64,000 nucleotides of DNA from an uncultured Roseovarius sp. (GTDB taxonomy: Bacteria > Pseudomonadota > Alphaproteobacteria > Rhodobacterales > Rhodobacteraceae): the NCBI GenBank assembly GCA_951812895.1, contig OX638333.1:4072001-4136000 (forward strand), written 5' to 3'. The translations under genes and the position numbers were made by a program. Positions 1 through 64,000 of this stretch are shown one piece after another (position 1 is the first letter of the stretch; each line of letters begins with the position of its first letter). The notes below the pieces were generated by a model that saw only the letters and a program-made list of their open reading frames with translations, did no database searches and had not been told where the DNA came from.

Positions 1-1124
1 AGTACGCAACCCGACAAGAAATCGCCACGCGTGCGGTTCAAGAGGCTGGACTGGATGCGATGATCATGTTCGCACCCGAAAGCCATCTTTGGCTGTGCGG
101 CTACGACACGTTCGGCTTTGCAATGTTTCAGGCGATGGTGTTGACGGCCAAGGGCGATCTGCATCTTTTGACCCGCCTGCCCGATCTGCGGCAGGCTCAG
201 CAGACATCGACACTCAACGATGATGAGATCCACATCTGGACCGAGGTCGAGGGTGCCCAACCTGCCCAGGATCTGGTGAAGTTGCTTAATCAATTGGGTG
301 TGGCCCGGGGGCGATTGGGGTTTGAATCAAGCACCTCTGGTCTGACGGATTTCAATGGACAGATGCTGCGCGCAGCCCTGCCCGATCTGATGGATCATTC
401 CGACCTGATCCGCGCGCTTCGGCGGGTGAAATCCACTGCAGAGATTGAAATGCACCGTAAGGCCGCCGCCCTTGCCGATGACGCGATGGATGCGGGCCTT
501 GAACTGACCCAGCCGGGTGCGTTCGAAGGTGATATTCTGGCCGCAATGCAGGGGGCGGTACTCAAAGGCGGTGGGGATTATGCGGGCAATGAGTTTATTC
601 TGGGGTCAGGTGCTGGGGCGCTACTGTGCCGGTACTTTTCTGGTCGGCGACATCTGGATACACAAGACCAGATGACGTGGGAATGGGCCGGGGCCTATGC
701 ACGCTATCACGCGGCTATGATGCGCACGGTGGTGATAGGCAAACCCAATGACTGGCAGCGCCATATGCATGCGGCGGCTGTTGAAGCACTGGAAGCCTGT
801 GAAGATGCCATTCGTCCCGGCGACCCGATGGGGAATGTGTTTGACGCCCATGCGCGGGTGTTTGATTCACACGGGCTGTCTCATGCGCGGTCCCAAGCAT
901 GTGGTTATGGGATGGGGGCGGTTTACAACCCGATCTGGGTGGATTTTCCGATGTTTTACGAGGGCAACCCGCTGCTGATGCAGGCCGGACAGGTGTTTTT
1001 TCTGCATATGATCCTGATGGACAGCGAGGCGGGACAGGCCATGTGCTACGGTCATTCGGTGCTGGTGACTGAGACCGGCGTAGAGCGGTTGTCGCGTCAG
1101 GGATTAGAACTGTTGGTGCGGTAA
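1..1124 (+). CDS. M24 (creatinase/ectoine hydrolase-like) hydrolase, 5' partial
   Basis: The reading frame is open from base 3, and residues before the ATG at 60 fit the usual N-terminal helix of the family, so the true start lies left of the window. The C-terminal 'pita-bread' fold is present. The usual metal ligands of Xaa-Pro peptidases are missing: the Asp pair is Glu208 plus Met/Ala (numbered from the ATG at 60), and the late His and Glu are replaced. Glu208 followed by Gly, Tyr and His217 has the same spacing as in the EutD protein at 27132-28319, whose Glu is the presumed nucleophile. I infer a metal-independent C-N hydrolase of the EutD/creatinase kind rather than a peptidase. It converges on the aminotransferase downstream. 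The substrate is unknown; a cyclic or guanidino-type compound is possible. Confidence 0.75.
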   Translation, partial: YATRQEIATRAVQEAGLDAMIMFAPESHLWLCGYDTFGFAMFQAMVLTAKGDLHLLTRLPDLRQAQQTSTLNDDEIHIWTEVEGAQPAQDLVKLLNQLGVARGRLGFESSTSGLTDFNGQMLRAALPDLMDHSDLIRALRRVKSTAEIEMHRKAAALADDAMDAGLELTQPGAFEGDILAAMQGAVLKGGGDYAGNEFILGSGAGALLCRYFSGRRHLDTQDQMTWEWAGAYARYHAAMMRTVVIGKPNDWQRHMHAAAVEALEACEDAIRPGDPMGNVFDAHARVFDSHGLSHARSQACGYGMGAVYNPIWVDFPMFYEGNPLLMQAGQVFFLHMILMDSEAGQAMCYGHSVLVTETGVERLSRQGLELLVR

Positions 1125-1337
1125 GCACCTGCAGCAGCACTAAGCCGCGCATTGCCGTCGCGCGCGGTGGCGATCAGACATTTGAGCAGCGTGTTTTATT
1201 TTGGACAAATCTGCAAAAGATCAATGCGTATCGCCAACTGTAGCCAAATCGCCGCCGCGTCGGGGTGCGACGGCGATGCGCGACGGCCTTGGCCGCAATT
1301 TCGCGCTGTAATTTAGCTCAAAAGCGTTGACTTTGAC

Positions 1338-2711
1338 TTATCCCAACACCGTCTGAACCGCCCGTTTTGTCGCGGCAACAACGGTATCCGCTTCTTCCCG
1401 GCTCAAACAGAATGGCGGGGCAAAGCCCAGGATGTCGCCCTGTGGCATGGCCCGCGCGATCACCTTGTCCTGTGCCAACAGCGTTGCCGAGATTTGCGGG
1501 CCGATTTTGTCAGCCGCATCAAAGAACGTGCGGCTGTCTTTGTCTTTGACAAACTCGACCGCGCAGAGCATCCCCTCACCCCGGATGTCGCCCACATTGG
1601 GATGATCCGCCAGCGCTTCTGCCATGCTGCTGTTCAGGTAGCTGCCCACCTCGCCCGCATTCGTAACGAGGTTCAGCTCATCAATCAGTTTCAGGTTGGC
1701 AACACCTGCCGCCGCCCCGATCGGGTGGGCCGAATAGGTCCAGCCATGGCCAATAGGACCGTTTTCGTCAGTTCCCTGCTCCAGTACCTTCCAGACCTTG
1801 TCAGATACGATCGAGCCGGAAAGCGGTGCATAGGCAGAGGTCAGGCCCTTGGCGATGGTGATGATATCAGCTTCGATCCCGTAGTGATCTGATCCGAACA
1901 TGGTGCCCAGACGGCCAAACCCGGTGACCACTTCGTCAGCAACCAGCAGAATGTCATGCTTTTTCAGCACCGCCTGAATCGCAGCCCAGTATCCGGCAGG
2001 AGGAGGCACAATGCCGCCCGTGCCCAAAATCGGCTCACCAATGAATGCCGCGATTGTGTCAGGGCCTTCACGTTCGATCAGCGTTTCCAGCTCAGCCACA
2101 CAATGCGCGACAAACTGCTCTTCTGTCTGGTTCAGGTCATCCCGGCGATAGTAGTACGGCGCCTCGGTATGGATCACCTGCGTCAGGGGCAGATCGAATT
2201 TCTTGTGGAAAAGCTCAAGTCCGGTAAGCGATCCGGTCACCAGACCCGACCCGTGATACCCGCGCCAGCGACTGATGATCTTTTTCTTTTCCGGCCGCCC
2301 AAGGATGTTGTTCATGTACCAGATCAGTTTGACATTGGTCTCATTCGCATCGGACCCGCCAAGGCCGAAGTACACCTTGGACATGTTCGCGGGCGCCCGA
2401 TCGAGGATCATCTTGGACAGGGTGATCGAAGCCTCGGTGCCATGCCCAACATAGGAATGGTAATAGGCTAGTTCGCTCGCCTGTGCGGCAATCGCGTCGG
2501 CGATATCCTGACGGCCATAGCCCACGTTCACACAGTACAGCCCGGCAAAAGCATCCAGCAATTGGACGCCATCGCGATCCTCTATGTGAACACCAGAGGC
2601 GGTTTTGATCACGCGGCTTGGGCTTTCCCCGCGGGCATGTTGGGCCAGATGCGTGGAGGGGTGAAAAAAGTTGTCGCGATCCCATTGATCCAGTTGGTCG
2701 TTGCGAAGCAT
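1338..2711 (-). CDS. Class III PLP aminotransferase (Atf/DoeD-like)
   Basis: 457 aa, full length for class III (omega) aminotransferases. Visible are the N-terminal WDRDNFFHPSTH segment, the Gly-rich DAFAGLYCVNVGYGR motif, the PLP-phosphate region SGSDANETN-like (GGSDANET), the DEVVTGFGR motif holding the PLP-ring Asp, and IAKGLTSAY with the Schiff-base Lys. The family transfers an amino group from a diamine or omega-amino acid to pyruvate or 2-oxoglutarate. It lies 11 bp after the dehydrogenase stop with a strong AAGGAG ribosome site, so the two form an operon. In roseobacter ectoine operons the ssd-atf pair converts 2,4-diaminobutyrate towards aspartate semialdehyde and aspartate. That role fits here by order and family but is inferred. 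Confidence 0.85.
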   Translation of the reverse strand: MLRNDQLDQWDRDNFFHPSTHLAQHARGESPSRVIKTASGVHIEDRDGVQLLDAFAGLYCVNVGYGRQDIADAIAAQASELAYYHSYVGHGTEASITLSKMILDRAPANMSKVYFGLGGSDANETNVKLIWYMNNILGRPEKKKIISRWRGYHGSGLVTGSLTGLELFHKKFDLPLTQVIHTEAPYYYRRDDLNQTEEQFVAHCVAELETLIEREGPDTIAAFIGEPILGTGGIVPPPAGYWAAIQAVLKKHDILLVADEVVTGFGRLGTMFGSDHYGIEADIITIAKGLTSAYAPLSGSIVSDKVWKVLEQGTDENGPIGHGWTYSAHPIGAAAGVANLKLIDELNLVTNAGEVGSYLNSSMAEALADHPNVGDIRGEGMLCAVEFVKDKDSRTFFDAADKIGPQISATLLAQDKVIARAMPQGDILGFAPPFCLSREEADTVVAATKRAVQTVLG

Positions 2712-2722
2712 GTTGGCTCTCC

Positions 2723-4198
2723 TTATGCCCAGTCACGGCAGACGTATTTGATTTCAGTAAATTCTTCCATTCCCAGACGCGCCCCTTCGCGTCCCAGACC
2801 AGATTGTTTGGTACCGCCAAAGGGGATCGGCGCGCCGGTCACTTTGGTCCGGTTTACCGCCACCATACCGAATTGCAAGGCCCGGCTGACGCGGTAGATG
2901 CGGCGTGGATCGTGGCTGTGCAGATAGGCGACCAGCCCGTATTCGGTATCATTGGCGCGTGCGATCGCCTCTTCTTCGGTATCGAACGGCGTGATTGCGG
3001 CAACCGGGCCAAATGTTTCGTCGGACATAATAGCCGCATCGCCGGGCACATCGGTCAGAACAGTCGGCTCGTAAAACAGCGGGCCAAGGTTATGGCGTTT
3101 CCCGCCACAGGCCAGTTTTGCCCCTTTGGCCAAAGCGTCGGCAACATGTTCTTCCTGCTTTTGCACCGCCTTTTCATTCATCAATGGACCAATATCGGGG
3201 TCATCCATGCCGACCCCAACGGTCAGTGCCTTGGTGGCAAGGGTGAAGCGTGCACAGAATTCGTCATAAATGGCGCGTTCCACAAAGATGCGGTTGGCGC
3301 CGAGGCAATCCTGTCCGGATGTGGCGAATTTTGCTTTGATCGTTTCTGCAACCGCGACATCCAGATCGGCACCTTTGAACACGATGACAGGTGCGTGGCC
3401 ACCCAGTTCCATCACCAGTTTCTTGACCGTGTCGGCGGACTGACGATACAGCAGCCGCCCGATTTCGGTCGAACCGGTGAAAGAGAGCGCTCTGACCCGG
3501 CTGTCCTTGGTCCAGGGTTCAACCACGACAGAGGCGCGACCCGTGACCACGTTGAACACCCCGGCAGGCACTCCTGCCCTTTCCGCCAATTCCGCCAAGG
3601 CGAGCGCCGAGAAAGGGGTTTCACCCGAAGGATGGGCGACAACGGTACATCCCACCGCCATAGCCGCCGCCGCCTTGCGGGTCAGCATGGCTGCAGGAAA
3701 ATTCCAAGGTGTGATCATAGCCACCACACCGACAGGCTCGAGCCAGACTTCAACCTCGGCATCGGGCAGATGGCTGGTGACGCCCTCGATGTTGGGGCGC
3801 TTGGCCTCCTCCGCATAGAATTCCACAAAAGACGCGGCATAATCGATTTCTCCACGCGCTTCGGACAGGGGTTTGCCCTGTTCCAGAACCATGATCCGCG
3901 CCAGATCTTCCTTATGCACAATCATCAGGTCAAACCAACGCCGCAGAATAGTGGAGCGATCTTGCGGTAAAAGGCCGGACCACGCGGGAAATGCAGCTTG
4001 GGCCGCATCAACGGCAGTCGCAGATTCTGCAGCATTCAGATTGGCAACCTCACCGATGACATCACCGGTTGCCGGATCGGTGATGCTAAGGGTTTCACCC
4101 GACGCCGCACCACACCATTTGCAATCTATGTATGAAAAACTGCGCACCAGAGATTTGTCAGAAATCTCGTCCCGTGCGGAAAGTACCGTGCTGGTCAT
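2723..4198 (-). CDS. NAD(P)-dependent semialdehyde dehydrogenase (Ssd/GabD-like)
   Basis: 491 aa aldehyde dehydrogenase. Start chosen at the ATG at 4198, preceded by GGGAGAGG at ideal spacing; an in-frame ATG 15 bp upstream lacks one. Motifs: TPWNFP, FTGSTEIGR (cofactor), ELGGHAP (general-base Glu) and GQDC (nucleophilic Cys). The conserved Lys of the KPSE motif, which binds the cofactor ribose/phosphate, is His here (AHPSGETP), and the following Glu is Gly. This suggests altered NAD/NADP preference. It is the first gene of the ssd-atf pair. Members oxidise succinate semialdehyde, aspartate semialdehyde or similar; the context favours a role next to the aminotransferase. Confidence 0.87.
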   Translation of the reverse strand: MTSTVLSARDEISDKSLVRSFSYIDCKWCGAASGETLSITDPATGDVIGEVANLNAAESATAVDAAQAAFPAWSGLLPQDRSTILRRWFDLMIVHKEDLARIMVLEQGKPLSEARGEIDYAASFVEFYAEEAKRPNIEGVTSHLPDAEVEVWLEPVGVVAMITPWNFPAAMLTRKAAAAMAVGCTVVAHPSGETPFSALALAELAERAGVPAGVFNVVTGRASVVVEPWTKDSRVRALSFTGSTEIGRLLYRQSADTVKKLVMELGGHAPVIVFKGADLDVAVAETIKAKFATSGQDCLGANRIFVERAIYDEFCARFTLATKALTVGVGMDDPDIGPLMNEKAVQKQEEHVADALAKGAKLACGGKRHNLGPLFYEPTVLTDVPGDAAIMSDETFGPVAAITPFDTEEEAIARANDTEYGLVAYLHSHDPRRIYRVSRALQFGMVAVNRTKVTGAPIPFGGTKQSGLGREGARLGMEEFTEIKYVCRDWA

Positions 4199-4381
4199 AA
4201 ATACCTCTCCCATGTTGCGGGGGAGTTTCGGGCAGTTTTGGCGAGGGGTGAGACCAAAGATTGAGCGTTTGGCAGAGGTTTTATCTGCAAGAAGCTCTTC
4301 TTGCAGTGGTTTTAGTCTTCATGGTCTTGAGAGTCAGCTTTGTTCCAGTTAGTTGATTGAAGTCTAGTTTGAGCCCAATGT

Positions 4382-4395
4382 ATGTACCGGCTGCT
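4382..4395 (+). repeat. Right subterminal inverted repeat of IS element A
   Basis: ATGTACCGGCTGCT, exact reverse complement of 5725-5738. The pair brackets the transposase gene asymmetrically (222 bp on the 3' side, 50 bp on the 5' side), as expected for IS1111-type elements. Confidence 0.75.
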
Positions 4396-4616
4396 GTTCG
4401 CAAGTGATAAATTGCACGTCTTCAGGAAGTCGCTGATATGTATCCGGCCTTTGTATCGGCTTGTTGATTGCCGTGGCCCTGTTGGGAGTGCGCACGCGCC
4501 GCTGTCTCATTACTTACCAGATCATTGATGACCATTTGGGCTCTCAGACTTTGGGTGCGTCTTATTCCCGTTCCATGCATTTGAGGTTTACGAACATCGT
4601 TGTGTCAGCGGTCTGC
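4396..4616 (-). ncRNA. Candidate IS1111 guide (bridge/seek) RNA region of element A
   Basis: This 221-bp stretch between the transposase stop and the right inverted repeat has no coding sequence. In the IS1111 group the RNA that pairs with donor and target DNA is encoded in the right-end non-coding segment. The assignment rests on position and family only; I did not fold it or match the loops to the flanks. Confidence 0.35.
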
Positions 4617-5675
4617 TTAGATCGCTGACGCTGTCTCTCTTTCCTTCCAATCAAAATCCTTGCCGGAGCTTAGAACGCTCCATGCGATCCGGGCCAGTTT
4701 GTTGGCCAGTGCGACACCAAGCTTGTTGTGCTGCATGCGCGTTGAGGCCGCCTCCAGCCAAACGCCAAAGCTGAACTTGTGCCAGTTCTTTGGCCGCATC
4801 ATGATGACCTGTGCTGCCTGCACAAAGAGCATGCGCAGATATCTACTTCCGCGTTTTGTGATGCTGCCTAATATGGTGCGTCCCCCAGTGCTGTGTTGCC
4901 GTGGCACCAATCCAAGCCAGGCCGCAAAGTCACGCCCTCGGTCATAGGCCTCGCCTTTGCCGATGGCGGCGACCATTGCTGTCGAGATCAGGGGGCCGAT
5001 GCCTGGGATGGTCATGAGGCGCTGGCAACCCGGCTCAGTTTCACTGACCTTTTTGATTTCTGATGTCGTCATCTCGATCCGTTTATCCAGCCAGATCCAA
5101 TCCTGTTGAAGACCCAAAATCAGCTTCCGCATGCGCAGGGACATCTCGCCACTGCGGTTGTCCAGAATAGCATCAAGGGAATTGCGCAGGGCGGCGACAC
5201 TGCGCCGGACGGTGATGCCTTGTTCGATCAAAAAGGCACGGATTTGGTTCATGGCTGCCGTCCGCCGCGACACAAGGCGAGACCGGACGCGATGTAGTGC
5301 TTGAAGGTCAAGCTGGTCCTGGGTTTTCTCTGAGACTGTTTTCAGATTGGGACGCAACGCAGCCTCTGCGATGGCTTCGGCATCATTGTAGTCGTTCTTT
5401 TGACCCTTGTTGAAAGGCTTCACGTAAATCGCAGGAATAATACGAGGCTCGAAACCCATTTCGCGCAGCGTCCGGCTGACAAAATGCGCGCTCAAGCAGG
5501 CCTCCATACCAACAATGCAGCGCGGCAAATTCTCAAACGTTGCCAACAGTGCCAGCCGTTTGATCTTCTTGCGCAGCACGAGCTGGCCATCATAATCAAA
5601 ACCAACCAAGTGAAAGACATCTTTGCCAATGTCGATGCCAACCGACATCAACTCATTAAAATCGTTCTTCGCCAT
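4617..5675 (-). CDS. IS110 family transposase (element A)
   Basis: 352 aa, full length. The N-terminal RuvC-like DEDD domain keeps Asp15 (VGID), Glu58 (GMEA), Asp95 and Asp98 (NDYNDAE). The C-terminal Transposase_20 domain keeps the IPGIGP motif (about 223-228) and Ser262 in QHSTGG, the position of the recombinase-like catalytic serine. IS110 enzymes act as RNA-guided recombinases making a circular intermediate. Nothing visible inactivates the gene. It is only about 45% similar by eye to the transposase at 12435, so the two are separate arrivals and not copies. Confidence 0.93.
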   Translation of the reverse strand: MAKNDFNELMSVGIDIGKDVFHLVGFDYDGQLVLRKKIKRLALLATFENLPRCIVGMEACLSAHFVSRTLREMGFEPRIIPAIYVKPFNKGQKNDYNDAEAIAEAALRPNLKTVSEKTQDQLDLQALHRVRSRLVSRRTAAMNQIRAFLIEQGITVRRSVAALRNSLDAILDNRSGEMSLRMRKLILGLQQDWIWLDKRIEMTTSEIKKVSETEPGCQRLMTIPGIGPLISTAMVAAIGKGEAYDRGRDFAAWLGLVPRQHSTGGRTILGSITKRGSRYLRMLFVQAAQVIMMRPKNWHKFSFGVWLEAASTRMQHNKLGVALANKLARIAWSVLSSGKDFDWKERETASAI

Positions 5676-5724
5676 GCTACTTCTCCATGTTGCAGAAATA
5701 GGCCAAGCCTAACCTGCTGGGTGA

Positions 5725-5738
5725 AGCAGCCGGTACAT
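5725..5738 (-). repeat. Left subterminal inverted repeat of IS element A
   Basis: AGCAGCCGGTACAT on the plus strand, exact reverse complement of 4382-4395, lying 50 bp upstream of the transposase start. Confidence 0.75.
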
Positions 5739-5840
5739 CCCATTACCTACCGGATGCTGCGTTAACGACAAACAGCGGCAATGCTCCAAATCCGGACATT
5801 AAGTTCCAACATGCGATTTGTTTTAGGACTTCAGTACGCG

Positions 5841-7949
5841 TCAGTTCAACGCCTTCTGAAAGACGTTCCATAGTAATCGCGAAACGTTATTGTCATAATC
5901 ATTCCAAGGCAGGCTACCACAAAATGTGATTGAACCGGTTGCAAAGACTGACCCTCCACCTGGATAGTCGCAGTAGATCATCTCAGCATGCTTTGCCTCG
6001 GCCTCTGAACCACCTGTGAGGTTGGTCAGATGGGTAAGCTGTTCTTCAGGAGCGAGCATGAAGCCGTCCTTACGGGTAACAGAACGGGCCAAGAGAACCG
6101 CGTTGTCCGGTGTGCCAATACGCGTATCCATATGATCCAACTCAAACCCGGCTGCACCATTGCCGGAATAGCCGAAATCGCCGATGAAGTCGTCGTTGAC
6201 ACCTTCGAAAACCCAATCGAATTTCGGATCAGCCGAGACGCGCCGGTATGGGTCGCCAAAGAACTCGCCCTGTGCGGCAAATCCGATGCCGACGAGGTCT
6301 TGCGGGGCACGACCGTTGCGTCGCCACAGCCCGCCATAGCTGCCGTCAAAGGCGTTATAGTACTCTCCCGGCTCGGCAGCCCAGGCGCGAATGCCATCCT
6401 CGGCCCGTCGAATTTCTAGCATGCCGTCATTTTCGCTATGCACGGCGATACGCCAGTAGAACCCGTTGCCACCGAGATAGGTCAGATGACCGCCATTATC
6501 GCGATAATCACGCAGAGCGTTAAGGCTTTCAGCGGTGTGATATTCAGGATGGCTGCCGGTTGTGACCGCCTTGTAACCCACAATCGCCGCATGGCCGTGA
6601 ATATGTAAATCATGATCCGTGACGACATCGTATGCGATGCCTTTGGCATGCAGCCAGCTGATCAGGTGACTGTCGGCAGGGAAATGGCGCAGACCCGAAC
6701 AGGGTGTGTTGCCAAAGGTCAGAAACCCCGGACGAAGGTTGAACAGCGGCCGTCGGTGAGACGCGTGGCAAATTCCAGAACCATCCGAATGGTGGTTGTA
6801 AGTCGACAAGCCATAATTCGGATTTTCGGCAGGATTGTGCGGGTATGCGTTCCAATCGCTGATCCGCTCCTGCCATGAAGGATCATAGTCCGGCCGCGCA
6901 TGGTTGCCATAGATCGCGTAGGTAAAAGTGGACACCAACACGCACAGTTCGGCCCGATGTTGACCCAGCGGCGGGCACACAAAGAATGGGATCGCTTCGT
7001 GCTGTCCGTCACATTCCAGCCGCATGATGTAGACGCCCGATGGCATGTCATCCGGAATTGTAAAGGTGAAATCGGTGTCCCAGCCGAAGTCATAGATATC
7101 GTCCTGATGGAAGTGGATCGCGGCGTAGTGGTCGGGCCGATGCGACCAATTCATCTCGGTCGCATCCCAGTCTGCGCTTGTCAGGGCACGGGTCGGGAAG
7201 TTGACCAGCTTGAGATCGGGACCAACCTGCGCAGGGACAATCGTTTTTGTAATGGCTTGTGCGAAATCCCATGAGCACAGCGTCACATTGTTTGCTGTGA
7301 TGGACGGTGCTTCGATTTTTCCATTGAAATGCCGGGTGGCCCGTCCCTCCGCTATATGTGCACCGACGGTTGGCTTGCCCGTCAACGCAATAGTTTCGTC
7401 TGTCTTTACAGCGTGGATCGGATCCGCCGTTAATCGACCCAACTTCCTTTGCGTGACGGTTAGTTTTTTGCCTTCTATCTTACCTTCAACGCAGTGCCAT
7501 TGGTGCAAACTTAGTGGGGCATTTGTCGATACTTGCTCTCCATTCACACGCAGACAGACCGCCCCCTTTGCATCGAGGTAAAGAGCTACCCCCCCGCAGC
7601 TAAGCACAGTTTGAACGTAGTCGCAGTGCTGCGTCGGATAGATAGTGGCGGAGAACACGACCTTAGCGCCTTCATCTGCTTGCACATATTCTGTCGCTAT
7701 CCCGTAAGAACCGGGGAAAAAGGGCTGGTGCACCGAAGGAAAGCTTTGTTGAACAAAAAATTCCGAGGCATCCTCTTCGATTATCCCCGGACCAACTGGG
7801 TTCGGATCAGAGCTGATGGATCTGACCAGCCGAGCAGTTATGGGGTTTATAGACTTGGACGAAACCTTGAATTCCAACGTTTCACCCGGTCGCCCTGATA
7901 ATTGCTCAACATATCCCGTGAGCGGCAAGTCTTGAGGTTTTTCACTCAT
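5841..7949 (-). CDS. N,N-dimethylformamidase large-subunit-like protein
   Basis: 702 aa. The start at 7949 overlaps the dctM stop by 4 bp (ATGA), so it is translated with the transporter. The N-terminal half contains a LamG/concanavalin-like sandwich (about 85-215). The C-terminal half matches the dimethylformamidase beta-subunit catalytic domain. From memory, the Paracoccus enzyme binds a mononuclear iron through Tyr399, Tyr440 and Glu521. Tyr347, Tyr384 and Glu469 (in SHPEY) sit at matching spacing, with His467 and Asn495 also matching. I infer an iron amide hydrolase acting on the imported compound. No small subunit like DmfA1 is seen. The substrate need not be dimethylformamide. Confidence 0.78.
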   Translation of the reverse strand: MSEKPQDLPLTGYVEQLSGRPGETLEFKVSSKSINPITARLVRSISSDPNPVGPGIIEEDASEFFVQQSFPSVHQPFFPGSYGIATEYVQADEGAKVVFSATIYPTQHCDYVQTVLSCGGVALYLDAKGAVCLRVNGEQVSTNAPLSLHQWHCVEGKIEGKKLTVTQRKLGRLTADPIHAVKTDETIALTGKPTVGAHIAEGRATRHFNGKIEAPSITANNVTLCSWDFAQAITKTIVPAQVGPDLKLVNFPTRALTSADWDATEMNWSHRPDHYAAIHFHQDDIYDFGWDTDFTFTIPDDMPSGVYIMRLECDGQHEAIPFFVCPPLGQHRAELCVLVSTFTYAIYGNHARPDYDPSWQERISDWNAYPHNPAENPNYGLSTYNHHSDGSGICHASHRRPLFNLRPGFLTFGNTPCSGLRHFPADSHLISWLHAKGIAYDVVTDHDLHIHGHAAIVGYKAVTTGSHPEYHTAESLNALRDYRDNGGHLTYLGGNGFYWRIAVHSENDGMLEIRRAEDGIRAWAAEPGEYYNAFDGSYGGLWRRNGRAPQDLVGIGFAAQGEFFGDPYRRVSADPKFDWVFEGVNDDFIGDFGYSGNGAAGFELDHMDTRIGTPDNAVLLARSVTRKDGFMLAPEEQLTHLTNLTGGSEAEAKHAEMIYCDYPGGGSVFATGSITFCGSLPWNDYDNNVSRLLWNVFQKALN

Positions 7950-9340
7950 CGCATTGGGCCATATACGAGGTCCGGTAGGAAGGTGACCCAACCAGAGAAG
8001 AAGACTAGCAGCAAGATCATTGCCACATAGGGAACGAGCAGAGGCAAAACACCCACCGAGATTTCTTCGATGGAAATTTTGCTGATCCGCGCGGCGACAA
8101 ACAGGTTCACACCAATCGGCGGCGTCAGGAAGCCGATTTCACAGGTCATCACCGTAAAGATACCAAACACCACCGGGTCGACGCCCAAGCTGGTGGCGAG
8201 CGGAAAGAACACCGCGGTAAAGATGATAATCTGCGGGATGCTCTCCAGCCACATGCCGACGATGATGTAAAACACACCGATCAGCAACATCACCAGCCAT
8301 GGGAATTCAATCAGTCCCTGGAACAGCGACAGAACGGCCGTTGGGATGTCAAACAGGGTTACAAGCTGACCAAAGGCCTTTGTCGACCCCAGAATGAACA
8401 GCACAGTGCCGATCACGATTGCGGTAAACTTGAACGCGTGGAACAGTTTGGTCCATGTCAGACCCTTGTAGATGAACATGCCGACAAACAGGCCATAGGC
8501 CACGGCAACACCGGCCGCCTCGGACGGAGTGAAAATCCCCGCATAGATACCGCCCAGAATGATCACTGGTGCCATCACAGCCCATTTACCTTCCCAGAAG
8601 GCTTCGAGCAGCGGACCCCAGCGGAAACGCTCGCCGGTCCCGCCGTACCCGTTCTTCAACGAGATCACAAAGACAACGGCCATCAGCATCAGGCCCAGAA
8701 CGATGCCCGGCACGATGCCGGCAAGGAACAAGCGCGGAATCGACACATCCGTCACGAGCGCGAAGATGATCAAAAGGTTGGACGGTGGAATCATGCTGCC
8801 CAGCGCGCCAGCAGCGGCAGCAATTGCCCCGGCAAACCGTGAGGGATAACCTTCTTTCTGCATGGCAGGGATGGTGATTGATCCGATCGCCGCCGTGGTC
8901 GCCGGACCCGAGCCCGACAGGGCGGCAAAAAACATACAGGCCACAACCGTCACAAGTCCGATACCACCTTTATAGGCACCGACAAGTTTCTGCGCGATGT
9001 TGACCAGCTTTTCCGACATCCCGCCCTGCTCCATCAACTGACCGGCCAGCACGAATAGCGGAATGGTCACAAGCGGAAACGGCTCAAACGCTGTCCACGC
9101 GGCCTGCGCCATCAAGGTCATGGGAATGTCGGCGATATAAAGCCCGGCGACTGTGGCAAGCCCCGCGGCAAACGGGATCGGCACGCCGATCGCCATGGCA
9201 AGGACAAAAACCACGGCCATGATGATCGGGCCGTTTGCCCCGCTGACAACAGCCATGATCAGGCCAAGGATCAAAGCCACCAGGACGACAACCGCCGTCA
9301 GCGACCCGCCTGTGGCCTGTTTTTTGGTTATCTCGGTCAT
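7946..9340 (-). CDS. dctM: TRAP transporter large permease (DctM type)
   Basis: 464 aa integral membrane protein with about 12 or more hydrophobic segments. It has typical DctM signatures: PLFVLAGQLMEQGG, an ALSGSGPATTAAIG segment, a MIPPSN motif and a C-terminal GFLTPPIGVNLFVA motif. It forms the translocation channel of a Na+-driven tripartite transporter with the neighbouring small permease and periplasmic protein. Its start overlaps the dctQ stop by 4 bp, and its stop overlaps the next gene by 4 bp, so Q, M and the amidase-like gene are tightly coupled. The substrate is not evident. Confidence 0.93.
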   Translation of the reverse strand: MTEITKKQATGGSLTAVVVLVALILGLIMAVVSGANGPIIMAVVFVLAMAIGVPIPFAAGLATVAGLYIADIPMTLMAQAAWTAFEPFPLVTIPLFVLAGQLMEQGGMSEKLVNIAQKLVGAYKGGIGLVTVVACMFFAALSGSGPATTAAIGSITIPAMQKEGYPSRFAGAIAAAAGALGSMIPPSNLLIIFALVTDVSIPRLFLAGIVPGIVLGLMLMAVVFVISLKNGYGGTGERFRWGPLLEAFWEGKWAVMAPVIILGGIYAGIFTPSEAAGVAVAYGLFVGMFIYKGLTWTKLFHAFKFTAIVIGTVLFILGSTKAFGQLVTLFDIPTAVLSLFQGLIEFPWLVMLLIGVFYIIVGMWLESIPQIIIFTAVFFPLATSLGVDPVVFGIFTVMTCEIGFLTPPIGVNLFVAARISKISIEEISVGVLPLLVPYVAMILLLVFFSGWVTFLPDLVYGPMR

Positions 9341-9819
9341 AGCGGCAGTCCTTCAAATTTTTCTTTGCTCCAGCGCCAGTAGACCTGGAGAATTCGGAAC
9401 AGCATCAGGCCAAAGAACATTGGGACGAACATCTGTATCCACCGCTGTTCAATGCCCAGTCCGGGCGTTTGGTAGGTCACGTTGAACAACAGCTGTGTGT
9501 ACGACAGGGTCTGTACGATCATGAAGATCACGAACCCCAGCCACAAAGCGTCGGCAACGACAATACAGGCCACCTGAATGGTCTTGGGCAACCGGTTCAC
9601 CAACAGCGTAATGCGGATATGCGCACGTTCGCGGGTGGCCATCGTCGCGCCCAGGTAAACGGCAAATATCATGCCGTATACCGCCGTTTCCTCTGCCCAG
9701 GCAGCAGCCGAGTGAAAGACAAATCGTAGGATCACCTGTAATAATACGGAACCAACAATGACACACAGAAATATCGCACAAAACACTTCTTCGAAGTGTT
9801 CATCAATCTTGGACAGCAT
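9337..9819 (-). CDS. dctQ: TRAP transporter small permease (DctQ type)
   Basis: 160 aa with four predicted membrane helices, the normal size and topology for DctQ. It contains the family region AAWAEETAVYGMIFAVYLGA and an RERAHIRI motif in the following loop. It couples the large permease to the solute-binding protein. It begins 100 bp after dctP, across a terminator-like hairpin, so it is probably expressed below the binding protein. Confidence 0.9.
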   Translation of the reverse strand: MLSKIDEHFEEVFCAIFLCVIVGSVLLQVILRFVFHSAAAWAEETAVYGMIFAVYLGATMATRERAHIRITLLVNRLPKTIQVACIVVADALWLGFVIFMIVQTLSYTQLLFNVTYQTPGLGIEQRWIQMFVPMFFGLMLFRILQVYWRWSKEKFEGLPL

Positions 9820-9861
9820 CTCCGCCTCCTTCGGGCACGCGCCGAAACGCCACCCATTTTA

Positions 9862-9894
9862 AAAACGGGCCCGTGAACAGCCGCTCACAGGCCC
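9862..9894 (-). terminator. Intercistronic hairpin between dctP and dctQ
   Basis: Read on the minus strand, the arms GGGCCTGTGA and TCACGGGCCC pair over ten positions with one mismatch around an 8-nt loop, and GTTTTT follows. This is an intrinsic-terminator-like or mRNA-stabilising structure. In TRAP operons such elements commonly leave the binding protein in excess of the permeases. Confidence 0.65.
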
Positions 9895-9919
9895 CATTCT
9901 TGTATGTGCTTGCGAGGTG

Positions 9920-10918
9920 TTACTCAGCAGCCGCGCGAATCGCGGTCAGCAGGGCGTTGAAATCGTCGCTACCCTCTTTCGCGTATTGGTCCTGAACCGA
10001 CAGACCAGCCGCGATAAAGTCGGACTTGTCGACCTCAGCTGTCGTCATGCCACCCTCGGTGGTCAGGAAGGTGCGGATCTCTTCGACCTGAGCCGACACG
10101 ATCTCTTTCTGATAGACACCTGCTTCACGCGCCGCGCGCAGCACTGCTTCGCGCTGTGCATCGTCCAGCTTGTTCATGATTCGGTCGCTGGCAAACAGCG
10201 GCGAGAAATAGTTGAAGTGCTCAAGCGCCGAGAAATGTGGCATGAATTCATAGAATTTCTGCGATTTCACAAATGGCGTACCGGCATCGCCGCCATCAAC
10301 GGTACGGGTCTGCAGGGCTGTTGGCGTATCGGCCCAAGGCAGTGGGATCGGAGCGGCCCCAAACGCTTTGAACGTATCCAGCATGACCTGGTTCTTGGGA
10401 ACCCGGATTTTCATGCCTTCCATGTCGGCCATCGACTTGATCGCGTTACGGGAGTTAAAGAAGTCGCGGTCACCAACGACACCATAGGTCAGCAGGTGCA
10501 CGCCAGTTGCATCCTGCAACTGATTGGCAAAACCCTGGCCAACTTCGCCTTCAAGCACTTTGTAGGCGTGCTCTTTGCTTTGGAAAATGTAGGGAAGCAC
10601 AAACGCATCCATCAGCGGGAAGTGCGGCGACACGTTGTTCATCGTGATGATGTACATGTCGACTGTGCCCAGCTGCATCGCCTTGAAAGCCTCGTCTTCC
10701 GAAGTCAGCTGCGCACAGCAGCGGATTTTGACGTCGATGCTACCGCCCGAGTATTCCTCTGCCAGCTCCTCGAACTTGGTGGCGATTGTGCCATATGAAC
10801 TGGTCTCAGCAGTGGCATAGCCGAGATTGATCGTGACGTCGGCTGCGAATGCAGAAGATCCTGTGACAGCCAGCGCAAGCGCAGATGCCGCAAGTGATTT
10901 CAGGCCTAAAGTGGGCAT
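9920..10918 (-). CDS. dctP: TRAP transporter periplasmic solute-binding protein (DctP type)
   Basis: 332 aa. It has a signal peptide (about 1-25, cleavage after SSAFA) and the DctP fold. The conserved segment GMKIRVP carries the Arg that usually binds the substrate carboxylate, and an ALQTRTVDGGDAG region lies in the second lobe. An unusual CysCys pair lies at IRCCAQL near residue 67. It leads the operon with the permeases and the dimethylformamidase-like gene. It does not look like the ectoine-binding UehA. I infer uptake of a carboxylated, possibly amide-bearing compound. Confidence 0.9.
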   Translation of the reverse strand: MPTLGLKSLAASALALAVTGSSAFAADVTINLGYATAETSSYGTIATKFEELAEEYSGGSIDVKIRCCAQLTSEDEAFKAMQLGTVDMYIITMNNVSPHFPLMDAFVLPYIFQSKEHAYKVLEGEVGQGFANQLQDATGVHLLTYGVVGDRDFFNSRNAIKSMADMEGMKIRVPKNQVMLDTFKAFGAAPIPLPWADTPTALQTRTVDGGDAGTPFVKSQKFYEFMPHFSALEHFNYFSPLFASDRIMNKLDDAQREAVLRAAREAGVYQKEIVSAQVEEIRTFLTTEGGMTTAEVDKSDFIAAGLSVQDQYAKEGSDDFNALLTAIRAAAE

Positions 10919-10998
10919 TGGGTTCTCCTTGTTGGGTATTCTTGGTTTTTTACTTTCTTATCCCGCAAAGATGGCACGGTTTATGTTGCCTGTAAAAT

Positions 10999-11019
10999 AT
11001 CAATAAGGTAATAATTGAT
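10999..11019. promoter_or_regulatory. Likely LysR operator between dctP and lysR
   Basis: ATCAAT-N9-ATTGAT is a perfect dyad in the 115-bp divergent gap, centred about 25 bp upstream of the lysR ATG. The size and position fit a LysR-type recognition site controlling both its own gene and the TRAP operon. Predicted from symmetry only. Confidence 0.5.
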
Positions 11020-11033
11020 GCTAAAAGGGTATC

Positions 11034-11930
11034 ATGAAATTTGGTCTTAGACATATTCGTTATTTCATTGCTGTAGCCGAGGAACTGCATTTCCGGCGCG
11101 CAGCGGAGCGGTTGGGCATCGCTCAGCCCGCGTTGAGCCGTGCCATTCGCTATCTGGAGAAGGAACTAGGTGTTGATCTGTTTGTCCGCTCTAACCGAAG
11201 CGTCGCGATCACCGCCGCCGGGCAAACTTTTTTTGATGGGTGCCTGACAATCGTGAACTCAGTTGCACATGTTGTTGAGAACACCAGACGGGTCAATCAA
11301 GGCCAAATCGGCGTCTTGCGGATTGGATACACCGATACGGCGATATCGGGTGTTTTGCCGGGTCAGCTCAAGGCGTTTCAGGACCAGCAGCCGGGCGTTG
11401 TTCTGCAACCTCACCATGACGTTACGAACACGCAGTTGCAAAAGTTGGACCAAGGTGTTCTGGATTTTGGGTTTGTAACGGGACCGATCAACAGATCAGG
11501 ATACGAGCAATGCCCGGTACAATCAGAAAGATTCGTGTGTGTAGTCTACGAGGCCCATCCTTTGGCCGCGCGCAAGTCGATCAGAATGGAAGAAATATCA
11601 GGCGAGGATTTTGTGCACGGGTCCTCGAAGGACTGGCAGCAGTTCTATTCATACCTCTTTCCGCTCTGCCGCAGATCAGGATTTGAACCACGGATTGTTC
11701 AGGAGGCTTACAACACCGCTGGCATCTTAGGGCTGGTGGCAAGCGGCATGGGTGTAACCATCCTGACCGACAATGTTCGCAATTCTATTGTCCCAGGTTT
11801 GGTCATTCTCGATTTCGAGGATGTAGACGAGAACTTGCAGACAATGGCTGTGTGGCGTTCAGATGTAATGTCCGGTTCAAAGAAGCTGTTTGTGGGTTTT
11901 CTACGTGATGATCCGCTTGAGCTTTCTTAA
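11034..11930 (+). CDS. LysR family transcriptional regulator
   Basis: 298 aa. It has an N-terminal winged helix-turn-helix (about 3-60, with RRAAERLGIAQPALSRAIRYLEKELG) and a periplasmic-binding-like effector domain. It is transcribed divergently from dctP with a shared dyad upstream, so it is the probable regulator of the TRAP/amidase/dehydrogenase/aminotransferase operon. The effector is unknown. It is the last gene before the accessory block. Confidence 0.9.
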   Translation: MKFGLRHIRYFIAVAEELHFRRAAERLGIAQPALSRAIRYLEKELGVDLFVRSNRSVAITAAGQTFFDGCLTIVNSVAHVVENTRRVNQGQIGVLRIGYTDTAISGVLPGQLKAFQDQQPGVVLQPHHDVTNTQLQKLDQGVLDFGFVTGPINRSGYEQCPVQSERFVCVVYEAHPLAARKSIRMEEISGEDFVHGSSKDWQQFYSYLFPLCRRSGFEPRIVQEAYNTAGILGLVASGMGVTILTDNVRNSIVPGLVILDFEDVDENLQTMAVWRSDVMSGSKKLFVGFLRDDPLELS

Positions 11931-12349
11931 ATGGCAGTAACTACGTTAAAGCTGCCATTCGGACGCAAGCCGTGTACGACCGTTTTGTCCCGCGAACTGT
12001 TGGTTCGATGGTCGCCCGATGTTGCGCGCGCAGCGAACGTCCGGTTCGACGGGCCGCGCCGCAGCATCAGCGGGCAGGGTCGAATGTCGGCTGTGGGCCG
12101 CTCCTGAAGGTGGCGCATCAGCGAGGCACGCCGGATGCTGCAACGCTTCCGATGGCCGCGAAGAGCCCAGAGCTACGCTTGCTGCGTGACGAACGAACTT
12201 GCGCAATGCGTGATGAGCGGACACTACCCGTGGAGGAGCCCGCTCATCGCGCTTGTCCCCGGATAGCCTTGCCGCTGCAACCCAGCTTCACCAAAGCGGC
12301 CACTCGTTCGCCGTGCAGCATTACAAGTCGATCGACCGACTGCATTGCG
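11931..12349. other. Gene-free gap with dispersed repeats
   Basis: No credible gene. It holds one copy of a degenerate 80-100 bp repeat (about 12024-12103) that includes GAATG-N8-GGGCCG at 12082-12100, followed directly by the 75-bp sequence found again at 24041-24115. The left end of IS element B interrupts the right part of the gap. Confidence 0.6.
12095..12169 (+). repeat. 75-bp direct repeat, left copy
   Basis: Identical over 75 bases to 24041-24115 and in the same orientation; identity stops at both edges. The two copies bracket about 12 kb of accessory genes. Neither copy lies in a coding sequence I can support. Confidence 0.85.
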
Positions 12350-12356
12350 GGATGGG

Positions 12357-12371
12357 GTGGATGGCTCCTGC
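12357..12371 (+). repeat. Left subterminal inverted repeat of IS element B
   Basis: GTGGATGGCTCCTGC, exact reverse complement of 13686-13700. It is 63 bp upstream of the transposase start. Confidence 0.78.
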
Positions 12372-12434
12372 TCCATCGGCGTCGCAATGCGCCATAGTGC
12401 AGTTGTCATGAACTGCTAGGAGAGGAGCCACCCA

Positions 12435-13454
12435 ATGCAGGTTACAACAGTCGGCCTCGATTTGGCCAAGAACGTTTTCCATATTCACGGTGTCATGGAG
12501 GATGGATCTGTAGGGTTCAGCCGGTCTTTGCGGCGCAGTCAGATGTTTGCATTTTTCGAACGTCTGGAGCCATGTCTGATCGGCATGGAAGCGTGCGGTG
12601 CGAGCCACTACTGGGCGCGGGAACTGACCAGGCTGGGTCATGAAGTCAGGTTGATAGCACCTGTCTATGTGAAGCCCTATGTCAAGCGCGGCAAGTCCGA
12701 TGCGGCTGACGCAGAGGCGATCTGCGAGGCTGTCACCCGCCCGACCATGCGGTTCGTTGAGGTAAAGTCGCCTGAACAGCAGGCCATTCTTTCATTGCAC
12801 CGAGCGCGTAGCCTAGTCGTTCGACAGAGAACCCAGACGATCAACATGCTGCGTGGTCTGTTGGCGGAGTTCGGCATCGTCTTTGCTCAGGGCGTCGGTC
12901 ACGCCGTCCGGTTTGCAAAGCGTACCACCCAAGAGCAGGCTCTGGACCTACCGCCCGTTGCGCTGGACACCATCATCGACCTTAGCGAACAGATATTGGC
13001 CCTGCATGGGCGGGTGCTCTGGTATGGCCGCAAGCTGACACAAGCTGCGAAATCCGAGCCCCGGATCGACTTGCTTCAGACAATCCCCGGCATTGGGCCG
13101 ATCACGGCGTCGGCCATTGTCGCGACGGTTGGCAGTGCCGCACAGTTTAAGTGCGGCAGAGACTTCTCGGCCTGGTTGGGGCTGACGCCGATCAACCGGT
13201 CGACCGGAGGCAAAGAGAGGCTGGGCCGCATATCGAAGATGGGCGACCGCTACATACGCCACCTGATGGTCGTCGGCATGACCTCCCGCATGAAACAGAT
13301 CAAAAGCGCACCTGAGCGATTTGATCCCTGGTTTGCGGACCTGCTGGAGCGCAAACCCGCAAAGCTCGCGGCAGTGGCCATGGCGAACAAGACAGCGCGG
13401 ATAATCTGGGCGGTGCTCACACGAAATGAGCCCTACAGGATCAGGACCGTCTGA
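12435..13454 (+). CDS. IS110 family transposase (element B)
   Basis: 339 aa, full length. The DEDD residues are Asp9 (VGLD), Glu52 (GMEA), Asp89 and Asp92 (KSDAADAE). The C-terminal domain has IPGIGP (about 217-222) and Ser256 in NRSTGG. A GGAG-type ribosome site (AGGAGAGGAG) lies just upstream of the ATG. All expected catalytic residues are present, so the element may be active. Confidence 0.94.
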   Translation: MQVTTVGLDLAKNVFHIHGVMEDGSVGFSRSLRRSQMFAFFERLEPCLIGMEACGASHYWARELTRLGHEVRLIAPVYVKPYVKRGKSDAADAEAICEAVTRPTMRFVEVKSPEQQAILSLHRARSLVVRQRTQTINMLRGLLAEFGIVFAQGVGHAVRFAKRTTQEQALDLPPVALDTIIDLSEQILALHGRVLWYGRKLTQAAKSEPRIDLLQTIPGIGPITASAIVATVGSAAQFKCGRDFSAWLGLTPINRSTGGKERLGRISKMGDRYIRHLMVVGMTSRMKQIKSAPERFDPWFADLLERKPAKLAAVAMANKTARIIWAVLTRNEPYRIRTV

Positions 13455-13685
13455 TACCGGAAAGGAATGAAACAGAGACAGCAAGACCAAAGAAGTGATG
13501 GCAATGAGTCAGCCGCAATCTCAAGACACCCCGGGCTTTGTCCAGGACGACATCTGTCCGCTTGCGAGGATGGGGACTTGGGTCGCGGAAACCATCAGGG
13601 CCAGCGGTCAAGTGCACCGCGCAAACAGGCCGAACACAAGACCGCTTCTGACAAAATGTCGATCACCTCAAAAATGTCTTGCTTT
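13455..13685 (+). ncRNA. Candidate IS1111 guide (bridge/seek) RNA region of element B
   Basis: This 231-bp non-coding stretch lies between the transposase stop and the right inverted repeat, where IS1111-type elements encode the RNA that directs insertion. Inferred from family and position; folding and pairing to the flanks were not computed. Confidence 0.35.
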
Positions 13686-13700
13686 GCAGGAGCCATCCAC
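13686..13700 (-). repeat. Right subterminal inverted repeat of IS element B
   Basis: GCAGGAGCCATCCAC on the plus strand, exact reverse complement of 12357-12371. Confidence 0.78.
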
Positions 13701-13747
13701 ACAGGACGAAGTCGTCGCTTCCCCGCAGTTGTGGAGAGCTTGTATGT

Positions 13748-14665
13748 CTATTGCTGTTTGTCAGCCGCGTTCATTAGATATTTGATGACTGCCAGTCGCT
13801 CGACTCGGTCGGTCACAGCGCCGCGTTCCATAATGGTTCCAGGGATCACACCCGTAGGGTCGGCGATGAACTTGTTCAATTCTTCTATTGCCCAAGTCCC
13901 GCTTTCCGCTTTCATTGCGTCAGAGTACTTGAAGGAGTCTCGCATTGCTTTTTCCCTGCCCACAAATCCGACCAAATCTGGCCCGGCAAATTTGGTTGAG
14001 GGCTGTTTGCCAATTTCCATCGAATGACAAAACAAGCATTCTTCGGCCCGTGCGCGCCCGAGTTTGGGATCAATAGCGTCAAACTCGCTGACCGTTATGG
14101 GCGAGGGTATCAAGGGGGTCGCACCATTTTCCAATAGCAGGGCAACCATTTCGCTACGCCCCTTTCGAACGGCAAGATGAATGGCAGGCTGATCTCCGGT
14201 ACCTCTTCGAAGATTCACATCTGCACCTCGCTTCAGTAAAACTCTTGCCGTATCCATCGCGCCGCGTTCAGCAGCGTCATGGATCGGTGCATTGCCAAAA
14301 TCCCCCCCGCGCGTGTTGGGGTCTGCTCCCCGATCAAGTAACATACTGACAATGTTTGCATGGTTATTGCGGGCAGCGATTTGCAGTGCTGAACCAAAAT
14401 CCGTCATCGCATCGGGTGGTGCACCAACCTCCAAAAGGAATTCAACGGCATCGGGATGGCCGCGCTGCGCTGCAAAGTAGATTGGACGAACCAGCGTATC
14501 GGGGTCCGGGTTGCTGCCTTCAGGAAGCGCCATACGCAGCGCTTCGACATCGCCTGCCAGAGCCATCTTGAGAATGTCCTGTGATACGGCGATACTAGGC
14601 AGCCCAAAAAACACGCAAAATGTAGCGGCGAACGCCTTCTTGGTGGCGTAGCGGAATAAATCCAT
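13748..14665 (-). CDS. Secreted ankyrin-repeat / cytochrome c fusion protein
   Basis: 305 aa. A signal peptide (about 1-28) is followed by four to five ankyrin repeats (about 30-185, with GADPNTRG and GADVNLRR loops). The C-terminal cytochrome c-like part (about 200-300) has one covalent haem motif, CLFCH (210-214), and Met279 (GTIM) as likely sixth ligand. The protein should be periplasmic with one haem c. The partner bound by the ankyrin face and the redox role are unknown. A second protein of this design is at 35296-36267. IS element B ends about 45 bp beyond its stop. Confidence 0.8.
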   Translation of the reverse strand: MDLFRYATKKAFAATFCVFFGLPSIAVSQDILKMALAGDVEALRMALPEGSNPDPDTLVRPIYFAAQRGHPDAVEFLLEVGAPPDAMTDFGSALQIAARNNHANIVSMLLDRGADPNTRGGDFGNAPIHDAAERGAMDTARVLLKRGADVNLRRGTGDQPAIHLAVRKGRSEMVALLLENGATPLIPSPITVSEFDAIDPKLGRARAEECLFCHSMEIGKQPSTKFAGPDLVGFVGREKAMRDSFKYSDAMKAESGTWAIEELNKFIADPTGVIPGTIMERGAVTDRVERLAVIKYLMNAADKQQ

Positions 14666-15229
14666 GATCTTGCCCTCAGACTCAGCTTCCGATGATTTAA
14701 TGAGAATACACGACTCGCGGCTTCATCCAAAATCGGGAGCGCCTTTCCATACAGGTTGCCCCGCAACTGCCGTCGCGCGTGCGCCGATTCTTCCAGAGGC
14801 CTTCGGAACTTTCATTACTTGGCGCAAGCCACGGATTCCTAAGTTACTGTGCACCGCCAGCGCAGGCTTGCGGCGCACATGTTCGCCGGTGTCGCGATCC
14901 GCGGATACCAGCCACTCGCGCGAGGAGGTCGAATGGCGGGAAGGTCCCGCAGTTTGCCCGTTCGTCGAGCTAGAAATGCTGCAAGATGCATGAACGGCGG
15001 CTTCCGGGAAGCGGGCAAGTAGATTTTGAGGCGAGCTGAATGGCCGGTATGGGCCGTTCGACCAACAATTGGCTGACTGTCAAAAAATGTGGTATTGTTT
15101 TCCCCGTGCGTCAGAGTGCTACCGATCCGCGGGAAGGGCCAAGCCTATCTGAGACTAAACACTAGACCATGTAGTTGACCTTCTTTCAGGTCCGAGGGCG
15201 CGGATACCGGATAAAGAAAGGAGGCCAGT
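14666..15229. other. Gene-free divergent gap, 564 bp
   Basis: This gap separates the divergent ankyrin genes and must hold both promoters. It contains GAATG-N8-GGGCCG at 15038-15056 and a degenerate version at 14931-14949. A Gly/Cys-rich imperfect palindrome lies at about 14936-15015 (GCGGGAAG...GGGAAGCGGG). No gene is supported. A ribosome site GAAAGGAGG precedes the next gene. Confidence 0.55.
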
Positions 15230-16954
15230 ATGCCTAATCTTCCTTCACGTCCTTCAGTTGAGAATCTGAAGAAGCAAGCAAAGCGGCTTGTGAAATCTGC
15301 TCATGCCGAAGAACCTAGTGCTTTAGCACAGGTTGGTCCTTACGTCGGAGACCCTTCAAAAATCTCGCTCCAACAGGCACATCTTGTGCTCGCTCGTGAG
15401 TATGGCTTTTCAAGCTGGACCAAACTCAAGCGCCATATAGAGTCGGGTTCCTGGCAAGTCGAAACACAGGAGCAACGTGCAAATCGGTTTCTAGACCTTG
15501 CCTGTATCCATTATGCGCCAGACCCAAACAGCCGAAGCGCCGCCGAATTCGAGCAAGCTGCTGCGCTTCTCCAAACCCACCCAGAGATTGTGGAATATAG
15601 CCTGCACACGGCGGCTGCTTCCGGGAGCCTTGCAGTACTGCAGGACATACTTTCAAAATACCCAAATCAAGTCGATTTGAAGAGCGGTCCATTCGATTGG
15701 ACACCTTTGATGTACGCTGCTTACGCGCGACTTCCTGGTGTTTCCACATTGGATGTAGGCAAGGCCCTGATTGACGCAGGTGCTGATCCAAACGCTCATT
15801 TCATGTCCCATGGTACGTATCGTTTCGCTGTTCTGACGGGTGTTTTTGGAGACGGTGAAGGTGGCTTAGTGCGACAACCACCACATCCGGACATGGTGCC
15901 ATTTGCGCGCGCGCTTTTGGATGCCGGTGCAAATCCCAATGATAGTCAAGGTGCCTATAACCGCTGCTTTAGCCCAGACGATACGCATTTGGAATTAATG
16001 CTTGAATATGGCCTTAATGACAGTGACCCGTCCGACTGGTGGCTTGCCGAAGTGGAGAACGATCCTCAGGATCATCGGACAATGCACTTTCAACTGATCA
16101 TCGCGTTGCGTTGGGGCTTCGCCGACCGCGCACGTCTGTTGATAGAGCATGGCGTTGATATCAATACCCCTGACAACAATTACTACCCCACTTACACGGT
16201 TGGCTACACACCCTATCAAGTCGCCTTGATGAGGGGCATGTCCGACATTGCCGAATTGATCAAAGCAAAGGGCGGGCGGGCAGATCCATTGGGAAGTTAT
16301 GAGGCATTTCAAGCCGCGTGTATGCGTGGCGACCTGAAGGCCGCTTCCGACTTGGCTGCAAAACACATGGGAAAAGAACCGGAGAAGGACCATGAGCTAC
16401 TATGCGAAGCCGCTGGAAACGGCAATCTCGCAGCTGTCCAAACGATGATCGAACTTGGATTCGAGCTTAGTCCTAGAGGAAAGAGAACACCGCTGCATAT
16501 GTCGGCGTTCAAGGGGCATCTCGACGTTGTCCGGGCTTTGATCAATGCGGGGGCGGATACCGCTATGCGTGATCCCGATTACCACACACCGCCATTTGTC
16601 CATGCAATGCACAACTTCCAAGAGGAAACTGCGGAACTGTTATTGCAGCAACCGATGGATCTCTTTGCGGCGTCGGCAACGGGAAACAAAGAACAGATTG
16701 CGGCAATCCTGAATGAAGACCCAAGCTTGGTGAACACTCGTTTCAGAACGGTTCGAACGGGTCCACAGGAGAGCTTTGAGCGCGACTGGGTCCCTCCACT
16801 TTGGTACGCGGCGGTAAACGGCAGCCTCGATGCTGCAAGATTGCTCCTTCAGCATGGGGCCGATCCCGATATCGCAGATGCAGAGGGCCAAACAATCTCA
16901 GACTATGCAAAAGAGGCAGGCCAGAATGAGATTGTGGACTTGCTAAATTCGTGA
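15230..16954 (+). CDS. Large ankyrin-repeat protein
   Basis: 574 aa, no signal peptide, so probably cytoplasmic. The N-terminal segment (about 1-75: LPSRPSVENLKKQAK ... AREYGFSSWTKLKRHI) is a recurrent leader of bacterial ankyrin proteins. Ankyrin repeats follow through the rest of the protein, with clear units at about 165-190, 305-345, 405-465 and 525-570. The AAGGAGG ribosome site fixes the start. The target is unknown; these proteins are scaffolds or inhibitors. It diverges from the ankyrin-cytochrome gene, which hints at a shared theme only. Confidence 0.83.
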   Translation: MPNLPSRPSVENLKKQAKRLVKSAHAEEPSALAQVGPYVGDPSKISLQQAHLVLAREYGFSSWTKLKRHIESGSWQVETQEQRANRFLDLACIHYAPDPNSRSAAEFEQAAALLQTHPEIVEYSLHTAAASGSLAVLQDILSKYPNQVDLKSGPFDWTPLMYAAYARLPGVSTLDVGKALIDAGADPNAHFMSHGTYRFAVLTGVFGDGEGGLVRQPPHPDMVPFARALLDAGANPNDSQGAYNRCFSPDDTHLELMLEYGLNDSDPSDWWLAEVENDPQDHRTMHFQLIIALRWGFADRARLLIEHGVDINTPDNNYYPTYTVGYTPYQVALMRGMSDIAELIKAKGGRADPLGSYEAFQAACMRGDLKAASDLAAKHMGKEPEKDHELLCEAAGNGNLAAVQTMIELGFELSPRGKRTPLHMSAFKGHLDVVRALINAGADTAMRDPDYHTPPFVHAMHNFQEETAELLLQQPMDLFAASATGNKEQIAAILNEDPSLVNTRFRTVRTGPQESFERDWVPPLWYAAVNGSLDAARLLLQHGADPDIADAEGQTISDYAKEAGQNEIVDLLNS

Positions 16955-17383
16955 ATGCCTCCGATTAAATTTGGCAAGTTTTGCGCTCGCAGCGAAGGTC
17001 CGCAACGCGGGCTGCAAACGCAGCATCGAAAGTGGTCAGCGAATGTCTCTTATGGGCCGTCTATCCCAATAAGTTAGGGAAACATTACCGGTGCAGATTG
17101 CATGCTCAACTTTGCCAATTAAGATTCAATGTGATCCTATGGGAGAGATCCGTATGCGTGGACCGGTGAAACACGCAAACGTTTCACGTATGATCTTGCT
17201 TCGGTCCCGACCTGCCGAATTTCCAGCCCTCATGAATTGACTACAAGACTGGAATGCTTACCGTTTGGCAAACGATTTCTTATGCAGCGACACCCAATGA
17301 GCCGTCACCTTCAATCCAAACTTGATCGCCTCGGGCCCGCCGAGTTGTCTAGGCTGGAACCAGTTGGGTTCGACAGCAACAGA
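16955..17383. other. Gene-free gap with repeat copy
   Basis: It holds a diverged copy (about 16984-17062) of the repeat seen at 12024-12103, including GCAGCATC and GAATG-N8-GGGCCG at 17041-17059. The rest is upstream DNA of the LysR gene. A longer in-frame N-terminal extension of that gene (from 17237) is open, but the family start argues against it. Confidence 0.55.
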
Positions 17384-18271
17384 ATGCGGCGAGGTTTACC
17401 GCCCCTGCAAACGCTTGTTGCATTCGAGGCCGCGGCCCGATTGAGGAGCTTTACACTCGCTGCGGCAGAACTGAACCTCACCCAACCTGCCATCAGTCAA
17501 CAAGTCAAACTTCTGGAGCACCGGCTTGGAGTGGCACTGTTTCGACGTCGGAACAATCAGATCGAGCCGACCGAGCAGGGAGAGAATTTCGCCGAAACAG
17601 TCACCCGTATACTCGACCACCTCAGTGAAAGCGTGAATGATCTGAACCCCGAAGGAGTGCGGTCGAGTTTGACAGTCAGTTTGCTGCCCTCGTTTGCATC
17701 CACATGGTTTGCGACCCGGTCAGGGCGCTTCACCACGCTGAACCCGACAATTGACCTGATCGTGCTATCAACCGTTGCCCAAACGGGCTTTGGCCAGGAA
17801 GGCGCGGATGTCGCGATCCGCTGGGGTCCGGGTGGTACGGAAGATGTATATGAGGAGAAATTACTGGAAGAACGGCACTTGCTGGTGGCGTCGGCAGAGG
17901 TTGCATCCGCTTTGGGGCCAGCCCCACCCATGGATGATCTGAACAAGTATCCCTTTGTGCATGATACGAATTTCAGCGAGTGGCGAGCAGTTATTGAATT
18001 GAACGGCGGCGACCCTGACCGGTTCGAACAGGGGCAGTATTTCGGCGATGCCAGTGCGACGCAGGCCGCTATTGCTACGGGCCATGGAATTGGCGTCGTT
18101 CGCGATGTTCTTGCCGGGCACTTACTGGCGACCGGGCAGTTGGTCGCTTTGCCATTCCAGTCAGTCAAGGGACCGCATGCCTATCATTTTTTGTGCCCCG
18201 AAGGCAGGATGGAGCAGCCACGTGTTCAGGAGTTTCTATCCTGGCTGAGAGCAGAAGCGCGATCTGCATAA
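17384..18271 (+). CDS. LysR family regulator, GcvA-like
   Basis: 295 aa from the ATG at 17384, where the typical GcvA start (MRRGLPPLQTLVAFEAAARL) begins. In-frame starts upstream at 17282 or 17297 would add a non-homologous leader. The winged helix (SFTLAAAELNLTQPAISQQVKLLEHRLG) is followed by an effector domain. It lies 95 bp before the monooxygenase-led operon on the same strand and is its probable regulator. The effector is unknown. Confidence 0.85.
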   Translation: MRRGLPPLQTLVAFEAAARLRSFTLAAAELNLTQPAISQQVKLLEHRLGVALFRRRNNQIEPTEQGENFAETVTRILDHLSESVNDLNPEGVRSSLTVSLLPSFASTWFATRSGRFTTLNPTIDLIVLSTVAQTGFGQEGADVAIRWGPGGTEDVYEEKLLEERHLLVASAEVASALGPAPPMDDLNKYPFVHDTNFSEWRAVIELNGGDPDRFEQGQYFGDASATQAAIATGHGIGVVRDVLAGHLLATGQLVALPFQSVKGPHAYHFLCPEGRMEQPRVQEFLSWLRAEARSA

Positions 18272-18366
18272 GAATTTCTTTGGCAAGTCCAAAGGAGTGA
18301 CCATTTGGCATGGGTCTGGGTTTAAGGGACACTTAGGCCGTAGAAACATGGGACCGGAGAGTGCCG

Positions 18367-19428
18367 ATGGATTTTTCGCTTTTCAATTTGATGACCAAGC
18401 CCGTGGATGGATCAGGCCACGTCGACGTGTTCCAGCAGATGCGCACAATGACGCGAATGGTGGACGAAGCCGGATTTGATGTGGCGTGGTTTGCCGAACA
18501 CCACCTCTCAAACTATAGTATTTCACCGTCACCCCTGATGACCACCGCGCACATGGCAGGCCAGACAAAGCGCATCAAACTGGGCCCTGCCGTGGTGGTG
18601 ATGCCGTTTTACGAACCATTGCGGTTGGTTGAAGATATCTGCCTGACCGATCAATTGACCGAGGGCCGGTTGGTTCTCGGGCTGGGAACCGGGTATCAGC
18701 CGCGTGAATTCAAGAAATTCGGATTTGAGATCGACGACCGGTTGATGCGCGGGCTTGAGATTTGGGATTGCATTGAACAAGGCGTCTATGGTGGCACCGT
18801 CGATTACAACGGCGACCATATCCAGATTCAGGATGCGGCCTTGTCGATTGCGCCGGTGCAGGATCGCATCCGGACCTTCGCTGTCGGCAATGCCCCAGAA
18901 ATGCGCCAGAAAATGATAGATTATGGTGCTGAAACACTGACCACCCCTGCCATCGGGCCGAATTCCATCCTTGCAACCGCGCGCAGGCTCTATCAGGAAA
19001 CGCGGGTTGAAAACGGGTTGAGTGGCGAAGACTTCCCCTTTGCCGTTCAGCGTTATGTCTACGTCGCCAAAGACAAGGCTGATGCCCGGGCCGCTGCCGA
19101 GCAAGTGCTGATCCATGCGCGCATGGCAAACAATATGCGACAGGCCGATCCGCAGATCGACGGCTCTGACCTCAAGATCGTTCCGTTCGAGAATGAGCCA
19201 GATGTCGACACGATCCTTGAGCGCGCCATCATCGGCGATGCAGAAGAGGTCACGAAGCGTATCGTGGCCGAAGCGCGCGAGTTCGGCATCACTCATCTGA
19301 GCGTCTTCATGCAAATCGCTTCGATCCCCTTTGCCAATACGCTGCGCTCGCTTGAGGTCTTCTGTGATCAGGTCATGCCAGCCGTAAACGCGGCCCTTGA
19401 AACGGACCAAACGGCATTGGCGTCATGA
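18367..19428 (+). CDS. Luciferase-like (LLM class) flavin-dependent monooxygenase
   Basis: 353 aa TIM-barrel protein. The ATG at 18367 is preferred over the GTG at 18361 because GGAGAG lies 7-8 nt ahead. Family features: EHH at the active site (WFAEHHLSNY), GPAVVVMPF, RLVLGLGTGYQPREF with flavin/phosphate contacts, and a C-terminal segment with FMQIAS. It uses reduced FMN from a separate reductase, not seen here, to oxygenate a substrate, often at a C-S, C-N or C=O centre. First gene of a five-gene operon; its stop overlaps the next start (ATGA). Confidence 0.86.
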   Translation: MDFSLFNLMTKPVDGSGHVDVFQQMRTMTRMVDEAGFDVAWFAEHHLSNYSISPSPLMTTAHMAGQTKRIKLGPAVVVMPFYEPLRLVEDICLTDQLTEGRLVLGLGTGYQPREFKKFGFEIDDRLMRGLEIWDCIEQGVYGGTVDYNGDHIQIQDAALSIAPVQDRIRTFAVGNAPEMRQKMIDYGAETLTTPAIGPNSILATARRLYQETRVENGLSGEDFPFAVQRYVYVAKDKADARAAAEQVLIHARMANNMRQADPQIDGSDLKIVPFENEPDVDTILERAIIGDAEEVTKRIVAEAREFGITHLSVFMQIASIPFANTLRSLEVFCDQVMPAVNAALETDQTALAS

Positions 19429-20216
19429 ACGCGCCGAACTATTCACTTGAAGGCAAGGTTGTTCTTGTCACCGGTGCCGCGCAGGGCCTGGGTGCCGCGA
19501 TGGCCGAGGCTTGTGCGGGACAGGGTGCTCAGCTTCACTTGCAGGATCTGAATGCCGACGGCGTGCACTCTACCGCCGAGGCACTTCGGGCCAAGGGATA
19601 TGAGGCCAGTGCGACGGCGTTTGATCTAACTGATTTTTCCGCCTGCGAGACGTGGGTCAAAGAGACAGCGGCCAAAACCGGAGTCATCTGGGGATTGATC
19701 AACAACGCAGGTTTCATCAACCATGGCCATGTTACCAGCCAGACGATTGAGGACTATCAATCCATCTACAACCTGCATGTTTTCGCCCCCTTTGTACTGG
19801 CGCGCGAGGCGGGCAAGGTCATGCAGCAAAATCCGGGGCCACAACGCGGGCGGATCGTTTCTGTCTCATCCATAGCGGCTACACATCCCCGCCCAAGCAT
19901 TGGCAACTATGCTTCATCCAAGGCAGCCATCGCGGGCTTGACGCGATCCCTGGCCGCGGATTTCGGCAAAGATGGCATATGCGCCAACGCCATTGCGCCG
20001 GGGTATGTGCTGACAGCGATCAATCGCAAAATCCTAAGCGACAAGGCGTTCGTCCGCCGGATCGAAAACCGCACCCCTGCCGCCCGCTGGGCCGAACCCG
20101 AGGAAATCGCCGGCCCCGCAGCTTTTCTGATGTCCGAGGCCGCGTCTTACATCAACGGCCAGCTATTGGCGATTGATGGCGGGATGAATGCGTTCCTGCA
20201 ATCGAACGAGGCTTAA
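19425..20216 (+). CDS. Short-chain dehydrogenase/reductase (SDR) 1
   Basis: 263 aa classical SDR. It has TGAAQGLG for cofactor binding (about 17-24), NNAG, a catalytic Ser in VSSIA, YASSK for the Tyr/Lys pair, and a C-terminal IDGG. LQDLN at the end of beta-2 has Asp, favouring NAD(H). It overlaps the monooxygenase gene by 4 bp and ends 3 bp before the second SDR, so all are cotranscribed. It presumably oxidises a hydroxyl or reduces a carbonyl in the same pathway. Confidence 0.88.
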   Translation: MNAPNYSLEGKVVLVTGAAQGLGAAMAEACAGQGAQLHLQDLNADGVHSTAEALRAKGYEASATAFDLTDFSACETWVKETAAKTGVIWGLINNAGFINHGHVTSQTIEDYQSIYNLHVFAPFVLAREAGKVMQQNPGPQRGRIVSVSSIAATHPRPSIGNYASSKAAIAGLTRSLAADFGKDGICANAIAPGYVLTAINRKILSDKAFVRRIENRTPAARWAEPEEIAGPAAFLMSEAASYINGQLLAIDGGMNAFLQSNEA

Positions 20217-20219
20217 CGT

Positions 20220-21023
20220 ATGAAGCGCTTGCAAGGCCGCGTCGCACTGGTCACTGGGGCCGGTTCAATGAACGGGGGGCTTGGCAATGGCAAGGCTACG
20301 GCTATTCGTCTGGCTCAGGAAGGGGCCGCAATTTGCGTGCTTGACGTTGATCTGGACGCGGCGGAAGAAACCTGTGCAATAATACGTGCCGAAGGTGGGT
20401 CAGCGGCCGCTGTCGCTGGCGATGTCACCAACGAGGTGCAAGTTTCATCTGCTGTTGCCGAGTGTCTTGGTGAATTCGGCCAGATCGACATTCTGCAAAA
20501 CAATGTAGGCATCTTGCGTGCGGGCGGGGCGATGGATACCTCCGTTGCCGACTGGGATCTGATGGCCCATGTGAATATGAAGGCGGTGTTCCTGCCCACC
20601 AAACACGTTCTGCCGCATTTTATAGAACGCAGGTATGGCATCGTCACTAATGTCTCGTCCATCGCTGGGCAGCGCTATCTTGGCACTCCCTACATTGGCT
20701 ACAACGCCACAAAGGGGTCCATCATTTCGTATACCCGCAACCTTGCGGCGGAGGTCGCCCCGCATGGCATTCGTGCCAATACGGTCCTTCCGGGGTTCAT
20801 CGATACGCCTATGGCGCGCAACATCATCGAACAAAACACTGAAAACCCCAAGCAAATAGACTGGGAAGCATTGGATCAGCAACGCGCTGCCCGCATTCCA
20901 TTGGGCCGGGTGGGCACGCCATGGGATGTAGCGAACGCAGCGGTTTTTCTGGCCAGCGACGAGGCGTCCTATATCACCGGCACCGAAATCACAGTCGATG
21001 GTGGAGTCTCATGCCGAGTGTGA
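20220..21023 (+). CDS. Short-chain dehydrogenase/reductase (SDR) 2
   Basis: 267 aa. The nucleotide-binding loop is lengthened (TGAGSMNGGLGNGKA) and the usual NNAG is NNVG; Ser in VSSIAG and YNATK keep the catalytic triad. LDVDLD suggests NAD(H). It is only distantly like the SDR just upstream, so the two probably act on different steps. Its end overlaps the methyltransferase start by 13 bp. Confidence 0.87.
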   Translation: MKRLQGRVALVTGAGSMNGGLGNGKATAIRLAQEGAAICVLDVDLDAAEETCAIIRAEGGSAAAVAGDVTNEVQVSSAVAECLGEFGQIDILQNNVGILRAGGAMDTSVADWDLMAHVNMKAVFLPTKHVLPHFIERRYGIVTNVSSIAGQRYLGTPYIGYNATKGSIISYTRNLAAEVAPHGIRANTVLPGFIDTPMARNIIEQNTENPKQIDWEALDQQRAARIPLGRVGTPWDVANAAVFLASDEASYITGTEITVDGGVSCRV

Positions 21024-22525
21024 GATCGGGCAGAGCGGCGCGCCTGCGGGATCAATCCGCCGTGCGGCCCCGCCTTGCGCCGGTTCTGAGCAGACTCAAT
21101 CCAGTCGAAGTTGTCGACGCCGAGGCGGTTGAGCGTATTCACGATGCTTCTTGCGCCATACTCGAAGAAGTCGGGATCGAATTTCGTGATCCCATCGCGC
21201 TGAACCACTGGCGCGAGATTGGGGCAGAGGTGGCGGGTGAACGGGTGCGAATTGATCGTGCGATGCTCATGGAACTGATCGCCAAGGCGCCTGCTGATTT
21301 TTATGTGGAGGGGCGCGGTGCGAGTTCCGGCTTTACCATGGGCGGCAACACAACCGTGTTCTGCCCGATGACCGGCGCACCATTTACGCGTGACCTGGAT
21401 GGGGTGCGCCGGTCAACCACCGAGACTGATGTAATAAATTTCGCGCGCCTCACGCAGGCCTGCCCCAGTTTTCATATGGCAGGCGGGTTTACTTGCGAGC
21501 CAATGGATATCGCCGTCCCACACCGGCATCTAGTGATGATGCGGCATCATCTGGTGGAAACTGACTTGCCACTATTTGGGATCGGCACGTCGAGAGAACG
21601 GGCCGAAGACTGCATCGCGATGGCGCGGATCGCGACGGGTGACTTGATGGAAAATGCCGTCGCAATCTGGATGCATGCCTCGGGCAATTCGCCGCTGGTT
21701 TGGGATCAGGCGATGATGGACGGCGCAAGGGCCTTTGCCGATGCGGGGCAGGCTGTTTTGTGCTCTCCTTTCGTTCTGGCTGCGGCGAACACGCCGGCAG
21801 ATGTCGCTGCTACTATTGCGCAGGTCAATGCCGAAGCGTTGGCCGCCATAGCTTACACCCAACTCTATCGCCCAGGCACGCCGACGGTTTACGGCCAATA
21901 TACGGTTTCCATTTCCATGCAGTCTGGTGCGCCAATGGCTGGCACGCCCGAAGTGGCGTTGATCACCTCGGTCATCGGACAGCTTGCACGGAAATATCGC
22001 CTGCCCTGGCGCACCACGGCCAACCATGCCTCGTCCAAATCCTTTGATGCGCAATCGGGTTTTGAGGGGGCGGCAGCCATGATGACCGGAATAAACGCAG
22101 GCGCTAACCTGATGCTCCATGCAGGCGGCTGGGACGAGGGCGGGCTGGTGATCTGCTACGGAAAATTCATCGCCGATGATGAGCAAAATCAAATGATGGC
22201 CAGATACGCCGGAGGTATTTCGTTCGACCGGTTTGACGAGGCGCTTCAGGCCGTGCGCAGGATCGGGCCAGGCGGCCATTATCTTGGCGACAGTTTCACT
22301 CTGGACCATTTCCGAGATGCCTTTGTCATGCCCGAGGTGATGGACTTCTCGAGTTTTGAACAATGGAGCGCAGCAGGTTCTGAAGACATGGCTACAAGGT
22401 GCCGCCGAAAAGCCCGCACGCTGTTGGAAGACTTTGAACCACCCGAATATGAACCCGATATGCGCAATGAGCTGGATGAATTTGTGGCGCGGCGCAAATC
22501 AGAAATCGATCCAACCATCAGGTGA
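21011..22525 (+). CDS. MttB-family (trimethylamine methyltransferase-like) protein, non-pyrrolysine
   Basis: 504 aa from the ATG at 21011, which overlaps the previous gene by 13 bp; longer in-frame extensions are not family-like. It matches the MttB superfamily TIM barrel throughout, including SSKSFDAQSGFE near the active site. The frame has no internal amber codon, so it is not a pyrrolysine enzyme. Characterised relatives demethylate quaternary amines such as glycine betaine, passing the methyl group to a corrinoid protein. No corrinoid protein or second methyltransferase is encoded nearby, so the acceptor is unclear. It pairs with the DddP-like gene 6 bp downstream. Confidence 0.85.
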   Translation: MPSVRSGRAARLRDQSAVRPRLAPVLSRLNPVEVVDAEAVERIHDASCAILEEVGIEFRDPIALNHWREIGAEVAGERVRIDRAMLMELIAKAPADFYVEGRGASSGFTMGGNTTVFCPMTGAPFTRDLDGVRRSTTETDVINFARLTQACPSFHMAGGFTCEPMDIAVPHRHLVMMRHHLVETDLPLFGIGTSRERAEDCIAMARIATGDLMENAVAIWMHASGNSPLVWDQAMMDGARAFADAGQAVLCSPFVLAAANTPADVAATIAQVNAEALAAIAYTQLYRPGTPTVYGQYTVSISMQSGAPMAGTPEVALITSVIGQLARKYRLPWRTTANHASSKSFDAQSGFEGAAAMMTGINAGANLMLHAGGWDEGGLVICYGKFIADDEQNQMMARYAGGISFDRFDEALQAVRRIGPGGHYLGDSFTLDHFRDAFVMPEVMDFSSFEQWSAAGSEDMATRCRRKARTLLEDFEPPEYEPDMRNELDEFVARRKSEIDPTIR

Positions 22526-22531
22526 ATCTAG

Positions 22532-23848
22532 ATGAACCGGTTTTCAATCAAGCAACCCAAAATCACGCCCGGCTTCAAGGCGGACGGCACCCCACTGGAC
22601 AATGACAGGGTGGAAATCGGGCCGACCGACAAAGCATTCAAAGAATGGGCCTTGCTTGGTCTGACACCTCCACATCTACCAACCATGCGAGACTACCGTT
22701 TGGGCCGGGTCGTGCAGGAGCTGCAAAAGCGCGATTTGGCGGGTGTTCTGATGTTTGATCCTATCAATATTCGCTATGCGCTCGATGCCAGCAACATGAT
22801 GCTTTGGACCGCCCATAACTTATCTCGCGCTTCATTCGTTTCGGCCGACGGTTACGCGATCTTGTGGGAACAACACCGCGCCAGCCATCTGGCGGATTTC
22901 CTGCCGAACATCAACGAAATCCGCAAAGGTGGTGCTGGATTCTTTTACTTTGAAACCGGTGACAAGACTGCAGAAAGAGCCCACGACTTTGCCCGTGAAG
23001 TGGCAGATGTATTGCGCGAACATGGCGGCGGCAATCGCAGGCTCGCCGTCGACAAAATAGAAGTTGATGGCGTCGCTGCACTTCAGGCTGAAAACATCGA
23101 CATCATCTCCGGGATGGAAGTAATGGAACATGCCCGCCTCATCAAAGGCCCTGACGAAATCCGCGCGATGCGCTGTGCCTTGGCAACTTGCGAGATTGCC
23201 GTGGCTGAAATGGAAAAGGCCCAAAGACCGGGGATTTCGGAAAACGAGCTTTGGTCGATTCTGCATCGCGAAAACATTGCCCGTGGCGGCGAATGGATTG
23301 AAACCCGCATTCTGAATTCCGGCCCGCGCACCAACCCCTGGATGCAGGAATGTGGCCCAAGGATCATTCAGGCCGGGGACCTCATCGCCTTCGATACGGA
23401 CATGGTAGGCGTCTACTCGATGTGTGCTGACATCTCACGCACCTGGCTTTGTGGCGATGGTCAGCCTACGGATGAGCAAAGACACCTCTACCAGGTTGCC
23501 TATGAGCATATCACGCGGAATTTCGATCTGCTGAAACCTGGCGTCAGTTTCACCGAGATCACGCAAACCGGCCATCGCTTGCCCGAAGAGTTTCGTGCGC
23601 AACGTTATGGCTTGATGCTGCACGGCATCGGCATGTGCGACGAATTCCCCTGCATCTATTATCCCGAAGACTTCATCGAAGGTGCATTCGATTATGTCCT
23701 TCAGCCGGGCATGACACTTTGCGTCGAAGCATACATCGGTGCGGTGGGTGGCAGAGAGGGGGTCAAACTGGAAGATCAAGTTCTGATCACTGAGGATGGT
23801 GCCGAGAATCTCACACACTACCCATTTGACACTAGATTTTTAACTTAG
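22532..23848 (+). CDS. dddP: DddP-like M24 enzyme (DMSP lyase family)
   Basis: 438 aa. It follows the DddP family from end to end, including the N-terminal NDNDRVEIGPT-like segment. From memory, Ruegeria lacuscaerulensis DddP uses Asp295, Asp297, Asp307, His371, Glu406, Glu421 for metals and Tyr366/Asp377 in catalysis. Here Asp288, Asp290, Asp300, His364, Glu399, Glu414, Tyr359 and Asp370 fit with a constant offset of 7. DddP cleaves dimethylsulfoniopropionate to dimethyl sulfide and acrylate. The active site is complete, but its place in an MttB/SDR/monooxygenase operon is unusual, so a related onium substrate is possible. Last gene of the operon. Confidence 0.8.
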   Translation: MNRFSIKQPKITPGFKADGTPLDNDRVEIGPTDKAFKEWALLGLTPPHLPTMRDYRLGRVVQELQKRDLAGVLMFDPINIRYALDASNMMLWTAHNLSRASFVSADGYAILWEQHRASHLADFLPNINEIRKGGAGFFYFETGDKTAERAHDFAREVADVLREHGGGNRRLAVDKIEVDGVAALQAENIDIISGMEVMEHARLIKGPDEIRAMRCALATCEIAVAEMEKAQRPGISENELWSILHRENIARGGEWIETRILNSGPRTNPWMQECGPRIIQAGDLIAFDTDMVGVYSMCADISRTWLCGDGQPTDEQRHLYQVAYEHITRNFDLLKPGVSFTEITQTGHRLPEEFRAQRYGLMLHGIGMCDEFPCIYYPEDFIEGAFDYVLQPGMTLCVEAYIGAVGGREGVKLEDQVLITEDGAENLTHYPFDTRFLT

Positions 23849-24292
23849 CCAATTTGCGCATTTCGTGATGCAAAAAAAGCACCTCCGTTGCGAAGCGCCA
23901 ATAGAAGCCATCAGTACCGTTTCGGAGAAAACTCTTGGCCGCCATTAGCCATCAGTTTATTTCTAATGCCGCGCTGTTTACCAACGTCCGGTTTTGGGAA
24001 GCCGGACGACAGAGTTTGAGACGACGCGAATGTCTGCAAAGGGCCGCTCCTGAAGGTGGCGCATCAGCGAGGCACGCCGGATGCTGCAACGCTTCCGATG
24101 GCCGCGAAGAGCCCAAATTGTCGAATGCTGCGGCGCGGTTGGATGTCCGCTTTGCCAAGGCAGACATTTAGACCTTCGGATGGGGTAGATGTGTTGACAC
24201 CTCAACAGCAACTTCCAAAAGACGGAGTATGGCGCCTATGGGCTGGCCAATTTTTCGCCTAGAAGGTTCTTTGATCATTCAAACGGCAATAC
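23849..24292. other. Gene-free gap, 444 bp, right border of the accessory block
   Basis: It separates the DddP-like gene from the convergent secreted-protein gene. It holds GAATG-N8-GGGCCG at 24028-24046 and the right copy of the 75-bp repeat. No coding sequence is credible. Confidence 0.6.
24041..24115 (+). repeat. 75-bp direct repeat, right copy
   Basis: Identical to 12095-12169 and in the same direction. The sequence upstream is similar only in a degenerate way, so identity over exactly 75 bases points to recent copying or conversion. Confidence 0.85.
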
Positions 24293-25111
24293 CTAATTAG
24301 AGGCACTGATACAGAATGAATTCACCAGTTCTATATCGCTTTGCGTCAAATCGCTCAGCGAAAAGTCAATCCGACCATTCAGGGAACAGCGCCGAACCAA
24401 TTCATCTAACCCCACATTCTGTTCGACTGTTGCGCTGGCGATGGCGACCCCTTGCAGGCTAAGCGAATTGCTCGCTGCCATTGGCTGAAAGTAACCTTCA
24501 AGAAGCACAAGGTCAGGCGCGGGGCCCATGAAGGGGCCTTCCATTGCGGTATCCACCACGATTACACCGTTCTCAAACTGGCCTGAAATGGAGAGAGTTT
24601 TACCTGCTGCAAGACCTGCAAGGACTTCACCTTGCACCGGAACCTGACCAACCAGGCCAAGACCATCATAGACGCCTGTAATCTGAACATTGTCCTGTGT
24701 GACTTCGACAATGCGCGACGCCACGATACCGTCCTTTGACCAGAAACCGTCGACCTGAACTGTTCCCGATGCAGGCAATGCGCCGGTAATTGGTACGCCC
24801 ATAACCTCTCCTGGAGCGGTTATGGGCCCTGTCAAAATGGGCATATGTTGCAATGTCTTGATTTCCCAAGACGCGCCATCTCGACTGGTGCTTAATGCCA
24901 GTGTCATACCCATGCGAAGGTCGTCCAGCGTGCTGAGCCCCTTCAATTCAATGTCGGCCGCAAAGTCAAAGCGCATGCCGCTGACTTCGAAATCATCAAG
25001 GCCGGTGATTTGGCCGATAACGCCAGTACCAATAATGCCCCCTTCTTTTTCTGCAGCGAAAAGGGGCCAAGCAAACAGTAAACACAGGATAGAAATCAAC
25101 ATCCGGATCAT
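24293..25111 (-). CDS. Secreted protein of unknown function, DUF5666-like
   Basis: 272 aa with a signal peptide (about 1-20, cleavage after LFAAE or nearby). It is built of beta-rich units with GxITGLDDFEVSGMRFD and GTVQVDGFWSKDGIV, which resemble the repeated domain of DUF5666 proteins. No catalytic motif is seen. Its start overlaps the stop of the preceding DUF6502-type gene by 4 bp, so the pair is cotranslated. I cannot give a function. Confidence 0.7.
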   Translation of the reverse strand: MIRMLISILCLLFAWPLFAAEKEGGIIGTGVIGQITGLDDFEVSGMRFDFAADIELKGLSTLDDLRMGMTLALSTSRDGASWEIKTLQHMPILTGPITAPGEVMGVPITGALPASGTVQVDGFWSKDGIVASRIVEVTQDNVQITGVYDGLGLVGQVPVQGEVLAGLAAGKTLSISGQFENGVIVVDTAMEGPFMGPAPDLVLLEGYFQPMAASNSLSLQGVAIASATVEQNVGLDELVRRCSLNGRIDFSLSDLTQSDIELVNSFCISASN

Positions 25112-25863
25112 TGGTCTTGCACCTTCTTGTTTACATAGGTTCCGGCGACAAAGAGGGTCATCCCTTCTTCCTTCTGCTGCAAGGCATTTGCTTTCTTGTT
25201 CAAAGCTTGAAGCATGTCTAAGGCCATCCGGTTTGCGTCTTTTTCCAGCTCATCGGCCGCTTCCTTTGACAGGTGAGAATAGCGCAAAGCTTGATCCCAA
25301 TGCTGGGTTTCGCCTGTCAGGTTGCCAACCGTTGTGTCGAGATGAGGCACGAGAGTTGCGACGGCAGCGCGCAATTTTTCATCGCGATCCTGAGGCACCA
25401 TCGAAGCAGTTTCAAAACGGATCAGGCCGTCTTTTTCTATGATGTTGCCGGAGGCAAGCAGGACCGACAGAACGGTTGCAGGGGCCGCGTCGACTTTTGC
25501 CAGACCTACCAGCGCATCAAATCCTGCGTCCCCTTGACGGGTCAGCATACGCGGTTGCCCGTCCTCAAGGTAGTCGGGTTCGTTTTGCCACAAGGTGAGA
25601 ACCCGCGCCGCGGCCGAAGCTTTGCTCGGCGGCTGATTTGCGCCTTCCAGTCTCTTGATGTCTTTTCTATGCACTCCAGTCATGAGGCTGACATGGCTGG
25701 CGGAGACGTCCGGCGTCTGAGCATAAGCTTCCGCCACTAAAGCAGACTTGAGCAATTCGACAGCGCCCGCCAGGCTGATGTCATTTTCGATCATCAATCT
25801 GGCCATTGGCTGTAGCAGAGCCAACAGCATTTGCTCTGAGAGAGTTTTGTCGATCCGTTCCAT
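25108..25863 (-). CDS. DUF6502-type protein
   Basis: 251 aa, soluble, no signal peptide. The N-terminal helical part (about 1-90) includes a helix-turn-helix-like stretch (VSASHVSLMTGVHRKDIKRLEG), so it may bind DNA. It matches the DUF6502 family, which often sits next to DUF5666-like secreted proteins as it does here. The start at 25863 faces a 186-bp gap shared with the YHS gene. Function unknown; a regulator of the secreted partner is a guess. Confidence 0.68.
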   Translation of the reverse strand: MERIDKTLSEQMLLALLQPMARLMIENDISLAGAVELLKSALVAEAYAQTPDVSASHVSLMTGVHRKDIKRLEGANQPPSKASAAARVLTLWQNEPDYLEDGQPRMLTRQGDAGFDALVGLAKVDAAPATVLSVLLASGNIIEKDGLIRFETASMVPQDRDEKLRAAVATLVPHLDTTVGNLTGETQHWDQALRYSHLSKEAADELEKDANRMALDMLQALNKKANALQQKEEGMTLFVAGTYVNKKVQDQ

Positions 25864-26049
25864 TTGCAGGCCATTCTATAGTGAGGGCACAAGATTTTGT
25901 GAATGCAAATTTACTTGTAATGGGAATATTTCCCATTGATAATCATATATGTCATCAGAGACAGTAAATCTAGGCCCGAAACAATAGGAAAGGACCCATT
26001 TGTGCTTCTTTCTGACCCTGATTCTTGCCTCCTAAACAAGGACTGAATT

Positions 26050-26478
26050 ATGAGAAAACTCTTCGCAGCAATCGCAATCTCCGGTTGCTCAGTAATGGCA
26101 TTGCCGGCAACAGCCGGTAATACACTCGGAACCGCTTTCGCTGGCTATGATCCAGTGTCTTATTTCCAGGATGCGCCAGCACAAGGTAAGGCAAAGTTCT
26201 TCCATCTGTGGGACGGGGCACTCTGGGCCTTTAGTACGGAAGAAAACCGTGACACCTACAAGGCAGACCCGGCTGCTTATGCGCCGCAATTTGACGCTTA
26301 TTGCGCATGGGCGGCATCGCAGGGCTACAAACGTCCGGGCGACCCAAATGTGACACAAATGGTGGATGGCAAGCTGTACACATTTGTCCATGAAGGCGCA
26401 CGGGACAAGTGGCGGGCGGACATCGCCAAGCACATCGCTGATGGTGAAACCAACTGGGTTCGCATAGAGCCTTTCTAA
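26050..26478 (+). CDS. Secreted YHS-domain protein
   Basis: 142 aa with a signal peptide (about 1-22, cleavage after PATAG). It has the YHS core (GYDPVSYFQDAPAQGK ... LWAFSTEENRDTYKADPAAYAPQFDAYCAWA). The domain is associated with metal or haem handling in other proteins, but the role of this short secreted type is not settled. Single gene, divergent from the DUF6502 gene. Confidence 0.83.
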   Translation: MRKLFAAIAISGCSVMALPATAGNTLGTAFAGYDPVSYFQDAPAQGKAKFFHLWDGALWAFSTEENRDTYKADPAAYAPQFDAYCAWAASQGYKRPGDPNVTQMVDGKLYTFVHEGARDKWRADIAKHIADGETNWVRIEPF

Positions 26479-26619
26479 GACGACGATTTCTCCAAAGCGG
26501 CGGCCATTAGTGCCGCCGCAAATTCCAATGTTGTGCGTTTTCCGCCACCGTAGCTAGATGCCCAAAAGCAGCCACTACAATCGCACAACTCAAGGTCAGC
26601 TCCGTCCCTCATAGCGGAC

Positions 26620-27129
26620 TTAATCTTGCTTTCCCGCGATCAGGGCAATCGGTGGCACACCCTGCCCCTTCACTTGTTTGGTCACGACATAGGTAAAGTA
26701 GCGGGCGAGGCCGATGCGGGCGTTGAGCATTTCGTCGATCAGCCGCTGATAGGCGTCGATATCGCGGATCACGATCTGCAGGATATAGTCAAAGCCCCCG
26801 CCAAGCGCCCAGCATGCCAGAACCTCGTCGTAGCGTTTTATTGCCGCCTCAAAGGCCTGAAAGCTGGCGGCCGTGTGATCCGAAAGTTCGACCGTAACAA
26901 AGATCGATATATGCGTCCCTAGTTTGCGCAGATTTATGTCTGCACGGTAACGCTCGATCAGCCCGGCCTTTTCAAGTTTCTTCAATCGCTCCCAACAGGG
27001 CGTCGGCGACAATCCCACACGCTCGGCCAACGCTGTTTTCGTTATGCGCCCATCCGTCGAAAGCACCCGAAGAATATCAAGATCACGGGCATCCAGAGTG
27101 ATGGCAGCTGCGTTCGGTTTCGATTTCAT
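26620..27129 (-). CDS. asnC: Lrp/AsnC regulator of the ectoine genes (AsnC/DoeX type)
   Basis: 169 aa. It has an N-terminal winged helix (LDILRVLSTDGRITKTALAERVGLSPTPCWERLKKLEKAG) and a C-terminal ligand-binding ferredoxin-like domain. The ATG at 27129 lies 2 bp after the eutD stop; an upstream start would overlap eutD. In Ruegeria and Halomonas an AsnC-type regulator follows the ectoine-degradation genes and senses a pathway intermediate. That role fits here, although eutE, normally between eutD and asnC, is missing. Confidence 0.87.
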   Translation of the reverse strand: MKSKPNAAAITLDARDLDILRVLSTDGRITKTALAERVGLSPTPCWERLKKLEKAGLIERYRADINLRKLGTHISIFVTVELSDHTAASFQAFEAAIKRYDEVLACWALGGGFDYILQIVIRDIDAYQRLIDEMLNARIGLARYFTYVVTKQVKGQGVPPIALIAGKQD

Positions 27130-27131
27130 AC

Positions 27132-28319
27132 CTAATCTTTCACGACCATTTTGCGTGGTACATTGGCGAGGCATTCGGGGCCTGTTTTGCCGATGCGGAT
27201 GCTTTCGGTAATCTCAAAGCCCCAGTCCTCCATCCAGAGGCCGGTCATAAAATGCAGGGTCATGTTTTCCTGCAGAACCGTTTTGTCGCCGGACCGTAAA
27301 GACATGGTACGTTCGCCCCAATCCGGGGGATAGGACAGGCCAATCGGATAGCCCGTGCGACTGTCTTTCTCGATACCGTATGTCCTGAGCACGCCAAAGA
27401 ACGCATTGGCGATATCCTCGCACAGGTTTCCCTCTTTCGCGACTTCCAGCCCGGCCTCCATCCCTTCGAGAACGGCCTTTTCCGCATCGAGGAAGGTTTG
27501 CGTCGGCTTGCCCAGAAACACAGTGCGTGACAGCGGGCAGTGATAGCGGTGATAGACACCGGCGATTTCGAAAAACGTGCCTTCGCCTGATTTCATCGGC
27601 GTGTCATCCCAGGTCAGATGGGGTGCCGCCGCATCCGGGCCAGAGGGCAGCAACGGCACGATGGCCGGATAATCACCGCCCGCACCGATTTCAGGATCAT
27701 AACGCAGGCCGGCATCGTAAATTTCCGCTGCCAGATCGCATTTGCGCAGACCGGGCTCAACCTTGTCGAAAACCCGTTCATGCATGCGCCCGACGATGCG
27801 GCCCGCGATGCGCATGTAATCCAGTTCGGTTTCCGATTTTATTGCACGCTGCCAGTTTACCAGCGCGTTCGCATCCACCATATGGGCATTTGGAAGATGC
27901 CACATGAGCGAGGCATAAGCCGCCGCAGTGAACCAGTAATTGTCCATCTCGACGCCAATCGTGCCCTTGTCCAGCTTGCGATCGACCAACTGGGCCGACA
28001 GATAGTCCATCGGGTGGCGCTCGGTTGATTGCACGTAGTGATCGGGGTAGCCGATGATGTTGGCCGGATCCATGAAACAGGTTCTGAGCGCGCCCTTCGC
28101 ATCCTGACCGCGCCCGAACCAGATCGGTTCCCCGTCCAGAGTCAGCACCACGCACTGATGCACGTAAAATGACCACCCGTCATAGCCGGTCAGCCAGTTC
28201 ATGTTGGACGGATCCGAGATGATCAACAGATCAATGCCGCGCGCCTGCATGGCTGTTCGGGTTTTGGCGATGCGTTGTGCATATTCATCACGCGTAAAGT
28301 ATAGTTTTGGTTCCGGCAT
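27132..28319 (-). CDS. eutD: Ectoine hydrolase (EutD/DoeA)
   Basis: 395 aa from the ATG at 28319 (MPEPKLYFTRDEYA); an in-frame start further upstream runs into the eutC end. It is an M24-fold enzyme without the peptidase metal site. Glu251 (FFEIAG) sits where the covalent nucleophilic glutamate of EutD has been reported (Glu255 from memory), with His260 at the conserved distance. It opens the ectoine ring to N-acetyl-diaminobutyrate. It lies between eutC (13-bp gap) and asnC (2-bp gap), as in roseobacter operons, except that the partner deacetylase eutE is absent from this window. Confidence 0.88.
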   Translation of the reverse strand: MPEPKLYFTRDEYAQRIAKTRTAMQARGIDLLIISDPSNMNWLTGYDGWSFYVHQCVVLTLDGEPIWFGRGQDAKGALRTCFMDPANIIGYPDHYVQSTERHPMDYLSAQLVDRKLDKGTIGVEMDNYWFTAAAYASLMWHLPNAHMVDANALVNWQRAIKSETELDYMRIAGRIVGRMHERVFDKVEPGLRKCDLAAEIYDAGLRYDPEIGAGGDYPAIVPLLPSGPDAAAPHLTWDDTPMKSGEGTFFEIAGVYHRYHCPLSRTVFLGKPTQTFLDAEKAVLEGMEAGLEVAKEGNLCEDIANAFFGVLRTYGIEKDSRTGYPIGLSYPPDWGERTMSLRSGDKTVLQENMTLHFMTGLWMEDWGFEITESIRIGKTGPECLANVPRKMVVKD

Positions 28320-28332
28320 GATTTTACCCGAT

Positions 28333-29325
28333 TTAGCTTGTGAAAGTGGCGCCTTTGCCAGCAACTTCGGCACGCTGTCTGGCAAGGGTTGCAATGGCGG
28401 TGTCCTGCACGCCCGTGCCGGTCAGGTCAGCGATCACGATGTCACCGTCTGACCGGCGCCCGGGGGCTTTGCCGGATGTGATGTCTCCCAGCTCGGAAAA
28501 CGTCTGGTCATCGGGAAACAACCCGGCCTCCAGAGCGCTGCGCAGCTCGCCTTTTACGGCGCATTGCGACTGGCTGTCAGGCACGTAAAGCGTTGCTTTG
28601 CTCAGGCAATCGGGCTCCAGTTCTACCTTGTGCTCCTGGTCCGATCCCATCGCGATGATCAGCTGCCCGGGTCTGAGCCAGTCGCTTTGGACCAGTGGCG
28701 AAGACGAAGGCGTGGTTGTCACGACAATGTCGGCGGAAGAAACGGCTTGGGTCACGTCGCTGCTGGCGGTCACGTCCAGCCCCAGCTCGGCACGCAGATC
28801 GGCTGCGGTGGCCTCAGCCTTGCTTATATCCCTTGCCCAGATCACTGCGGTCCTGATCTCACGTACAAGCATCAGCGCCTTGAGCTGAAGCTTGGCCTGC
28901 ACACCCGCGCCGATGATGCACACGCGGCTGGCATCTTGCCGCGCCAGATGGCGCGCAGAAACCGCGCCCGCTGCGGCTGTGCGCACGTCGGTCAGATATC
29001 CATTGTCCAACAGCAGCGCCTCCAACATGCCCGTCTTGCTGGCAAACAACACCATCAGGCCAGATGAGCTGGGCAGGCCGAGCTTGGGATTGTCAAAGAA
29101 CCCGGGGCTCATCTTCATCGCAAAACTGTCGACGCCGGGGACATAGGCCGACTTCACACACACCTCACCGTTATGATCGGGCACCATCAATGTCATGATC
29201 GGCGGCATGACAACATTGCCCCCCGCCAGCGTCGTGAACCCCTGTTCAACACAGTTCACCGCGTCGGTATCCAGCGGCACCAGATCCCGCAGCTCAGATT
29301 CGGTCAGTATCTTGATATCAGGCAT
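28333..29325 (-). CDS. eutC: Ornithine cyclodeaminase-like protein of the ectoine operon (EutC)
   Basis: 330 aa of the ornithine cyclodeaminase/mu-crystallin family. It has a Rossmann motif (VCIIGAGVQAKLQLKAL) and SAYVPGVDSFAMKMSPGF near the active site. In (hydroxy)ectoine operons EutB and EutC are thought to convert hydroxyectoine to ectoine. The start codon directly follows the eutB remnant's stop (TAGATG), so the original coupling survives although eutB is no longer complete. Confidence 0.87.
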   Translation of the reverse strand: MPDIKILTESELRDLVPLDTDAVNCVEQGFTTLAGGNVVMPPIMTLMVPDHNGEVCVKSAYVPGVDSFAMKMSPGFFDNPKLGLPSSSGLMVLFASKTGMLEALLLDNGYLTDVRTAAAGAVSARHLARQDASRVCIIGAGVQAKLQLKALMLVREIRTAVIWARDISKAEATAADLRAELGLDVTASSDVTQAVSSADIVVTTTPSSSPLVQSDWLRPGQLIIAMGSDQEHKVELEPDCLSKATLYVPDSQSQCAVKGELRSALEAGLFPDDQTFSELGDITSGKAPGRRSDGDIVIADLTGTGVQDTAIATLARQRAEVAGKGATFTS

Positions 29326-29571
29326 CTATTCCTCCGCTGTTACATCCACATCTTCGCCGGAGATGATCCGGTGATGCACACCCATATCGATGTTCTGACC
29401 CGTCGTTAGTGCAATACATCGCCCCGGATCTTTGATTTTGCCCGCCAACAGGGCAGCAATGCCAACGCTGCCAGACCCTTCGATGACCTGCCGTTCTTGC
29501 CAATAAGCATGGCGGATCGCTTTTGCAATCTCAACCTCGGTTACCAGCATCGGATCATCGCGGCCACACAT
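29326..29571 (-). pseudogene. eutB: eutB remnant: last ~80 codons of a threonine-dehydratase-like gene
   Basis: The translation (LVTEVEIAKAIRHAYWQERQVIEGSGSVGIAALLAGKI and GQNIDMGVHHRIISGED segments, with short overlaps omitted) matches the C-terminal end of EutB, a PLP enzyme normally around 330 aa. The PLP Lys and most of the fold are missing. In-frame upstream there is a TAG four codons before the first ATG, and no homology continues. The breakpoint lies within about 50 bp of the end of the glycosyltransferase gene at 29629. A 5' truncation by rearrangement is the simplest reading. Confidence 0.8.
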
Positions 29572-29628
29572 ATTGTTTGTCTGCTACGGATAGGCCATGG
29601 CGGTATCAAACAATCGGTGCGCCAGCGT

Positions 29629-30342
29629 TCATTCCGCGGTCTTGTTTCGCCAATCCCTGTAAGCCGTCTTAATGATGGTTCCAATGATTGCATGGCCTGC
29701 CAAAATGGTCCCACGAACTGTACCCGAAATTTTTGAAACACCAATTCGCACCCGGTAATCAACCGGCACTTCACGCATCGCCAATCCCTCCTGAATCGCG
29801 CGAAGCTGCATCTCAACCGTCCAGCCGAAAGCCTGGTCTTTCATGTTGATGTGCCGCAAAGCCCTCGCATCTATCGCGCGAAACGGCCCCAAATCCGAAT
29901 AACGCACTGACCAAAATTGCCAGATCAGCCAACAGGCCAGCCAGTTGCCAAACCGTTGCGGCAGGGTCAAAGAGCCCTGTTCGCTCTGCCCCAACCTGCG
30001 TGATCCTATGACCAGCTGCACGCCTTCTGTCGTTATAGGATCGACCAACCGGTCCATTTGCTCAGGGTAGTCACTGTAGTCTCCGTCGACAAAGACGATG
30101 ACATCGCAATCCGGCAACGCCGCGGTTCCGGCCAGACAAGCCGCGCCATATCCGCGTCGCGCGGCTTTGACTGTCACCGCGCCACAGGATTGGGCCACTT
30201 CGATTGTTTGATCTGTCGATCCGTTGTCGGCGACCACAATATGATCAACCCACTCGGGAACTTCGGCCAGCACGTGGCCGATCGCCCGCTCTTCATTCAG
30301 CGTTGGTATTACCAACCCAATTCGCGCCGCGTTGCGCATCAC
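29629..30342 (-). CDS. Family 2 glycosyltransferase (dolichyl-phosphate mannosyltransferase-like)
   Basis: 237 aa, soluble GT-A fold. It has IPTLNEERAI at the N-terminus, DNGSTDQT, and FVDGDYSDYP carrying the DxD metal site. The size fits DPM1/UgtP-like enzymes that transfer a sugar from a nucleotide sugar to a lipid phosphate. It overlaps the upstream membrane glycosyltransferase by 4 bp, so the pair probably makes a lipid-linked sugar and then uses it. The eutB remnant begins right after it. Confidence 0.88.
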   Translation of the reverse strand: MMRNAARIGLVIPTLNEERAIGHVLAEVPEWVDHIVVADNGSTDQTIEVAQSCGAVTVKAARRGYGAACLAGTAALPDCDVIVFVDGDYSDYPEQMDRLVDPITTEGVQLVIGSRRLGQSEQGSLTLPQRFGNWLACWLIWQFWSVRYSDLGPFRAIDARALRHINMKDQAFGWTVEMQLRAIQEGLAMREVPVDYRVRIGVSKISGTVRGTILAGHAIIGTIIKTAYRDWRNKTAE

Positions 30343-31757
30343 GCGGCCTTTTTCACGGCAACATCGCTTCTGTAGTGACGGATCAAATCAGTCAAAAGGA
30401 GAGCCCAGACAGGAATCCAGATCACCCAGACAACACCATAACGATAAATCAGCTCTTGGTCGTGAAGTACCAGGTGAAAATAAAGGTAATGCAGGGGCAA
30501 TAAAACTCCTGCCAACAACAACCCCCGCACCGGGAAAAAGCACAAAAACGGCGCGATCCAAAGAAAATACCACGGTGTTTGCGAAGGCGATAGCAGGTAG
30601 AATGCTCCGGCAATCAATAACATCTGTCGGAAGACCGCGACAGGGTCAGGTGCCTTACGACAAACTATTGCAAATACGACTAGTAATATCGTGAAGCCCA
30701 GAACAACCCGGGAAATCAAGCCACGATCAGCCTGATCTGGGGCAGCCAATCCAACCATCCCTTCGCTGACCAGTATCACCGCCGAGGACGCTTTCCAGTT
30801 TTGCGCAAATGCCACGAAACCAGAACTGTCATCCAGTTTGGCAGCAAAAACCGGCCAAAAAATTGCAGCTAGCAATACACCAGACGTTAAAATGGCAATG
30901 ACCAGAACCTGGCGTTGTCCCCAAATATGCCTCCAAATCGCGGCAGCCATTAGCAGCGGCCAAATTTTCACCCCGGCAGATATCGCCAATAAAGTCGAAG
31001 CGCCAATAGCCCGGCTTTTCAGCGCTAGAAATCCAGCCAACAGCACTGGCAACATCAAAACAGGCTCCATATGCGCGGAGTTGGCGATCTCCTTAATGAT
31101 CAAAGGGTTCCACCAGTAGAGAGCCATCCACAACGGCGTTTTTCCAAGCCTCACCAAAATCAGGCAGATGAAGCCAAGGCAGCCTAATTCAAACAAAAAT
31201 AACACGCCCCGCCAGACGTCCAAATCAAATGGCGCGATCACATGTGACAGCGCGAATACGGCCTGCGCCACCGGTGGATATACCGTTCGGAATTCCGCGT
31301 AATTCACCCGTTCAAGCACGTCAGCGCCCTGCAACGCCAAGACCTGTAGATTTGACGAGCCTGTTTGACCATTTGCCACCGCCAGCGGCGAATGCTGAAA
31401 CGGAGACTCCCCCAAAGCGACAACCGCTCCGTCCCAAAGATACCGGTTATAGTCGTCTTCCAACAGTGTTGGCGTCCCAAGCTGCAACAGGCGGCAAGCC
31501 GCGCCAAGGACGAAAATCAGGAACAGCATGTTTCGAACCGATCCAAGCGGTGTTTTTCGAACCAACACCGGTATGGCCATTGTCGCGACGGCCGTGACAA
31601 GGACATAGCACGCAACAAACAGAAGAATTGGCATTTCGTCCAGCGGGACATCATACCCAAAGAACCGTGCCGAAAATCGCAGTGCCAGAGCCGACAATAG
31701 CAAAAACATCCCGAGGCAGGACCACGCCGCTACAACAGGTTTGATGTTGGTGCTCAT
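30339..31757 (-). CDS. GT-C fold membrane glycosyltransferase (DUF2029/GT87-like)
   Basis: 472 aa with about 11-13 membrane helices. An acidic EDDYNRYLWDG motif in the first large external loop is the signature of GT-C enzymes using polyprenyl-phosphate sugars. YPPVAQ and WWNPL motifs follow. It acts on the periplasmic face of the inner membrane. The partner family 2 enzyme directly downstream could supply the lipid-linked donor. The acceptor is unknown. The start at 31757 or 31763 cannot be settled. Confidence 0.83.
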   Translation of the reverse strand: MSTNIKPVVAAWSCLGMFLLLSALALRFSARFFGYDVPLDEMPILLFVACYVLVTAVATMAIPVLVRKTPLGSVRNMLFLIFVLGAACRLLQLGTPTLLEDDYNRYLWDGAVVALGESPFQHSPLAVANGQTGSSNLQVLALQGADVLERVNYAEFRTVYPPVAQAVFALSHVIAPFDLDVWRGVLFLFELGCLGFICLILVRLGKTPLWMALYWWNPLIIKEIANSAHMEPVLMLPVLLAGFLALKSRAIGASTLLAISAGVKIWPLLMAAAIWRHIWGQRQVLVIAILTSGVLLAAIFWPVFAAKLDDSSGFVAFAQNWKASSAVILVSEGMVGLAAPDQADRGLISRVVLGFTILLVVFAIVCRKAPDPVAVFRQMLLIAGAFYLLSPSQTPWYFLWIAPFLCFFPVRGLLLAGVLLPLHYLYFHLVLHDQELIYRYGVVWVIWIPVWALLLTDLIRHYRSDVAVKKAA

Positions 31758-31792
31758 TTCCATCCGCGTTTAAACTGAGTAGGGTAAAACTC

Positions 31793-32038
31793 TCAATAAA
31801 AACTGCCGCGCCGGACCTTTTTCTTTCGTTTTTTCTTCTTTTTGGTTTTCGGTGCGGTTTCGGAACTTTGCGAAAATTCCTGGTTTTTGGAATTCAAACG
31901 CTCCGCAACAATCGCCTGTGAACCCTCGAAGCCAAACAACCCTTTTGACGATTTTGTTTCGCCGGCAATCGCGATCTGACCCGCAATCATAACAGCTGCA
32001 GCAATCGGGCCAATTTTTGTGATCAAATTTAGGGACAT
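31793..32038 (-). CDS. Small secreted basic protein, unknown
   Basis: 81 aa. It has a signal-peptide-like hydrophobic start (IAAAVMIAGQIAIAGE) and ends in a dense lysine/arginine tract (PKTKKKKKRKKKVRRG). A different, overlapping frame (31770-32063) has Cys-rich composition and looks like a shadow. I see no family. The basic tail could bind nucleic acid, lipid A phosphates or polysaccharide. The gene reads in the same direction as the glycosyltransferase pair and ends 35 bp before it. Confidence 0.45.
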   Translation of the reverse strand: MSLNLITKIGPIAAAVMIAGQIAIAGETKSSKGLFGFEGSQAIVAERLNSKNQEFSQSSETAPKTKKKKKRKKKVRRGSFY

Positions 32039-32210
32039 TTGCGATCCTGACCGGGGGCATCATTAATATTGCAAAACCTAAATCCGTTCATACCCGATTG
32101 GAATTGAACATTGTCTCACATTTGCGTGCAGAAGATTTGTTTTGCAGCTCCCGCGTCGCGCAGTCATTTTTCAGCCATTCACGTATTGCCCTGATAACCA
32201 AGGTCACATC

Positions 32211-33032
32211 ATGCTTCGCCGATTTGCCTTTCTTGCGATTACCCTGCTAACCCTGCCCGCGGGTCTGTTCGACAACTGGTCATCCAATGCACCGGAAGCA
32301 TGGGAATATTGGGAATACAACAACCCACAAAACGAACAGCGGATTGACCATAGCTTATGGGACGGGTTTCTTCAGAAATATGTCCGGCCCGACGGCAATG
32401 GGTATAATGCCTTTGCATATTCCAGCGTAACGGAAACAGATAAAACTGTGCTGGAAAGCTATATCGCAGCCCTTTCGAAGATCGAAATCACTGAACGCTC
32501 AAAACCGGTACAGCTGGCCTACTGGATCAATCTTTACAACGCACTGACTATAAATGTCGTCCTTGACCATTATCCGGTTTCCTCAATTCGAAAGATACGG
32601 CTTGGCGGCGTGCTCAGCAGCGGACCATGGGACGAAGACCTGATCGAAGTAGAACAGGAACCCATGTCACTGAACGCAATCGAACATGAAATTCTGCGTC
32701 CTATCTGGCAGGACCCGCGTCTGCATTACGCAATCAATTGCGCTTCAGTGGGTTGCCCGAACCTGCACATCCGTGCCTTTACCGCGGATAATGCGGACCA
32801 ATTGCTTGATCAACTCGCCTCGGACTATCTAAGCCATCCTCGCGGCCTGAAAATTGAAGGCGATGTTGTTACTGTTTCTTCGATTTATGAATGGTTTGCT
32901 TATGATTTCGGAAACTCCGAACAAGCCATAATCGAACACATCGCAAAACACGCGCCTGCTGAAAAATCCGAACGTCTGTTGCAGATTGGTGAGCTTTCGG
33001 GTTCCGAATATGATTGGACGCTGAATCAATAA
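32211..33032 (+). CDS. Secreted DUF547 protein
   Basis: 273 aa from the ATG at 32211, which begins a signal peptide (LRRFAFLAITLLTLPAG). The DUF547 core is clear: LAYWINLYNALTINVVLDHYP, LNAIEHEILRP and HYAINCASVGCPNL. Related proteins occur in bacteria and plants without an agreed function. It stands alone between the small basic protein and a convergent secreted protein. Confidence 0.85.
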   Translation: MLRRFAFLAITLLTLPAGLFDNWSSNAPEAWEYWEYNNPQNEQRIDHSLWDGFLQKYVRPDGNGYNAFAYSSVTETDKTVLESYIAALSKIEITERSKPVQLAYWINLYNALTINVVLDHYPVSSIRKIRLGGVLSSGPWDEDLIEVEQEPMSLNAIEHEILRPIWQDPRLHYAINCASVGCPNLHIRAFTADNADQLLDQLASDYLSHPRGLKIEGDVVTVSSIYEWFAYDFGNSEQAIIEHIAKHAPAEKSERLLQIGELSGSEYDWTLNQ

Positions 33033-33185
33033 GTGAACTGGGACGCAGAACACTTTTGCAACAGGGCCTAAGCCCCTGCCTGACTGTGTGCTCACCTGAA
33101 AGGCATCTTGTGGCGTCGATTTGGTCAATGCGTAACAGTATGTGAACCCGCTATTGCTAAGCTTGGCATTTTGCGGAAACTACTC

Positions 33186-34145
33186 TTATCGTTGAAGTTC
33201 CTGCACCGCCTGGCTCCGGTGGCCTCGAAACCCGAACTGACGCGCGGCAGCCTCGGCAAAGTCCGGGGAAATACGTGCAAACTCGGTAAGCTCACGAGCA
33301 ATGAGATTCCGTGTCGGCTTTGGCGCAGTTTTGTATTGAATCGCCATCGCCTGCAGTAGTTTTTCCCTATTATCAGCCGAGAGGTTGTCAGCGTTCAACT
33401 GCCGGTCAAAAATTTTGCGGACTGCCGCCGCCCCCTCCAGTTCGATCAGAGCTGTTGCATAGGCACCCAAGTAGGGAACATCATTCTGAATCGCCGCATC
33501 AAGCTTTGCATTCATTATGCGGGTAAAACTGCGATCCTGTGATAGCCCTGCCAGAAGCACGCGAATGGGCATCAGATCTTCATCTCCATTCTCAAGGTCC
33601 TGCCCAAGGTTTTGAATTTTCGGCAGTCGCAAACTTTTCAGATCGCTGTACGGCGCGCGGTCCAACTCTTGCAAAGCGAGACGACGGATGCCAGGATTTG
33701 GATCGTTCACAAGCGCGGCAAAGAGCAGAAGCCGTTTCTTGCCCCCCGCCAAAAGCAATTCAGATTGTTGACGCAGGATTCGGCTGACAAACTTACGATA
33801 CCTGTTATCCAGAACAGCAATTTCCAACCACGGTCCGTATGATCCGTCTCGTGCCAGCAGGACCGTTGCTGACGGTTTTCCGGCAAGCAGCACCCTCGTT
33901 GCAGGTGTCACGCCAATCGGAATGTTGATCACCTCCGGACCGGCAAGTGTTTCAATGGGTGTGTATTGGCTCGGGTTTGAAGGCTCTGGGCGCGCAATCA
34001 CAACCTGTTCGGTTGCTAGCAGGATATCGATAAGTGTCGGATTGGGCGTGTACCCGTGAAAGGCACATGCCCCAGAATTCTGTGCGAAGCCAAGACTAAG
34101 AGCGAAGCTTAAAAGCCACCCAAACAACCTGTTTTTATTGCCCAT
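33186..34145 (-). CDS. Secreted protein of unknown function
   Basis: 319 aa with a signal peptide (about 1-26). Cys and small residues follow (SGACAFHGYTPNP). The middle and C-terminal parts are helical and HEAT-like (LVNDPNPGIRRLALQELDRAPYSDL). No recognised catalytic motif. Convergent with the DUF547 gene. I do not know its function. Confidence 0.72.
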   Translation of the reverse strand: MGNKNRLFGWLLSFALSLGFAQNSGACAFHGYTPNPTLIDILLATEQVVIARPEPSNPSQYTPIETLAGPEVINIPIGVTPATRVLLAGKPSATVLLARDGSYGPWLEIAVLDNRYRKFVSRILRQQSELLLAGGKKRLLLFAALVNDPNPGIRRLALQELDRAPYSDLKSLRLPKIQNLGQDLENGDEDLMPIRVLLAGLSQDRSFTRIMNAKLDAAIQNDVPYLGAYATALIELEGAAAVRKIFDRQLNADNLSADNREKLLQAMAIQYKTAPKPTRNLIARELTEFARISPDFAEAAARQFGFRGHRSQAVQELQR

Positions 34146-34385
34146 TCAAAACCTCACCTAACCGCAGGGTGTCTGCGCCGGGATCACCACACGCGGGATT
34201 ATCATTTGGCTAATTCCCATGGATCTGTTCTGGAAATGTAGTCGAAATGTGAACTTTATGAAAGGACCGAAGAAACCCGGGTAGCGCGTTGATATCTGGC
34301 ATCTTGCAGAACACATCTAGCCAGTTTAATGGCGTTGCCCGACATCTCATGGAAATTGGAAGGATTTCGAACAGGCGGGCCTGTT

Positions 34386-34471
34386 TGGTGCGGTCGGCGA
34401 GACTCGAACTCGCACGAGTGTTACCTCACAGCGACCTCAACGCTGCGCGTCTACCATTCCGCCACGACCGC
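34386..34471 (-). tRNA. tRNA-Leu (anticodon GAG)
   Basis: Read on the minus strand it has a 7-bp acceptor stem (GCGGTCG/CGACCGC), discriminator A and an encoded CCA. The anticodon stem-loop is CAGCG-TTGAGGT-CGCTG, giving GAG. A long variable arm and the TTCGAGTC T-loop are those of a class II leucine tRNA. 86 nt with CCA. Confidence 0.96.
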
Positions 34472-34585
34472 ACTGGATTGGTAGGGCGCCGTATAGGACA
34501 GGATTCATGCGAAGGAAAGCGAAAAAATGTGCCTATTTATGCAATCCCTCTGTCCTGCCCTTTGGCATTCGGGCGCTTTGCCTCT

Positions 34586-35299
34586 ATGTGGGATAACATA
34601 GGACTTCAAACCCGGTGCCCGCCCTTGCCACAATGGATCACAACCCCCGGCCTGACCGAATATGACGACGCAGTGCGCTTTATGGAGGCCCGCGCCGATG
34701 GCATCATCGCGGGCACCGAGGACGAGGCGATATGGCTCGTCGAACATCCACCTCTCTATACCGCCGGCACGTCGGCCCAGCCCGAGGATCTGACCGCTCC
34801 AGACAGGTTTCCCGTCTACACCAGCAAACGTGGCGGGCAGTACACCTATCACGGCCCCGGACAACGGGTGGTCTATGTCATGCTGGACCTGAACCGGCGC
34901 GGTCGCGATGTTCGCCGCTTTGTACAACAGTTAGAGACCTGGGTCATCGCCACGCTGGATCAGTTCAATATCCGCGGTGAAATCCGTCCGGGTCGTGTAG
35001 GCGTCTGGGTGGAACGCAAGGACAAACCGCTGACCGCCAGCGGGGCAAACCCGGAAGACAAGATTGCCGCCATCGGTATCCGCCTGCGCCGATGGGTCAG
35101 TTTTCATGGCATTTCGATTAATGTCGAACCCGATCTCGATCATTTCACCGGTATCGTGCCCTGTGGCATATCTGAGCACGGCGTGACCTCACTGGTTGAT
35201 CTGGGACTGCCGGTCGAGATCGGTGATGTTGATGTGGCGCTTCGCAAAACCTTTGATCAGGTGTTTAGTGGTAAAAGAACCACTCCAGAATCTGCCTAA
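34586..35299 (+). CDS. lipB: Lipoyl(octanoyl) transferase
   Basis: 237 aa from the ATG at 34586. The frame is open further upstream but overlaps the tRNA gene and lacks homology. Motifs: [26 protein letters not shown], Lys159 in DKIAAIG and Cys193 in PCGI, the acyl-thioester Cys/Lys pair of LipB. It moves octanoate from acyl carrier protein to lipoyl domains of 2-oxo acid dehydrogenases and the glycine cleavage system. Its stop overlaps that of the convergent ankyrin-cytochrome gene. Confidence 0.95.
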
Positions 35300-36267
35300 G
35301 GATTCAGCGTCTGCAAATAGGCAATGATGTCCGCCCGACGCCGGGGGTCAGAAATACCCGCCGTTTCCATCCAGACACCTGGCAGAAATTGTGTAGGCTG
35401 CGCAATATATTGATTTACCGCCTCCGCATCCCAAACTCCGTCAGCGGCAGTCAAAGCCGGGGAATAACTGAAATCTTCTAGCCCGCCAAAAGCACGGCCC
35501 CACACCCCCTCCATTTCCGGTCCGATGTAATAGCGGTCGCGTTCGACCGGATGGCAATGCAGACATTTTGCTTCATATTCTGCTTTGCCCTGTTTCAGGT
35601 CTGCTGTTTCCATAAAAGGATCAATAGACTCGACCGGTAAAGGTTGCCAACCGGCCTCATAGAACACTTCCACGGCTTCGAGATGTTGAAACTGTGCAGC
35701 AAAGTGAATCGCTGGCTTGCCAATACTTGTCAGGACTTGCACGTCCGCCCCATAGGAAATCAGAGACCTGATCGCGTCGACGCTGCCTGCCTCTGCCGCA
35801 CGGTGCAGAGCCGTACGACCTTCCGAGTCAACAGGGCCTGTCGCAGCCCCGTGTTCAAGCAAAAGACGGACCGCCTCTGCGCGGCCAGACAATGCCGCAG
35901 CCATCAGTGGGGTCTGCCCATCACCAACATTTGGATCGGCCCCTGCCGCCAGCAAGGAATTCAATATATCATCATTGCCCAGCTGAACTACCAACATCAG
36001 TGTCGACCCCATCATGCCAACATAATTCGGGTCTGCCCCGGCCTCGATCAGAACAAGCGCAGCATCGTTGTGCTGTGCAAACAACGCCAGATAAAGCGGT
36101 CCACCAAGCGGATCAGGTGCATTCACGTCCGCCCCGGCCTCCAGCAACAGGCGAATCTGTTGGGCATCACCATCCATTGCGGCATCATGTATTGGTTCCG
36201 CATTCAAACTGCCAACAGGCATTACAAAAGCAAAAAAGAACAGAAACATCACTCGAAACGGTCGCAT
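35296..36267 (-). CDS. Secreted ankyrin-repeat / cytochrome c fusion protein 2
   Basis: 323 aa. Signal peptide (about 1-23), then five to six ankyrin repeats (about 25-205) with [16 protein letters not shown] and GADPNVGD loops. The cytochrome c domain (about 222-322) has CLHCH (235-239) and Met300 as probable ligand. Same domain order as the protein at 13748-14665, but with weak sequence similarity, so a family of such fusions exists in this genome. Probably periplasmic. Partner and redox role unknown. The stop overlaps lipB by 4 bp. Confidence 0.82.
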
Positions 36268-36376
36268 TGTGCTTCCCCCTCTGCGGATCGCCTGAGATTA
36301 AAACCTCAGATATTGGGGCTTATCCTAACACATTAGGAATTTTCGCGGGATTCTCACGCCCCCGGTCTGATCCCGC

Positions 36377-38035
36377 TCATTCGGGCCTCAGCTTTCCGCG
36401 ATAGGTCACGATCAACCCGACCAGAGGCGCAGATATCTCGACATCAAAGACAAAACACCCGTCCTCTTGTGTTTCAAAACTGGCCCCTTTGGGCAGCAGC
36501 ATCCTTGGCAGCGGTAGACCCAGTGCCGACCACCGGCGCGGGATCAAGTATAACCGCTTGTCTTCCACCACCATTGCCAGCGCCACCGCAATGATCCCGA
36601 ACCGTTCAATCAGCAGATGGGCATCCCGCCCCCTGCCCCGGCTTTGATAGGAGGAAAACCGTTTGCCGTCGAAATTCCGCAGCCAGCGCTCTCCTCCCGC
36701 CTCAGGCGAAAGAGTGACCCGAACCGGAACACTCTCCGCTGCCTTTGGAAATCCAAACACCGCGGCAACAATCCGCGCCAGCACGCCCGGTCCACGCCGC
36801 ACTTGCGCAGCTCCGACCCAGTCGCGCGTAACTGCCGCATCATGCAGCGTTTTTACCTGTGATGGCAGATCGTCAAAAGCTGAACCTAACACCTGACGAT
36901 ACAAAGGCACGCCATCGCCATTCCCGGCCCGAAATCCGCACCAGATATCGCGCTTTTCGAACAGATGCTCATAGTCCTCCAGCTCAAGTGCCGCAACGGC
37001 GGGTCTCGCTCCGGTTACAGGGCGCTCTCCACGCAAATATTTGCGCACAACCGCCTCTATCGCCATCGAAGGAATATAGGGGCCGTCATCCCCTTCGGCC
37101 AACAGATGCCAAGACAACGTCTCCGCCGACCCGTTGCTGACACCTTTCACCTCAACATACATCCCACCCCGATGTTCGCCAAATTGCATCAGGTTCAAAA
37201 CCCGGTGAAACAACCCAGCCATCGGCGCCAAAGACGGCAACCGCAACGTCGCCCGTGTCTTTGCCAATACGTTGAGCATCCGGTGCAGGATTTCCGGCAC
37301 TGGGCCCGCCCCCATCCAGATGTCACGCAATCCGTCATGTTCGGGCGGAATCACCTGCAAATCCGGCACATCCACCAGCGAGAACCGGATATTGTGCAGC
37401 GGCAACTTCCCTGGAACCGCAATCGTGTACCTTCTGCTTTCGGTCAACCCCCGGGCCTCTGCCTGCTTGCCATCCCGCCACAATCGCACCGGGGCTCCTG
37501 CATATCCCAATACCGCTCCCATCACGTTCAACCCAATTCCGGCGTAAGGTGACGGTGCAATCCCACCCTCGACAGGGGTGATCTGCAGGCGTTGTGCCAT
37601 CCGACGCAACACTGCCGCGGTCAAAACCGGGAAGCTGCTTACCCCGGACAGAACAAAGACATTGGCGGCGCGTGCCTCTGCATCGAACTGAGAAATCCCA
37701 AAAACAAAATCGGCCCCGTCCGCGAAATCCATATAATGCACGCCATTGGCAACGCACGCCCGAACAACGCCATATGGATCGTTTCCATAATTCTGAAACG
37801 GCCCGGAGGCATCAACCAGTAGATCGGGCCGGACCTCTGTCAGCGCCTTTTCCACTTTGTCCCGTGGCAGACGCATCGGCTTCACCCGGGCGTGACCCAC
37901 AAATCGCTCACAAAAGGCTTCAGCACGTGCCGCGTTGCGGCCACCTACAATCATCTCAATTTCCGGCACATCACCCAGCAATTCAACCAGCCGCCCGCCA
38001 AACACACCATATCCGCCAAGGATGAGGATTCTCAT
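36377..38035 (-). CDS. Saccharopine dehydrogenase-like protein with DUF4166 C-terminus
   Basis: 552 aa. The N-terminal Rossmann domain (ILGGYGVFGGRLVELL, about 2-17) and VDASGPFQNYG belong to the saccharopine-dehydrogenase-like family. The C-terminal part (about 370-550) matches DUF4166. No proof of lysine metabolism; relatives are often of unknown substrate. It overlaps the DCC-family gene by 4 bp. As the two are cotranslated, the thiol-disulfide-like partner may act with it. Confidence 0.82.
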   Translation of the reverse strand: MRILILGGYGVFGGRLVELLGDVPEIEMIVGGRNAARAEAFCERFVGHARVKPMRLPRDKVEKALTEVRPDLLVDASGPFQNYGNDPYGVVRACVANGVHYMDFADGADFVFGISQFDAEARAANVFVLSGVSSFPVLTAAVLRRMAQRLQITPVEGGIAPSPYAGIGLNVMGAVLGYAGAPVRLWRDGKQAEARGLTESRRYTIAVPGKLPLHNIRFSLVDVPDLQVIPPEHDGLRDIWMGAGPVPEILHRMLNVLAKTRATLRLPSLAPMAGLFHRVLNLMQFGEHRGGMYVEVKGVSNGSAETLSWHLLAEGDDGPYIPSMAIEAVVRKYLRGERPVTGARPAVAALELEDYEHLFEKRDIWCGFRAGNGDGVPLYRQVLGSAFDDLPSQVKTLHDAAVTRDWVGAAQVRRGPGVLARIVAAVFGFPKAAESVPVRVTLSPEAGGERWLRNFDGKRFSSYQSRGRGRDAHLLIERFGIIAVALAMVVEDKRLYLIPRRWSALGLPLPRMLLPKGASFETQEDGCFVFDVEISAPLVGLIVTYRGKLRPE

Positions 38036-38490
38036 TGCAGTAATCTTTGCTGCACGCCCTTGTCAGGCATCGCACACATATCCGCCGTTCCGAATATCCG
38101 GTACCGATTGCGCGCCACCAACCGGTACAGCCAGTCGCGCACCCCGCGTGGCAGGATGTACAACACCGACAACAGCCGCCAACGCCCGCCCAGCTGTCCA
38201 CTCACCCGGATAAATGTCCCAAGCGAATGATGCGCCACGCCCAGTTCCAGGTATAGCCAGGACACAGGATCCTCCGGATCCATCCCGTAGTGCCGCATCA
38301 GCGCTGTACCCAGATTTGATTGCATGGGGATGATCCGAAACTTCTCGTCCCTGTCATTGCGCGCGATCCAGGCCGCTCCCCGGGCACACAGCGCACAGCG
38401 CGCATCCATCACAGTCACAAATTCTCCTGCCGAAAACTCCGGCACCGCAGGGTCGCTGCGATAGGAATAGGCTTCGTTCTGCGCATTCAT
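38032..38490 (-). CDS. DCC-family (DUF393) thiol-disulfide oxidoreductase-like protein
   Basis: 152 aa. It has the DARCALCARGAAWIARND motif with the Cys-X2-Cys of DCC proteins and the WLYLELG and LSVLYILPRGVRDWLYRLVARNRYRIFG segments of DUF393. It may be thioredoxin-like, but biochemical evidence for the family is thin. It overlaps the saccharopine-dehydrogenase-like gene. Confidence 0.83.
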   Translation of the reverse strand: MNAQNEAYSYRSDPAVPEFSAGEFVTVMDARCALCARGAAWIARNDRDEKFRIIPMQSNLGTALMRHYGMDPEDPVSWLYLELGVAHHSLGTFIRVSGQLGGRWRLLSVLYILPRGVRDWLYRLVARNRYRIFGTADMCAMPDKGVQQRLLQ

Positions 38491-38700
38491 GATTGAAATT
38501 TAGGAATCTCGTAAAGGCTTGCCAATGTAGCAATTTGTCTCTGGCTGTATTGCTCCGCCCAGGCACCACCACCGGCACAACAGACCCCGGACCATTCAGC
38601 TGCGACGATTCATCCTTAACATAGTTTCGAATAATTCTAACGATTGCGGTATTAATCTCCCTGACAACCCATGTTTGACCGCTTTCGTAAAGAGGAACCC

Positions 38701-39156
38701 ATGAAGTATCACATCATCGCCGTCCTTACCCTTTCCATGCTCGCTCTGCCTGCTCTCGCAGAAGGGGACGCAGCAAAAGGTGAAGATGAGTTCAAAAAAT
38801 GCAAAGCATGCCACATGATCACGCTGGACAAGCAGGTCTTTGTCAAAGGCGGCCGCTCCGGCCCCAATCTTTACGGCGTCATTGGCCGTACAGCTGGTAC
38901 ATATGATGGATTTAAATATTCCAAGGCCCTGGCCGCCGCGGGTGCGGACGGGCTAGTCTGGGACGAGGCCACGCTTGCAGAGTTCATCAAGGACCCGAAA
39001 GCATTTCTCGGGGATCGCTCAAAGATGACCTTCCGAATGAAGAAAAACGCCGAAGATGTCGCTGCCTATCTGGCGACCTTCTCAATCACGGAACCCGAAG
39101 AAGATGCGCCCGCTGCCCCCCTAGAAGGAACCGCCGAACAAGACACTGCAGACTAG
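38701..39156 (+). CDS. Periplasmic class I cytochrome c (c552/c2 type)
   Basis: 151 aa from the ATG at 38701, with AAAGAGGA upstream; a longer frame has no family support. Signal peptide cleaved after LPALA. One haem motif CKACH (34-38) and Met109 (KMTF) as axial ligand. An acidic, Pro/Ala-rich C-terminal tail (about 130-151) is present. It is a soluble electron carrier and, as a neighbour of ctaD, a plausible donor to the aa3 oxidase. Confidence 0.9.
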   Translation: MKYHIIAVLTLSMLALPALAEGDAAKGEDEFKKCKACHMITLDKQVFVKGGRSGPNLYGVIGRTAGTYDGFKYSKALAAAGADGLVWDEATLAEFIKDPKAFLGDRSKMTFRMKKNAEDVAAYLATFSITEPEEDAPAAPLEGTAEQDTAD

Positions 39157-39430
39157 CACGAGGACACCCTGTAACCCCAGTGGAACAACGCACATGTAGC
39201 GCTGTGGCATGTCACCGAACACCGCCGCTTCTTTCTTGCTTTAAATACCCAAGAGCAAAAACCTCTCCCCCGGACCAGAGGTCAGTCACAAGGGTGCGAC
39301 AAATTTATTTGATCTAAGACAAACTCTCGCATTGCCCTGCACGGCCCGACCTTCTAAAACCGGCAGGGATCACGTGCGTGTGACTCATCCGGTTTCGTGC
39401 GCGCTACAACACACCAGCAGGAGGCATCAA

Positions 39431-41104
39431 ATGGCAGACGCAGCCATTCACGGCCACGGACACGAAGACAATCGCGGGTTCTTTACCCGCTGGTTCATGT
39501 CCACCAACCACAAAGATATCGGTATTCTTTACCTTGTCGTCTCGGCATTTGTCGGGCTGATCTCGGTTCTCTTTACCGTCTATATGCGGCTCGAACTGAT
39601 GGAGCCTGGGGTACAGTATATGTGCCTCGAAGGCGCGCGGTTCATAGCGGACAGCGCTGCGGAATGTACCCCGAACGGGCACCTTTGGAACGTTATGATC
39701 ACCTACCACGGTGTCCTGATGATGTTCTTTGTGGTTATCCCGGCACTTTTCGGTGGTTTTGGTAACTTCTTCATGCCGCTTCAGATCGGCGCGCCGGACA
39801 TGGCATTCCCGCGGATGAACAACCTGTCCTTCTGGCTATACGTAACCGGTACTTCACTGGGTGTTGCTTCGCTGCTCGCACCGGGTGGCAACGGTCAGGC
39901 CGGTTCCGGTGTGGGCTGGGTGCTTTACGCGCCTCTGTCAACGACCGAGGCGGGTATGTCGATGGATCTGGCGATTTTTGCCGTGCACGTTTCGGGCGCC
40001 AGCTCGATCCTGGGTGCGATCAACATGATCACCACCTTCCTGAACATGCGCGCCCCGGGCATGACGTTGTTCAAGGTTCCGCTGTTTTCATGGTCAATCT
40101 TCGTCACCGCGTGGCTGATCCTGCTGTCGCTGCCGGTTCTGGCGGGGGCCATCACAATGCTGCTGACTGATCGGAACTTTGGCACCACCTTCTTTGATCC
40201 CGCCGGTGGCGGCGATCCGATCCTTTATCAGCACATCCTGTGGTTCTTTGGCCATCCAGAGGTGTACATCATCATCCTGCCTGGCTTTGGTATCATCTCC
40301 CACGTGATTGCGACCTTCGCGCGCAAGCCTGTGTTCGGGTACCTGCCAATGGTCTGGGCGCTGATCGCGATTGGGGCTCTGGGCTTTGTTGTCTGGGCGC
40401 ACCATATGTACACGGTTGGTATGTCGTTGACCCAGCAAAGCTATTTCATGCTGGCGACGATGGTCATCGCGGTTCCCACGGGGGTCAAGGTGTTCAGCTG
40501 GATCGCCACCATGTGGGGCGGCTCGATTGAGTTCAAAACACCCATGCTCTGGGCATTCGGCTTCCTGTTCCTGTTCACCGTGGGCGGGGTTACAGGGATC
40601 GTTCTGTCACAGGCAGGCATCGACCGGGCCTATCACGACACCTATTATGTTGTGGCCCACTTCCACTATGTGATGTCGCTTGGCGCAGTCTTCGCTATCT
40701 TTGCGGGCATGTATTTTTACTTCCCCAAGATGACCGGCCGCATGTACCCTGAATGGGCAGGCAAACTGCACTTCTGGACCATGTTCATTGGCGCCAACCT
40801 GACCTTCTTCCCCCAGCACTTCCTGGGCCGTCAGGGCATGCCACGCCGCTATATCGACTATCCAGAAGCGTTCGCGCCTTGGAACTACTGGTCGTCAATC
40901 GGTGCGTTCATCTCGTTTGCATCCTTCGTGTTCTTCTTTGGCATCGTGTTCTACTCGCTCTTCCGCGGGGCACGGGTGACCGAGAACAACCCTTGGAACG
41001 AATATGCCGACACGCTGGAATGGACTGTGCCCTCGCCACCGCCAGAGCACACATTCGAAATCTTGCCAAAGCAGGAAGAATGGGACAAAGGCCACGCGCA
41101 CTAA
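39431..41104 (+). CDS. ctaD: Cytochrome c oxidase subunit I (aa3 type)
   Basis: 557 aa with 12 membrane helices. The ATG at 39431 is preceded by AGCAGGAGGC. Haem-copper ligands are all present: HGVLMMF (first haem a His), HPEVYI with the Tyr of the His-Tyr cross-link, WAHHMYT (CuB) and HFHYV (haem a3 and a). It reduces oxygen to water and pumps protons. As in other Rhodobacteraceae it stands apart from the subunit II/III cluster. A strong terminator follows. Confidence 0.97.
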
Positions 41105-41124
41105 GCGCATCGGATCAAAGTTAC

Positions 41125-41158
41125 AAAAAAGGCCCTGGATTACCCGGGGCCTTTTTTT
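41125..41158 (+). terminator. Intrinsic terminator after ctaD
   Basis: AAAAAGGCCC and GGGCCTTTTT arms with a loop of about 10 nt and a run of seven T residues (41152-41158). Near-perfect rho-independent form. Confidence 0.92.
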
Positions 41159-41264
41159 CGTGTATTCCGCACCAATCGAACGCTGATTTTCCGCATCCAC
41201 GACACACCCCTGAATTTCTGCTAAAACCGGATGCACCGGGAATTCTGATTGGGGGAACAATGCA

Positions 41265-42125
41265 ATGAAAACAGTTTCCGTTATTGGCCTTGGTGCCATG
41301 GGCGCGGCGCTGGCGGAATCACTGCTCAAAGCCGGATATGACCTCACTGTCTGGAACCGATCCGCTGAAAAAGCAGCGGCACTGGTGGCAAACGGTGCCA
41401 CGCTGGCCCCAACCGCAAAGGCTGCTGTCGCTGCCAGCGATGTCACCGTGATCTGCATCCAGTCGCATTCTGACACCCAGATCCTGCTTTCGGACATGTC
41501 TGACGTCATCAAGGGCAAAACCATCATCGAAACCAGCACCGGCGATGCCAATGATGCCAGGGCTCTCGCAGGATGGATCATGGATGCCGGTGCACGTTGC
41601 CTTATCGGAATGATTGCAACCTTCCCCGGCGGCATCGGCAAATCCGACAGTGCCATCGTCACAGTTGGCGACGAAACCGTCTGGACCGATCATCGCGACA
41701 TCATCACCACCATGGCCGGCGCATCTTCATACCTTGGTCCTGAACTCGGCGCTCTGGCCGCGCTTTTTGCCGCGCTGTTCCTTCCGCGCCAGGGTTTCAT
41801 GTTCGGCCTGATCTACGGCGCGCTGCTGTGTGAAAAATCGGGCATCTCGATGGAAGAATACGTCCGCCAGATCCCTTTAACCGTCAAAGTGGTGCATGAC
41901 TATTTCGATGTCTTCGCCAGTACCGTCCCGACAGGTGACTTCGACAACCCACCCGCTTCTGTCGGCACTTACAACGCGGCCTTTCGCGACGTGCTCGATA
42001 CGTTTAAAACCGCGGGTGTCCGGCACGAACTTCCGGAACTGCTCGGCAATCTTGTACAGGACGGCGTTGATGCCGGATTGTCGGACAAACAGGTCACCGC
42101 ATTGATCCGGCTGATGTCCCGCTAA
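41265..42125 (+). CDS. NAD(P)-dependent oxidoreductase, imine-reductase/beta-hydroxyacid dehydrogenase type
   Basis: 286 aa. The N-terminal Rossmann fold has GLGAMG (8-13) and VWNRS at the end of beta-2, with Arg favouring NADPH. The conserved Lys of true 3-hydroxyisobutyrate dehydrogenases is not in its usual motif. The central GMIATFPGGIGKSDSAIVTVGD segment and C-terminal helical part fit the imine reductase branch. It would reduce a cyclic or linear imine. Stand-alone gene after the ctaD terminator. Confidence 0.78.
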   Translation: MKTVSVIGLGAMGAALAESLLKAGYDLTVWNRSAEKAAALVANGATLAPTAKAAVAASDVTVICIQSHSDTQILLSDMSDVIKGKTIIETSTGDANDARALAGWIMDAGARCLIGMIATFPGGIGKSDSAIVTVGDETVWTDHRDIITTMAGASSYLGPELGALAALFAALFLPRQGFMFGLIYGALLCEKSGISMEEYVRQIPLTVKVVHDYFDVFASTVPTGDFDNPPASVGTYNAAFRDVLDTFKTAGVRHELPELLGNLVQDGVDAGLSDKQVTALIRLMSR

Positions 42126-42280
42126 CCACTCAGCAATTATTTTGTTTAAGTCGGTTTTCGTTAAACCCAAATCAGGTTTGGCGAAAAACTCCTGACGACG
42201 CATTTATAGTGTTCTGTTTCCCAACCACCTGATCGCTCAGGTTTATTGCGAAACGTTTAAACCCAAGATCGGAGGCACCT

Positions 42281-43162
42281 ATGAACCGCAACAGCCAGTC
42301 CTATGGTGTCATCCTTCTTCTGGTCGCCGCTGCTCTGATCGGCCTGATGCCGACCGCAGCCAAATTCGCCTATCTGGATGGTGCCAATGCTCTCTTTGCG
42401 ATGCTGGGCCGTTCGGTCACAGGTGTGATCGTAATCCTTCTCTTTATCTTCATCACCGGTCGCGGCACGGGTCTTTCCCTGCGAAACATGCGCATTTCGT
42501 TCCTGTCCGGCGTCACCCATGTTGTTGCCGCCATCGGTATTCTTGCCTCCATCGTCTATATCGACATTAGCCTGGCCAACATCATCCTGTTCCTCTACCC
42601 GTTTCCAATTGCCGTCATAGCCCATTTTCGCGGCGAAACACCGCTCACCCCGGCGATGCTGGGTTTGATGGTGCTGGCAATGGTCGGTCTCGTACTGGTG
42701 CTCGGTAACTTCAGCAGCACAGACCCCCGTGGCATCGCCATCGCGGTTATGGGGATGCTCGGGTTCACCTTCATGATCATCTCGATGGCCGATCTGACAA
42801 AAGAGGCCGGCGCTCCAAACTCTAATCTGCTCATGACAATCTGGGCTGTGTTAATCTTCTCGCTTGCTGCCCTGATCGGCCCGCAGACCGGCCTGATCGA
42901 TCCGCTGGCATTGCCAAACACTCTGACAGGCTGGATTGCGGTTGCCACCGTCGGGATCACTTTTTCCCTTGGCTATCTGTGCTTTTTCATCAGCGCCAAT
43001 ATCATCGGCACCGCCCGTGCCTCTCTGCTCAGCATTTCGGAACCCGTCATGATCATCCTCTTTGCTGTCCTTCTGGTCGGCGAGGTTCTCAGCCTTATCC
43101 AGTGGATCGGCGTGGCGTTGGTGATCACAAGCCTCGCCCTGACCGAGATCGCCCGGCGCTGA
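42281..43162 (+). CDS. DMT superfamily (EamA) transporter
   Basis: 293 aa with ten predicted helices in two EamA repeats; [27 protein letters not shown] near the start is typical. One of three EamA exporters in the window (also 45313 and 61278), each only distantly related to the others. Substrate unknown; small metabolite export is usual. The ATG at 42281 follows ATCGGAGGC. Confidence 0.88.
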
Positions 43163-43246
43163 CGACCCGCCCTGCATTCTACCCTTTCCCCGCGCCCCTG
43201 CCCCGTGCTAAGCCCGCCGCACCCTGAACCAGCCAGAGCGCGCGCT

Positions 43247-44176
43247 ATGTCCAACGAAATCCGCCTCGCATTTGAGCACCCTTCGGAACGGGCCGATGCC
43301 ACGGCCCCTGATGGCCCGCTGGACCGCATTTCCCTGCGCGACCATATTGTCGAGGTTGAGATCGGCGCCTTTCAGGCCGAGCGCGGCACAACTCAGCGTA
43401 TCTGCTTCAACGTCGTGGTAGAGGTCCGACCAGTCACTCACCGTATCGATGATGATGTTGACCGCATCCTGTCCTATGACCGCGTGACCGAAGCCATCGC
43501 CGCAGAGCTGGCCGACGAACGGCTCAACCTGCTGGAAACCCTGGCCGGGCGCATTGCTGAACGCATCCTGCTGGAGCCACAGGCGGTGCGCACCTTTGTA
43601 CGCATTGAAAAACTGGACCGTGGCCCCGGTGCGCTTGGCGTGGAAATCGTCCGCTCCACCGACGATCTCGCAACCAAAACCGCGACCCCGCATGCCGACA
43701 CCACCCCGCACCCGCATGTGGTCTATCTGACCAACGCGGCGATCCGCTCGCCCAACCTCACCCGCTGGCTTGACCAGCTGCAGGCGCGGGCCGAACCGAT
43801 CATTCTATGTGTTGGCCACGCCGACACGGACGCCCCACAAACCGGCCACAAGATGACCCAACGACGCGTGGATCTGCTGGCGCTGGAACAAAACGCATGG
43901 GTTCTGGCCGGCCGCGATGACCGCTGCGTGGTGGTCGACACACGGACAGAGCTCGACTGGTCAATGAAAAACGGCCAGATCAGCGTCTGGGGCCCCTCCA
44001 AGATCGTTCTTGACGCCGTGGACGGCCCTGCCACCGGCCCTGATGATCCCGTTGCCCTCGCCGCGTGGTTCGCCGGACATATCGAGGCATCTGACCTGCT
44101 TTTGATCGGTGAGCGCCCGCCCAGCTCTTCACCAGTGCCGGTGCTCATTCAGGATATCGCACAATCAGGTCTGTAA
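43247..44176 (+). CDS. folB: Dihydroneopterin aldolase with extra C-terminal domain
   Basis: 309 aa from the ATG at 43247. The N-terminal part (about 22-145) is FolB: DHIVEVEIGAFQAERGTTQRICFNVVVEV, DRILSYDRVTEAI, ERLNLLETLAGRIAERIL with the catalytic Glu/Lys region. FolB alone is about 120 aa; the extra 160 residues form a separate alpha/beta domain I do not recognise. It cleaves dihydroneopterin to hydroxymethyl-dihydropterin in folate synthesis. It lies 31 bp before folP. Confidence 0.87.
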   Translation: MSNEIRLAFEHPSERADATAPDGPLDRISLRDHIVEVEIGAFQAERGTTQRICFNVVVEVRPVTHRIDDDVDRILSYDRVTEAIAAELADERLNLLETLAGRIAERILLEPQAVRTFVRIEKLDRGPGALGVEIVRSTDDLATKTATPHADTTPHPHVVYLTNAAIRSPNLTRWLDQLQARAEPIILCVGHADTDAPQTGHKMTQRRVDLLALEQNAWVLAGRDDRCVVVDTRTELDWSMKNGQISVWGPSKIVLDAVDGPATGPDDPVALAAWFAGHIEASDLLLIGERPPSSSPVPVLIQDIAQSGL

Positions 44177-44207
44177 AAGAAAACCATCACACCGAGATGT
44201 CCCTGTT

Positions 44208-45218
44208 ATGACCTACTACCGTCCGATCCCCAGCACTGACCTCCACCGGCCACCGGGAAGCTATCTCCTGGCGGGCGGATGGGTCTGGTTCGATACGGTT
44301 GAGGTTCTGCAACGCGATGCACCCCCGGTACTGATGGCCGCTTCAAAGCTTCCTGCAGACATGCTTGAGCGGCTGACCGCCCCGCGCGCGCCCATCTGCG
44401 GCCTTGGCTTTGATACGCCGCACCTGATGGGAATCCTGAACGTAACCCCGGACAGCTTTTCCGATGGGGGACAGTATAATGCCCCTAAAGCGGCGCTGGC
44501 CCGCACCCATGACATGATCGCCCAAGGGGCGGCAATCATCGATATCGGCGGCGAATCCACCCGCCCCGGCGCCACAGAAGTTACCATTGACGACGAAATT
44601 AACCGCACTGCTCCAGTCATCGTCAATCTGCGAGACGCATCCGATATTCCCATATCCATCGACACCCGCAAGGCCGACGTGGCCCGCGCGGCCCACACTG
44701 CCGGTGCCACGCTGGTCAATGACGTGGCGGGCTTTACCTTTGATCCCGATCTCGCACCCTTTTGTGCAGCTGCCGGATTACCGGTCTGCGTGATGCATGC
44801 ACAGGGCACGCCGGAGATCATGCAAAGGGATCCACGCTACGACAACGTGGCGCTCGACATCTATGACTACCTCTCTGACCGGGTCGATGCCCTGATCGCG
44901 CTTGGCATTCCGCGTTCGCAAATCATCACCGACCCCGGAATCGGTTTCGGCAAAACCCTCGATCACAATCTGGCGCTCTTGCAAAACCTCTCGCTCTTTC
45001 ACGGGCTTGGATGTCCGATCCTGCTCGGCGCTTCTCGCAAGCGTTTTATCGGCACGATCGGCGGCACCGAAGAGGCGCGCAACCGCGCAGCGGGCTCCGT
45101 TGCCGTCGCTCTTGCTGGTGTTGCCCAAGGCGTTCAGATGCTGCGGGTTCACGACGTCCGCGAAACGGCCGAGGCTTTGCGCCTTTGGCAAGCGGCAACC
45201 CTGGGTCAAATGGGCTGA
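44208..45218 (+). CDS. folP: Dihydropteroate synthase
   Basis: 336 aa. TIM barrel signature MGILNVTPDSFSDGG and DIGGESTRPGA, plus GFGKTLDHN and GASRKRF. It joins hydroxymethyl-dihydropterin pyrophosphate to p-aminobenzoate and is the sulfonamide target. An N-terminal extension of about 75 residues precedes the barrel. Cotranscribed with folB. Confidence 0.95.
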   Translation: MTYYRPIPSTDLHRPPGSYLLAGGWVWFDTVEVLQRDAPPVLMAASKLPADMLERLTAPRAPICGLGFDTPHLMGILNVTPDSFSDGGQYNAPKAALARTHDMIAQGAAIIDIGGESTRPGATEVTIDDEINRTAPVIVNLRDASDIPISIDTRKADVARAAHTAGATLVNDVAGFTFDPDLAPFCAAAGLPVCVMHAQGTPEIMQRDPRYDNVALDIYDYLSDRVDALIALGIPRSQIITDPGIGFGKTLDHNLALLQNLSLFHGLGCPILLGASRKRFIGTIGGTEEARNRAAGSVAVALAGVAQGVQMLRVHDVRETAEALRLWQAATLGQMG

Positions 45219-45312
45219 ATTTCCGGGTTTGTGTGCATGATGTACTCAAACATGCTCAGATCGCCCGAATTTTGTACAAAACGGATGTACAATTTGTGCA
45301 AAGTTTACACAT

Positions 45313-46236
45313 TCAGCCGCGACCGAAAAGCCGCCGCAAAGCCCCCAGCTGGCTCAGCGCCACGCCGCTCAAAATCAGCACCAACCCAAGCAGCAGACTT
45401 GGCGGAAGCGGCTCTGTAAGGACCAAGGTACCAAAAACGACCGACCAGATAGGTACCTGATAGTTAACAAGACTCATGAAAACCGGCCCGGCCTCGCGGA
45501 TCACCATGACCAGCAGTATTTGCGCAACACCCGTAGGCAGTATCCCCAAGTACAAAAGTGCAAATAAGCTTTTCGCATTCAGCGTGTCAGGCAACCCTTC
45601 CATGTACAGCGCATAAGGGGTGAAGATCAGGCTAGCCAGTAACAGCACGGCTGTGGCGAGTGCCAATCGATCAACATCCGGGCATAACCGGGTACAAATC
45701 GTCCCAATCGCATAACAGCTGGCCGCGCAGACGCATGCAATTTTTGCAAGTATTTCCATGTCATTACCGGTCGAAGCGAATGCTGTTGGTCCGATAAGAA
45801 TGATCACTCCAATCGTGCCGGTCACGAATCCCGTAAGCCGACGCAGCGTTAACGTTTCACCCGGCACAAATACATGCGCCAACGGCAAAACAAACAATGG
45901 CACAACCGCCATGCACACGCCTGCAAATCCAGATGCGACCACTTGTTGACCCCACGACAACAAGGCGAACGGGGCCGCATTGGAAAACAACGCCAACACC
46001 AGTGCAAACAGCCAAATACGGATGGCATTCGGACCACGCCTGGGAGGCAGGCCAGAACCCATAACGCACGAAAGAATAACAAGAAAAATAGCGCCCAGTG
46101 TCAGCCGTGTTGCGACAAGCACAAGAGGGCCGACACCCGTCAGCGCGATGGTGACGAACATGAATGAAGCGCCCCAGATCACCCCCAGGATCGCCAATCT
46201 CAACCAGTTTATTGGGCTTATTTCAGGCACGCTCAT
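45313..46236 (-). CDS. DMT superfamily (EamA) transporter
   Basis: 307 aa with ten hydrophobic segments in two EamA repeats (WGASFMFVTIALTGVGPLVLVATR at the start). Convergent with folP and divergent from the P-loop gene at 46419. Substrate not evident. Confidence 0.88.
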   Translation of the reverse strand: MSVPEISPINWLRLAILGVIWGASFMFVTIALTGVGPLVLVATRLTLGAIFLVILSCVMGSGLPPRRGPNAIRIWLFALVLALFSNAAPFALLSWGQQVVASGFAGVCMAVVPLFVLPLAHVFVPGETLTLRRLTGFVTGTIGVIILIGPTAFASTGNDMEILAKIACVCAASCYAIGTICTRLCPDVDRLALATAVLLLASLIFTPYALYMEGLPDTLNAKSLFALLYLGILPTGVAQILLVMVIREAGPVFMSLVNYQVPIWSVVFGTLVLTEPLPPSLLLGLVLILSGVALSQLGALRRLFGRG

Positions 46237-46418
46237 ATCCCCTCTGGCACACGAGCAACTCGATTGATCCGCTCTACCCTGCCATTAACCTTTTTGTAGC
46301 TGCTGTACAGCCTTCATTTCACAGCTGCGCAGCTCAACAGCGATGGCTCAGCCGCGCAGAAATAGCACATGATGATTTACACACTGTTTCACACACAAAA
46401 TGTGCTGCATGCTCAGGC

Positions 46419-47615
46419 ATGCCCAACGCCGATTCGAATTTTACCCTCTTGCCTGAAATCCAATCCTGGATCGCATCGGTTGAAAAAGCTTCTAATGCGT
46501 CTTGTCAGGACACATTCACAGTCGAAGGTCTCACGCTTAACCTTCAAGCAGAACACACGGCACAACTTGATTGGATCCGTGCAAATCTTGCTCCTCTTTC
46601 GTTGAATGACAAAGCACCAGAAATCACAAATTGGACGCTTCGGATGTCGACCAATCCTTTGGCCCCAAGAAATTTATTTTCTATTGTCCAACAGTATAAT
46701 CTCGCTCCCGAACGCGTCGCAATCAAGACCAAGGCGATTTGGCGTCTGGCCATAAACTCCGATCTGGATATTTGTTGCCGGCCGTCTCAGGGCATACTTT
46801 GGGTAATCGACCGCCGACGTAAGCTGGTCCATCTGATCACATCTGCCAGAACCAAGTACCCTCTCGCCATCGGTAATTCGACCGCCCGCGCAATCATCAT
46901 CGCGTACCTGCACGATCAGGGCTGGCAAACCTTCCATGCTGGTGCGGTCAATTTCGATGGCGCAGCACATCTTGTTGTTGGTGACGGCGGTCAGGGCAAA
47001 ACCTCTTTGATCCTTGCCCTGATGTCCGGTGGTGCAAGCATGATTGCGAACGAACGAATTTTGCTGAAGCTCTCGAACGGTTCCATACGGTGCCAACCCT
47101 TCCCGATGCTTACGGCCATCGGGCTTGGGACTGCAACGCAATACCCTCAACTTGAAAATTTTATCCCACATTCTGAACAGCTTACCTCGCCAACTTACCG
47201 ATTCAGTCCAAGGCGTGTAATGCGAATTGACCCTGTCGAATGGCCGAAAATGTCTGACAAAATTCAGCTTCTCGCGGAAGAACTGGATGCCTGCTTTCCG
47301 CTTGGAAAATGCCACCCCGGCGGACATCTGAACGGGGTGATCCTTCCCAATATAGGACCTTCAAACAAAGAACATCACGTCACTATCCCTAGTGACAGAA
47401 AAGTCTTTGAAACGTTGACCCGCAATGTTCTTCCGCCGCACCGGGACAAGCATTATCCCGATTGGCTCCCCCTTGGCATGAAAGAATGCGACGAATCCGG
47501 TGCCCGACCCATCGTTGAGGGTCTCATGCAAAAACCCGCGGCCGAGGTTTCATTTTTCGCCGGGGACAGCACGGGCCATTTGCTGGAAAAGGTCATGGCC
47601 CGGCTGAATTCTTAA
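46419..47615 (+). CDS. P-loop protein resembling HPr kinase/phosphorylase C-terminal domain
   Basis: 398 aa from the ATG at 46419; the frame continues upstream without homology and overlaps the divergent transporter start. The C-terminal half has a Walker A motif (VGDGGQGKTS) preceded by FHAGAVNFDGAAHLV, followed by SGGASMIANERILLK. This layout (His-X-Ala-Val, P-loop, Asn/Asp-Glu) is that of HprK-related kinases. The HPr-binding loop is not evident. Relatives occur beside peptide-modification genes, but none are nearby. Lower GC and more Thr/Ser/His than its neighbours suggest acquisition. Function unknown. Confidence 0.62.
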   Translation: MPNADSNFTLLPEIQSWIASVEKASNASCQDTFTVEGLTLNLQAEHTAQLDWIRANLAPLSLNDKAPEITNWTLRMSTNPLAPRNLFSIVQQYNLAPERVAIKTKAIWRLAINSDLDICCRPSQGILWVIDRRRKLVHLITSARTKYPLAIGNSTARAIIIAYLHDQGWQTFHAGAVNFDGAAHLVVGDGGQGKTSLILALMSGGASMIANERILLKLSNGSIRCQPFPMLTAIGLGTATQYPQLENFIPHSEQLTSPTYRFSPRRVMRIDPVEWPKMSDKIQLLAEELDACFPLGKCHPGGHLNGVILPNIGPSNKEHHVTIPSDRKVFETLTRNVLPPHRDKHYPDWLPLGMKECDESGARPIVEGLMQKPAAEVSFFAGDSTGHLLEKVMARLNS

Positions 47616-47649
47616 GGTGGTACAGTAGCTTACGTTACCACAAAGCGGA

Positions 47650-48690
<1,041 letters not shown>

Positions 48691-48805
48691 TCATGTTTCT
48701 GCCGGCAATGTAACAAACGCGGCCAAAATGACGAGAGTGATCAGTTTAATAAATCGATCTATTTTGATTATTGTATTCTGAATTTATCCTAATTATGAAA
48801 ATTTC

Positions 48806-49261
48806 ATGCTAGATGACAACGACAGACGCATATTGCGCCATTATCAACACGACGCAACGCTTGGCCCGGCAGAGCTGGCCGAACGCGCGCGCATCACACC
48901 TGCTACCTGCGCCCGCAGGCTGGAAAGGATGATCAACGATGGCATTATCCGCGGCAATCATGCCGTGATTGATTGGGCTGTCTTGGGCTACACTGTCGAG
49001 GTTTCCCTGCGAGTTACCCTGGACAAAACCATCTCGCGCGCTTTTGAGGAATTCATAGCAGCGGCACGTGGCATTCCGGATGTGATAGAAATTCAAACAT
49101 TTCTAGGCCGGGTCGATGTCCGTCTTTCCGTAATTGCTCGTGATATGCCGCACTATCAGCAGATTTATCGCTCTGCCATTCTGACATTGCCCCATATCGC
49201 CGATATTGAGGCGTTGATGCATGTCGCCCAGATTAAGTCAGATGAAGTGTTGCCAATATGA
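48806..49261 (+). CDS. Lrp/AsnC family regulator (first of tandem pair)
   Basis: 151 aa with winged helix (GPAELAERARITPATCARRLERMINDG) and C-terminal sensing domain. It overlaps the next gene by 4 bp (ATGA). Divergent from ilvC across an AT-rich gap, so control of ilvC by a branched-chain amino acid is plausible but not shown. Confidence 0.9.
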   Translation: MLDDNDRRILRHYQHDATLGPAELAERARITPATCARRLERMINDGIIRGNHAVIDWAVLGYTVEVSLRVTLDKTISRAFEEFIAAARGIPDVIEIQTFLGRVDVRLSVIARDMPHYQQIYRSAILTLPHIADIEALMHVAQIKSDEVLPI

Positions 49262-49716
49262 TTGAAATGGACGCGACAGACAGGTTGATCCTGCGTGCGT
49301 TGGTCAAAGATGCCACGCAAAGCGCCAGCGCCCTTGGCCGGTCACTTGGGCTATCTCAACCGGCCACATGGCGCCGTATCCGGCGGCTGCGGGATAGCGG
49401 AGTAATCCGAGGTCAGAGGCTTGACCTTGATCGCGAAAAGCTGGGCTTTGGTGTTACCGTTTTTCTGGGCATCAAACTGGCCACCAAGGGGCGCGTCAGC
49501 CTTGAAGATTTTGAGCGGGCTGTGAGCGCGATACCAGAAGTTCAAACTGTTGAGCATGTACTTGGCGTCTATGATTACCGGCTTCGTGTCGTGGCGAGGG
49601 ACATCGCGGATTTCGAGCGGGTACTCAGGCGTCGAATCATGATGATGCCCGGCGTAGGCGATGTTGAGGCAAACGTTCTGCTCAGCGAAGAACGCCTGCC
49701 CGGGCCAATCGAATAG
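49258..49716 (+). CDS. Lrp/AsnC family regulator (second of tandem pair)
   Basis: 152 aa, same architecture as the preceding gene (ASALGRSLGLSQPATWRRIRRLRDSG) but well diverged, so the two could form hetero-oligomers. It reads towards the broken aminotransferase 147 bp downstream. Confidence 0.9.
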   Translation: MIEMDATDRLILRALVKDATQSASALGRSLGLSQPATWRRIRRLRDSGVIRGQRLDLDREKLGFGVTVFLGIKLATKGRVSLEDFERAVSAIPEVQTVEHVLGVYDYRLRVVARDIADFERVLRRRIMMMPGVGDVEANVLLSEERLPGPIE

Positions 49717-49862
49717 GATTTTTTAGTGTTTGTCGAAAATCATAAGGTTAGTGGCGAGTTTTCCATGACTCTTGCCCTAAGTAGCTGTTATCGGGCAATC
49801 CAAGAATAGGCTGTTTGTTAGGAATAGCCCCACAAAGCTGCGTCATTTCAGGAGATACAACA

Positions 49863-50990
49863 ATGGCCGCCCTACTCGATACTGTCGATCCCGATGGAAT
49901 GCTCGAATATTCCGTTGTCTTTACGGATCGTTCGCTCAATCACATGTCCGCCAGCTTTCAGCAAGTGATGCGTGATATCTCGGGCATGCTCAAGGACGTC
50001 TATAATGCTGATGCCGTCGCTCTTGTTCCGGGCGGCGGAACCTATGGCATGGAGGCGGTTGCCCGGCAATTCGGCAGCGATGCTCATGCCCTGATCGTGC
50101 GTAATGGCTGGTTCTCGTTCCGCTGGAGCCAGATTTTTGATGCTGGGCAGTTCACCTCGGAAACAACCGTGTGCATGGCCCGCCAAACCGGCAATGGCGT
50201 AACCGCACCATTTGCCCCGGCGCCGATTGAAGATGTGACCACCAAAATCCGCGAAGCAAAGCCTGATGTGGTTTTCGCCCCCCATGTGGAAACATCCGCC
50301 GGCCTGATCCTTCCTGATGATTACATTGCCGCAATGGCCTCTGCTGCGCATGAAGTTGGGGCACTGATGGTGCTTGACTGCATCGCGTCGGGCTGTGTTT
50401 GGATTGACATGAAAGCGCTTGGTGTGGATGTACTCATTTCTGCGCCACAAAAGGGCTGGTCAGCCTCGCCTTCTGCCGGTCTGGTCATGATGACTGAGCG
50501 TGCGCTGGAACGGCTGGAAAACACCAGTTCAAACAGCTTTTCGATTGACCTGAAAAAATGGTAATCGATCATGCAGGCCTATGAAAACGGTGGCCATGCC
50601 TATCATGCCACTATGCCCACCGACGCGCTGCGCGCATTTCGGGACACTATGCTCGAAACACAGGAGTATGGATTTGGAAAATTGCGCGATGCGCAATGGG
50701 AACTGGGCAATGGCGTGCGCAAAATGCTTTCTGACAGAGGATTGATTTCTGTTGCTGCTGATGGTTTCGGCGCGCCGGGCGTAGTTGTTGCCTACACCGA
50801 TGATCCCGACGTTCAAAATGGCAAGAAATTCGCTGCTCAGGGCATGCAGATTGCCGCTGGTGTCCCACTTGCGTGTGACGAACCTGAAGGCTTTTGCACC
50901 TTCCGGCTTGGCCTGTTTGGTTTGGACAAGCTCTATGATGTTCCCGGGGCATTGTCGCGGCTGAATGCCGTTCTGGACAAGGTTCTCTGA
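49863..50990 (+). pseudogene. Class V aminotransferase interrupted by one in-frame stop
   Basis: Two segments in the same frame (49863-50564 and 50565-50990) together make a 375-codon alanine-glyoxylate/serine-type aminotransferase. The break is one TAA at 50562 after KKW, followed at once by SIMQAYENGGHAYHATMP in homologous register; a single TTA-to-TAA change would explain it. The PLP Lys (APQKGWS) is in the first part. No frameshift is present. It is either a young pseudogene, two chains that may assemble (an ATG lies 6 bp past the stop), or a sequence error. The C-terminal chain alone lacks a ribosome site of note. Confidence 0.85.
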
Positions 50991-51024
50991 ACACCCCGAC
51001 AAAATGAGAACGATCCAATCCGGT

Positions 51025-52227
51025 TCAACCACGCACCCCTAGGCCGAGCTGCATAAGGGTCTTGCGAACCGGAGCCAGCGAATAAATAGCATTCAATCCC
51101 AACGCGCGTGCATCCTTTAACGGTTGCGCGCGCATCATTGACGCGCGGTTCAAAAGGTCAATACCGGCAACCCGTGCCTTAACCTCTGCATGGCGGCGGC
51201 GGTGGTAGGTTTCCAGCATATCTGCATCGCCCAAGCGATCAGGCGCGGCCTCGGCCAGTTCCAGCAGGACCCGCATATCTCCAAGCGACATATTGAGCCC
51301 CTGTGCCCCAATTGGCGGCACCACATGCGCGGCTTCTGCCACCAGGGCGACACGCTCGGCACACATGTGTTCGGCAACCTGGCTGATGATGGGCCATACC
51401 GTGCGCCGCGACGCAAGGCTGAGAGGTCCAAAAAGCTGACAGGACCTTTGGTTCATCGCCTCTTCAAACTCACCCCTTTTCAACGCGGCAAGGCGCTTTA
51501 CCTCGGGCCCTTCTTCCATCCAGACAATCGCTGATGATGGACGGCCTTGGTGGTCAGGCAAAGGAACAAGCGTGAATGGCCCGCCGGAGCGGTGAATTTC
51601 GGTTGAAACATTGCCGTGCGGGGTTGGATGCGTGACAGCAAAGGCTAATGCCTTTTGCCCATAGCGCGTGGTCGTCACTTTGATCCCGGCAGCCTCGCGC
51701 ACAGTAGAGTGCCGCCCATCTGCCGCGATCACCATCCGGCTGCGCAAATTTGTGCCATCCGTTAGGCCAACTCGTGCTTCACTTTCGCGAGTGAAAAGAG
51801 ACTTCACACCAATTCCTGCAAGGAAAGTAACAGATGGGAGTTCCTTTATATGTGCCAACATCTCTCGCCGAAGCAGCCAATTCGGCAGGTTCCAGCCAAA
51901 AGGATTGTCCGAGATATCTGCTGCATCAAACTCTTTGACCACACGTGGCGAATGGTCAGCTCCACCGGCATCAACGATGCGCATTGTTTGCAGATCAGCG
52001 GCATAGGCTTCAAACTTCGACCATAACCCTGCACGATTCAAAAACTCCTGTGCAGGCTGTAGAAACGCAGTTGTCCTTAAGTCCGAGCCTTCGGTTTCTC
52101 GCTCTGTTATTGGTGGCGCGGGATCAACACAGATCACTTTGAATCCAGCGGCACCAAACGCGCAGGATGCAACAAGGCCAGCGATCCCGCCTCCCGATAC
52201 AATGATATCACAATCCAATCGACCCAT
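51025..52227 (-). CDS. UbiH/UbiF/Coq6-family FAD hydroxylase of ubiquinone synthesis
   Basis: 400 aa from the ATG at 52227. N-terminal FAD motif (IIVSGGGIAGLVASCAFGAAG), central AADGRHSTVREAAGI with the DG motif, and C-terminal AAHVVPPIGAQGLNMSLGDM with the second FAD motif. It hydroxylates a ring carbon of a polyprenyl benzoquinol precursor using O2 and NAD(P)H. Which ring position cannot be told by eye. Confidence 0.88.
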   Translation of the reverse strand: MGRLDCDIIVSGGGIAGLVASCAFGAAGFKVICVDPAPPITERETEGSDLRTTAFLQPAQEFLNRAGLWSKFEAYAADLQTMRIVDAGGADHSPRVVKEFDAADISDNPFGWNLPNWLLRREMLAHIKELPSVTFLAGIGVKSLFTRESEARVGLTDGTNLRSRMVIAADGRHSTVREAAGIKVTTTRYGQKALAFAVTHPTPHGNVSTEIHRSGGPFTLVPLPDHQGRPSSAIVWMEEGPEVKRLAALKRGEFEEAMNQRSCQLFGPLSLASRRTVWPIISQVAEHMCAERVALVAEAAHVVPPIGAQGLNMSLGDMRVLLELAEAAPDRLGDADMLETYHRRRHAEVKARVAGIDLLNRASMMRAQPLKDARALGLNAIYSLAPVRKTLMQLGLGVRG

Positions 52228-52286
52228 TCGCACCCTCCTGACCAATTGGTAACGCGCCCTTTGCCCGGTTCCAAGCTGTCAGGCTG

Positions 52287-52931
52287 TCACAGCAAGCGGC
52301 TCAGAAAATCGCTCAGGTCATCCGTATGGTGGTCGATATACGTTTCCTCAATCGGTTCAGGCGCCACGTGAACGGTGCGCATACCCATTTCAAAGGGTGC
52401 AGACAGGTTCCGCGCATCATCCTCAAACATGGCAGACCGCGCCGAATCAATGCCATCAAGCGCAAAAATCGCCTCAAACGCGGCCCGTTCAGGCTTGGGC
52501 GAAAAACCCGCATGTTCAACGCCGTAAACCGCATCGAACGCACCAGAAAGGCCCCGCTGTGCCACCACGCGCTCTGCATATGGCGCACAACCGTTTGTGT
52601 AAACAATCTTGCGTCCGGGAAGATCGCGGATGCGCGCGCGCAACTCTTGGTCAGGCTCCAGGTGGTAGAGCGAAATTTCGTGCACATGGGTAAGATAGGG
52701 CGCCGGATCAACGTCATGCTCACGCATAAGACCGGCCAGGGTCGTACCATGTTCCAGCCAGTATTTTCGGCGCAACCGATCTGCCTCGGACCTATCAACC
52801 TTTAGCGTGTCCATAACATATTGTGTCATTCGCACTTCTATCTGATCAAACAACCGCGCTTTGGGAGGATAAAGCGTATTATCCAAGTCAAAGACCCAAT
52901 AGGTCACATGTGCGAATCGATCTTTTGCCAT
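52287..52931 (-). CDS. HAD-family pyrimidine 5'-nucleotidase
   Basis: 214 aa. Motif I FDLDNTLYPP (nucleophile Asp and acid/base Asp), motif II VYTNG, motif IV FEDDARNL. It matches the SDT1/pyrimidine nucleotidase subfamily common in alphaproteobacteria and would dephosphorylate UMP/CMP-like nucleotides. Same strand as the ubiH-type gene, 60 bp upstream of it. Confidence 0.86.
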   Translation of the reverse strand: MAKDRFAHVTYWVFDLDNTLYPPKARLFDQIEVRMTQYVMDTLKVDRSEADRLRRKYWLEHGTTLAGLMREHDVDPAPYLTHVHEISLYHLEPDQELRARIRDLPGRKIVYTNGCAPYAERVVAQRGLSGAFDAVYGVEHAGFSPKPERAAFEAIFALDGIDSARSAMFEDDARNLSAPFEMGMRTVHVAPEPIEETYIDHHTDDLSDFLSRLL

Positions 52932-53100
52932 GGCTGTACGCTAGTGTTATTTTCACTGTTGTTGAATCGTTTCGCCAAAACAGCCGCAATTTCCTTGGAT
53001 TACGGACCAATAAACGCATTCACGCCGCTAACCGGGCTTGATCGTTTCAACGCCACAAGAGTAGTCTCGCCCGAAGGCCAATCGCCAGTTGTCGGGACAT

Positions 53101-53748
53101 ATGATGAAACCAAATCAAAAAGACGCCTATACGCTTATTCTCGAAGCGATTGATACCGGACTTTATCGGCCCGGCGACCGTCTTGTCGAAAGCGATCTGG
53201 CTGAACAGTTTGGTGTCTCCAGAACGCCAATCCGCGAGGCGCTTCAGCGGTTGGAAACTCAATCTCTGCTCACCCGTGATGGCCGAAGCCTGATCGTTGC
53301 GTCGCTTGATCACAATCAACTCGCAGAACTTTATGTTGTTCGGGCTGAGCTTGAAGCGCTTGCGGCCAGTCTGGCCGCACGCCATGCCACAGATGAAGAA
53401 GTGCGCGTGCTAAAGGACATGGTACAAGAAGATCAAAAACTTCTGGGCGACCCGCACGCGATGTCACGTGCAAATCGGCGTTTTCACAAGCAGATCCATC
53501 TTGCATCGCATAACCGTTTTTTGGTTCAACAGCTAGATCTTGTACACCGTTCTATGGCTCTTTTGGCAGTCACTTCACTTGCTGCTGCCGGCCGGGGCGA
53601 AGATGCATTGAGTGAGCATGATACGATTGTGACCGCGATTGCAGACCGGGATCACAAGAGCGCCGGAGAGGCCCTGCGCTCTCATATCTCAAAAGCATTT
53701 GTCACGCGATTGAAGCTCGATTCAGGCGAGGTCAACAGCGTTATCTGA
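53101..53748 (+). CDS. GntR family regulator (FCD domain)
   Basis: 215 aa. Winged helix (RPGDRLVESDLAEQFGVSRTPIREALQRLE) and a helical FCD effector domain with metal-binding His residues (RRFHKQIHLAS, EHDTIVTAI, LRSHISKAF). Start at 53101; a TTG at 53089 would add four residues. FCD regulators usually respond to an acid or amino acid. No clear target operon beside it. Its 3' end overlaps the convergent glycosyltransferase by 27 bp. Confidence 0.88.
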   Translation: MMKPNQKDAYTLILEAIDTGLYRPGDRLVESDLAEQFGVSRTPIREALQRLETQSLLTRDGRSLIVASLDHNQLAELYVVRAELEALAASLAARHATDEEVRVLKDMVQEDQKLLGDPHAMSRANRRFHKQIHLASHNRFLVQQLDLVHRSMALLAVTSLAAAGRGEDALSEHDTIVTAIADRDHKSAGEALRSHISKAFVTRLKLDSGEVNSVI

Positions 53749-55647
53749 TACAGATTCTTGCGATGATTGCCCTTGCCTTTGCTTCTGATTTAGCGATAGG
53801 CCGTGCGTGGTCTTTTCCCAATAAAATGGCTTAAAAACAACCTCGTACAGCGCCTTATAAGCTGCGATTGCGGCAAAGGGTGTGTAAAAATGCATTGTCG
53901 GTGCCCATGGGACCAGATGACGATGTTTTTGGCCCCTGACCGCCAAAGCAAATATTGCAATGTTCACCAGTTCAATCGCCAGAAAAGACACGCCTAGCAT
54001 CACCAGAAAATCATTCGGTACAACTGAACTAAGCGGATGTGGCACGCCCAGAAGGATCAACCAAAAAGACCATAGAACCGGTGCCAGCAGGAACTGTGAC
54101 AGGGCTGCCAGAAAATGCGCCTGAAATCCCAAAAACTTCCATGCGCCCAATTGTTTAAACAACAAGCGCGGGGATCGCATGTGCACGAGATAAGTCGTCA
54201 CATAGCCTTTTAGCCAACGAGACCGCTGCTTAACCCACGCCCAGGGGCGGCAGTTGGCTTCTTCATTTGTGACCGTTTCAATCAGTTGAGCCCGGTAGCC
54301 ATGCCTTGCAAGTCGGAAACCGAGATCAGCATCTTCTGTCACGTTATGGGCATCCCACCCCCCCAGCTCTTCAAGGACGTCACGGCGAAAATACAAAGTT
54401 GTGCCGCCAAGGGGTATTGCAAACCCCAAACGCGCCATCCCAGGCAGCATCCTGCGGAACCAGGCCGCGTATTCTATGGTAAAACACCGCGCTATCCAGT
54501 TTTGCCGCGGGTTGTAGTAGTCCAGTATACCTTGGAGACAAACGACGTCATCTTTGACCTGCTGGAACCGACACGCGACGCGGGTGATCTGATCTGGATC
54601 CGGTGCATCCTCTGCATCGAAAATACCAACCAGATCGCCTTCGCAGTAATCCAAAGCATAGTTCATTGCCCTGGGTTTGGTCCTGGGTTGTCCATCCGGA
54701 ACAATCACCGGCCTGATCCAGGAAGGTAAATCAATTGAAGCCAGAGTTTCTTGGGTAAGTTTGTCTTCTTCTTCAAGCACCAGGATTACGTCCAACAGGC
54801 ATTTCGGATAGGTCAGACCCGACAAGCGCGCGATCAGGGCATGCGCAATTTCAGTTTCCCGAAAAAGCGGCACCAATATTGAAACTTTTGGGAGTGGCTC
54901 TGACTCTTCTTTATCATCGACGGGCGGCGAATCCCCAGACCCTAATTCACCTGCTATAAATGCCGCCGCTTTGAACAGGGCAGATATCAAAAGGGTAAAG
55001 ACCGCCCACCCCGCGAATATACTGAACGTGACTGTTGGATACAAAACAGCACAGGATAACAATACCGCAAACAGCACAGAAGTGCCGACAATGCGGCGCC
55101 CGGATTTCTTTGCCCATGTCCGGCAACTTTCGTGTTCGGCAACACGCGACTGTGCCAAATTGGTGAGGTATTCGCGGTGATGTATCGAAATGCATTCCTG
55201 CACCAACTGCCTTGGTGCAAACAGAATGCGCGCGTCGCGCAGGATTTTTGGCAGACGCGGCCAAAGCAGGATTAAATCGTCCGGCTCACTGCAGATCAGT
55301 GCCGGATTTCCGTCTCGATCCCTAACCGGCAATACAGCATGTCTAAGCAAAACTTCGGCAGGAATTCTGACCTTAAACCTTTCGAGCGAAAGCAAACTTT
55401 CTCTGGACAAGCAGCGGGATTTAAAACGTCGCGCTTGGGCAGCAAGAATATCCGCAGGACCAACCAAACCCTCAGCCAAAAGGATGTCGCCAATTCTTGC
55501 ATCGCAATGATTTTGTACGACCTGAGCCAGCTGCAGATCAGCTTTGGATATGACACCGGATTGGACCAAATCCTGAGCCAATGTGCCATGCGGAGCATTC
55601 AGCGGAGATCTCCGCTGATCCAAATTTCGCAGTTCGGAGATCCCCAT
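53722..55647 (-). CDS. Membrane glycosyltransferase family 2 with N-terminal MshEN-like domain
   Basis: 641 aa. Residues about 20-110 (LVQSGVISKADLQLAQ ... RIGDILLAEGLV) resemble the type II secretion/MshE N-terminal domain, a fold that binds c-di-GMP in some proteins. Two helices (188-230) follow, then a processive GT2 domain with DAED (344-347), TED (438-440) and QRSRW (474-478), and a set of C-terminal helices. This is a cellulose-synthase-like polymerase layout. I infer exopolysaccharide synthesis with possible nucleotide control. No exporter or accessory genes adjoin it. Confidence 0.83.
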   Translation of the reverse strand: MGISELRNLDQRRSPLNAPHGTLAQDLVQSGVISKADLQLAQVVQNHCDARIGDILLAEGLVGPADILAAQARRFKSRCLSRESLLSLERFKVRIPAEVLLRHAVLPVRDRDGNPALICSEPDDLILLWPRLPKILRDARILFAPRQLVQECISIHHREYLTNLAQSRVAEHESCRTWAKKSGRRIVGTSVLFAVLLSCAVLYPTVTFSIFAGWAVFTLLISALFKAAAFIAGELGSGDSPPVDDKEESEPLPKVSILVPLFRETEIAHALIARLSGLTYPKCLLDVILVLEEEDKLTQETLASIDLPSWIRPVIVPDGQPRTKPRAMNYALDYCEGDLVGIFDAEDAPDPDQITRVACRFQQVKDDVVCLQGILDYYNPRQNWIARCFTIEYAAWFRRMLPGMARLGFAIPLGGTTLYFRRDVLEELGGWDAHNVTEDADLGFRLARHGYRAQLIETVTNEEANCRPWAWVKQRSRWLKGYVTTYLVHMRSPRLLFKQLGAWKFLGFQAHFLAALSQFLLAPVLWSFWLILLGVPHPLSSVVPNDFLVMLGVSFLAIELVNIAIFALAVRGQKHRHLVPWAPTMHFYTPFAAIAAYKALYEVVFKPFYWEKTTHGLSLNQKQRQGQSSQESVSDNAVDLA

Positions 55648-55771
55648 ATGTCCTCTCGCAAACCACTCCCGGTGTCAGAATGAAGAGCGAGGGTTAATGA
55701 TTGGTAAATTAACGCTTATTCAAAAATCGATAGCCAAGAATCAGATCATGCTCACATTGCATTGAAAGTGA

Positions 55772-56926
55772 TCAAGATGCGGCAGCCATGGATGCTGCGA
55801 ACCTTTCAAACAGGTAAAAACTGTCCTGCGGTCCGGGGCTGGCTTCCGGATGATGTTGTACCGAAAACACCGGGCGATCCTTTATCCGGATGCCGCAATT
55901 CGACCCGTCAAAAAGAGAAACATGTGTTTCTTCCACACCTTTCGGCAAGGTCTGGCCATCCACCGCAAAGCCGTGGTTCATCGAAGTGATTTCTACCTTT
56001 CCGGTAGCAATCTCCTTCACCGGGTGGTTTGCACCGTGATGACCGTGGTTCATTTTCACGGTTTTCGCCCCAAGCGCGAGAGCAAGCATTTGATGACCCA
56101 GGCAAATACCAAAAACGGGCAGTTCCTTTTCCAACACACCTTTAATCATCGGAACAGCATAGGCGCCGGTGGCTGCTGGATCACCCGGTCCGTTGGACAG
56201 GAAAACACCGTCGGGTTTATGCGCAAGAACATCTTCGGCAGTTGATTCCGCGGGCAATACAGTCACGTCACACCCGGCACTCGCCAAGCAGCGCAGTATA
56301 TTTCGCTTTGCCCCATAATCGACCGCAACGACCTTATGACGTGGCTCTGTCTGGCGGGCAAATCCGCCGGGCCACGCCCATCGCATCTCGTCCCAGTGAT
56401 AGGACTGAGCACAAGTGACTTTCGCAGCCAGGTCCATTCCTTCCAGACCCGCGAATGCGCGCGCTTTGGCAACCAATGCCTCAAGATCAAACTGGCCGTT
56501 CGGATCATGTGCCAGAGCCACATGAGGTGCACCCTGCTGGCGAATCAAACGGGTCAATCGACGGGTGTCGACGCCCCCGATAGCAACCCTTCCCCTGCGT
56601 GCGAGCCAATTTGACAATTCTTCGGCAGACCGCCAACTGCTGGGCTCTGTCGGATCCCATTTTACAACCATGCCTTCGGCCACGGGATCAGCGGTTTCAT
56701 CATCCTCTGGATTGACGCCAACATTGCCAATATGCGGAAAAGTAAATGTCACGACTTGCCCTGCATAGGAAGGGTCCGTCATGATTTCCTGATATCCTGT
56801 CATTGCCGTGTTAAAACAAAGCTCTGCAGTCACTTCACCGGCTGCGCCAAACCCTTTGCCAAAAAACAGCGACCCATCAGCAAGGGCCAGACATGCGGTT
56901 GCGTTCGGCGGAGTCTGAAGCGCCAT
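55772..56926 (-). CDS. carA: Carbamoyl-phosphate synthase small subunit
   Basis: 384 aa. N-terminal CPSase domain (GKGFGAAGEVTAELCFNTAMTGYQEI) and C-terminal glutamine amidotransferase with GICLGHQ (nucleophilic Cys) and the distal His/Glu (QHHPEASPGP). It releases ammonia from glutamine for carbamoyl phosphate synthesis in pyrimidine and arginine pathways. carB is not in the window. Divergent from the YqeY gene. Confidence 0.97.
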   Translation of the reverse strand: MALQTPPNATACLALADGSLFFGKGFGAAGEVTAELCFNTAMTGYQEIMTDPSYAGQVVTFTFPHIGNVGVNPEDDETADPVAEGMVVKWDPTEPSSWRSAEELSNWLARRGRVAIGGVDTRRLTRLIRQQGAPHVALAHDPNGQFDLEALVAKARAFAGLEGMDLAAKVTCAQSYHWDEMRWAWPGGFARQTEPRHKVVAVDYGAKRNILRCLASAGCDVTVLPAESTAEDVLAHKPDGVFLSNGPGDPAATGAYAVPMIKGVLEKELPVFGICLGHQMLALALGAKTVKMNHGHHGANHPVKEIATGKVEITSMNHGFAVDGQTLPKGVEETHVSLFDGSNCGIRIKDRPVFSVQHHPEASPGPQDSFYLFERFAASMAAAS

Positions 56927-57122
56927 ATCAAGGATTCTCCGGTGTCAAAATTTGCGCGAAACTACGGGTGAGAGCGAGTGTGGTCAAGCGCCAAGATGGT
57001 GATGGTCAGCCAATATCCAGCACATAAGTTCGAGCCGCTCTTTGGACGATACCGTGGTTGCCAGCCGGAAATGATTGAGTTAGGGGTAGTGACTTGTGCA
57101 GAACCACTGAGGATGGACCGGC

Positions 57123-57581
57123 ATGGGAATGCGTGACCAGGTCAACTCGGCCCTCAAACAGGCCATGAAAGACAAACAGGCAACAAGATTGGCGACCTTG
57201 CGGTTGATCAACGCTGCCATCAAAGATCAGGAAATCGCCCGTCGTAGTGCCGATGGCGATACCGGTGTTGGTGATGCCGATATTCTCGCCATTCTGGGCA
57301 AGATGACCAAGCAGCGCCAGGAAAGCGTGCGTGCCTATGAAGAAGGCGGCCGTCTGGATCTGGCCGAGCGCGAACGAGAGGAAATTGCCATTCTCTCGGA
57401 ATTTCTGCCACGTCAATTGGATGATGCAGAAATTGACGCAGCTATAGACACCGCTATTGCCGAAACCGGAGCCAGTTCGATCCGGGATATGGGCAAGATT
57501 ATGGGTCATCTGAAAGGTCAGTATACCGGCCAGATGGATTTTGGCGCTGTCGGTCCAATGGTCAAACGCCGTCTCGGTTGA
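57123..57581 (+). CDS. GatB/YqeY domain protein
   Basis: 152 aa, full YqeY length (MGMRDQVNSALKQAMKDKQATRLATLRLINAAIKD). It resembles the C-terminal tail domain of GatB, which contacts tRNA in the amidotransferase. The role of stand-alone YqeY is uncertain. Located between carA and a convergent DUF2244 gene, as often in this group. Confidence 0.93.
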   Translation: MGMRDQVNSALKQAMKDKQATRLATLRLINAAIKDQEIARRSADGDTGVGDADILAILGKMTKQRQESVRAYEEGGRLDLAEREREEIAILSEFLPRQLDDAEIDAAIDTAIAETGASSIRDMGKIMGHLKGQYTGQMDFGAVGPMVKRRLG

Positions 57582-57588
57582 ATTCCGG

Positions 57589-58101
57589 CTAATCCACTCC
57601 CAAAGGTGATCTCGCGCGGTGCAGAGCGTCCTCTATTTCCGGCAGTAGGTTCAAGCGCTCTTCCTCTGACAAAAACGCTCCAATCTCAACTTCCCGGTCA
57701 CTTCCGGTCAAAGTCAGATAATGGGAGACCGGGCCACCTTTGTGGTGAATATGTGCTTTTACCCAATAGGTTAGCGCATCCCAATGGCGCACACGACCAT
57801 CAGGTTCTGTACGGCACAGCCCTGTTTTAGCCCGGCCAATTGTTAAAACCTCGTGTTGGCGCGCGTCACGATAGGATCGTTCCAATCCCCACCAGATTGC
57901 TAACACAGCACCTATCAGGAATGGCAGCAATCCCCACATTGCCCCGGTTCCCAGAAAGGCCAGTAGGGGCAGACAGATCATCGCAAACGTTCCCAGAACA
58001 AAGGCGGCAAAACCACGCCTTGGCAGCGACCGATATGGCCACAGATGCAGCTGGTCTGTGATTTGCTCGTTTTGATGCGGTCTGGACCATTCGTAGGGCA
58101 T
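57589..58101 (-). CDS. DUF2244 membrane protein
   Basis: 170 aa with two adjacent membrane helices (about 28-75) and a C-terminal soluble part (VLTIGRAKTGLCRTEPDGRVRHWDALTYWVKAHIHHKGG). Matches DUF2244; no known function. Ends 8 bp from the convergent YqeY stop. Confidence 0.83.
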   Translation of the reverse strand: MPYEWSRPHQNEQITDQLHLWPYRSLPRRGFAAFVLGTFAMICLPLLAFLGTGAMWGLLPFLIGAVLAIWWGLERSYRDARQHEVLTIGRAKTGLCRTEPDGRVRHWDALTYWVKAHIHHKGGPVSHYLTLTGSDREVEIGAFLSEEERLNLLPEIEDALHRARSPLGVD

Positions 58102-58152
58102 AGGGATTATCTAGCAGGACGGAGACACAAATAAAGGGGCTGTTTGCCCGGA

Positions 58153-58590
58153 TCAGACTTCCATCCAGATCGTGACCGGGCCATCGTTGATCAACGAGAC
58201 CTTCATATCTGCGCCAAACCTGCCCGTTTCCACCGGCACGCCCTGCTGGGCCAGCTGCTCGGCAAAGTATTCATATAGCTTGTGGCCTTCCTCTGGAGCC
58301 GCAGCGGAGGAATATCCCGGTCTGTTTCCACGTGATGTGTCAGCAGCCAAGGTAAACTGGCTGACCACCAAGGCACTTCCGCCTATATCCAAAACAGAAT
58401 GGTTCATTTTACCACCATCGTCAGTAAAGATACGGGTTTTCGCTATCTTAGCAGCAAGCCGGTCCGCTTCTGCCTGGGTATCGCCCTGCATCGCGCAAAC
58501 CAGGACCAACAGCCCCTGCCCCGTCTGGCCAATCACCTCACCGTCGACCGCAACCTGCGCCTCGCTGACCCGTTGTAACAATGCCCGCAT
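58153..58590 (-). CDS. dtd: D-aminoacyl-tRNA deacylase
   Basis: 145 aa. [21 protein letters not shown] at the start, the SQFTLAAD motif and the late NDGPVT Gly-Pro motif are those of DTD. It hydrolyses D-amino acids from mischarged tRNA. Same strand as the DUF2244 gene, 51 bp away. Confidence 0.95.
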
Positions 58591-58674
58591 GTAAATTCCC
58601 CTATTCGTCTCTTAACATCTAAGAAATCATTGTTCACAACAGCCCAACACTGTCTTTGTACTCTCTCATCGGGA

Positions 58675-59697
58675 ATGGTAGAAGACCCCATGCATGATCG
58701 ATCTTTTGTGCCACGCGGCGCTGCCAGTTTTCACGTTTCCTATGACGGGCCGCCAAAGGACTACTACTTTCTGCTGCTCCCGAAACTGACATTGCTGGCG
58801 TTTACGTCAGCGTTAGAACCTTTGCGCATTGCCAATCAGATCACAAATCGCGAACTTTACCGTTGGTACGTGATGACCGAAGATGACGGGTCTGTTTTAT
58901 GTTCCTGTGGGGTCAAAATTACACCTGATACCGACCTGAAGGACGTTCCCCGAACCGGATCTGCCTTTGTTTGCGCTGGCATAGAACCATCCGAAACGGT
59001 GAGCCAGCGAACTATTAACTGGATCAGCCGGCAACGGGCTTTTGGGTGCAAGGTTGGCGGGATTTGCACCGGGGCTTTTGCGCTGGCCCGGGCGGGACTG
59101 CTGAAAAACAAGCGCTTCACCCTGCATTGGGAAAACCAGCCAGCATTCAAAGAGTTGTTCCTTGAATTAGAACCCTCTGAAAACCTGTATGAGAATGATG
59201 AAGGATTACTAACCTGCGGCGGCGGAAGCGCTGCGACGGATATGATGTTGAACATTATTGAACGTGATCACGGCAAGGAACTGGCGATGATCGTGGCAGA
59301 CATGTGTTTGCACTCACGATCAGATAACCGTGCGGCACCTCAGCGTTCTGCATATGCATCCGCTCTGGGCAGTCGCAACCCCCGCTTGATAGCGGCCATC
59401 GAGTTTATGAATGAACATTTGGAAGATCCTGTTGAAATGGGCGATGTTGCCAAACACATCAATATTTCTCGGCGTCAGCTTGAGCGGCTGTTCAACCGGT
59501 ATCTATCTGATACTCCAGCACAATTTTATCTTGAACTGCGCATAACCCGCGCGCATGCTCTGTTGAACGAGACCAATATGACCGTGGGTCAGATCGCAGT
59601 GGCAACCGGGTTCACTTCGTCTTCGCAACTGTCGCAGCGGTTCCGCAAACGGTTTGGCAAATCACCCAGCACTTACCGCAAAAGCTGGACCAATTAA
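58675..59697 (+). CDS. GlxA-type AraC family regulator
   Basis: 340 aa from the ATG at 58675 (58690 is also possible). An N-terminal DJ-1/PfpI-like domain (about 22-205) has GGICTGAFALARAGLL at the nucleophile elbow, and a C-terminal pair of AraC helix-turn-helix motifs (about 245-340) follows. The best-known relatives, GbdR and CdhR, control glycine betaine and carnitine catabolism. That is relevant given the methylated-compound genes in this window, but no target adjoins it. Confidence 0.87.
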   Translation: MVEDPMHDRSFVPRGAASFHVSYDGPPKDYYFLLLPKLTLLAFTSALEPLRIANQITNRELYRWYVMTEDDGSVLCSCGVKITPDTDLKDVPRTGSAFVCAGIEPSETVSQRTINWISRQRAFGCKVGGICTGAFALARAGLLKNKRFTLHWENQPAFKELFLELEPSENLYENDEGLLTCGGGSAATDMMLNIIERDHGKELAMIVADMCLHSRSDNRAAPQRSAYASALGSRNPRLIAAIEFMNEHLEDPVEMGDVAKHINISRRQLERLFNRYLSDTPAQFYLELRITRAHALLNETNMTVGQIAVATGFTSSSQLSQRFRKRFGKSPSTYRKSWTN

Positions 59698-59779
59698 CGT
59701 ACCAGCAGGCGGCTATTTGTTCTTTTGCTCCGCTCTCAGCTTTCGCAATCTTTCAAACCAGCCCATGCCAACCCGTATT

Positions 59780-60571
59780 CTACTTTTTTGACCGGCGTCT
59801 TTTGGGAATCGGGCGATCATCTTTTGCAAATTCAGCTTCCGCCTTAATCCCTAATTGATCCTTAAGAACCCGTGCGCGGACCTCCAACACCTCCCCGGAT
59901 TTGAGCTGTCCCAGCTGGAACGGGCCATAGGAAACACGGATCAAACGGTTAACAGACAAGCCTACATATTCCATAGCCCGGCGGATTTCACGGTTCTTAC
60001 CCTCTCTGATGGACACAGTCGCCCAGGCGTTGGCCCCTTGTTGGCGGTCCAGTGTCACGACCATTGGCTGAAACCGTTCTCCGTCGATGGTAAGTCCCTG
60101 ACGGAGCGGCTCAAATGTAGCATCCGTTGGACGCCCTTTGATCCGTACCCGGTATTTGCGTAACCAGCCAGTAGAGGGCAGTTCCAGTTTGCGCTTAACG
60201 CCACCATCATTGGTCAGCAGCAGTAACCCTTCGGAATTCAGGTCAAGCCGACCAACCGTCATTACCCGGGGCAGATCAGCGGGCAGATCGTCATAAATTG
60301 TTGGCCTGCCCTGCTCGTCCTTGGTGGTGGTGACAAGGCCGGTGGGCTTGTTGAACAGCCACAATCGGGACGGCTCTGGTGCGCTCAGATCGCGGCCATC
60401 GACATTGATGACATCACGCTCTGTCACGTTAAGTGCAGCGCGGTCGATCACCTTGCCATTTACCTGTACACGGCCCACTTCGATCATGCGTTCGGCTTCA
60501 CGCCGGCTGGCGACGCCGGCGCGCGCTATAACCTTGGCGATCCGTTCGCCCGGAGGAGTTTTTTGAGTCAT
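59780..60571 (-). CDS. rRNA pseudouridine synthase, RluB/RsuA family
   Basis: 263 aa. N-terminal S4 domain (ERIAKVIARAGVASRREAERMI), then the catalytic domain with GRLDLNSEGLLLLTNDG (catalytic Asp) and REGKNREIRRAM. It isomerises a uridine of 23S rRNA. RluB or RluE/RsuA cannot be separated with certainty by eye; the length and basic tail favour RluB. Confidence 0.92.
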   Translation of the reverse strand: MTQKTPPGERIAKVIARAGVASRREAERMIEVGRVQVNGKVIDRAALNVTERDVINVDGRDLSAPEPSRLWLFNKPTGLVTTTKDEQGRPTIYDDLPADLPRVMTVGRLDLNSEGLLLLTNDGGVKRKLELPSTGWLRKYRVRIKGRPTDATFEPLRQGLTIDGERFQPMVVTLDRQQGANAWATVSIREGKNREIRRAMEYVGLSVNRLIRVSYGPFQLGQLKSGEVLEVRARVLKDQLGIKAEAEFAKDDRPIPKRRRSKK

Positions 60572-60728
60572 ACCGGCGGCTTACGTCCCGTCACCCCTGT
60601 CGCGCAACCGAAAAACGGGTTGTTTGTGATATTACTGACAATCACCAGGCATGGCGACGCATGGAGAATTAACCCGTTAAGCCCTTCAAAACACTTGCCT
60701 TTAAGTGCCCAAACAGGCATGGAAAGAT

Positions 60729-61196
60729 ATGCAGTTCAACAGCCATATGGACACGGCCCTGTCAGAAGCCCGCCTAGCGGCGGAGCGGGGTGAGGTTCCT
60801 GTGGGGGCGGCGATTGCAGATGCCAAAGGGCGGCTGGTGGCGCAGGCGGGGAACCGGATGCGAGAGCTGAAGGATCCCACGGCGCATGCTGAAATTGCCG
60901 TTATTCGCGCCGCCTGTGACAAGCTGAAAACAGAGCGGTTACAGGGATTTAGCCTGTACGTAACGTTGGAGCCTTGTGCGATGTGTGCCGGGGCGGTTGC
61001 GGCGGCGAGAATTGCGCGGCTTTACTATGGAGCGGCCGATCCCAAATCGGGTGGCGTCGCCCATGGGGCCAAGGTGTTCACACATCCCCAATGCCATCAT
61101 GTCCCTGAAATTTATGACGGAATTTCTGCTGAAGCTTCCGAAAATCTGCTAAGGCAGTTTTTTCGCGACAGGCGGGCAGATAAGGCAAAGACCTGA
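60729..61196 (+). CDS. tadA: tRNA-specific adenosine deaminase
   Basis: 155 aa. Zinc motifs HAE (in DPTAHAEIAVI) and PCAMC. It converts A34 to inosine in tRNA-Arg(ACG). The ATG at 60729 is preferred. Divergent from the rluB-type gene, as is usual in Rhodobacterales. Confidence 0.95.
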   Translation: MQFNSHMDTALSEARLAAERGEVPVGAAIADAKGRLVAQAGNRMRELKDPTAHAEIAVIRAACDKLKTERLQGFSLYVTLEPCAMCAGAVAAARIARLYYGAADPKSGGVAHGAKVFTHPQCHHVPEIYDGISAEASENLLRQFFRDRRADKAKT

Positions 61197-61277
61197 CCCC
61201 AGAAACCGCCAAAACAGGGGGGTGATATCCGTACACAACCCGTGCACCCCCTGTACACCGCCGCAGCGCAGCATTTG

Positions 61278-62198
61278 TCATCGCCGTAAAACAAGCAATC
61301 CGGCACCGATGATCATCACCATGCCCGCCAGTGACGTGCCATTAGGCAAAATTGCAAAAACCACGGCATCCCATATCACAACGAAAACCAGATAGCTGTA
61401 TTCAAATGTCGCCACTGTCGAGGGTGGTGCTGCCTGGTATGCCCCGGCAAGCAGGATGTAGATCACCACGCTCAATGCCGCCAGAAATCCGAGTATCATC
61501 CATTCTGATGGTCCAACCGATGCCCATGTTCCCAAGATATAAGGATAGGCCTGCACGAGAGCCGGGTCAGGCTGGATAACCAATACCGTCGCACTGACCA
61601 AAAGGCCCGAGGTGAGCATCACCAAATTCACAGACATGGCCATGACGGTCAACGGCACCTTCTGGCATTTTGCACGTGTCGTGATGTGGGCACAGGCATA
61701 AAAAGCAGCGCCGCAGAGCGGCAATATCGCCCAAAAGGAAAACGCGTCTGTTCCCGGCTGAAGCAAAAGGACGACACCGGCAAAGCCGATGAAAACAGCA
61801 CACCAACCACGTGGGCCTACCGGCTCACCAATCACATACGCCGAAAGCAACGTTACAAATATCGGTGCAACGTAATTGGCCGCCCCAACGGTCGACAGAT
61901 TCAGAAACGGAATCGCGGCATAAAATCCCAAAAAAGTCATTGTCAGGAACACCGAACGCAGCAGCACCCATTTTTCTAAAGCATCAGCCAGAATACTGTG
62001 GTGTCTGCCCTGGGTCCACGCGAGCAAGAACAACATCGGCAGCATCAACATCCCACGCAGCGCGAAAATCTGACCGAATGTCAGTGCATTGGAGAAGAGT
62101 TTGAACACCACATCCTGAACTGAGATTGAGAACGCGACAGCCACCACCAAAATGACGCCGCGTGTGATGTTCTGAGGCCGTGCCTGTTCGTCAATCAT
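61278..62198 (-). CDS. DMT superfamily (EamA) transporter
   Basis: 306 aa, ten helices, two EamA repeats (FALRGMLMLPMLFLLAW; AANYVAPIFVTLLSAYVIGEPVGPRG). Divergent from a LysR gene with a dyad in the gap, so it is probably under its control. Substrate unknown. Confidence 0.9.
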   Translation of the reverse strand: MIDEQARPQNITRGVILVVAVAFSISVQDVVFKLFSNALTFGQIFALRGMLMLPMLFLLAWTQGRHHSILADALEKWVLLRSVFLTMTFLGFYAAIPFLNLSTVGAANYVAPIFVTLLSAYVIGEPVGPRGWCAVFIGFAGVVLLLQPGTDAFSFWAILPLCGAAFYACAHITTRAKCQKVPLTVMAMSVNLVMLTSGLLVSATVLVIQPDPALVQAYPYILGTWASVGPSEWMILGFLAALSVVIYILLAGAYQAAPPSTVATFEYSYLVFVVIWDAVVFAILPNGTSLAGMVMIIGAGLLVLRR

Positions 62199-62220
62199 TG
62201 TCGTGCGTTCCGTTATCCAG

Positions 62221-62259
62221 ACACTGCTATGATCTGTAACTTATGCGGTAGCGCAGTGT
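62221..62259. promoter_or_regulatory. Inverted repeat in the EamA/lysR divergent gap
   Basis: ACACTGC-N25-GCAGTGT, a perfect 7-bp dyad between the divergent transporter and LysR genes. It could be a LysR binding site; symmetry and position are the only evidence. Confidence 0.35.
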
Positions 62260-62306
62260 TTGAATATGCATTGGAAATCAAACCCATTGTTTGGCATTGT
62301 TAAATA

Positions 62307-63266
62307 ATGGAGCGTGCACCCGTACATGGAATCGAAGTATTTCTGACAATTGTTCAGGAAGGATCACTGCGAGCCGCAGCCCGTGCATTAGGTGTGGGCG
62401 CTCCGGCGGTCAGTCTCCAGCTAAAGGCGCTGGAAGAAAAGATGGGTGTTGGCCTCATTCATCGCACAACCCGCAGTATCAAGCTGACCGAAGCGGGTCA
62501 GGTCCTGTTCGAAGCTGCCGCCCCGGCCTATCGCGATATGATTTATGCGGTGAAGAAAACCAAAGAAACCGGGCAATCCGCCCAAGGCACATTGCGGTTA
62601 AGCCTGTCCCGGGGGGCTTACATGACCGCCGTGACCCCCGTGCTGGAAAAGTTTCAGGCCGAAAACCCCGGGATTAACCTGGACCTGTCGTGGAACGAAG
62701 AGCTGGTTGATATCATCAAAGAAGGGTTTCACGCAGGTATCCGGCTAGGGGATATTCTGTCGCCGGATATGGTGGGGGTTCGGCTGACACCGCCATTGAC
62801 CACTGTTTTCACTGCCGCGCCGTCCTACCTGGAACGGCATGGTTGTCCAAAGCGACCCCGGGACCTGTTGGATCACAGCTGCATTCGTTACAGGCTGCCG
62901 ACAGCAAAAAAGATCGCAGATTGGGTATTTATCGAAGACGGGCAGGAAAAAGTGGTCAATCCACCGACACGGTTGGTCTTTGATCACATAACCGGGGTTA
63001 TTCAGGCGACCCGTGAAGGGCATGGGATTGGGTTTTCGCTGCACGCGACGGTTGAGGAGCATCTGAATTCAGGAGATCTTGTTCAGGTTCTTGAGCCTTA
63101 TACGCAGCAGTATCCGCCGTTCTACCTGTACTATCCCGAACAGAACCGGCGCGTTGAATGTCTGCGCCTGTTCATTGATTGCCTTGTTACGAACCGCGAC
63201 CGCAATGCAAAATTGGCGAAGCAGACGAAAACCTCAAAGGCCGATCATCTGTCTGGTCTGAGATAA
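62307..63266 (+). CDS. LysR family regulator
   Basis: 319 aa with N-terminal winged helix (SLRAAARALGVGAPAVSLQLKALEEKMG) and a LysR substrate-binding domain of the CrgA-like branch. Likely regulator of the divergent EamA exporter. Its 3' end overlaps the convergent SnoaL-like gene by 22 bp. Confidence 0.9.
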   Translation: MERAPVHGIEVFLTIVQEGSLRAAARALGVGAPAVSLQLKALEEKMGVGLIHRTTRSIKLTEAGQVLFEAAAPAYRDMIYAVKKTKETGQSAQGTLRLSLSRGAYMTAVTPVLEKFQAENPGINLDLSWNEELVDIIKEGFHAGIRLGDILSPDMVGVRLTPPLTTVFTAAPSYLERHGCPKRPRDLLDHSCIRYRLPTAKKIADWVFIEDGQEKVVNPPTRLVFDHITGVIQATREGHGIGFSLHATVEEHLNSGDLVQVLEPYTQQYPPFYLYYPEQNRRVECLRLFIDCLVTNRDRNAKLAKQTKTSKADHLSGLR

Positions 63267-63616
63267 AACACTTTTGAGACTATCGCCCATCTGCCCTCTT
63301 TATAAAGCAGAGTGAGGTGGTCGTCGAAATGCATCCCAAGCCAGATATCTTCGACATGAATAGTAGCAACATCGCCCGTGACCGAGATGGATTTTATCTC
63401 GAACCAGGGCGATGGGTCGGGGGTTTCGACAGCATCTGCAACACCCTTGATAAAGGCTTCGCGATTGTCCCATTCCAAACCGCCATCGAAATGCCCAATA
63501 CAGCATGAATTTTCGTGCATGGCTTCGCGCAACTTTGCCGGATCATTCTGGCACATGCCCTCGATATAAGTTTTGACGGTTTCAGAAATGGCGGTGAAAC
63601 TGGGTAATTCAGACAA
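63245..63616 (-). CDS. NTF2/SnoaL-fold protein (lumazine-binding-like)
   Basis: 123 aa cone-shaped alpha+beta barrel protein of the putative lumazine-binding/SnoaL type (YIEGMCQNDPAKLREAMHENSCCIGHFDGG; VEDIWLGMHFDDHLTLLYKEGRWAIVSKVF). Small proteins of this fold are enzymes or ligand binders with little general assignment. It follows the metallo-hydrolase gene on the same strand, 42 bp away. Confidence 0.8.
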   Translation of the reverse strand: MSELPSFTAISETVKTYIEGMCQNDPAKLREAMHENSCCIGHFDGGLEWDNREAFIKGVADAVETPDPSPWFEIKSISVTGDVATIHVEDIWLGMHFDDHLTLLYKEGRWAIVSKVFYLRPDR

Positions 63617-63658
63617 GGTTGGTTAACTCCATCAATGCGCGTTCGAATCTGCGGGCGA

Positions 63659-64000
63659 TCAAATTTCAATCGCCTGCATGACCTCTGGCTCTATCACCCG
63701 AACACCAGGTAAGGCCGCAACAAGCGTCTCTGCCGATTGTTCAAGGATCGGGAATGTCCGGTAATGGCAGGGGATTACCGTTTTGAAATCAAAGAATGTT
63801 TTTGCGGCATAGCCTGCGCGGTGCATATCCATCGTGAAATGGCCACCCGTGCACAAAATCCCGATATCGGGCGCATGCAGGGCATTGAATACGCCCATAT
63901 CCGCCATCACATCGGTATCGCCGGACAGGTAAATCACATGGCCTTCACCCGCTATCATGTAACCACATTCTGTGCCCGGTACGTTTGGCCCGTTTTCTCC
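63659..64000 (-). CDS. Metallo-beta-lactamase-fold hydrolase (UPF0173-like), partial
   Basis: The frame stays open to the right edge, so the N-terminal part with the HxHxDH site is outside the window. The visible part has TECGYMI, IYLSGDTDVMADM (the metal-binding Asp in SGDT), CTGGHFTMD and a C-terminal IPCHYRTF with a metal-binding His. This fits the UPF0173 metal-dependent hydrolase group. Function undetermined. Confidence 0.82.
   Translation of the reverse strand, partial: GENGPNVPGTECGYMIAGEGHVIYLSGDTDVMADMGVFNALHAPDIGILCTGGHFTMDMHRAGYAAKTFFDFKTVIPCHYRTFPILEQSAETLVAALPGVRVIEPEVMQAIEI

What the first reader, a model, noticed from the sequence alone, without database searches (positions are those of the whole stretch)
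18367..23848. Five-gene operon: luciferase-like monooxygenase, two SDRs, non-Pyl MttB, DddP-like lyase
The genes overlap or lie within 6 bp of each other and sit behind a LysR gene, so they are one transcription unit. The enzyme types together fit degradation of a methylated onium compound (for example a sulfonium or quaternary ammonium zwitterion): methyl removal or lyase cleavage, dehydrogenation of the carbon chain, and flavin oxygenation of a thio or amino product. I know of no described pathway with this gene set. There is no corrinoid protein, so the MttB-like protein would need an unlinked partner or another acceptor.
Basis: partly seen in the sequence, partly recalled or inferred. Interest (0 to 1): 0.82.

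Follow-up and report, generated by a model that had tools for sequence, protein, structure and literature searches.

The report
Betaine-breakdown operon with luciferase-like oxygenase
A bacterium carries a compact run of five enzyme genes that looks like a little-studied way of taking apart a methylated, probably proline-like, osmoprotectant; four of the genes form an older unit found in a few relatives, and the fifth, a relative of an enzyme that releases dimethyl sulfide, looks like a later addition.

Summary
In detail: a LysR gene is followed by LLM monooxygenase, SDR1, SDR2, non-Pyl MttB and a DddP-like M24 protein, 3-13 bp apart or overlapping. Neighbourhood searches change the picture. 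Close LLM relatives (74-88%) turned up in five other sampled genomes; all five carry SDR2 downstream. Four have the LysR and a conserved element before LLM; there MttB is intact (1) or a remnant (3). None has the DddP-like gene there, so the older unit is LysR-LLM-(SDR1)-SDR2-MttB and the DddP-like gene an add-on seen only here. The missing corrinoid partner is explained: 14 MttB matches and one corrinoid protein in the genome, an unlinked MtgC-like one, the arrangement shown in Ruegeria pomeroyi. Substrate clues point to a proline-type betaine: 7 of the 10 other MttBs in this one's clade have HpbD (4-hydroxyproline-betaine epimerase) or DHDPS-family neighbours, and in one relative LLM-SDR2 lies just before HpbD. 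But the two nearest MttB relatives outside the operon, and a Leisingera one, lack both genes, and MttB is decaying in three relatives. A sulfonium substrate is not excluded. No function was tested. New variant of a known kind.

The parts
17297..18271 (+). LysR-type regulator (GcvA-like), likely specific regulator of the operon
   Evidence: PF00126/PF03466; 67-75% identical orthologue in the same place in 4 of 5 relatives; start chosen by the G615 orthologue; the longest ORF starts at 17237
18267..18308 (.). candidate LysR operator: CATAAGAATTTCTTTGGCA (18267-18285), AGGA (18293-18296), CATTTGG (18302-18308); its first bases overlap the LysR stop codon
   Evidence: mostly invariant columns in the 5 LysR-bearing loci, window included; not seen before the LLM of G176, which has no LysR there. 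Binding not tested
18367..19428 (+). LLM: luciferase-like FMN-dependent monooxygenase, no named subfamily
   Evidence: PF00296 183.8 bits; under the cut-off of all 25 NCBIfam models shown of 28 matched; orthologues 74-88% in 5 genomes
19425..20216 (+). SDR1, short-chain dehydrogenase
   Evidence: PF13561/PF00106; 74-80% orthologue in G342, G481, G615; absent in G053 and G176
20220..21023 (+). SDR2, short-chain dehydrogenase
   Evidence: PF13561/PF00106; 69-82% orthologue downstream of LLM (G053, G176) or of SDR1 (G342, G481, G615), 5 of 5 relatives
21011..22525 (+). non-pyrrolysine MttB-family methyltransferase
   Evidence: PF06253 568.7 bits, no in-frame stop; trees; intact orthologue in G053, remnants in G342, G481, G615
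22532..23848 (+). DddP-like M24-fold protein, addition seen only in this copy of the operon
   Evidence: NCBIfam DddP 605.1/600; 79% to L017, outside the clade of the own canonical DddP; metal ligands and Tyr366/Asp377 kept

Best explanation
A LysR-controlled catabolic operon for a proline-type (ring) betaine, probably one with a ring hydroxyl. Inferred steps: MttB takes one N-methyl from the quaternary ring nitrogen and passes it to the cell's shared, unlinked corrinoid protein MtgC and on to tetrahydrofolate; SDR1 and SDR2 oxidise (or invert) the ring hydroxyl; LLM, fed FMNH2 by a flavin reductase, oxygenates the resulting carbonyl or iminium and opens the ring. The DddP-like protein is a later recruit at the 3' end, perhaps an eliminating lyase on the opened product or on a related onium osmolyte. 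Shown: gene order, its conservation, MttB clade, absence of a linked corrinoid protein and presence of one unlinked. Inferred: substrate, every reaction, use of MtgC by this MttB, and the regulator's role.
For: MttB trees: the window and G053 copies fall in a clade of 9 rows (98/100) or, with three rows added, 12 rows (100/99); 7 of the 10 other rows have HpbD-like (5) and/or DHDPS-family (4) neighbours (the two Aminobacter rows are almost identical), against 0 of 9 own-genome MttBs outside the clade whose surroundings were fetched (3 more were not fetched). G176 has LLM, SDR2 and HpbD in a row, HpbD matching PDB 4h2h at 2.6e-163; 4H2H is 4-hydroxyproline betaine 2-epimerase (PMC11961199, one passage). 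The own genome's cluster L124 also pairs MttB with two SDRs and a monooxygenase, there a P450. The hydroxyproline route uses DAAO, DHDPS and ALDH superfamilies (PMC4113996, passages); L124 has members of all three. The two MttBs nearest outside the operon (57% G200, 53% G054) lie near a DAO and beside an OYE-type flavoprotein. Flavin reductase divergent from LysR in 3 of 5 relatives. MtgC-like protein with DUF1638 and MtgE-like neighbours in this genome, as in R. pomeroyi (PMC12478193).
Against: HpbD is next to LLM in only 1 of 6 loci, near a contig end. G200, G054 and a Leisingera MttB (46%, inside the clade) have neither HpbD nor DHDPS in the stretch held. MttB is a remnant in three relatives and absent in G176 while LLM and SDR2 stay open, so methyl removal by it is not always needed. 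SDR similarity to the SDRs of L124 is only generic (34%). No transporter, epimerase or hydroxyproline gene lies in the window operon. I recall no luciferase-type enzyme with this chemistry. No flavin reductase is linked in the window (best own match 42%).
Confidence: 0.38

Rival explanations
1. One reading: the operon degrades a DMSP-like compound, with the DddP-like protein as a true lyase and MttB as an alternative demethylase, LLM oxidising a thio product.
For: The protein passes NCBIfam's DddP equivalog cut-off and keeps all six metal ligands plus Tyr366 and Asp377 (residues from PMC4108388, passages). DddP-family genes lie near MttB genes in a few other loci: L028, L044 (MttB directly upstream), L146 and a broken own copy in L111.
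Against: DddP-like gene absent from the operon in 5 of 5 relatives. The eight residues are kept in 31 of 32 other family sequences aligned, so they do not mark DMSP lyases. DddP-MttB nearness is rare: 0 of 40 sampled loci and 4 of 23 others, two of these four inside the canonical clade; with 14 MttB matches in 4.5 Mb about 6% is expected by chance in this genome (my estimate). This MttB is not in the clade of the DddP-near MttBs L028, L044, L062 and own 2366366. The genome already has a canonical DddP (891 bits).
Confidence: 0.16
2. The core LLM-SDR1-SDR2 acts on something unrelated to betaines (for example a ketone, alcohol or sulfonate), and MttB is a passenger that is being lost.
For: MttB is a remnant in G342, G481 and G615, a different part left in each, while LLM, SDR1 and SDR2 stay open. 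LLM cassettes with SDRs and a reductase, and no MttB in the annotated stretch, exist on Ochrobactrum (39%) and Rhizobium (33%) plasmids.
Against: MttB or its remnant follows SDR2 in all five LysR-bearing loci (2 intact, 3 remnants), so the link is old; G176 ties LLM-SDR2 to HpbD by a second route; the plasmid LLMs are distant.
Confidence: 0.24
3. The substrate is a chain-type quaternary amine (glycine betaine, carnitine, choline or similar), as for characterised MttB-family enzymes.
For: MtcB, MtyB and MtgB act on such compounds (abstract of PMC8604678 as listed; PMC12478193); the second-ranked solved relatives include glycine betaine methyltransferase 9yce (first is 4yyc, putative trimethylamine methyltransferase).
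Against: Most of this MttB's clade is linked to ring-betaine type genes; the own genome's other MttBs examined are not.
Confidence: 0.14

Closest known systems
(Hydroxy)proline betaine catabolic clusters with HpbD (4-hydroxyproline betaine 2-epimerase)
   Same: MttB of the same clade; HpbD just after LLM-SDR2 in G176; own-genome cluster L124 has MttB, HpbD, OYE, P450, SDR, SDR, DAO with DHDPS and ALDH
   Different: No HpbD, DHDPS, ALDH or DAO in the window operon; LLM where L124 has a P450; the published proline betaine route that I recall uses Rieske-type demethylases (recalled; Kumar et al. 2014 not held)
MtgBCD glycine betaine demethylation of Ruegeria pomeroyi (PMC12478193)
   Same: MttB-family protein without linked corrinoid protein; one MtgC-like protein beside DUF1638 and a homocysteine methyltransferase elsewhere in the genome
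   Different: Presumed other substrate, and an oxygenase/dehydrogenase set next to the methyltransferase. Whether the R. pomeroyi MtgB proteins fall in another MttB clade was not tested
DMSP lyase DddP
   Same: Fold family, length, six metal ligands, Tyr366 and Asp377; just over the NCBIfam cut-off
   Different: Outside the clade of the own canonical copy; 23 positions invariant in 8 canonical sequences are changed in both the window protein and L017, several next to H371/D377; activity unknown
Two-component LLM monooxygenases (RutA/RutF, SfnG; TgnA-type recalled)
   Same: PF00296 and, in three relatives, a HpaC/RutF-like flavin reductase next to LysR
   Different: Far below the cut-offs of the NCBIfam LLM models shown, such as SfnG 42.0/383

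Membership tests
DMSP lyase DddP | NCBIfam NF043017 equivalog cut-off (600 bits) | tested here: met
   605.1 bits, only 5 above the cut-off; canonical own copy 891.3
DMSP lyase DddP | metal ligands D295 D297 D307 H371 E406 E421 and Y366, D377 | tested here: met
   8 of 8; also all 8 in 31 of 32 other sequences aligned, so not diagnostic (L064 lacks D377)
DMSP lyase DddP | groups with the own canonical DddP and its roseobacter relatives | tested here: not met
   pairs with L017 (100/100) outside the 11-row clade (100/100) that holds the own canonical copy
DMSP lyase DddP | releases DMS from DMSP | not testable with these tools
   needs an assay
MttB superfamily, non-Pyl | PF06253 over its full length, no in-frame amber codon | tested here: met
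   568.7 bits, positions 2-499 of 500, no stops inside
Pyl-dependent trimethylamine methyltransferase | TIGR02369 cut-off and amber codon | tested here: not met
   262.9 bits against 525; no in-frame stop
MttB corrinoid systems | cognate corrinoid protein encoded nearby | tested here: not met
   only PF02607 match of the genome is at 3786826, about 0.3 Mb away
Roseobacter MtgC-type shared corrinoid system | single MtgC-like protein with DUF1638 and MtgE-like neighbour | tested here: met
   (189.4 bits to an MtgC model, under its cut-off of 370); that this MttB uses it is inferred
(Hydroxy)proline betaine (Hpb) pathway | MttB in a clade whose members are linked to HpbD or DHDPS | tested here: inconclusive
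   clade well supported (98/100, 100/99); 7 of 10 other rows linked, but not the two nearest (G200, G054) nor Leisingera
(Hydroxy)proline betaine (Hpb) pathway | HpbD, DHDPS, ALDH or DAO in the same operon | tested here: not met
   none in the window operon; HpbD and a DAO only in G176's version; the set is elsewhere in the genome (L124)
Two-component FMN monooxygenase | linked flavin reductase | tested here: inconclusive
   present in G053, G342, G481; none seen next to the operon in the window, best own match 42%

The most novel reading that the evidence does not exclude
An undescribed oxygen-dependent route in which dehydrogenases turn a ring hydroxyl of a proline-type betaine into a ketone and a luciferase-type enzyme splits the ring by oxygen insertion, with a DddP-like protein recruited as a carbon-nitrogen eliminating lyase; that would make some members of the DddP family amine lyases and not DMSP lyases.
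Probability: 0.09. Interest if true: 0.78.

Novelty: new variant of a known kind. Interest (0 to 1): 0.48.

Why it matters
This genome has 14 MttB-family matches, and the substrates of most such genes in aerobic marine-type bacteria are unknown although the family takes part in turnover of nitrogen osmolytes. The operon gives one of them a concrete substrate guess, a regulator with a candidate operator and a nameable unknown (the LLM). It is also a reminder that passing a DddP model cut-off and keeping its catalytic residues does not by itself settle that a gene makes DMS, which bears on gene-based estimates of DMS production.

Tried and rejected
Homarine and trigonelline (N-methylpyridinium ring opening by a luciferase-type enzyme) were my first idea, from memory. 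The listings of two paper searches (2 of 2 and 20 of 25 papers shown) showed no described homarine gene set, and the LLM's rarity among the sampled genomes argues against a widespread route; not excluded. Conserved DddP neighbourhoods as the key to the operon: none of the 55 loci shows an LLM match or both SDRs in the stretch held, so dropped. DddP-MttB pairing as a rule: I first took it for recurrent, but the counts (0 of 40 sampled loci, 0 of 20 controls, 4 of 23 others chosen by likeness or kinship) do not show more than chance; only L044, with MttB directly upstream on the same strand, looks like an operon. Promoter and terminator scan: promoter-like sites no more than in shuffles (4 against 3.5); 17 terminator-like sites against 8.3, 15 of them on the minus strand; not used. 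Composition: the DddP-like gene is slightly poorer in GC (0.538) than MttB (0.582) but like the window mean (0.547); no proof of transfer. Structure prediction and fold search were not run. The plasmid collection held no close LLM (best 39%).
Full report
Observation. The window holds a LysR gene and five tightly packed enzyme genes on the plus strand. Pfam and NCBIfam name them luciferase-like monooxygenase (LLM), two short-chain dehydrogenases, MttB family and M24/DddP. Start codons fixed by comparison or spacing give 18367, 19425, 20220, 21011 and 22532, with overlaps or gaps of 3-13 bp.

Conservation. The LLM was searched in sampled whole genomes: 295 of the family, 390 of the order, 54 of one genus, 318 of the class, and 4 and 1 in the genera of two holders. 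These sets overlap and were not deduplicated. Relatives of 74-88% identity turned up in five genomes besides the own one: G053, G176, G342, G481 and G615; the class search gave only one distant match (39%, G742). Their surroundings: SDR2 follows LLM directly (G053, G176) or after SDR1 (G342, G481, G615), 5 of 5; LysR before LLM in 4 of 5 (not G176, whose contig starts about 1.5 kb upstream); SDR1 in 3 of 5; MttB intact in 1 of 5 (G053), a remnant after SDR2 in 3 of 5 (residues 71-189 in G342, 279-438 in G481, 1-72 in G615), none found in G176; the DddP-like gene in 0 of 5. A flavin reductase runs away from LysR in G053, G342 and G481; the latter two are 74% and 84% identical to the first. So the older unit is LysR-LLM-(SDR1)-SDR2-MttB, scattered thinly through the family, and the DddP-like gene belongs to this genome's copy only, as far as sampled.

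Regulation. In the five LysR-bearing copies, the window included, the gap before LLM keeps CATAAGAAttTCTTtGgCA, AGGA and CATTTGG (window 18267-18308) while much of the rest has drifted; the 140 bases before the LLM of G176, which lacks the LysR, do not show it. This is a candidate operator; binding is untested. Its first bases include the LysR stop codon.

The methyltransferase. No amber codon interrupts it. The genome has 14 MttB-family matches, one of them with a stop inside, and a single PF02607 corrinoid protein, whose neighbours are DUF1638 and a homocysteine methyltransferase and which resembles MtgC models without reaching their cut-offs. In Ruegeria pomeroyi a similar unlinked arrangement serves both methionine synthesis and glycine betaine demethylation (PMC12478193; outline and first part of Results read). 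The absence of a linked corrinoid protein is therefore not odd for this group of bacteria.

Which substrate. In a 21-row tree the window MttB pairs with that of G053 and falls in a 9-row clade (98/100) with MttBs of Aminobacter (2, almost identical), Mesorhizobium (2), Phaeobacter, Yoonia and the own-genome gene at 1154110. With Leisingera, G200 and G054 added and one long row left out (23 rows), the clade has 12 rows (100/99), and G200 and G054 are the nearest kin of the window-G053 pair. The plasmid rows are 7 of 74 records, picked from its top 20. Of the 10 rows other than window and G053, 7 have HpbD-like (5) and/or DHDPS-family (4) neighbours; Leisingera (about 7 kb each side), G200 and G054 (near a contig end) do not. 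Of nine own-genome MttBs outside the clade whose surroundings were fetched (mostly 6-10 kb each side), none has (three were not fetched). HpbD is named from PDB 4h2h, matched at 2.6e-163 by the G176 protein; 4H2H is called 4-hydroxyproline betaine 2-epimerase in PMC11961199 (one passage). The HpbD-like proteins of G176, the own genome and Aminobacter are 49-55% identical to each other, so the last two may differ in function. The hydroxyproline route with DAAO, DHDPS and aldehyde dehydrogenase superfamilies is described in PMC4113996 (passages). The own genome has such a cluster at 1147-1162 kb: GntR, DHDPS, ALDH, P5C-reductase-like, MttB, HpbD-like, OYE flavoprotein, P450, SDR, SDR, DAO. In G176 the order is FAD oxidoreductase (DAO type, by my reading of its sequence), LLM, SDR2, HpbD. 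G200's and G054's MttBs lie near a DAO and beside an OYE flavoprotein. These lines point to a ring betaine of the proline kind. They are context, not activity.

The DddP-like protein. It passes the NCBIfam DddP cut-off by 5 bits; a canonical copy elsewhere in the genome scores 891. Its nearest relative found (79%) is in a Hyphomicrobiales genome, between an MFS transporter and a TauD dioxygenase plus DAO. Both lie outside the 11-row clade with the own canonical copy. The six metal ligands and Tyr366/Asp377 (PMC4108388, passages) are all kept, but so are they in 31 of 32 other sequences aligned, so this says little. Twenty-three positions invariant in eight canonical sequences are changed in both the window protein and L017, several next to the catalytic motif. 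Nearness to MttB genes: 0 of 40 DddP loci taken from the list, 0 of 20 control stretches, and 4 of 23 further loci (L028, L044, L146 and the broken own copy in L111), plus the window and L062 at about 6.4 kb. L146's DddP and the broken own copy are of the canonical clade, so the pairing does not mark a separate subfamily, and overall it is not shown to exceed chance. L044 (LysR, MttB, DddP-like) and L025 (OYE flavoprotein directly upstream) are the two tight arrangements. That some members serve amine pathways is a lead only.

Mechanism. My reading: demethylation by MttB to MtgC, oxidation of a ring hydroxyl by the SDR pair, oxygenation and ring opening by LLM with reduced flavin. Only the gene order and kinships are shown. 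The decay of MttB in three relatives says that its step can be done by another enzyme or dispensed with, and is the strongest point against a central role for it.

Not in print. Searches of the open PMC library listed no paper that by title and abstract describes this gene set; subscription papers and preprints were not covered, and Kumar et al. 2014 on proline betaine was not held. PMC11337228 (passages) gave nothing of use. Recalled and from no call: Rieske demethylases of the published proline betaine route, the trigonelline enzymes and the name StcD that my scripts use for the OYE flavoproteins.

Noticed in passing
G000:C1:1147000-1162000 (L124): Complete-looking (hydroxy)proline betaine type cluster with MttB, HpbD-like epimerase, OYE flavoprotein, cytochrome P450, two SDRs and a DAO; it has a P450 where the window operon has an LLM.
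   Followed up: partly
G000:C1:2362453-2363771 (L111): A further, interrupted DddP gene of canonical type, divergent from a dimethylglycine-dehydrogenase-like gene and an MttB gene.
   Followed up: partly
G000, whole genome: 14 MttB-family matches (one with a stop inside) and one detectable PF02607 corrinoid protein.
   Followed up: yes
window 26620-29325: Ectoine degradation genes: ectoine hydrolase DoeA (another M24 enzyme, 777 bits) and EutC, with an AsnC-like regulator by eye, 3 kb downstream of the operon.
   Followed up: no
window 5841-10918: Dimethylformamidase-like protein (PF20254) and a TRAP-type solute-binding protein (PF03480) with two likely TRAP membrane genes between; IS110-type transposases at 4617-5675 and 12435-13454.
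   Followed up: no
window 13748-14665 and 15230-16954: Ankyrin-repeat protein and a second that looks like one, just upstream; an ankyrin gene also precedes the LysR-MttB cluster of two Aminobacter plasmids (L115, L130).
   Followed up: no
L044, L028, L146: DddP-family genes near MttB genes, two of them (L044, L146) also near dimethylglycine-dehydrogenase-like genes; not shown to be more than chance overall, but L044 looks like a LysR / MttB-DddP operon.
   Followed up: partly
L025:5873-7911: OYE flavoprotein gene split into two frames directly upstream of a DddP-like gene; frameshift or assembly error.
   Followed up: no
L114 (Ochrobactrum plasmid CP061774.1): A distant LLM (39%) with two SDRs upstream and an NAD(P)H-dependent oxidoreductase downstream, ABC transporter genes nearby: a possible parallel cassette.
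   Followed up: partly
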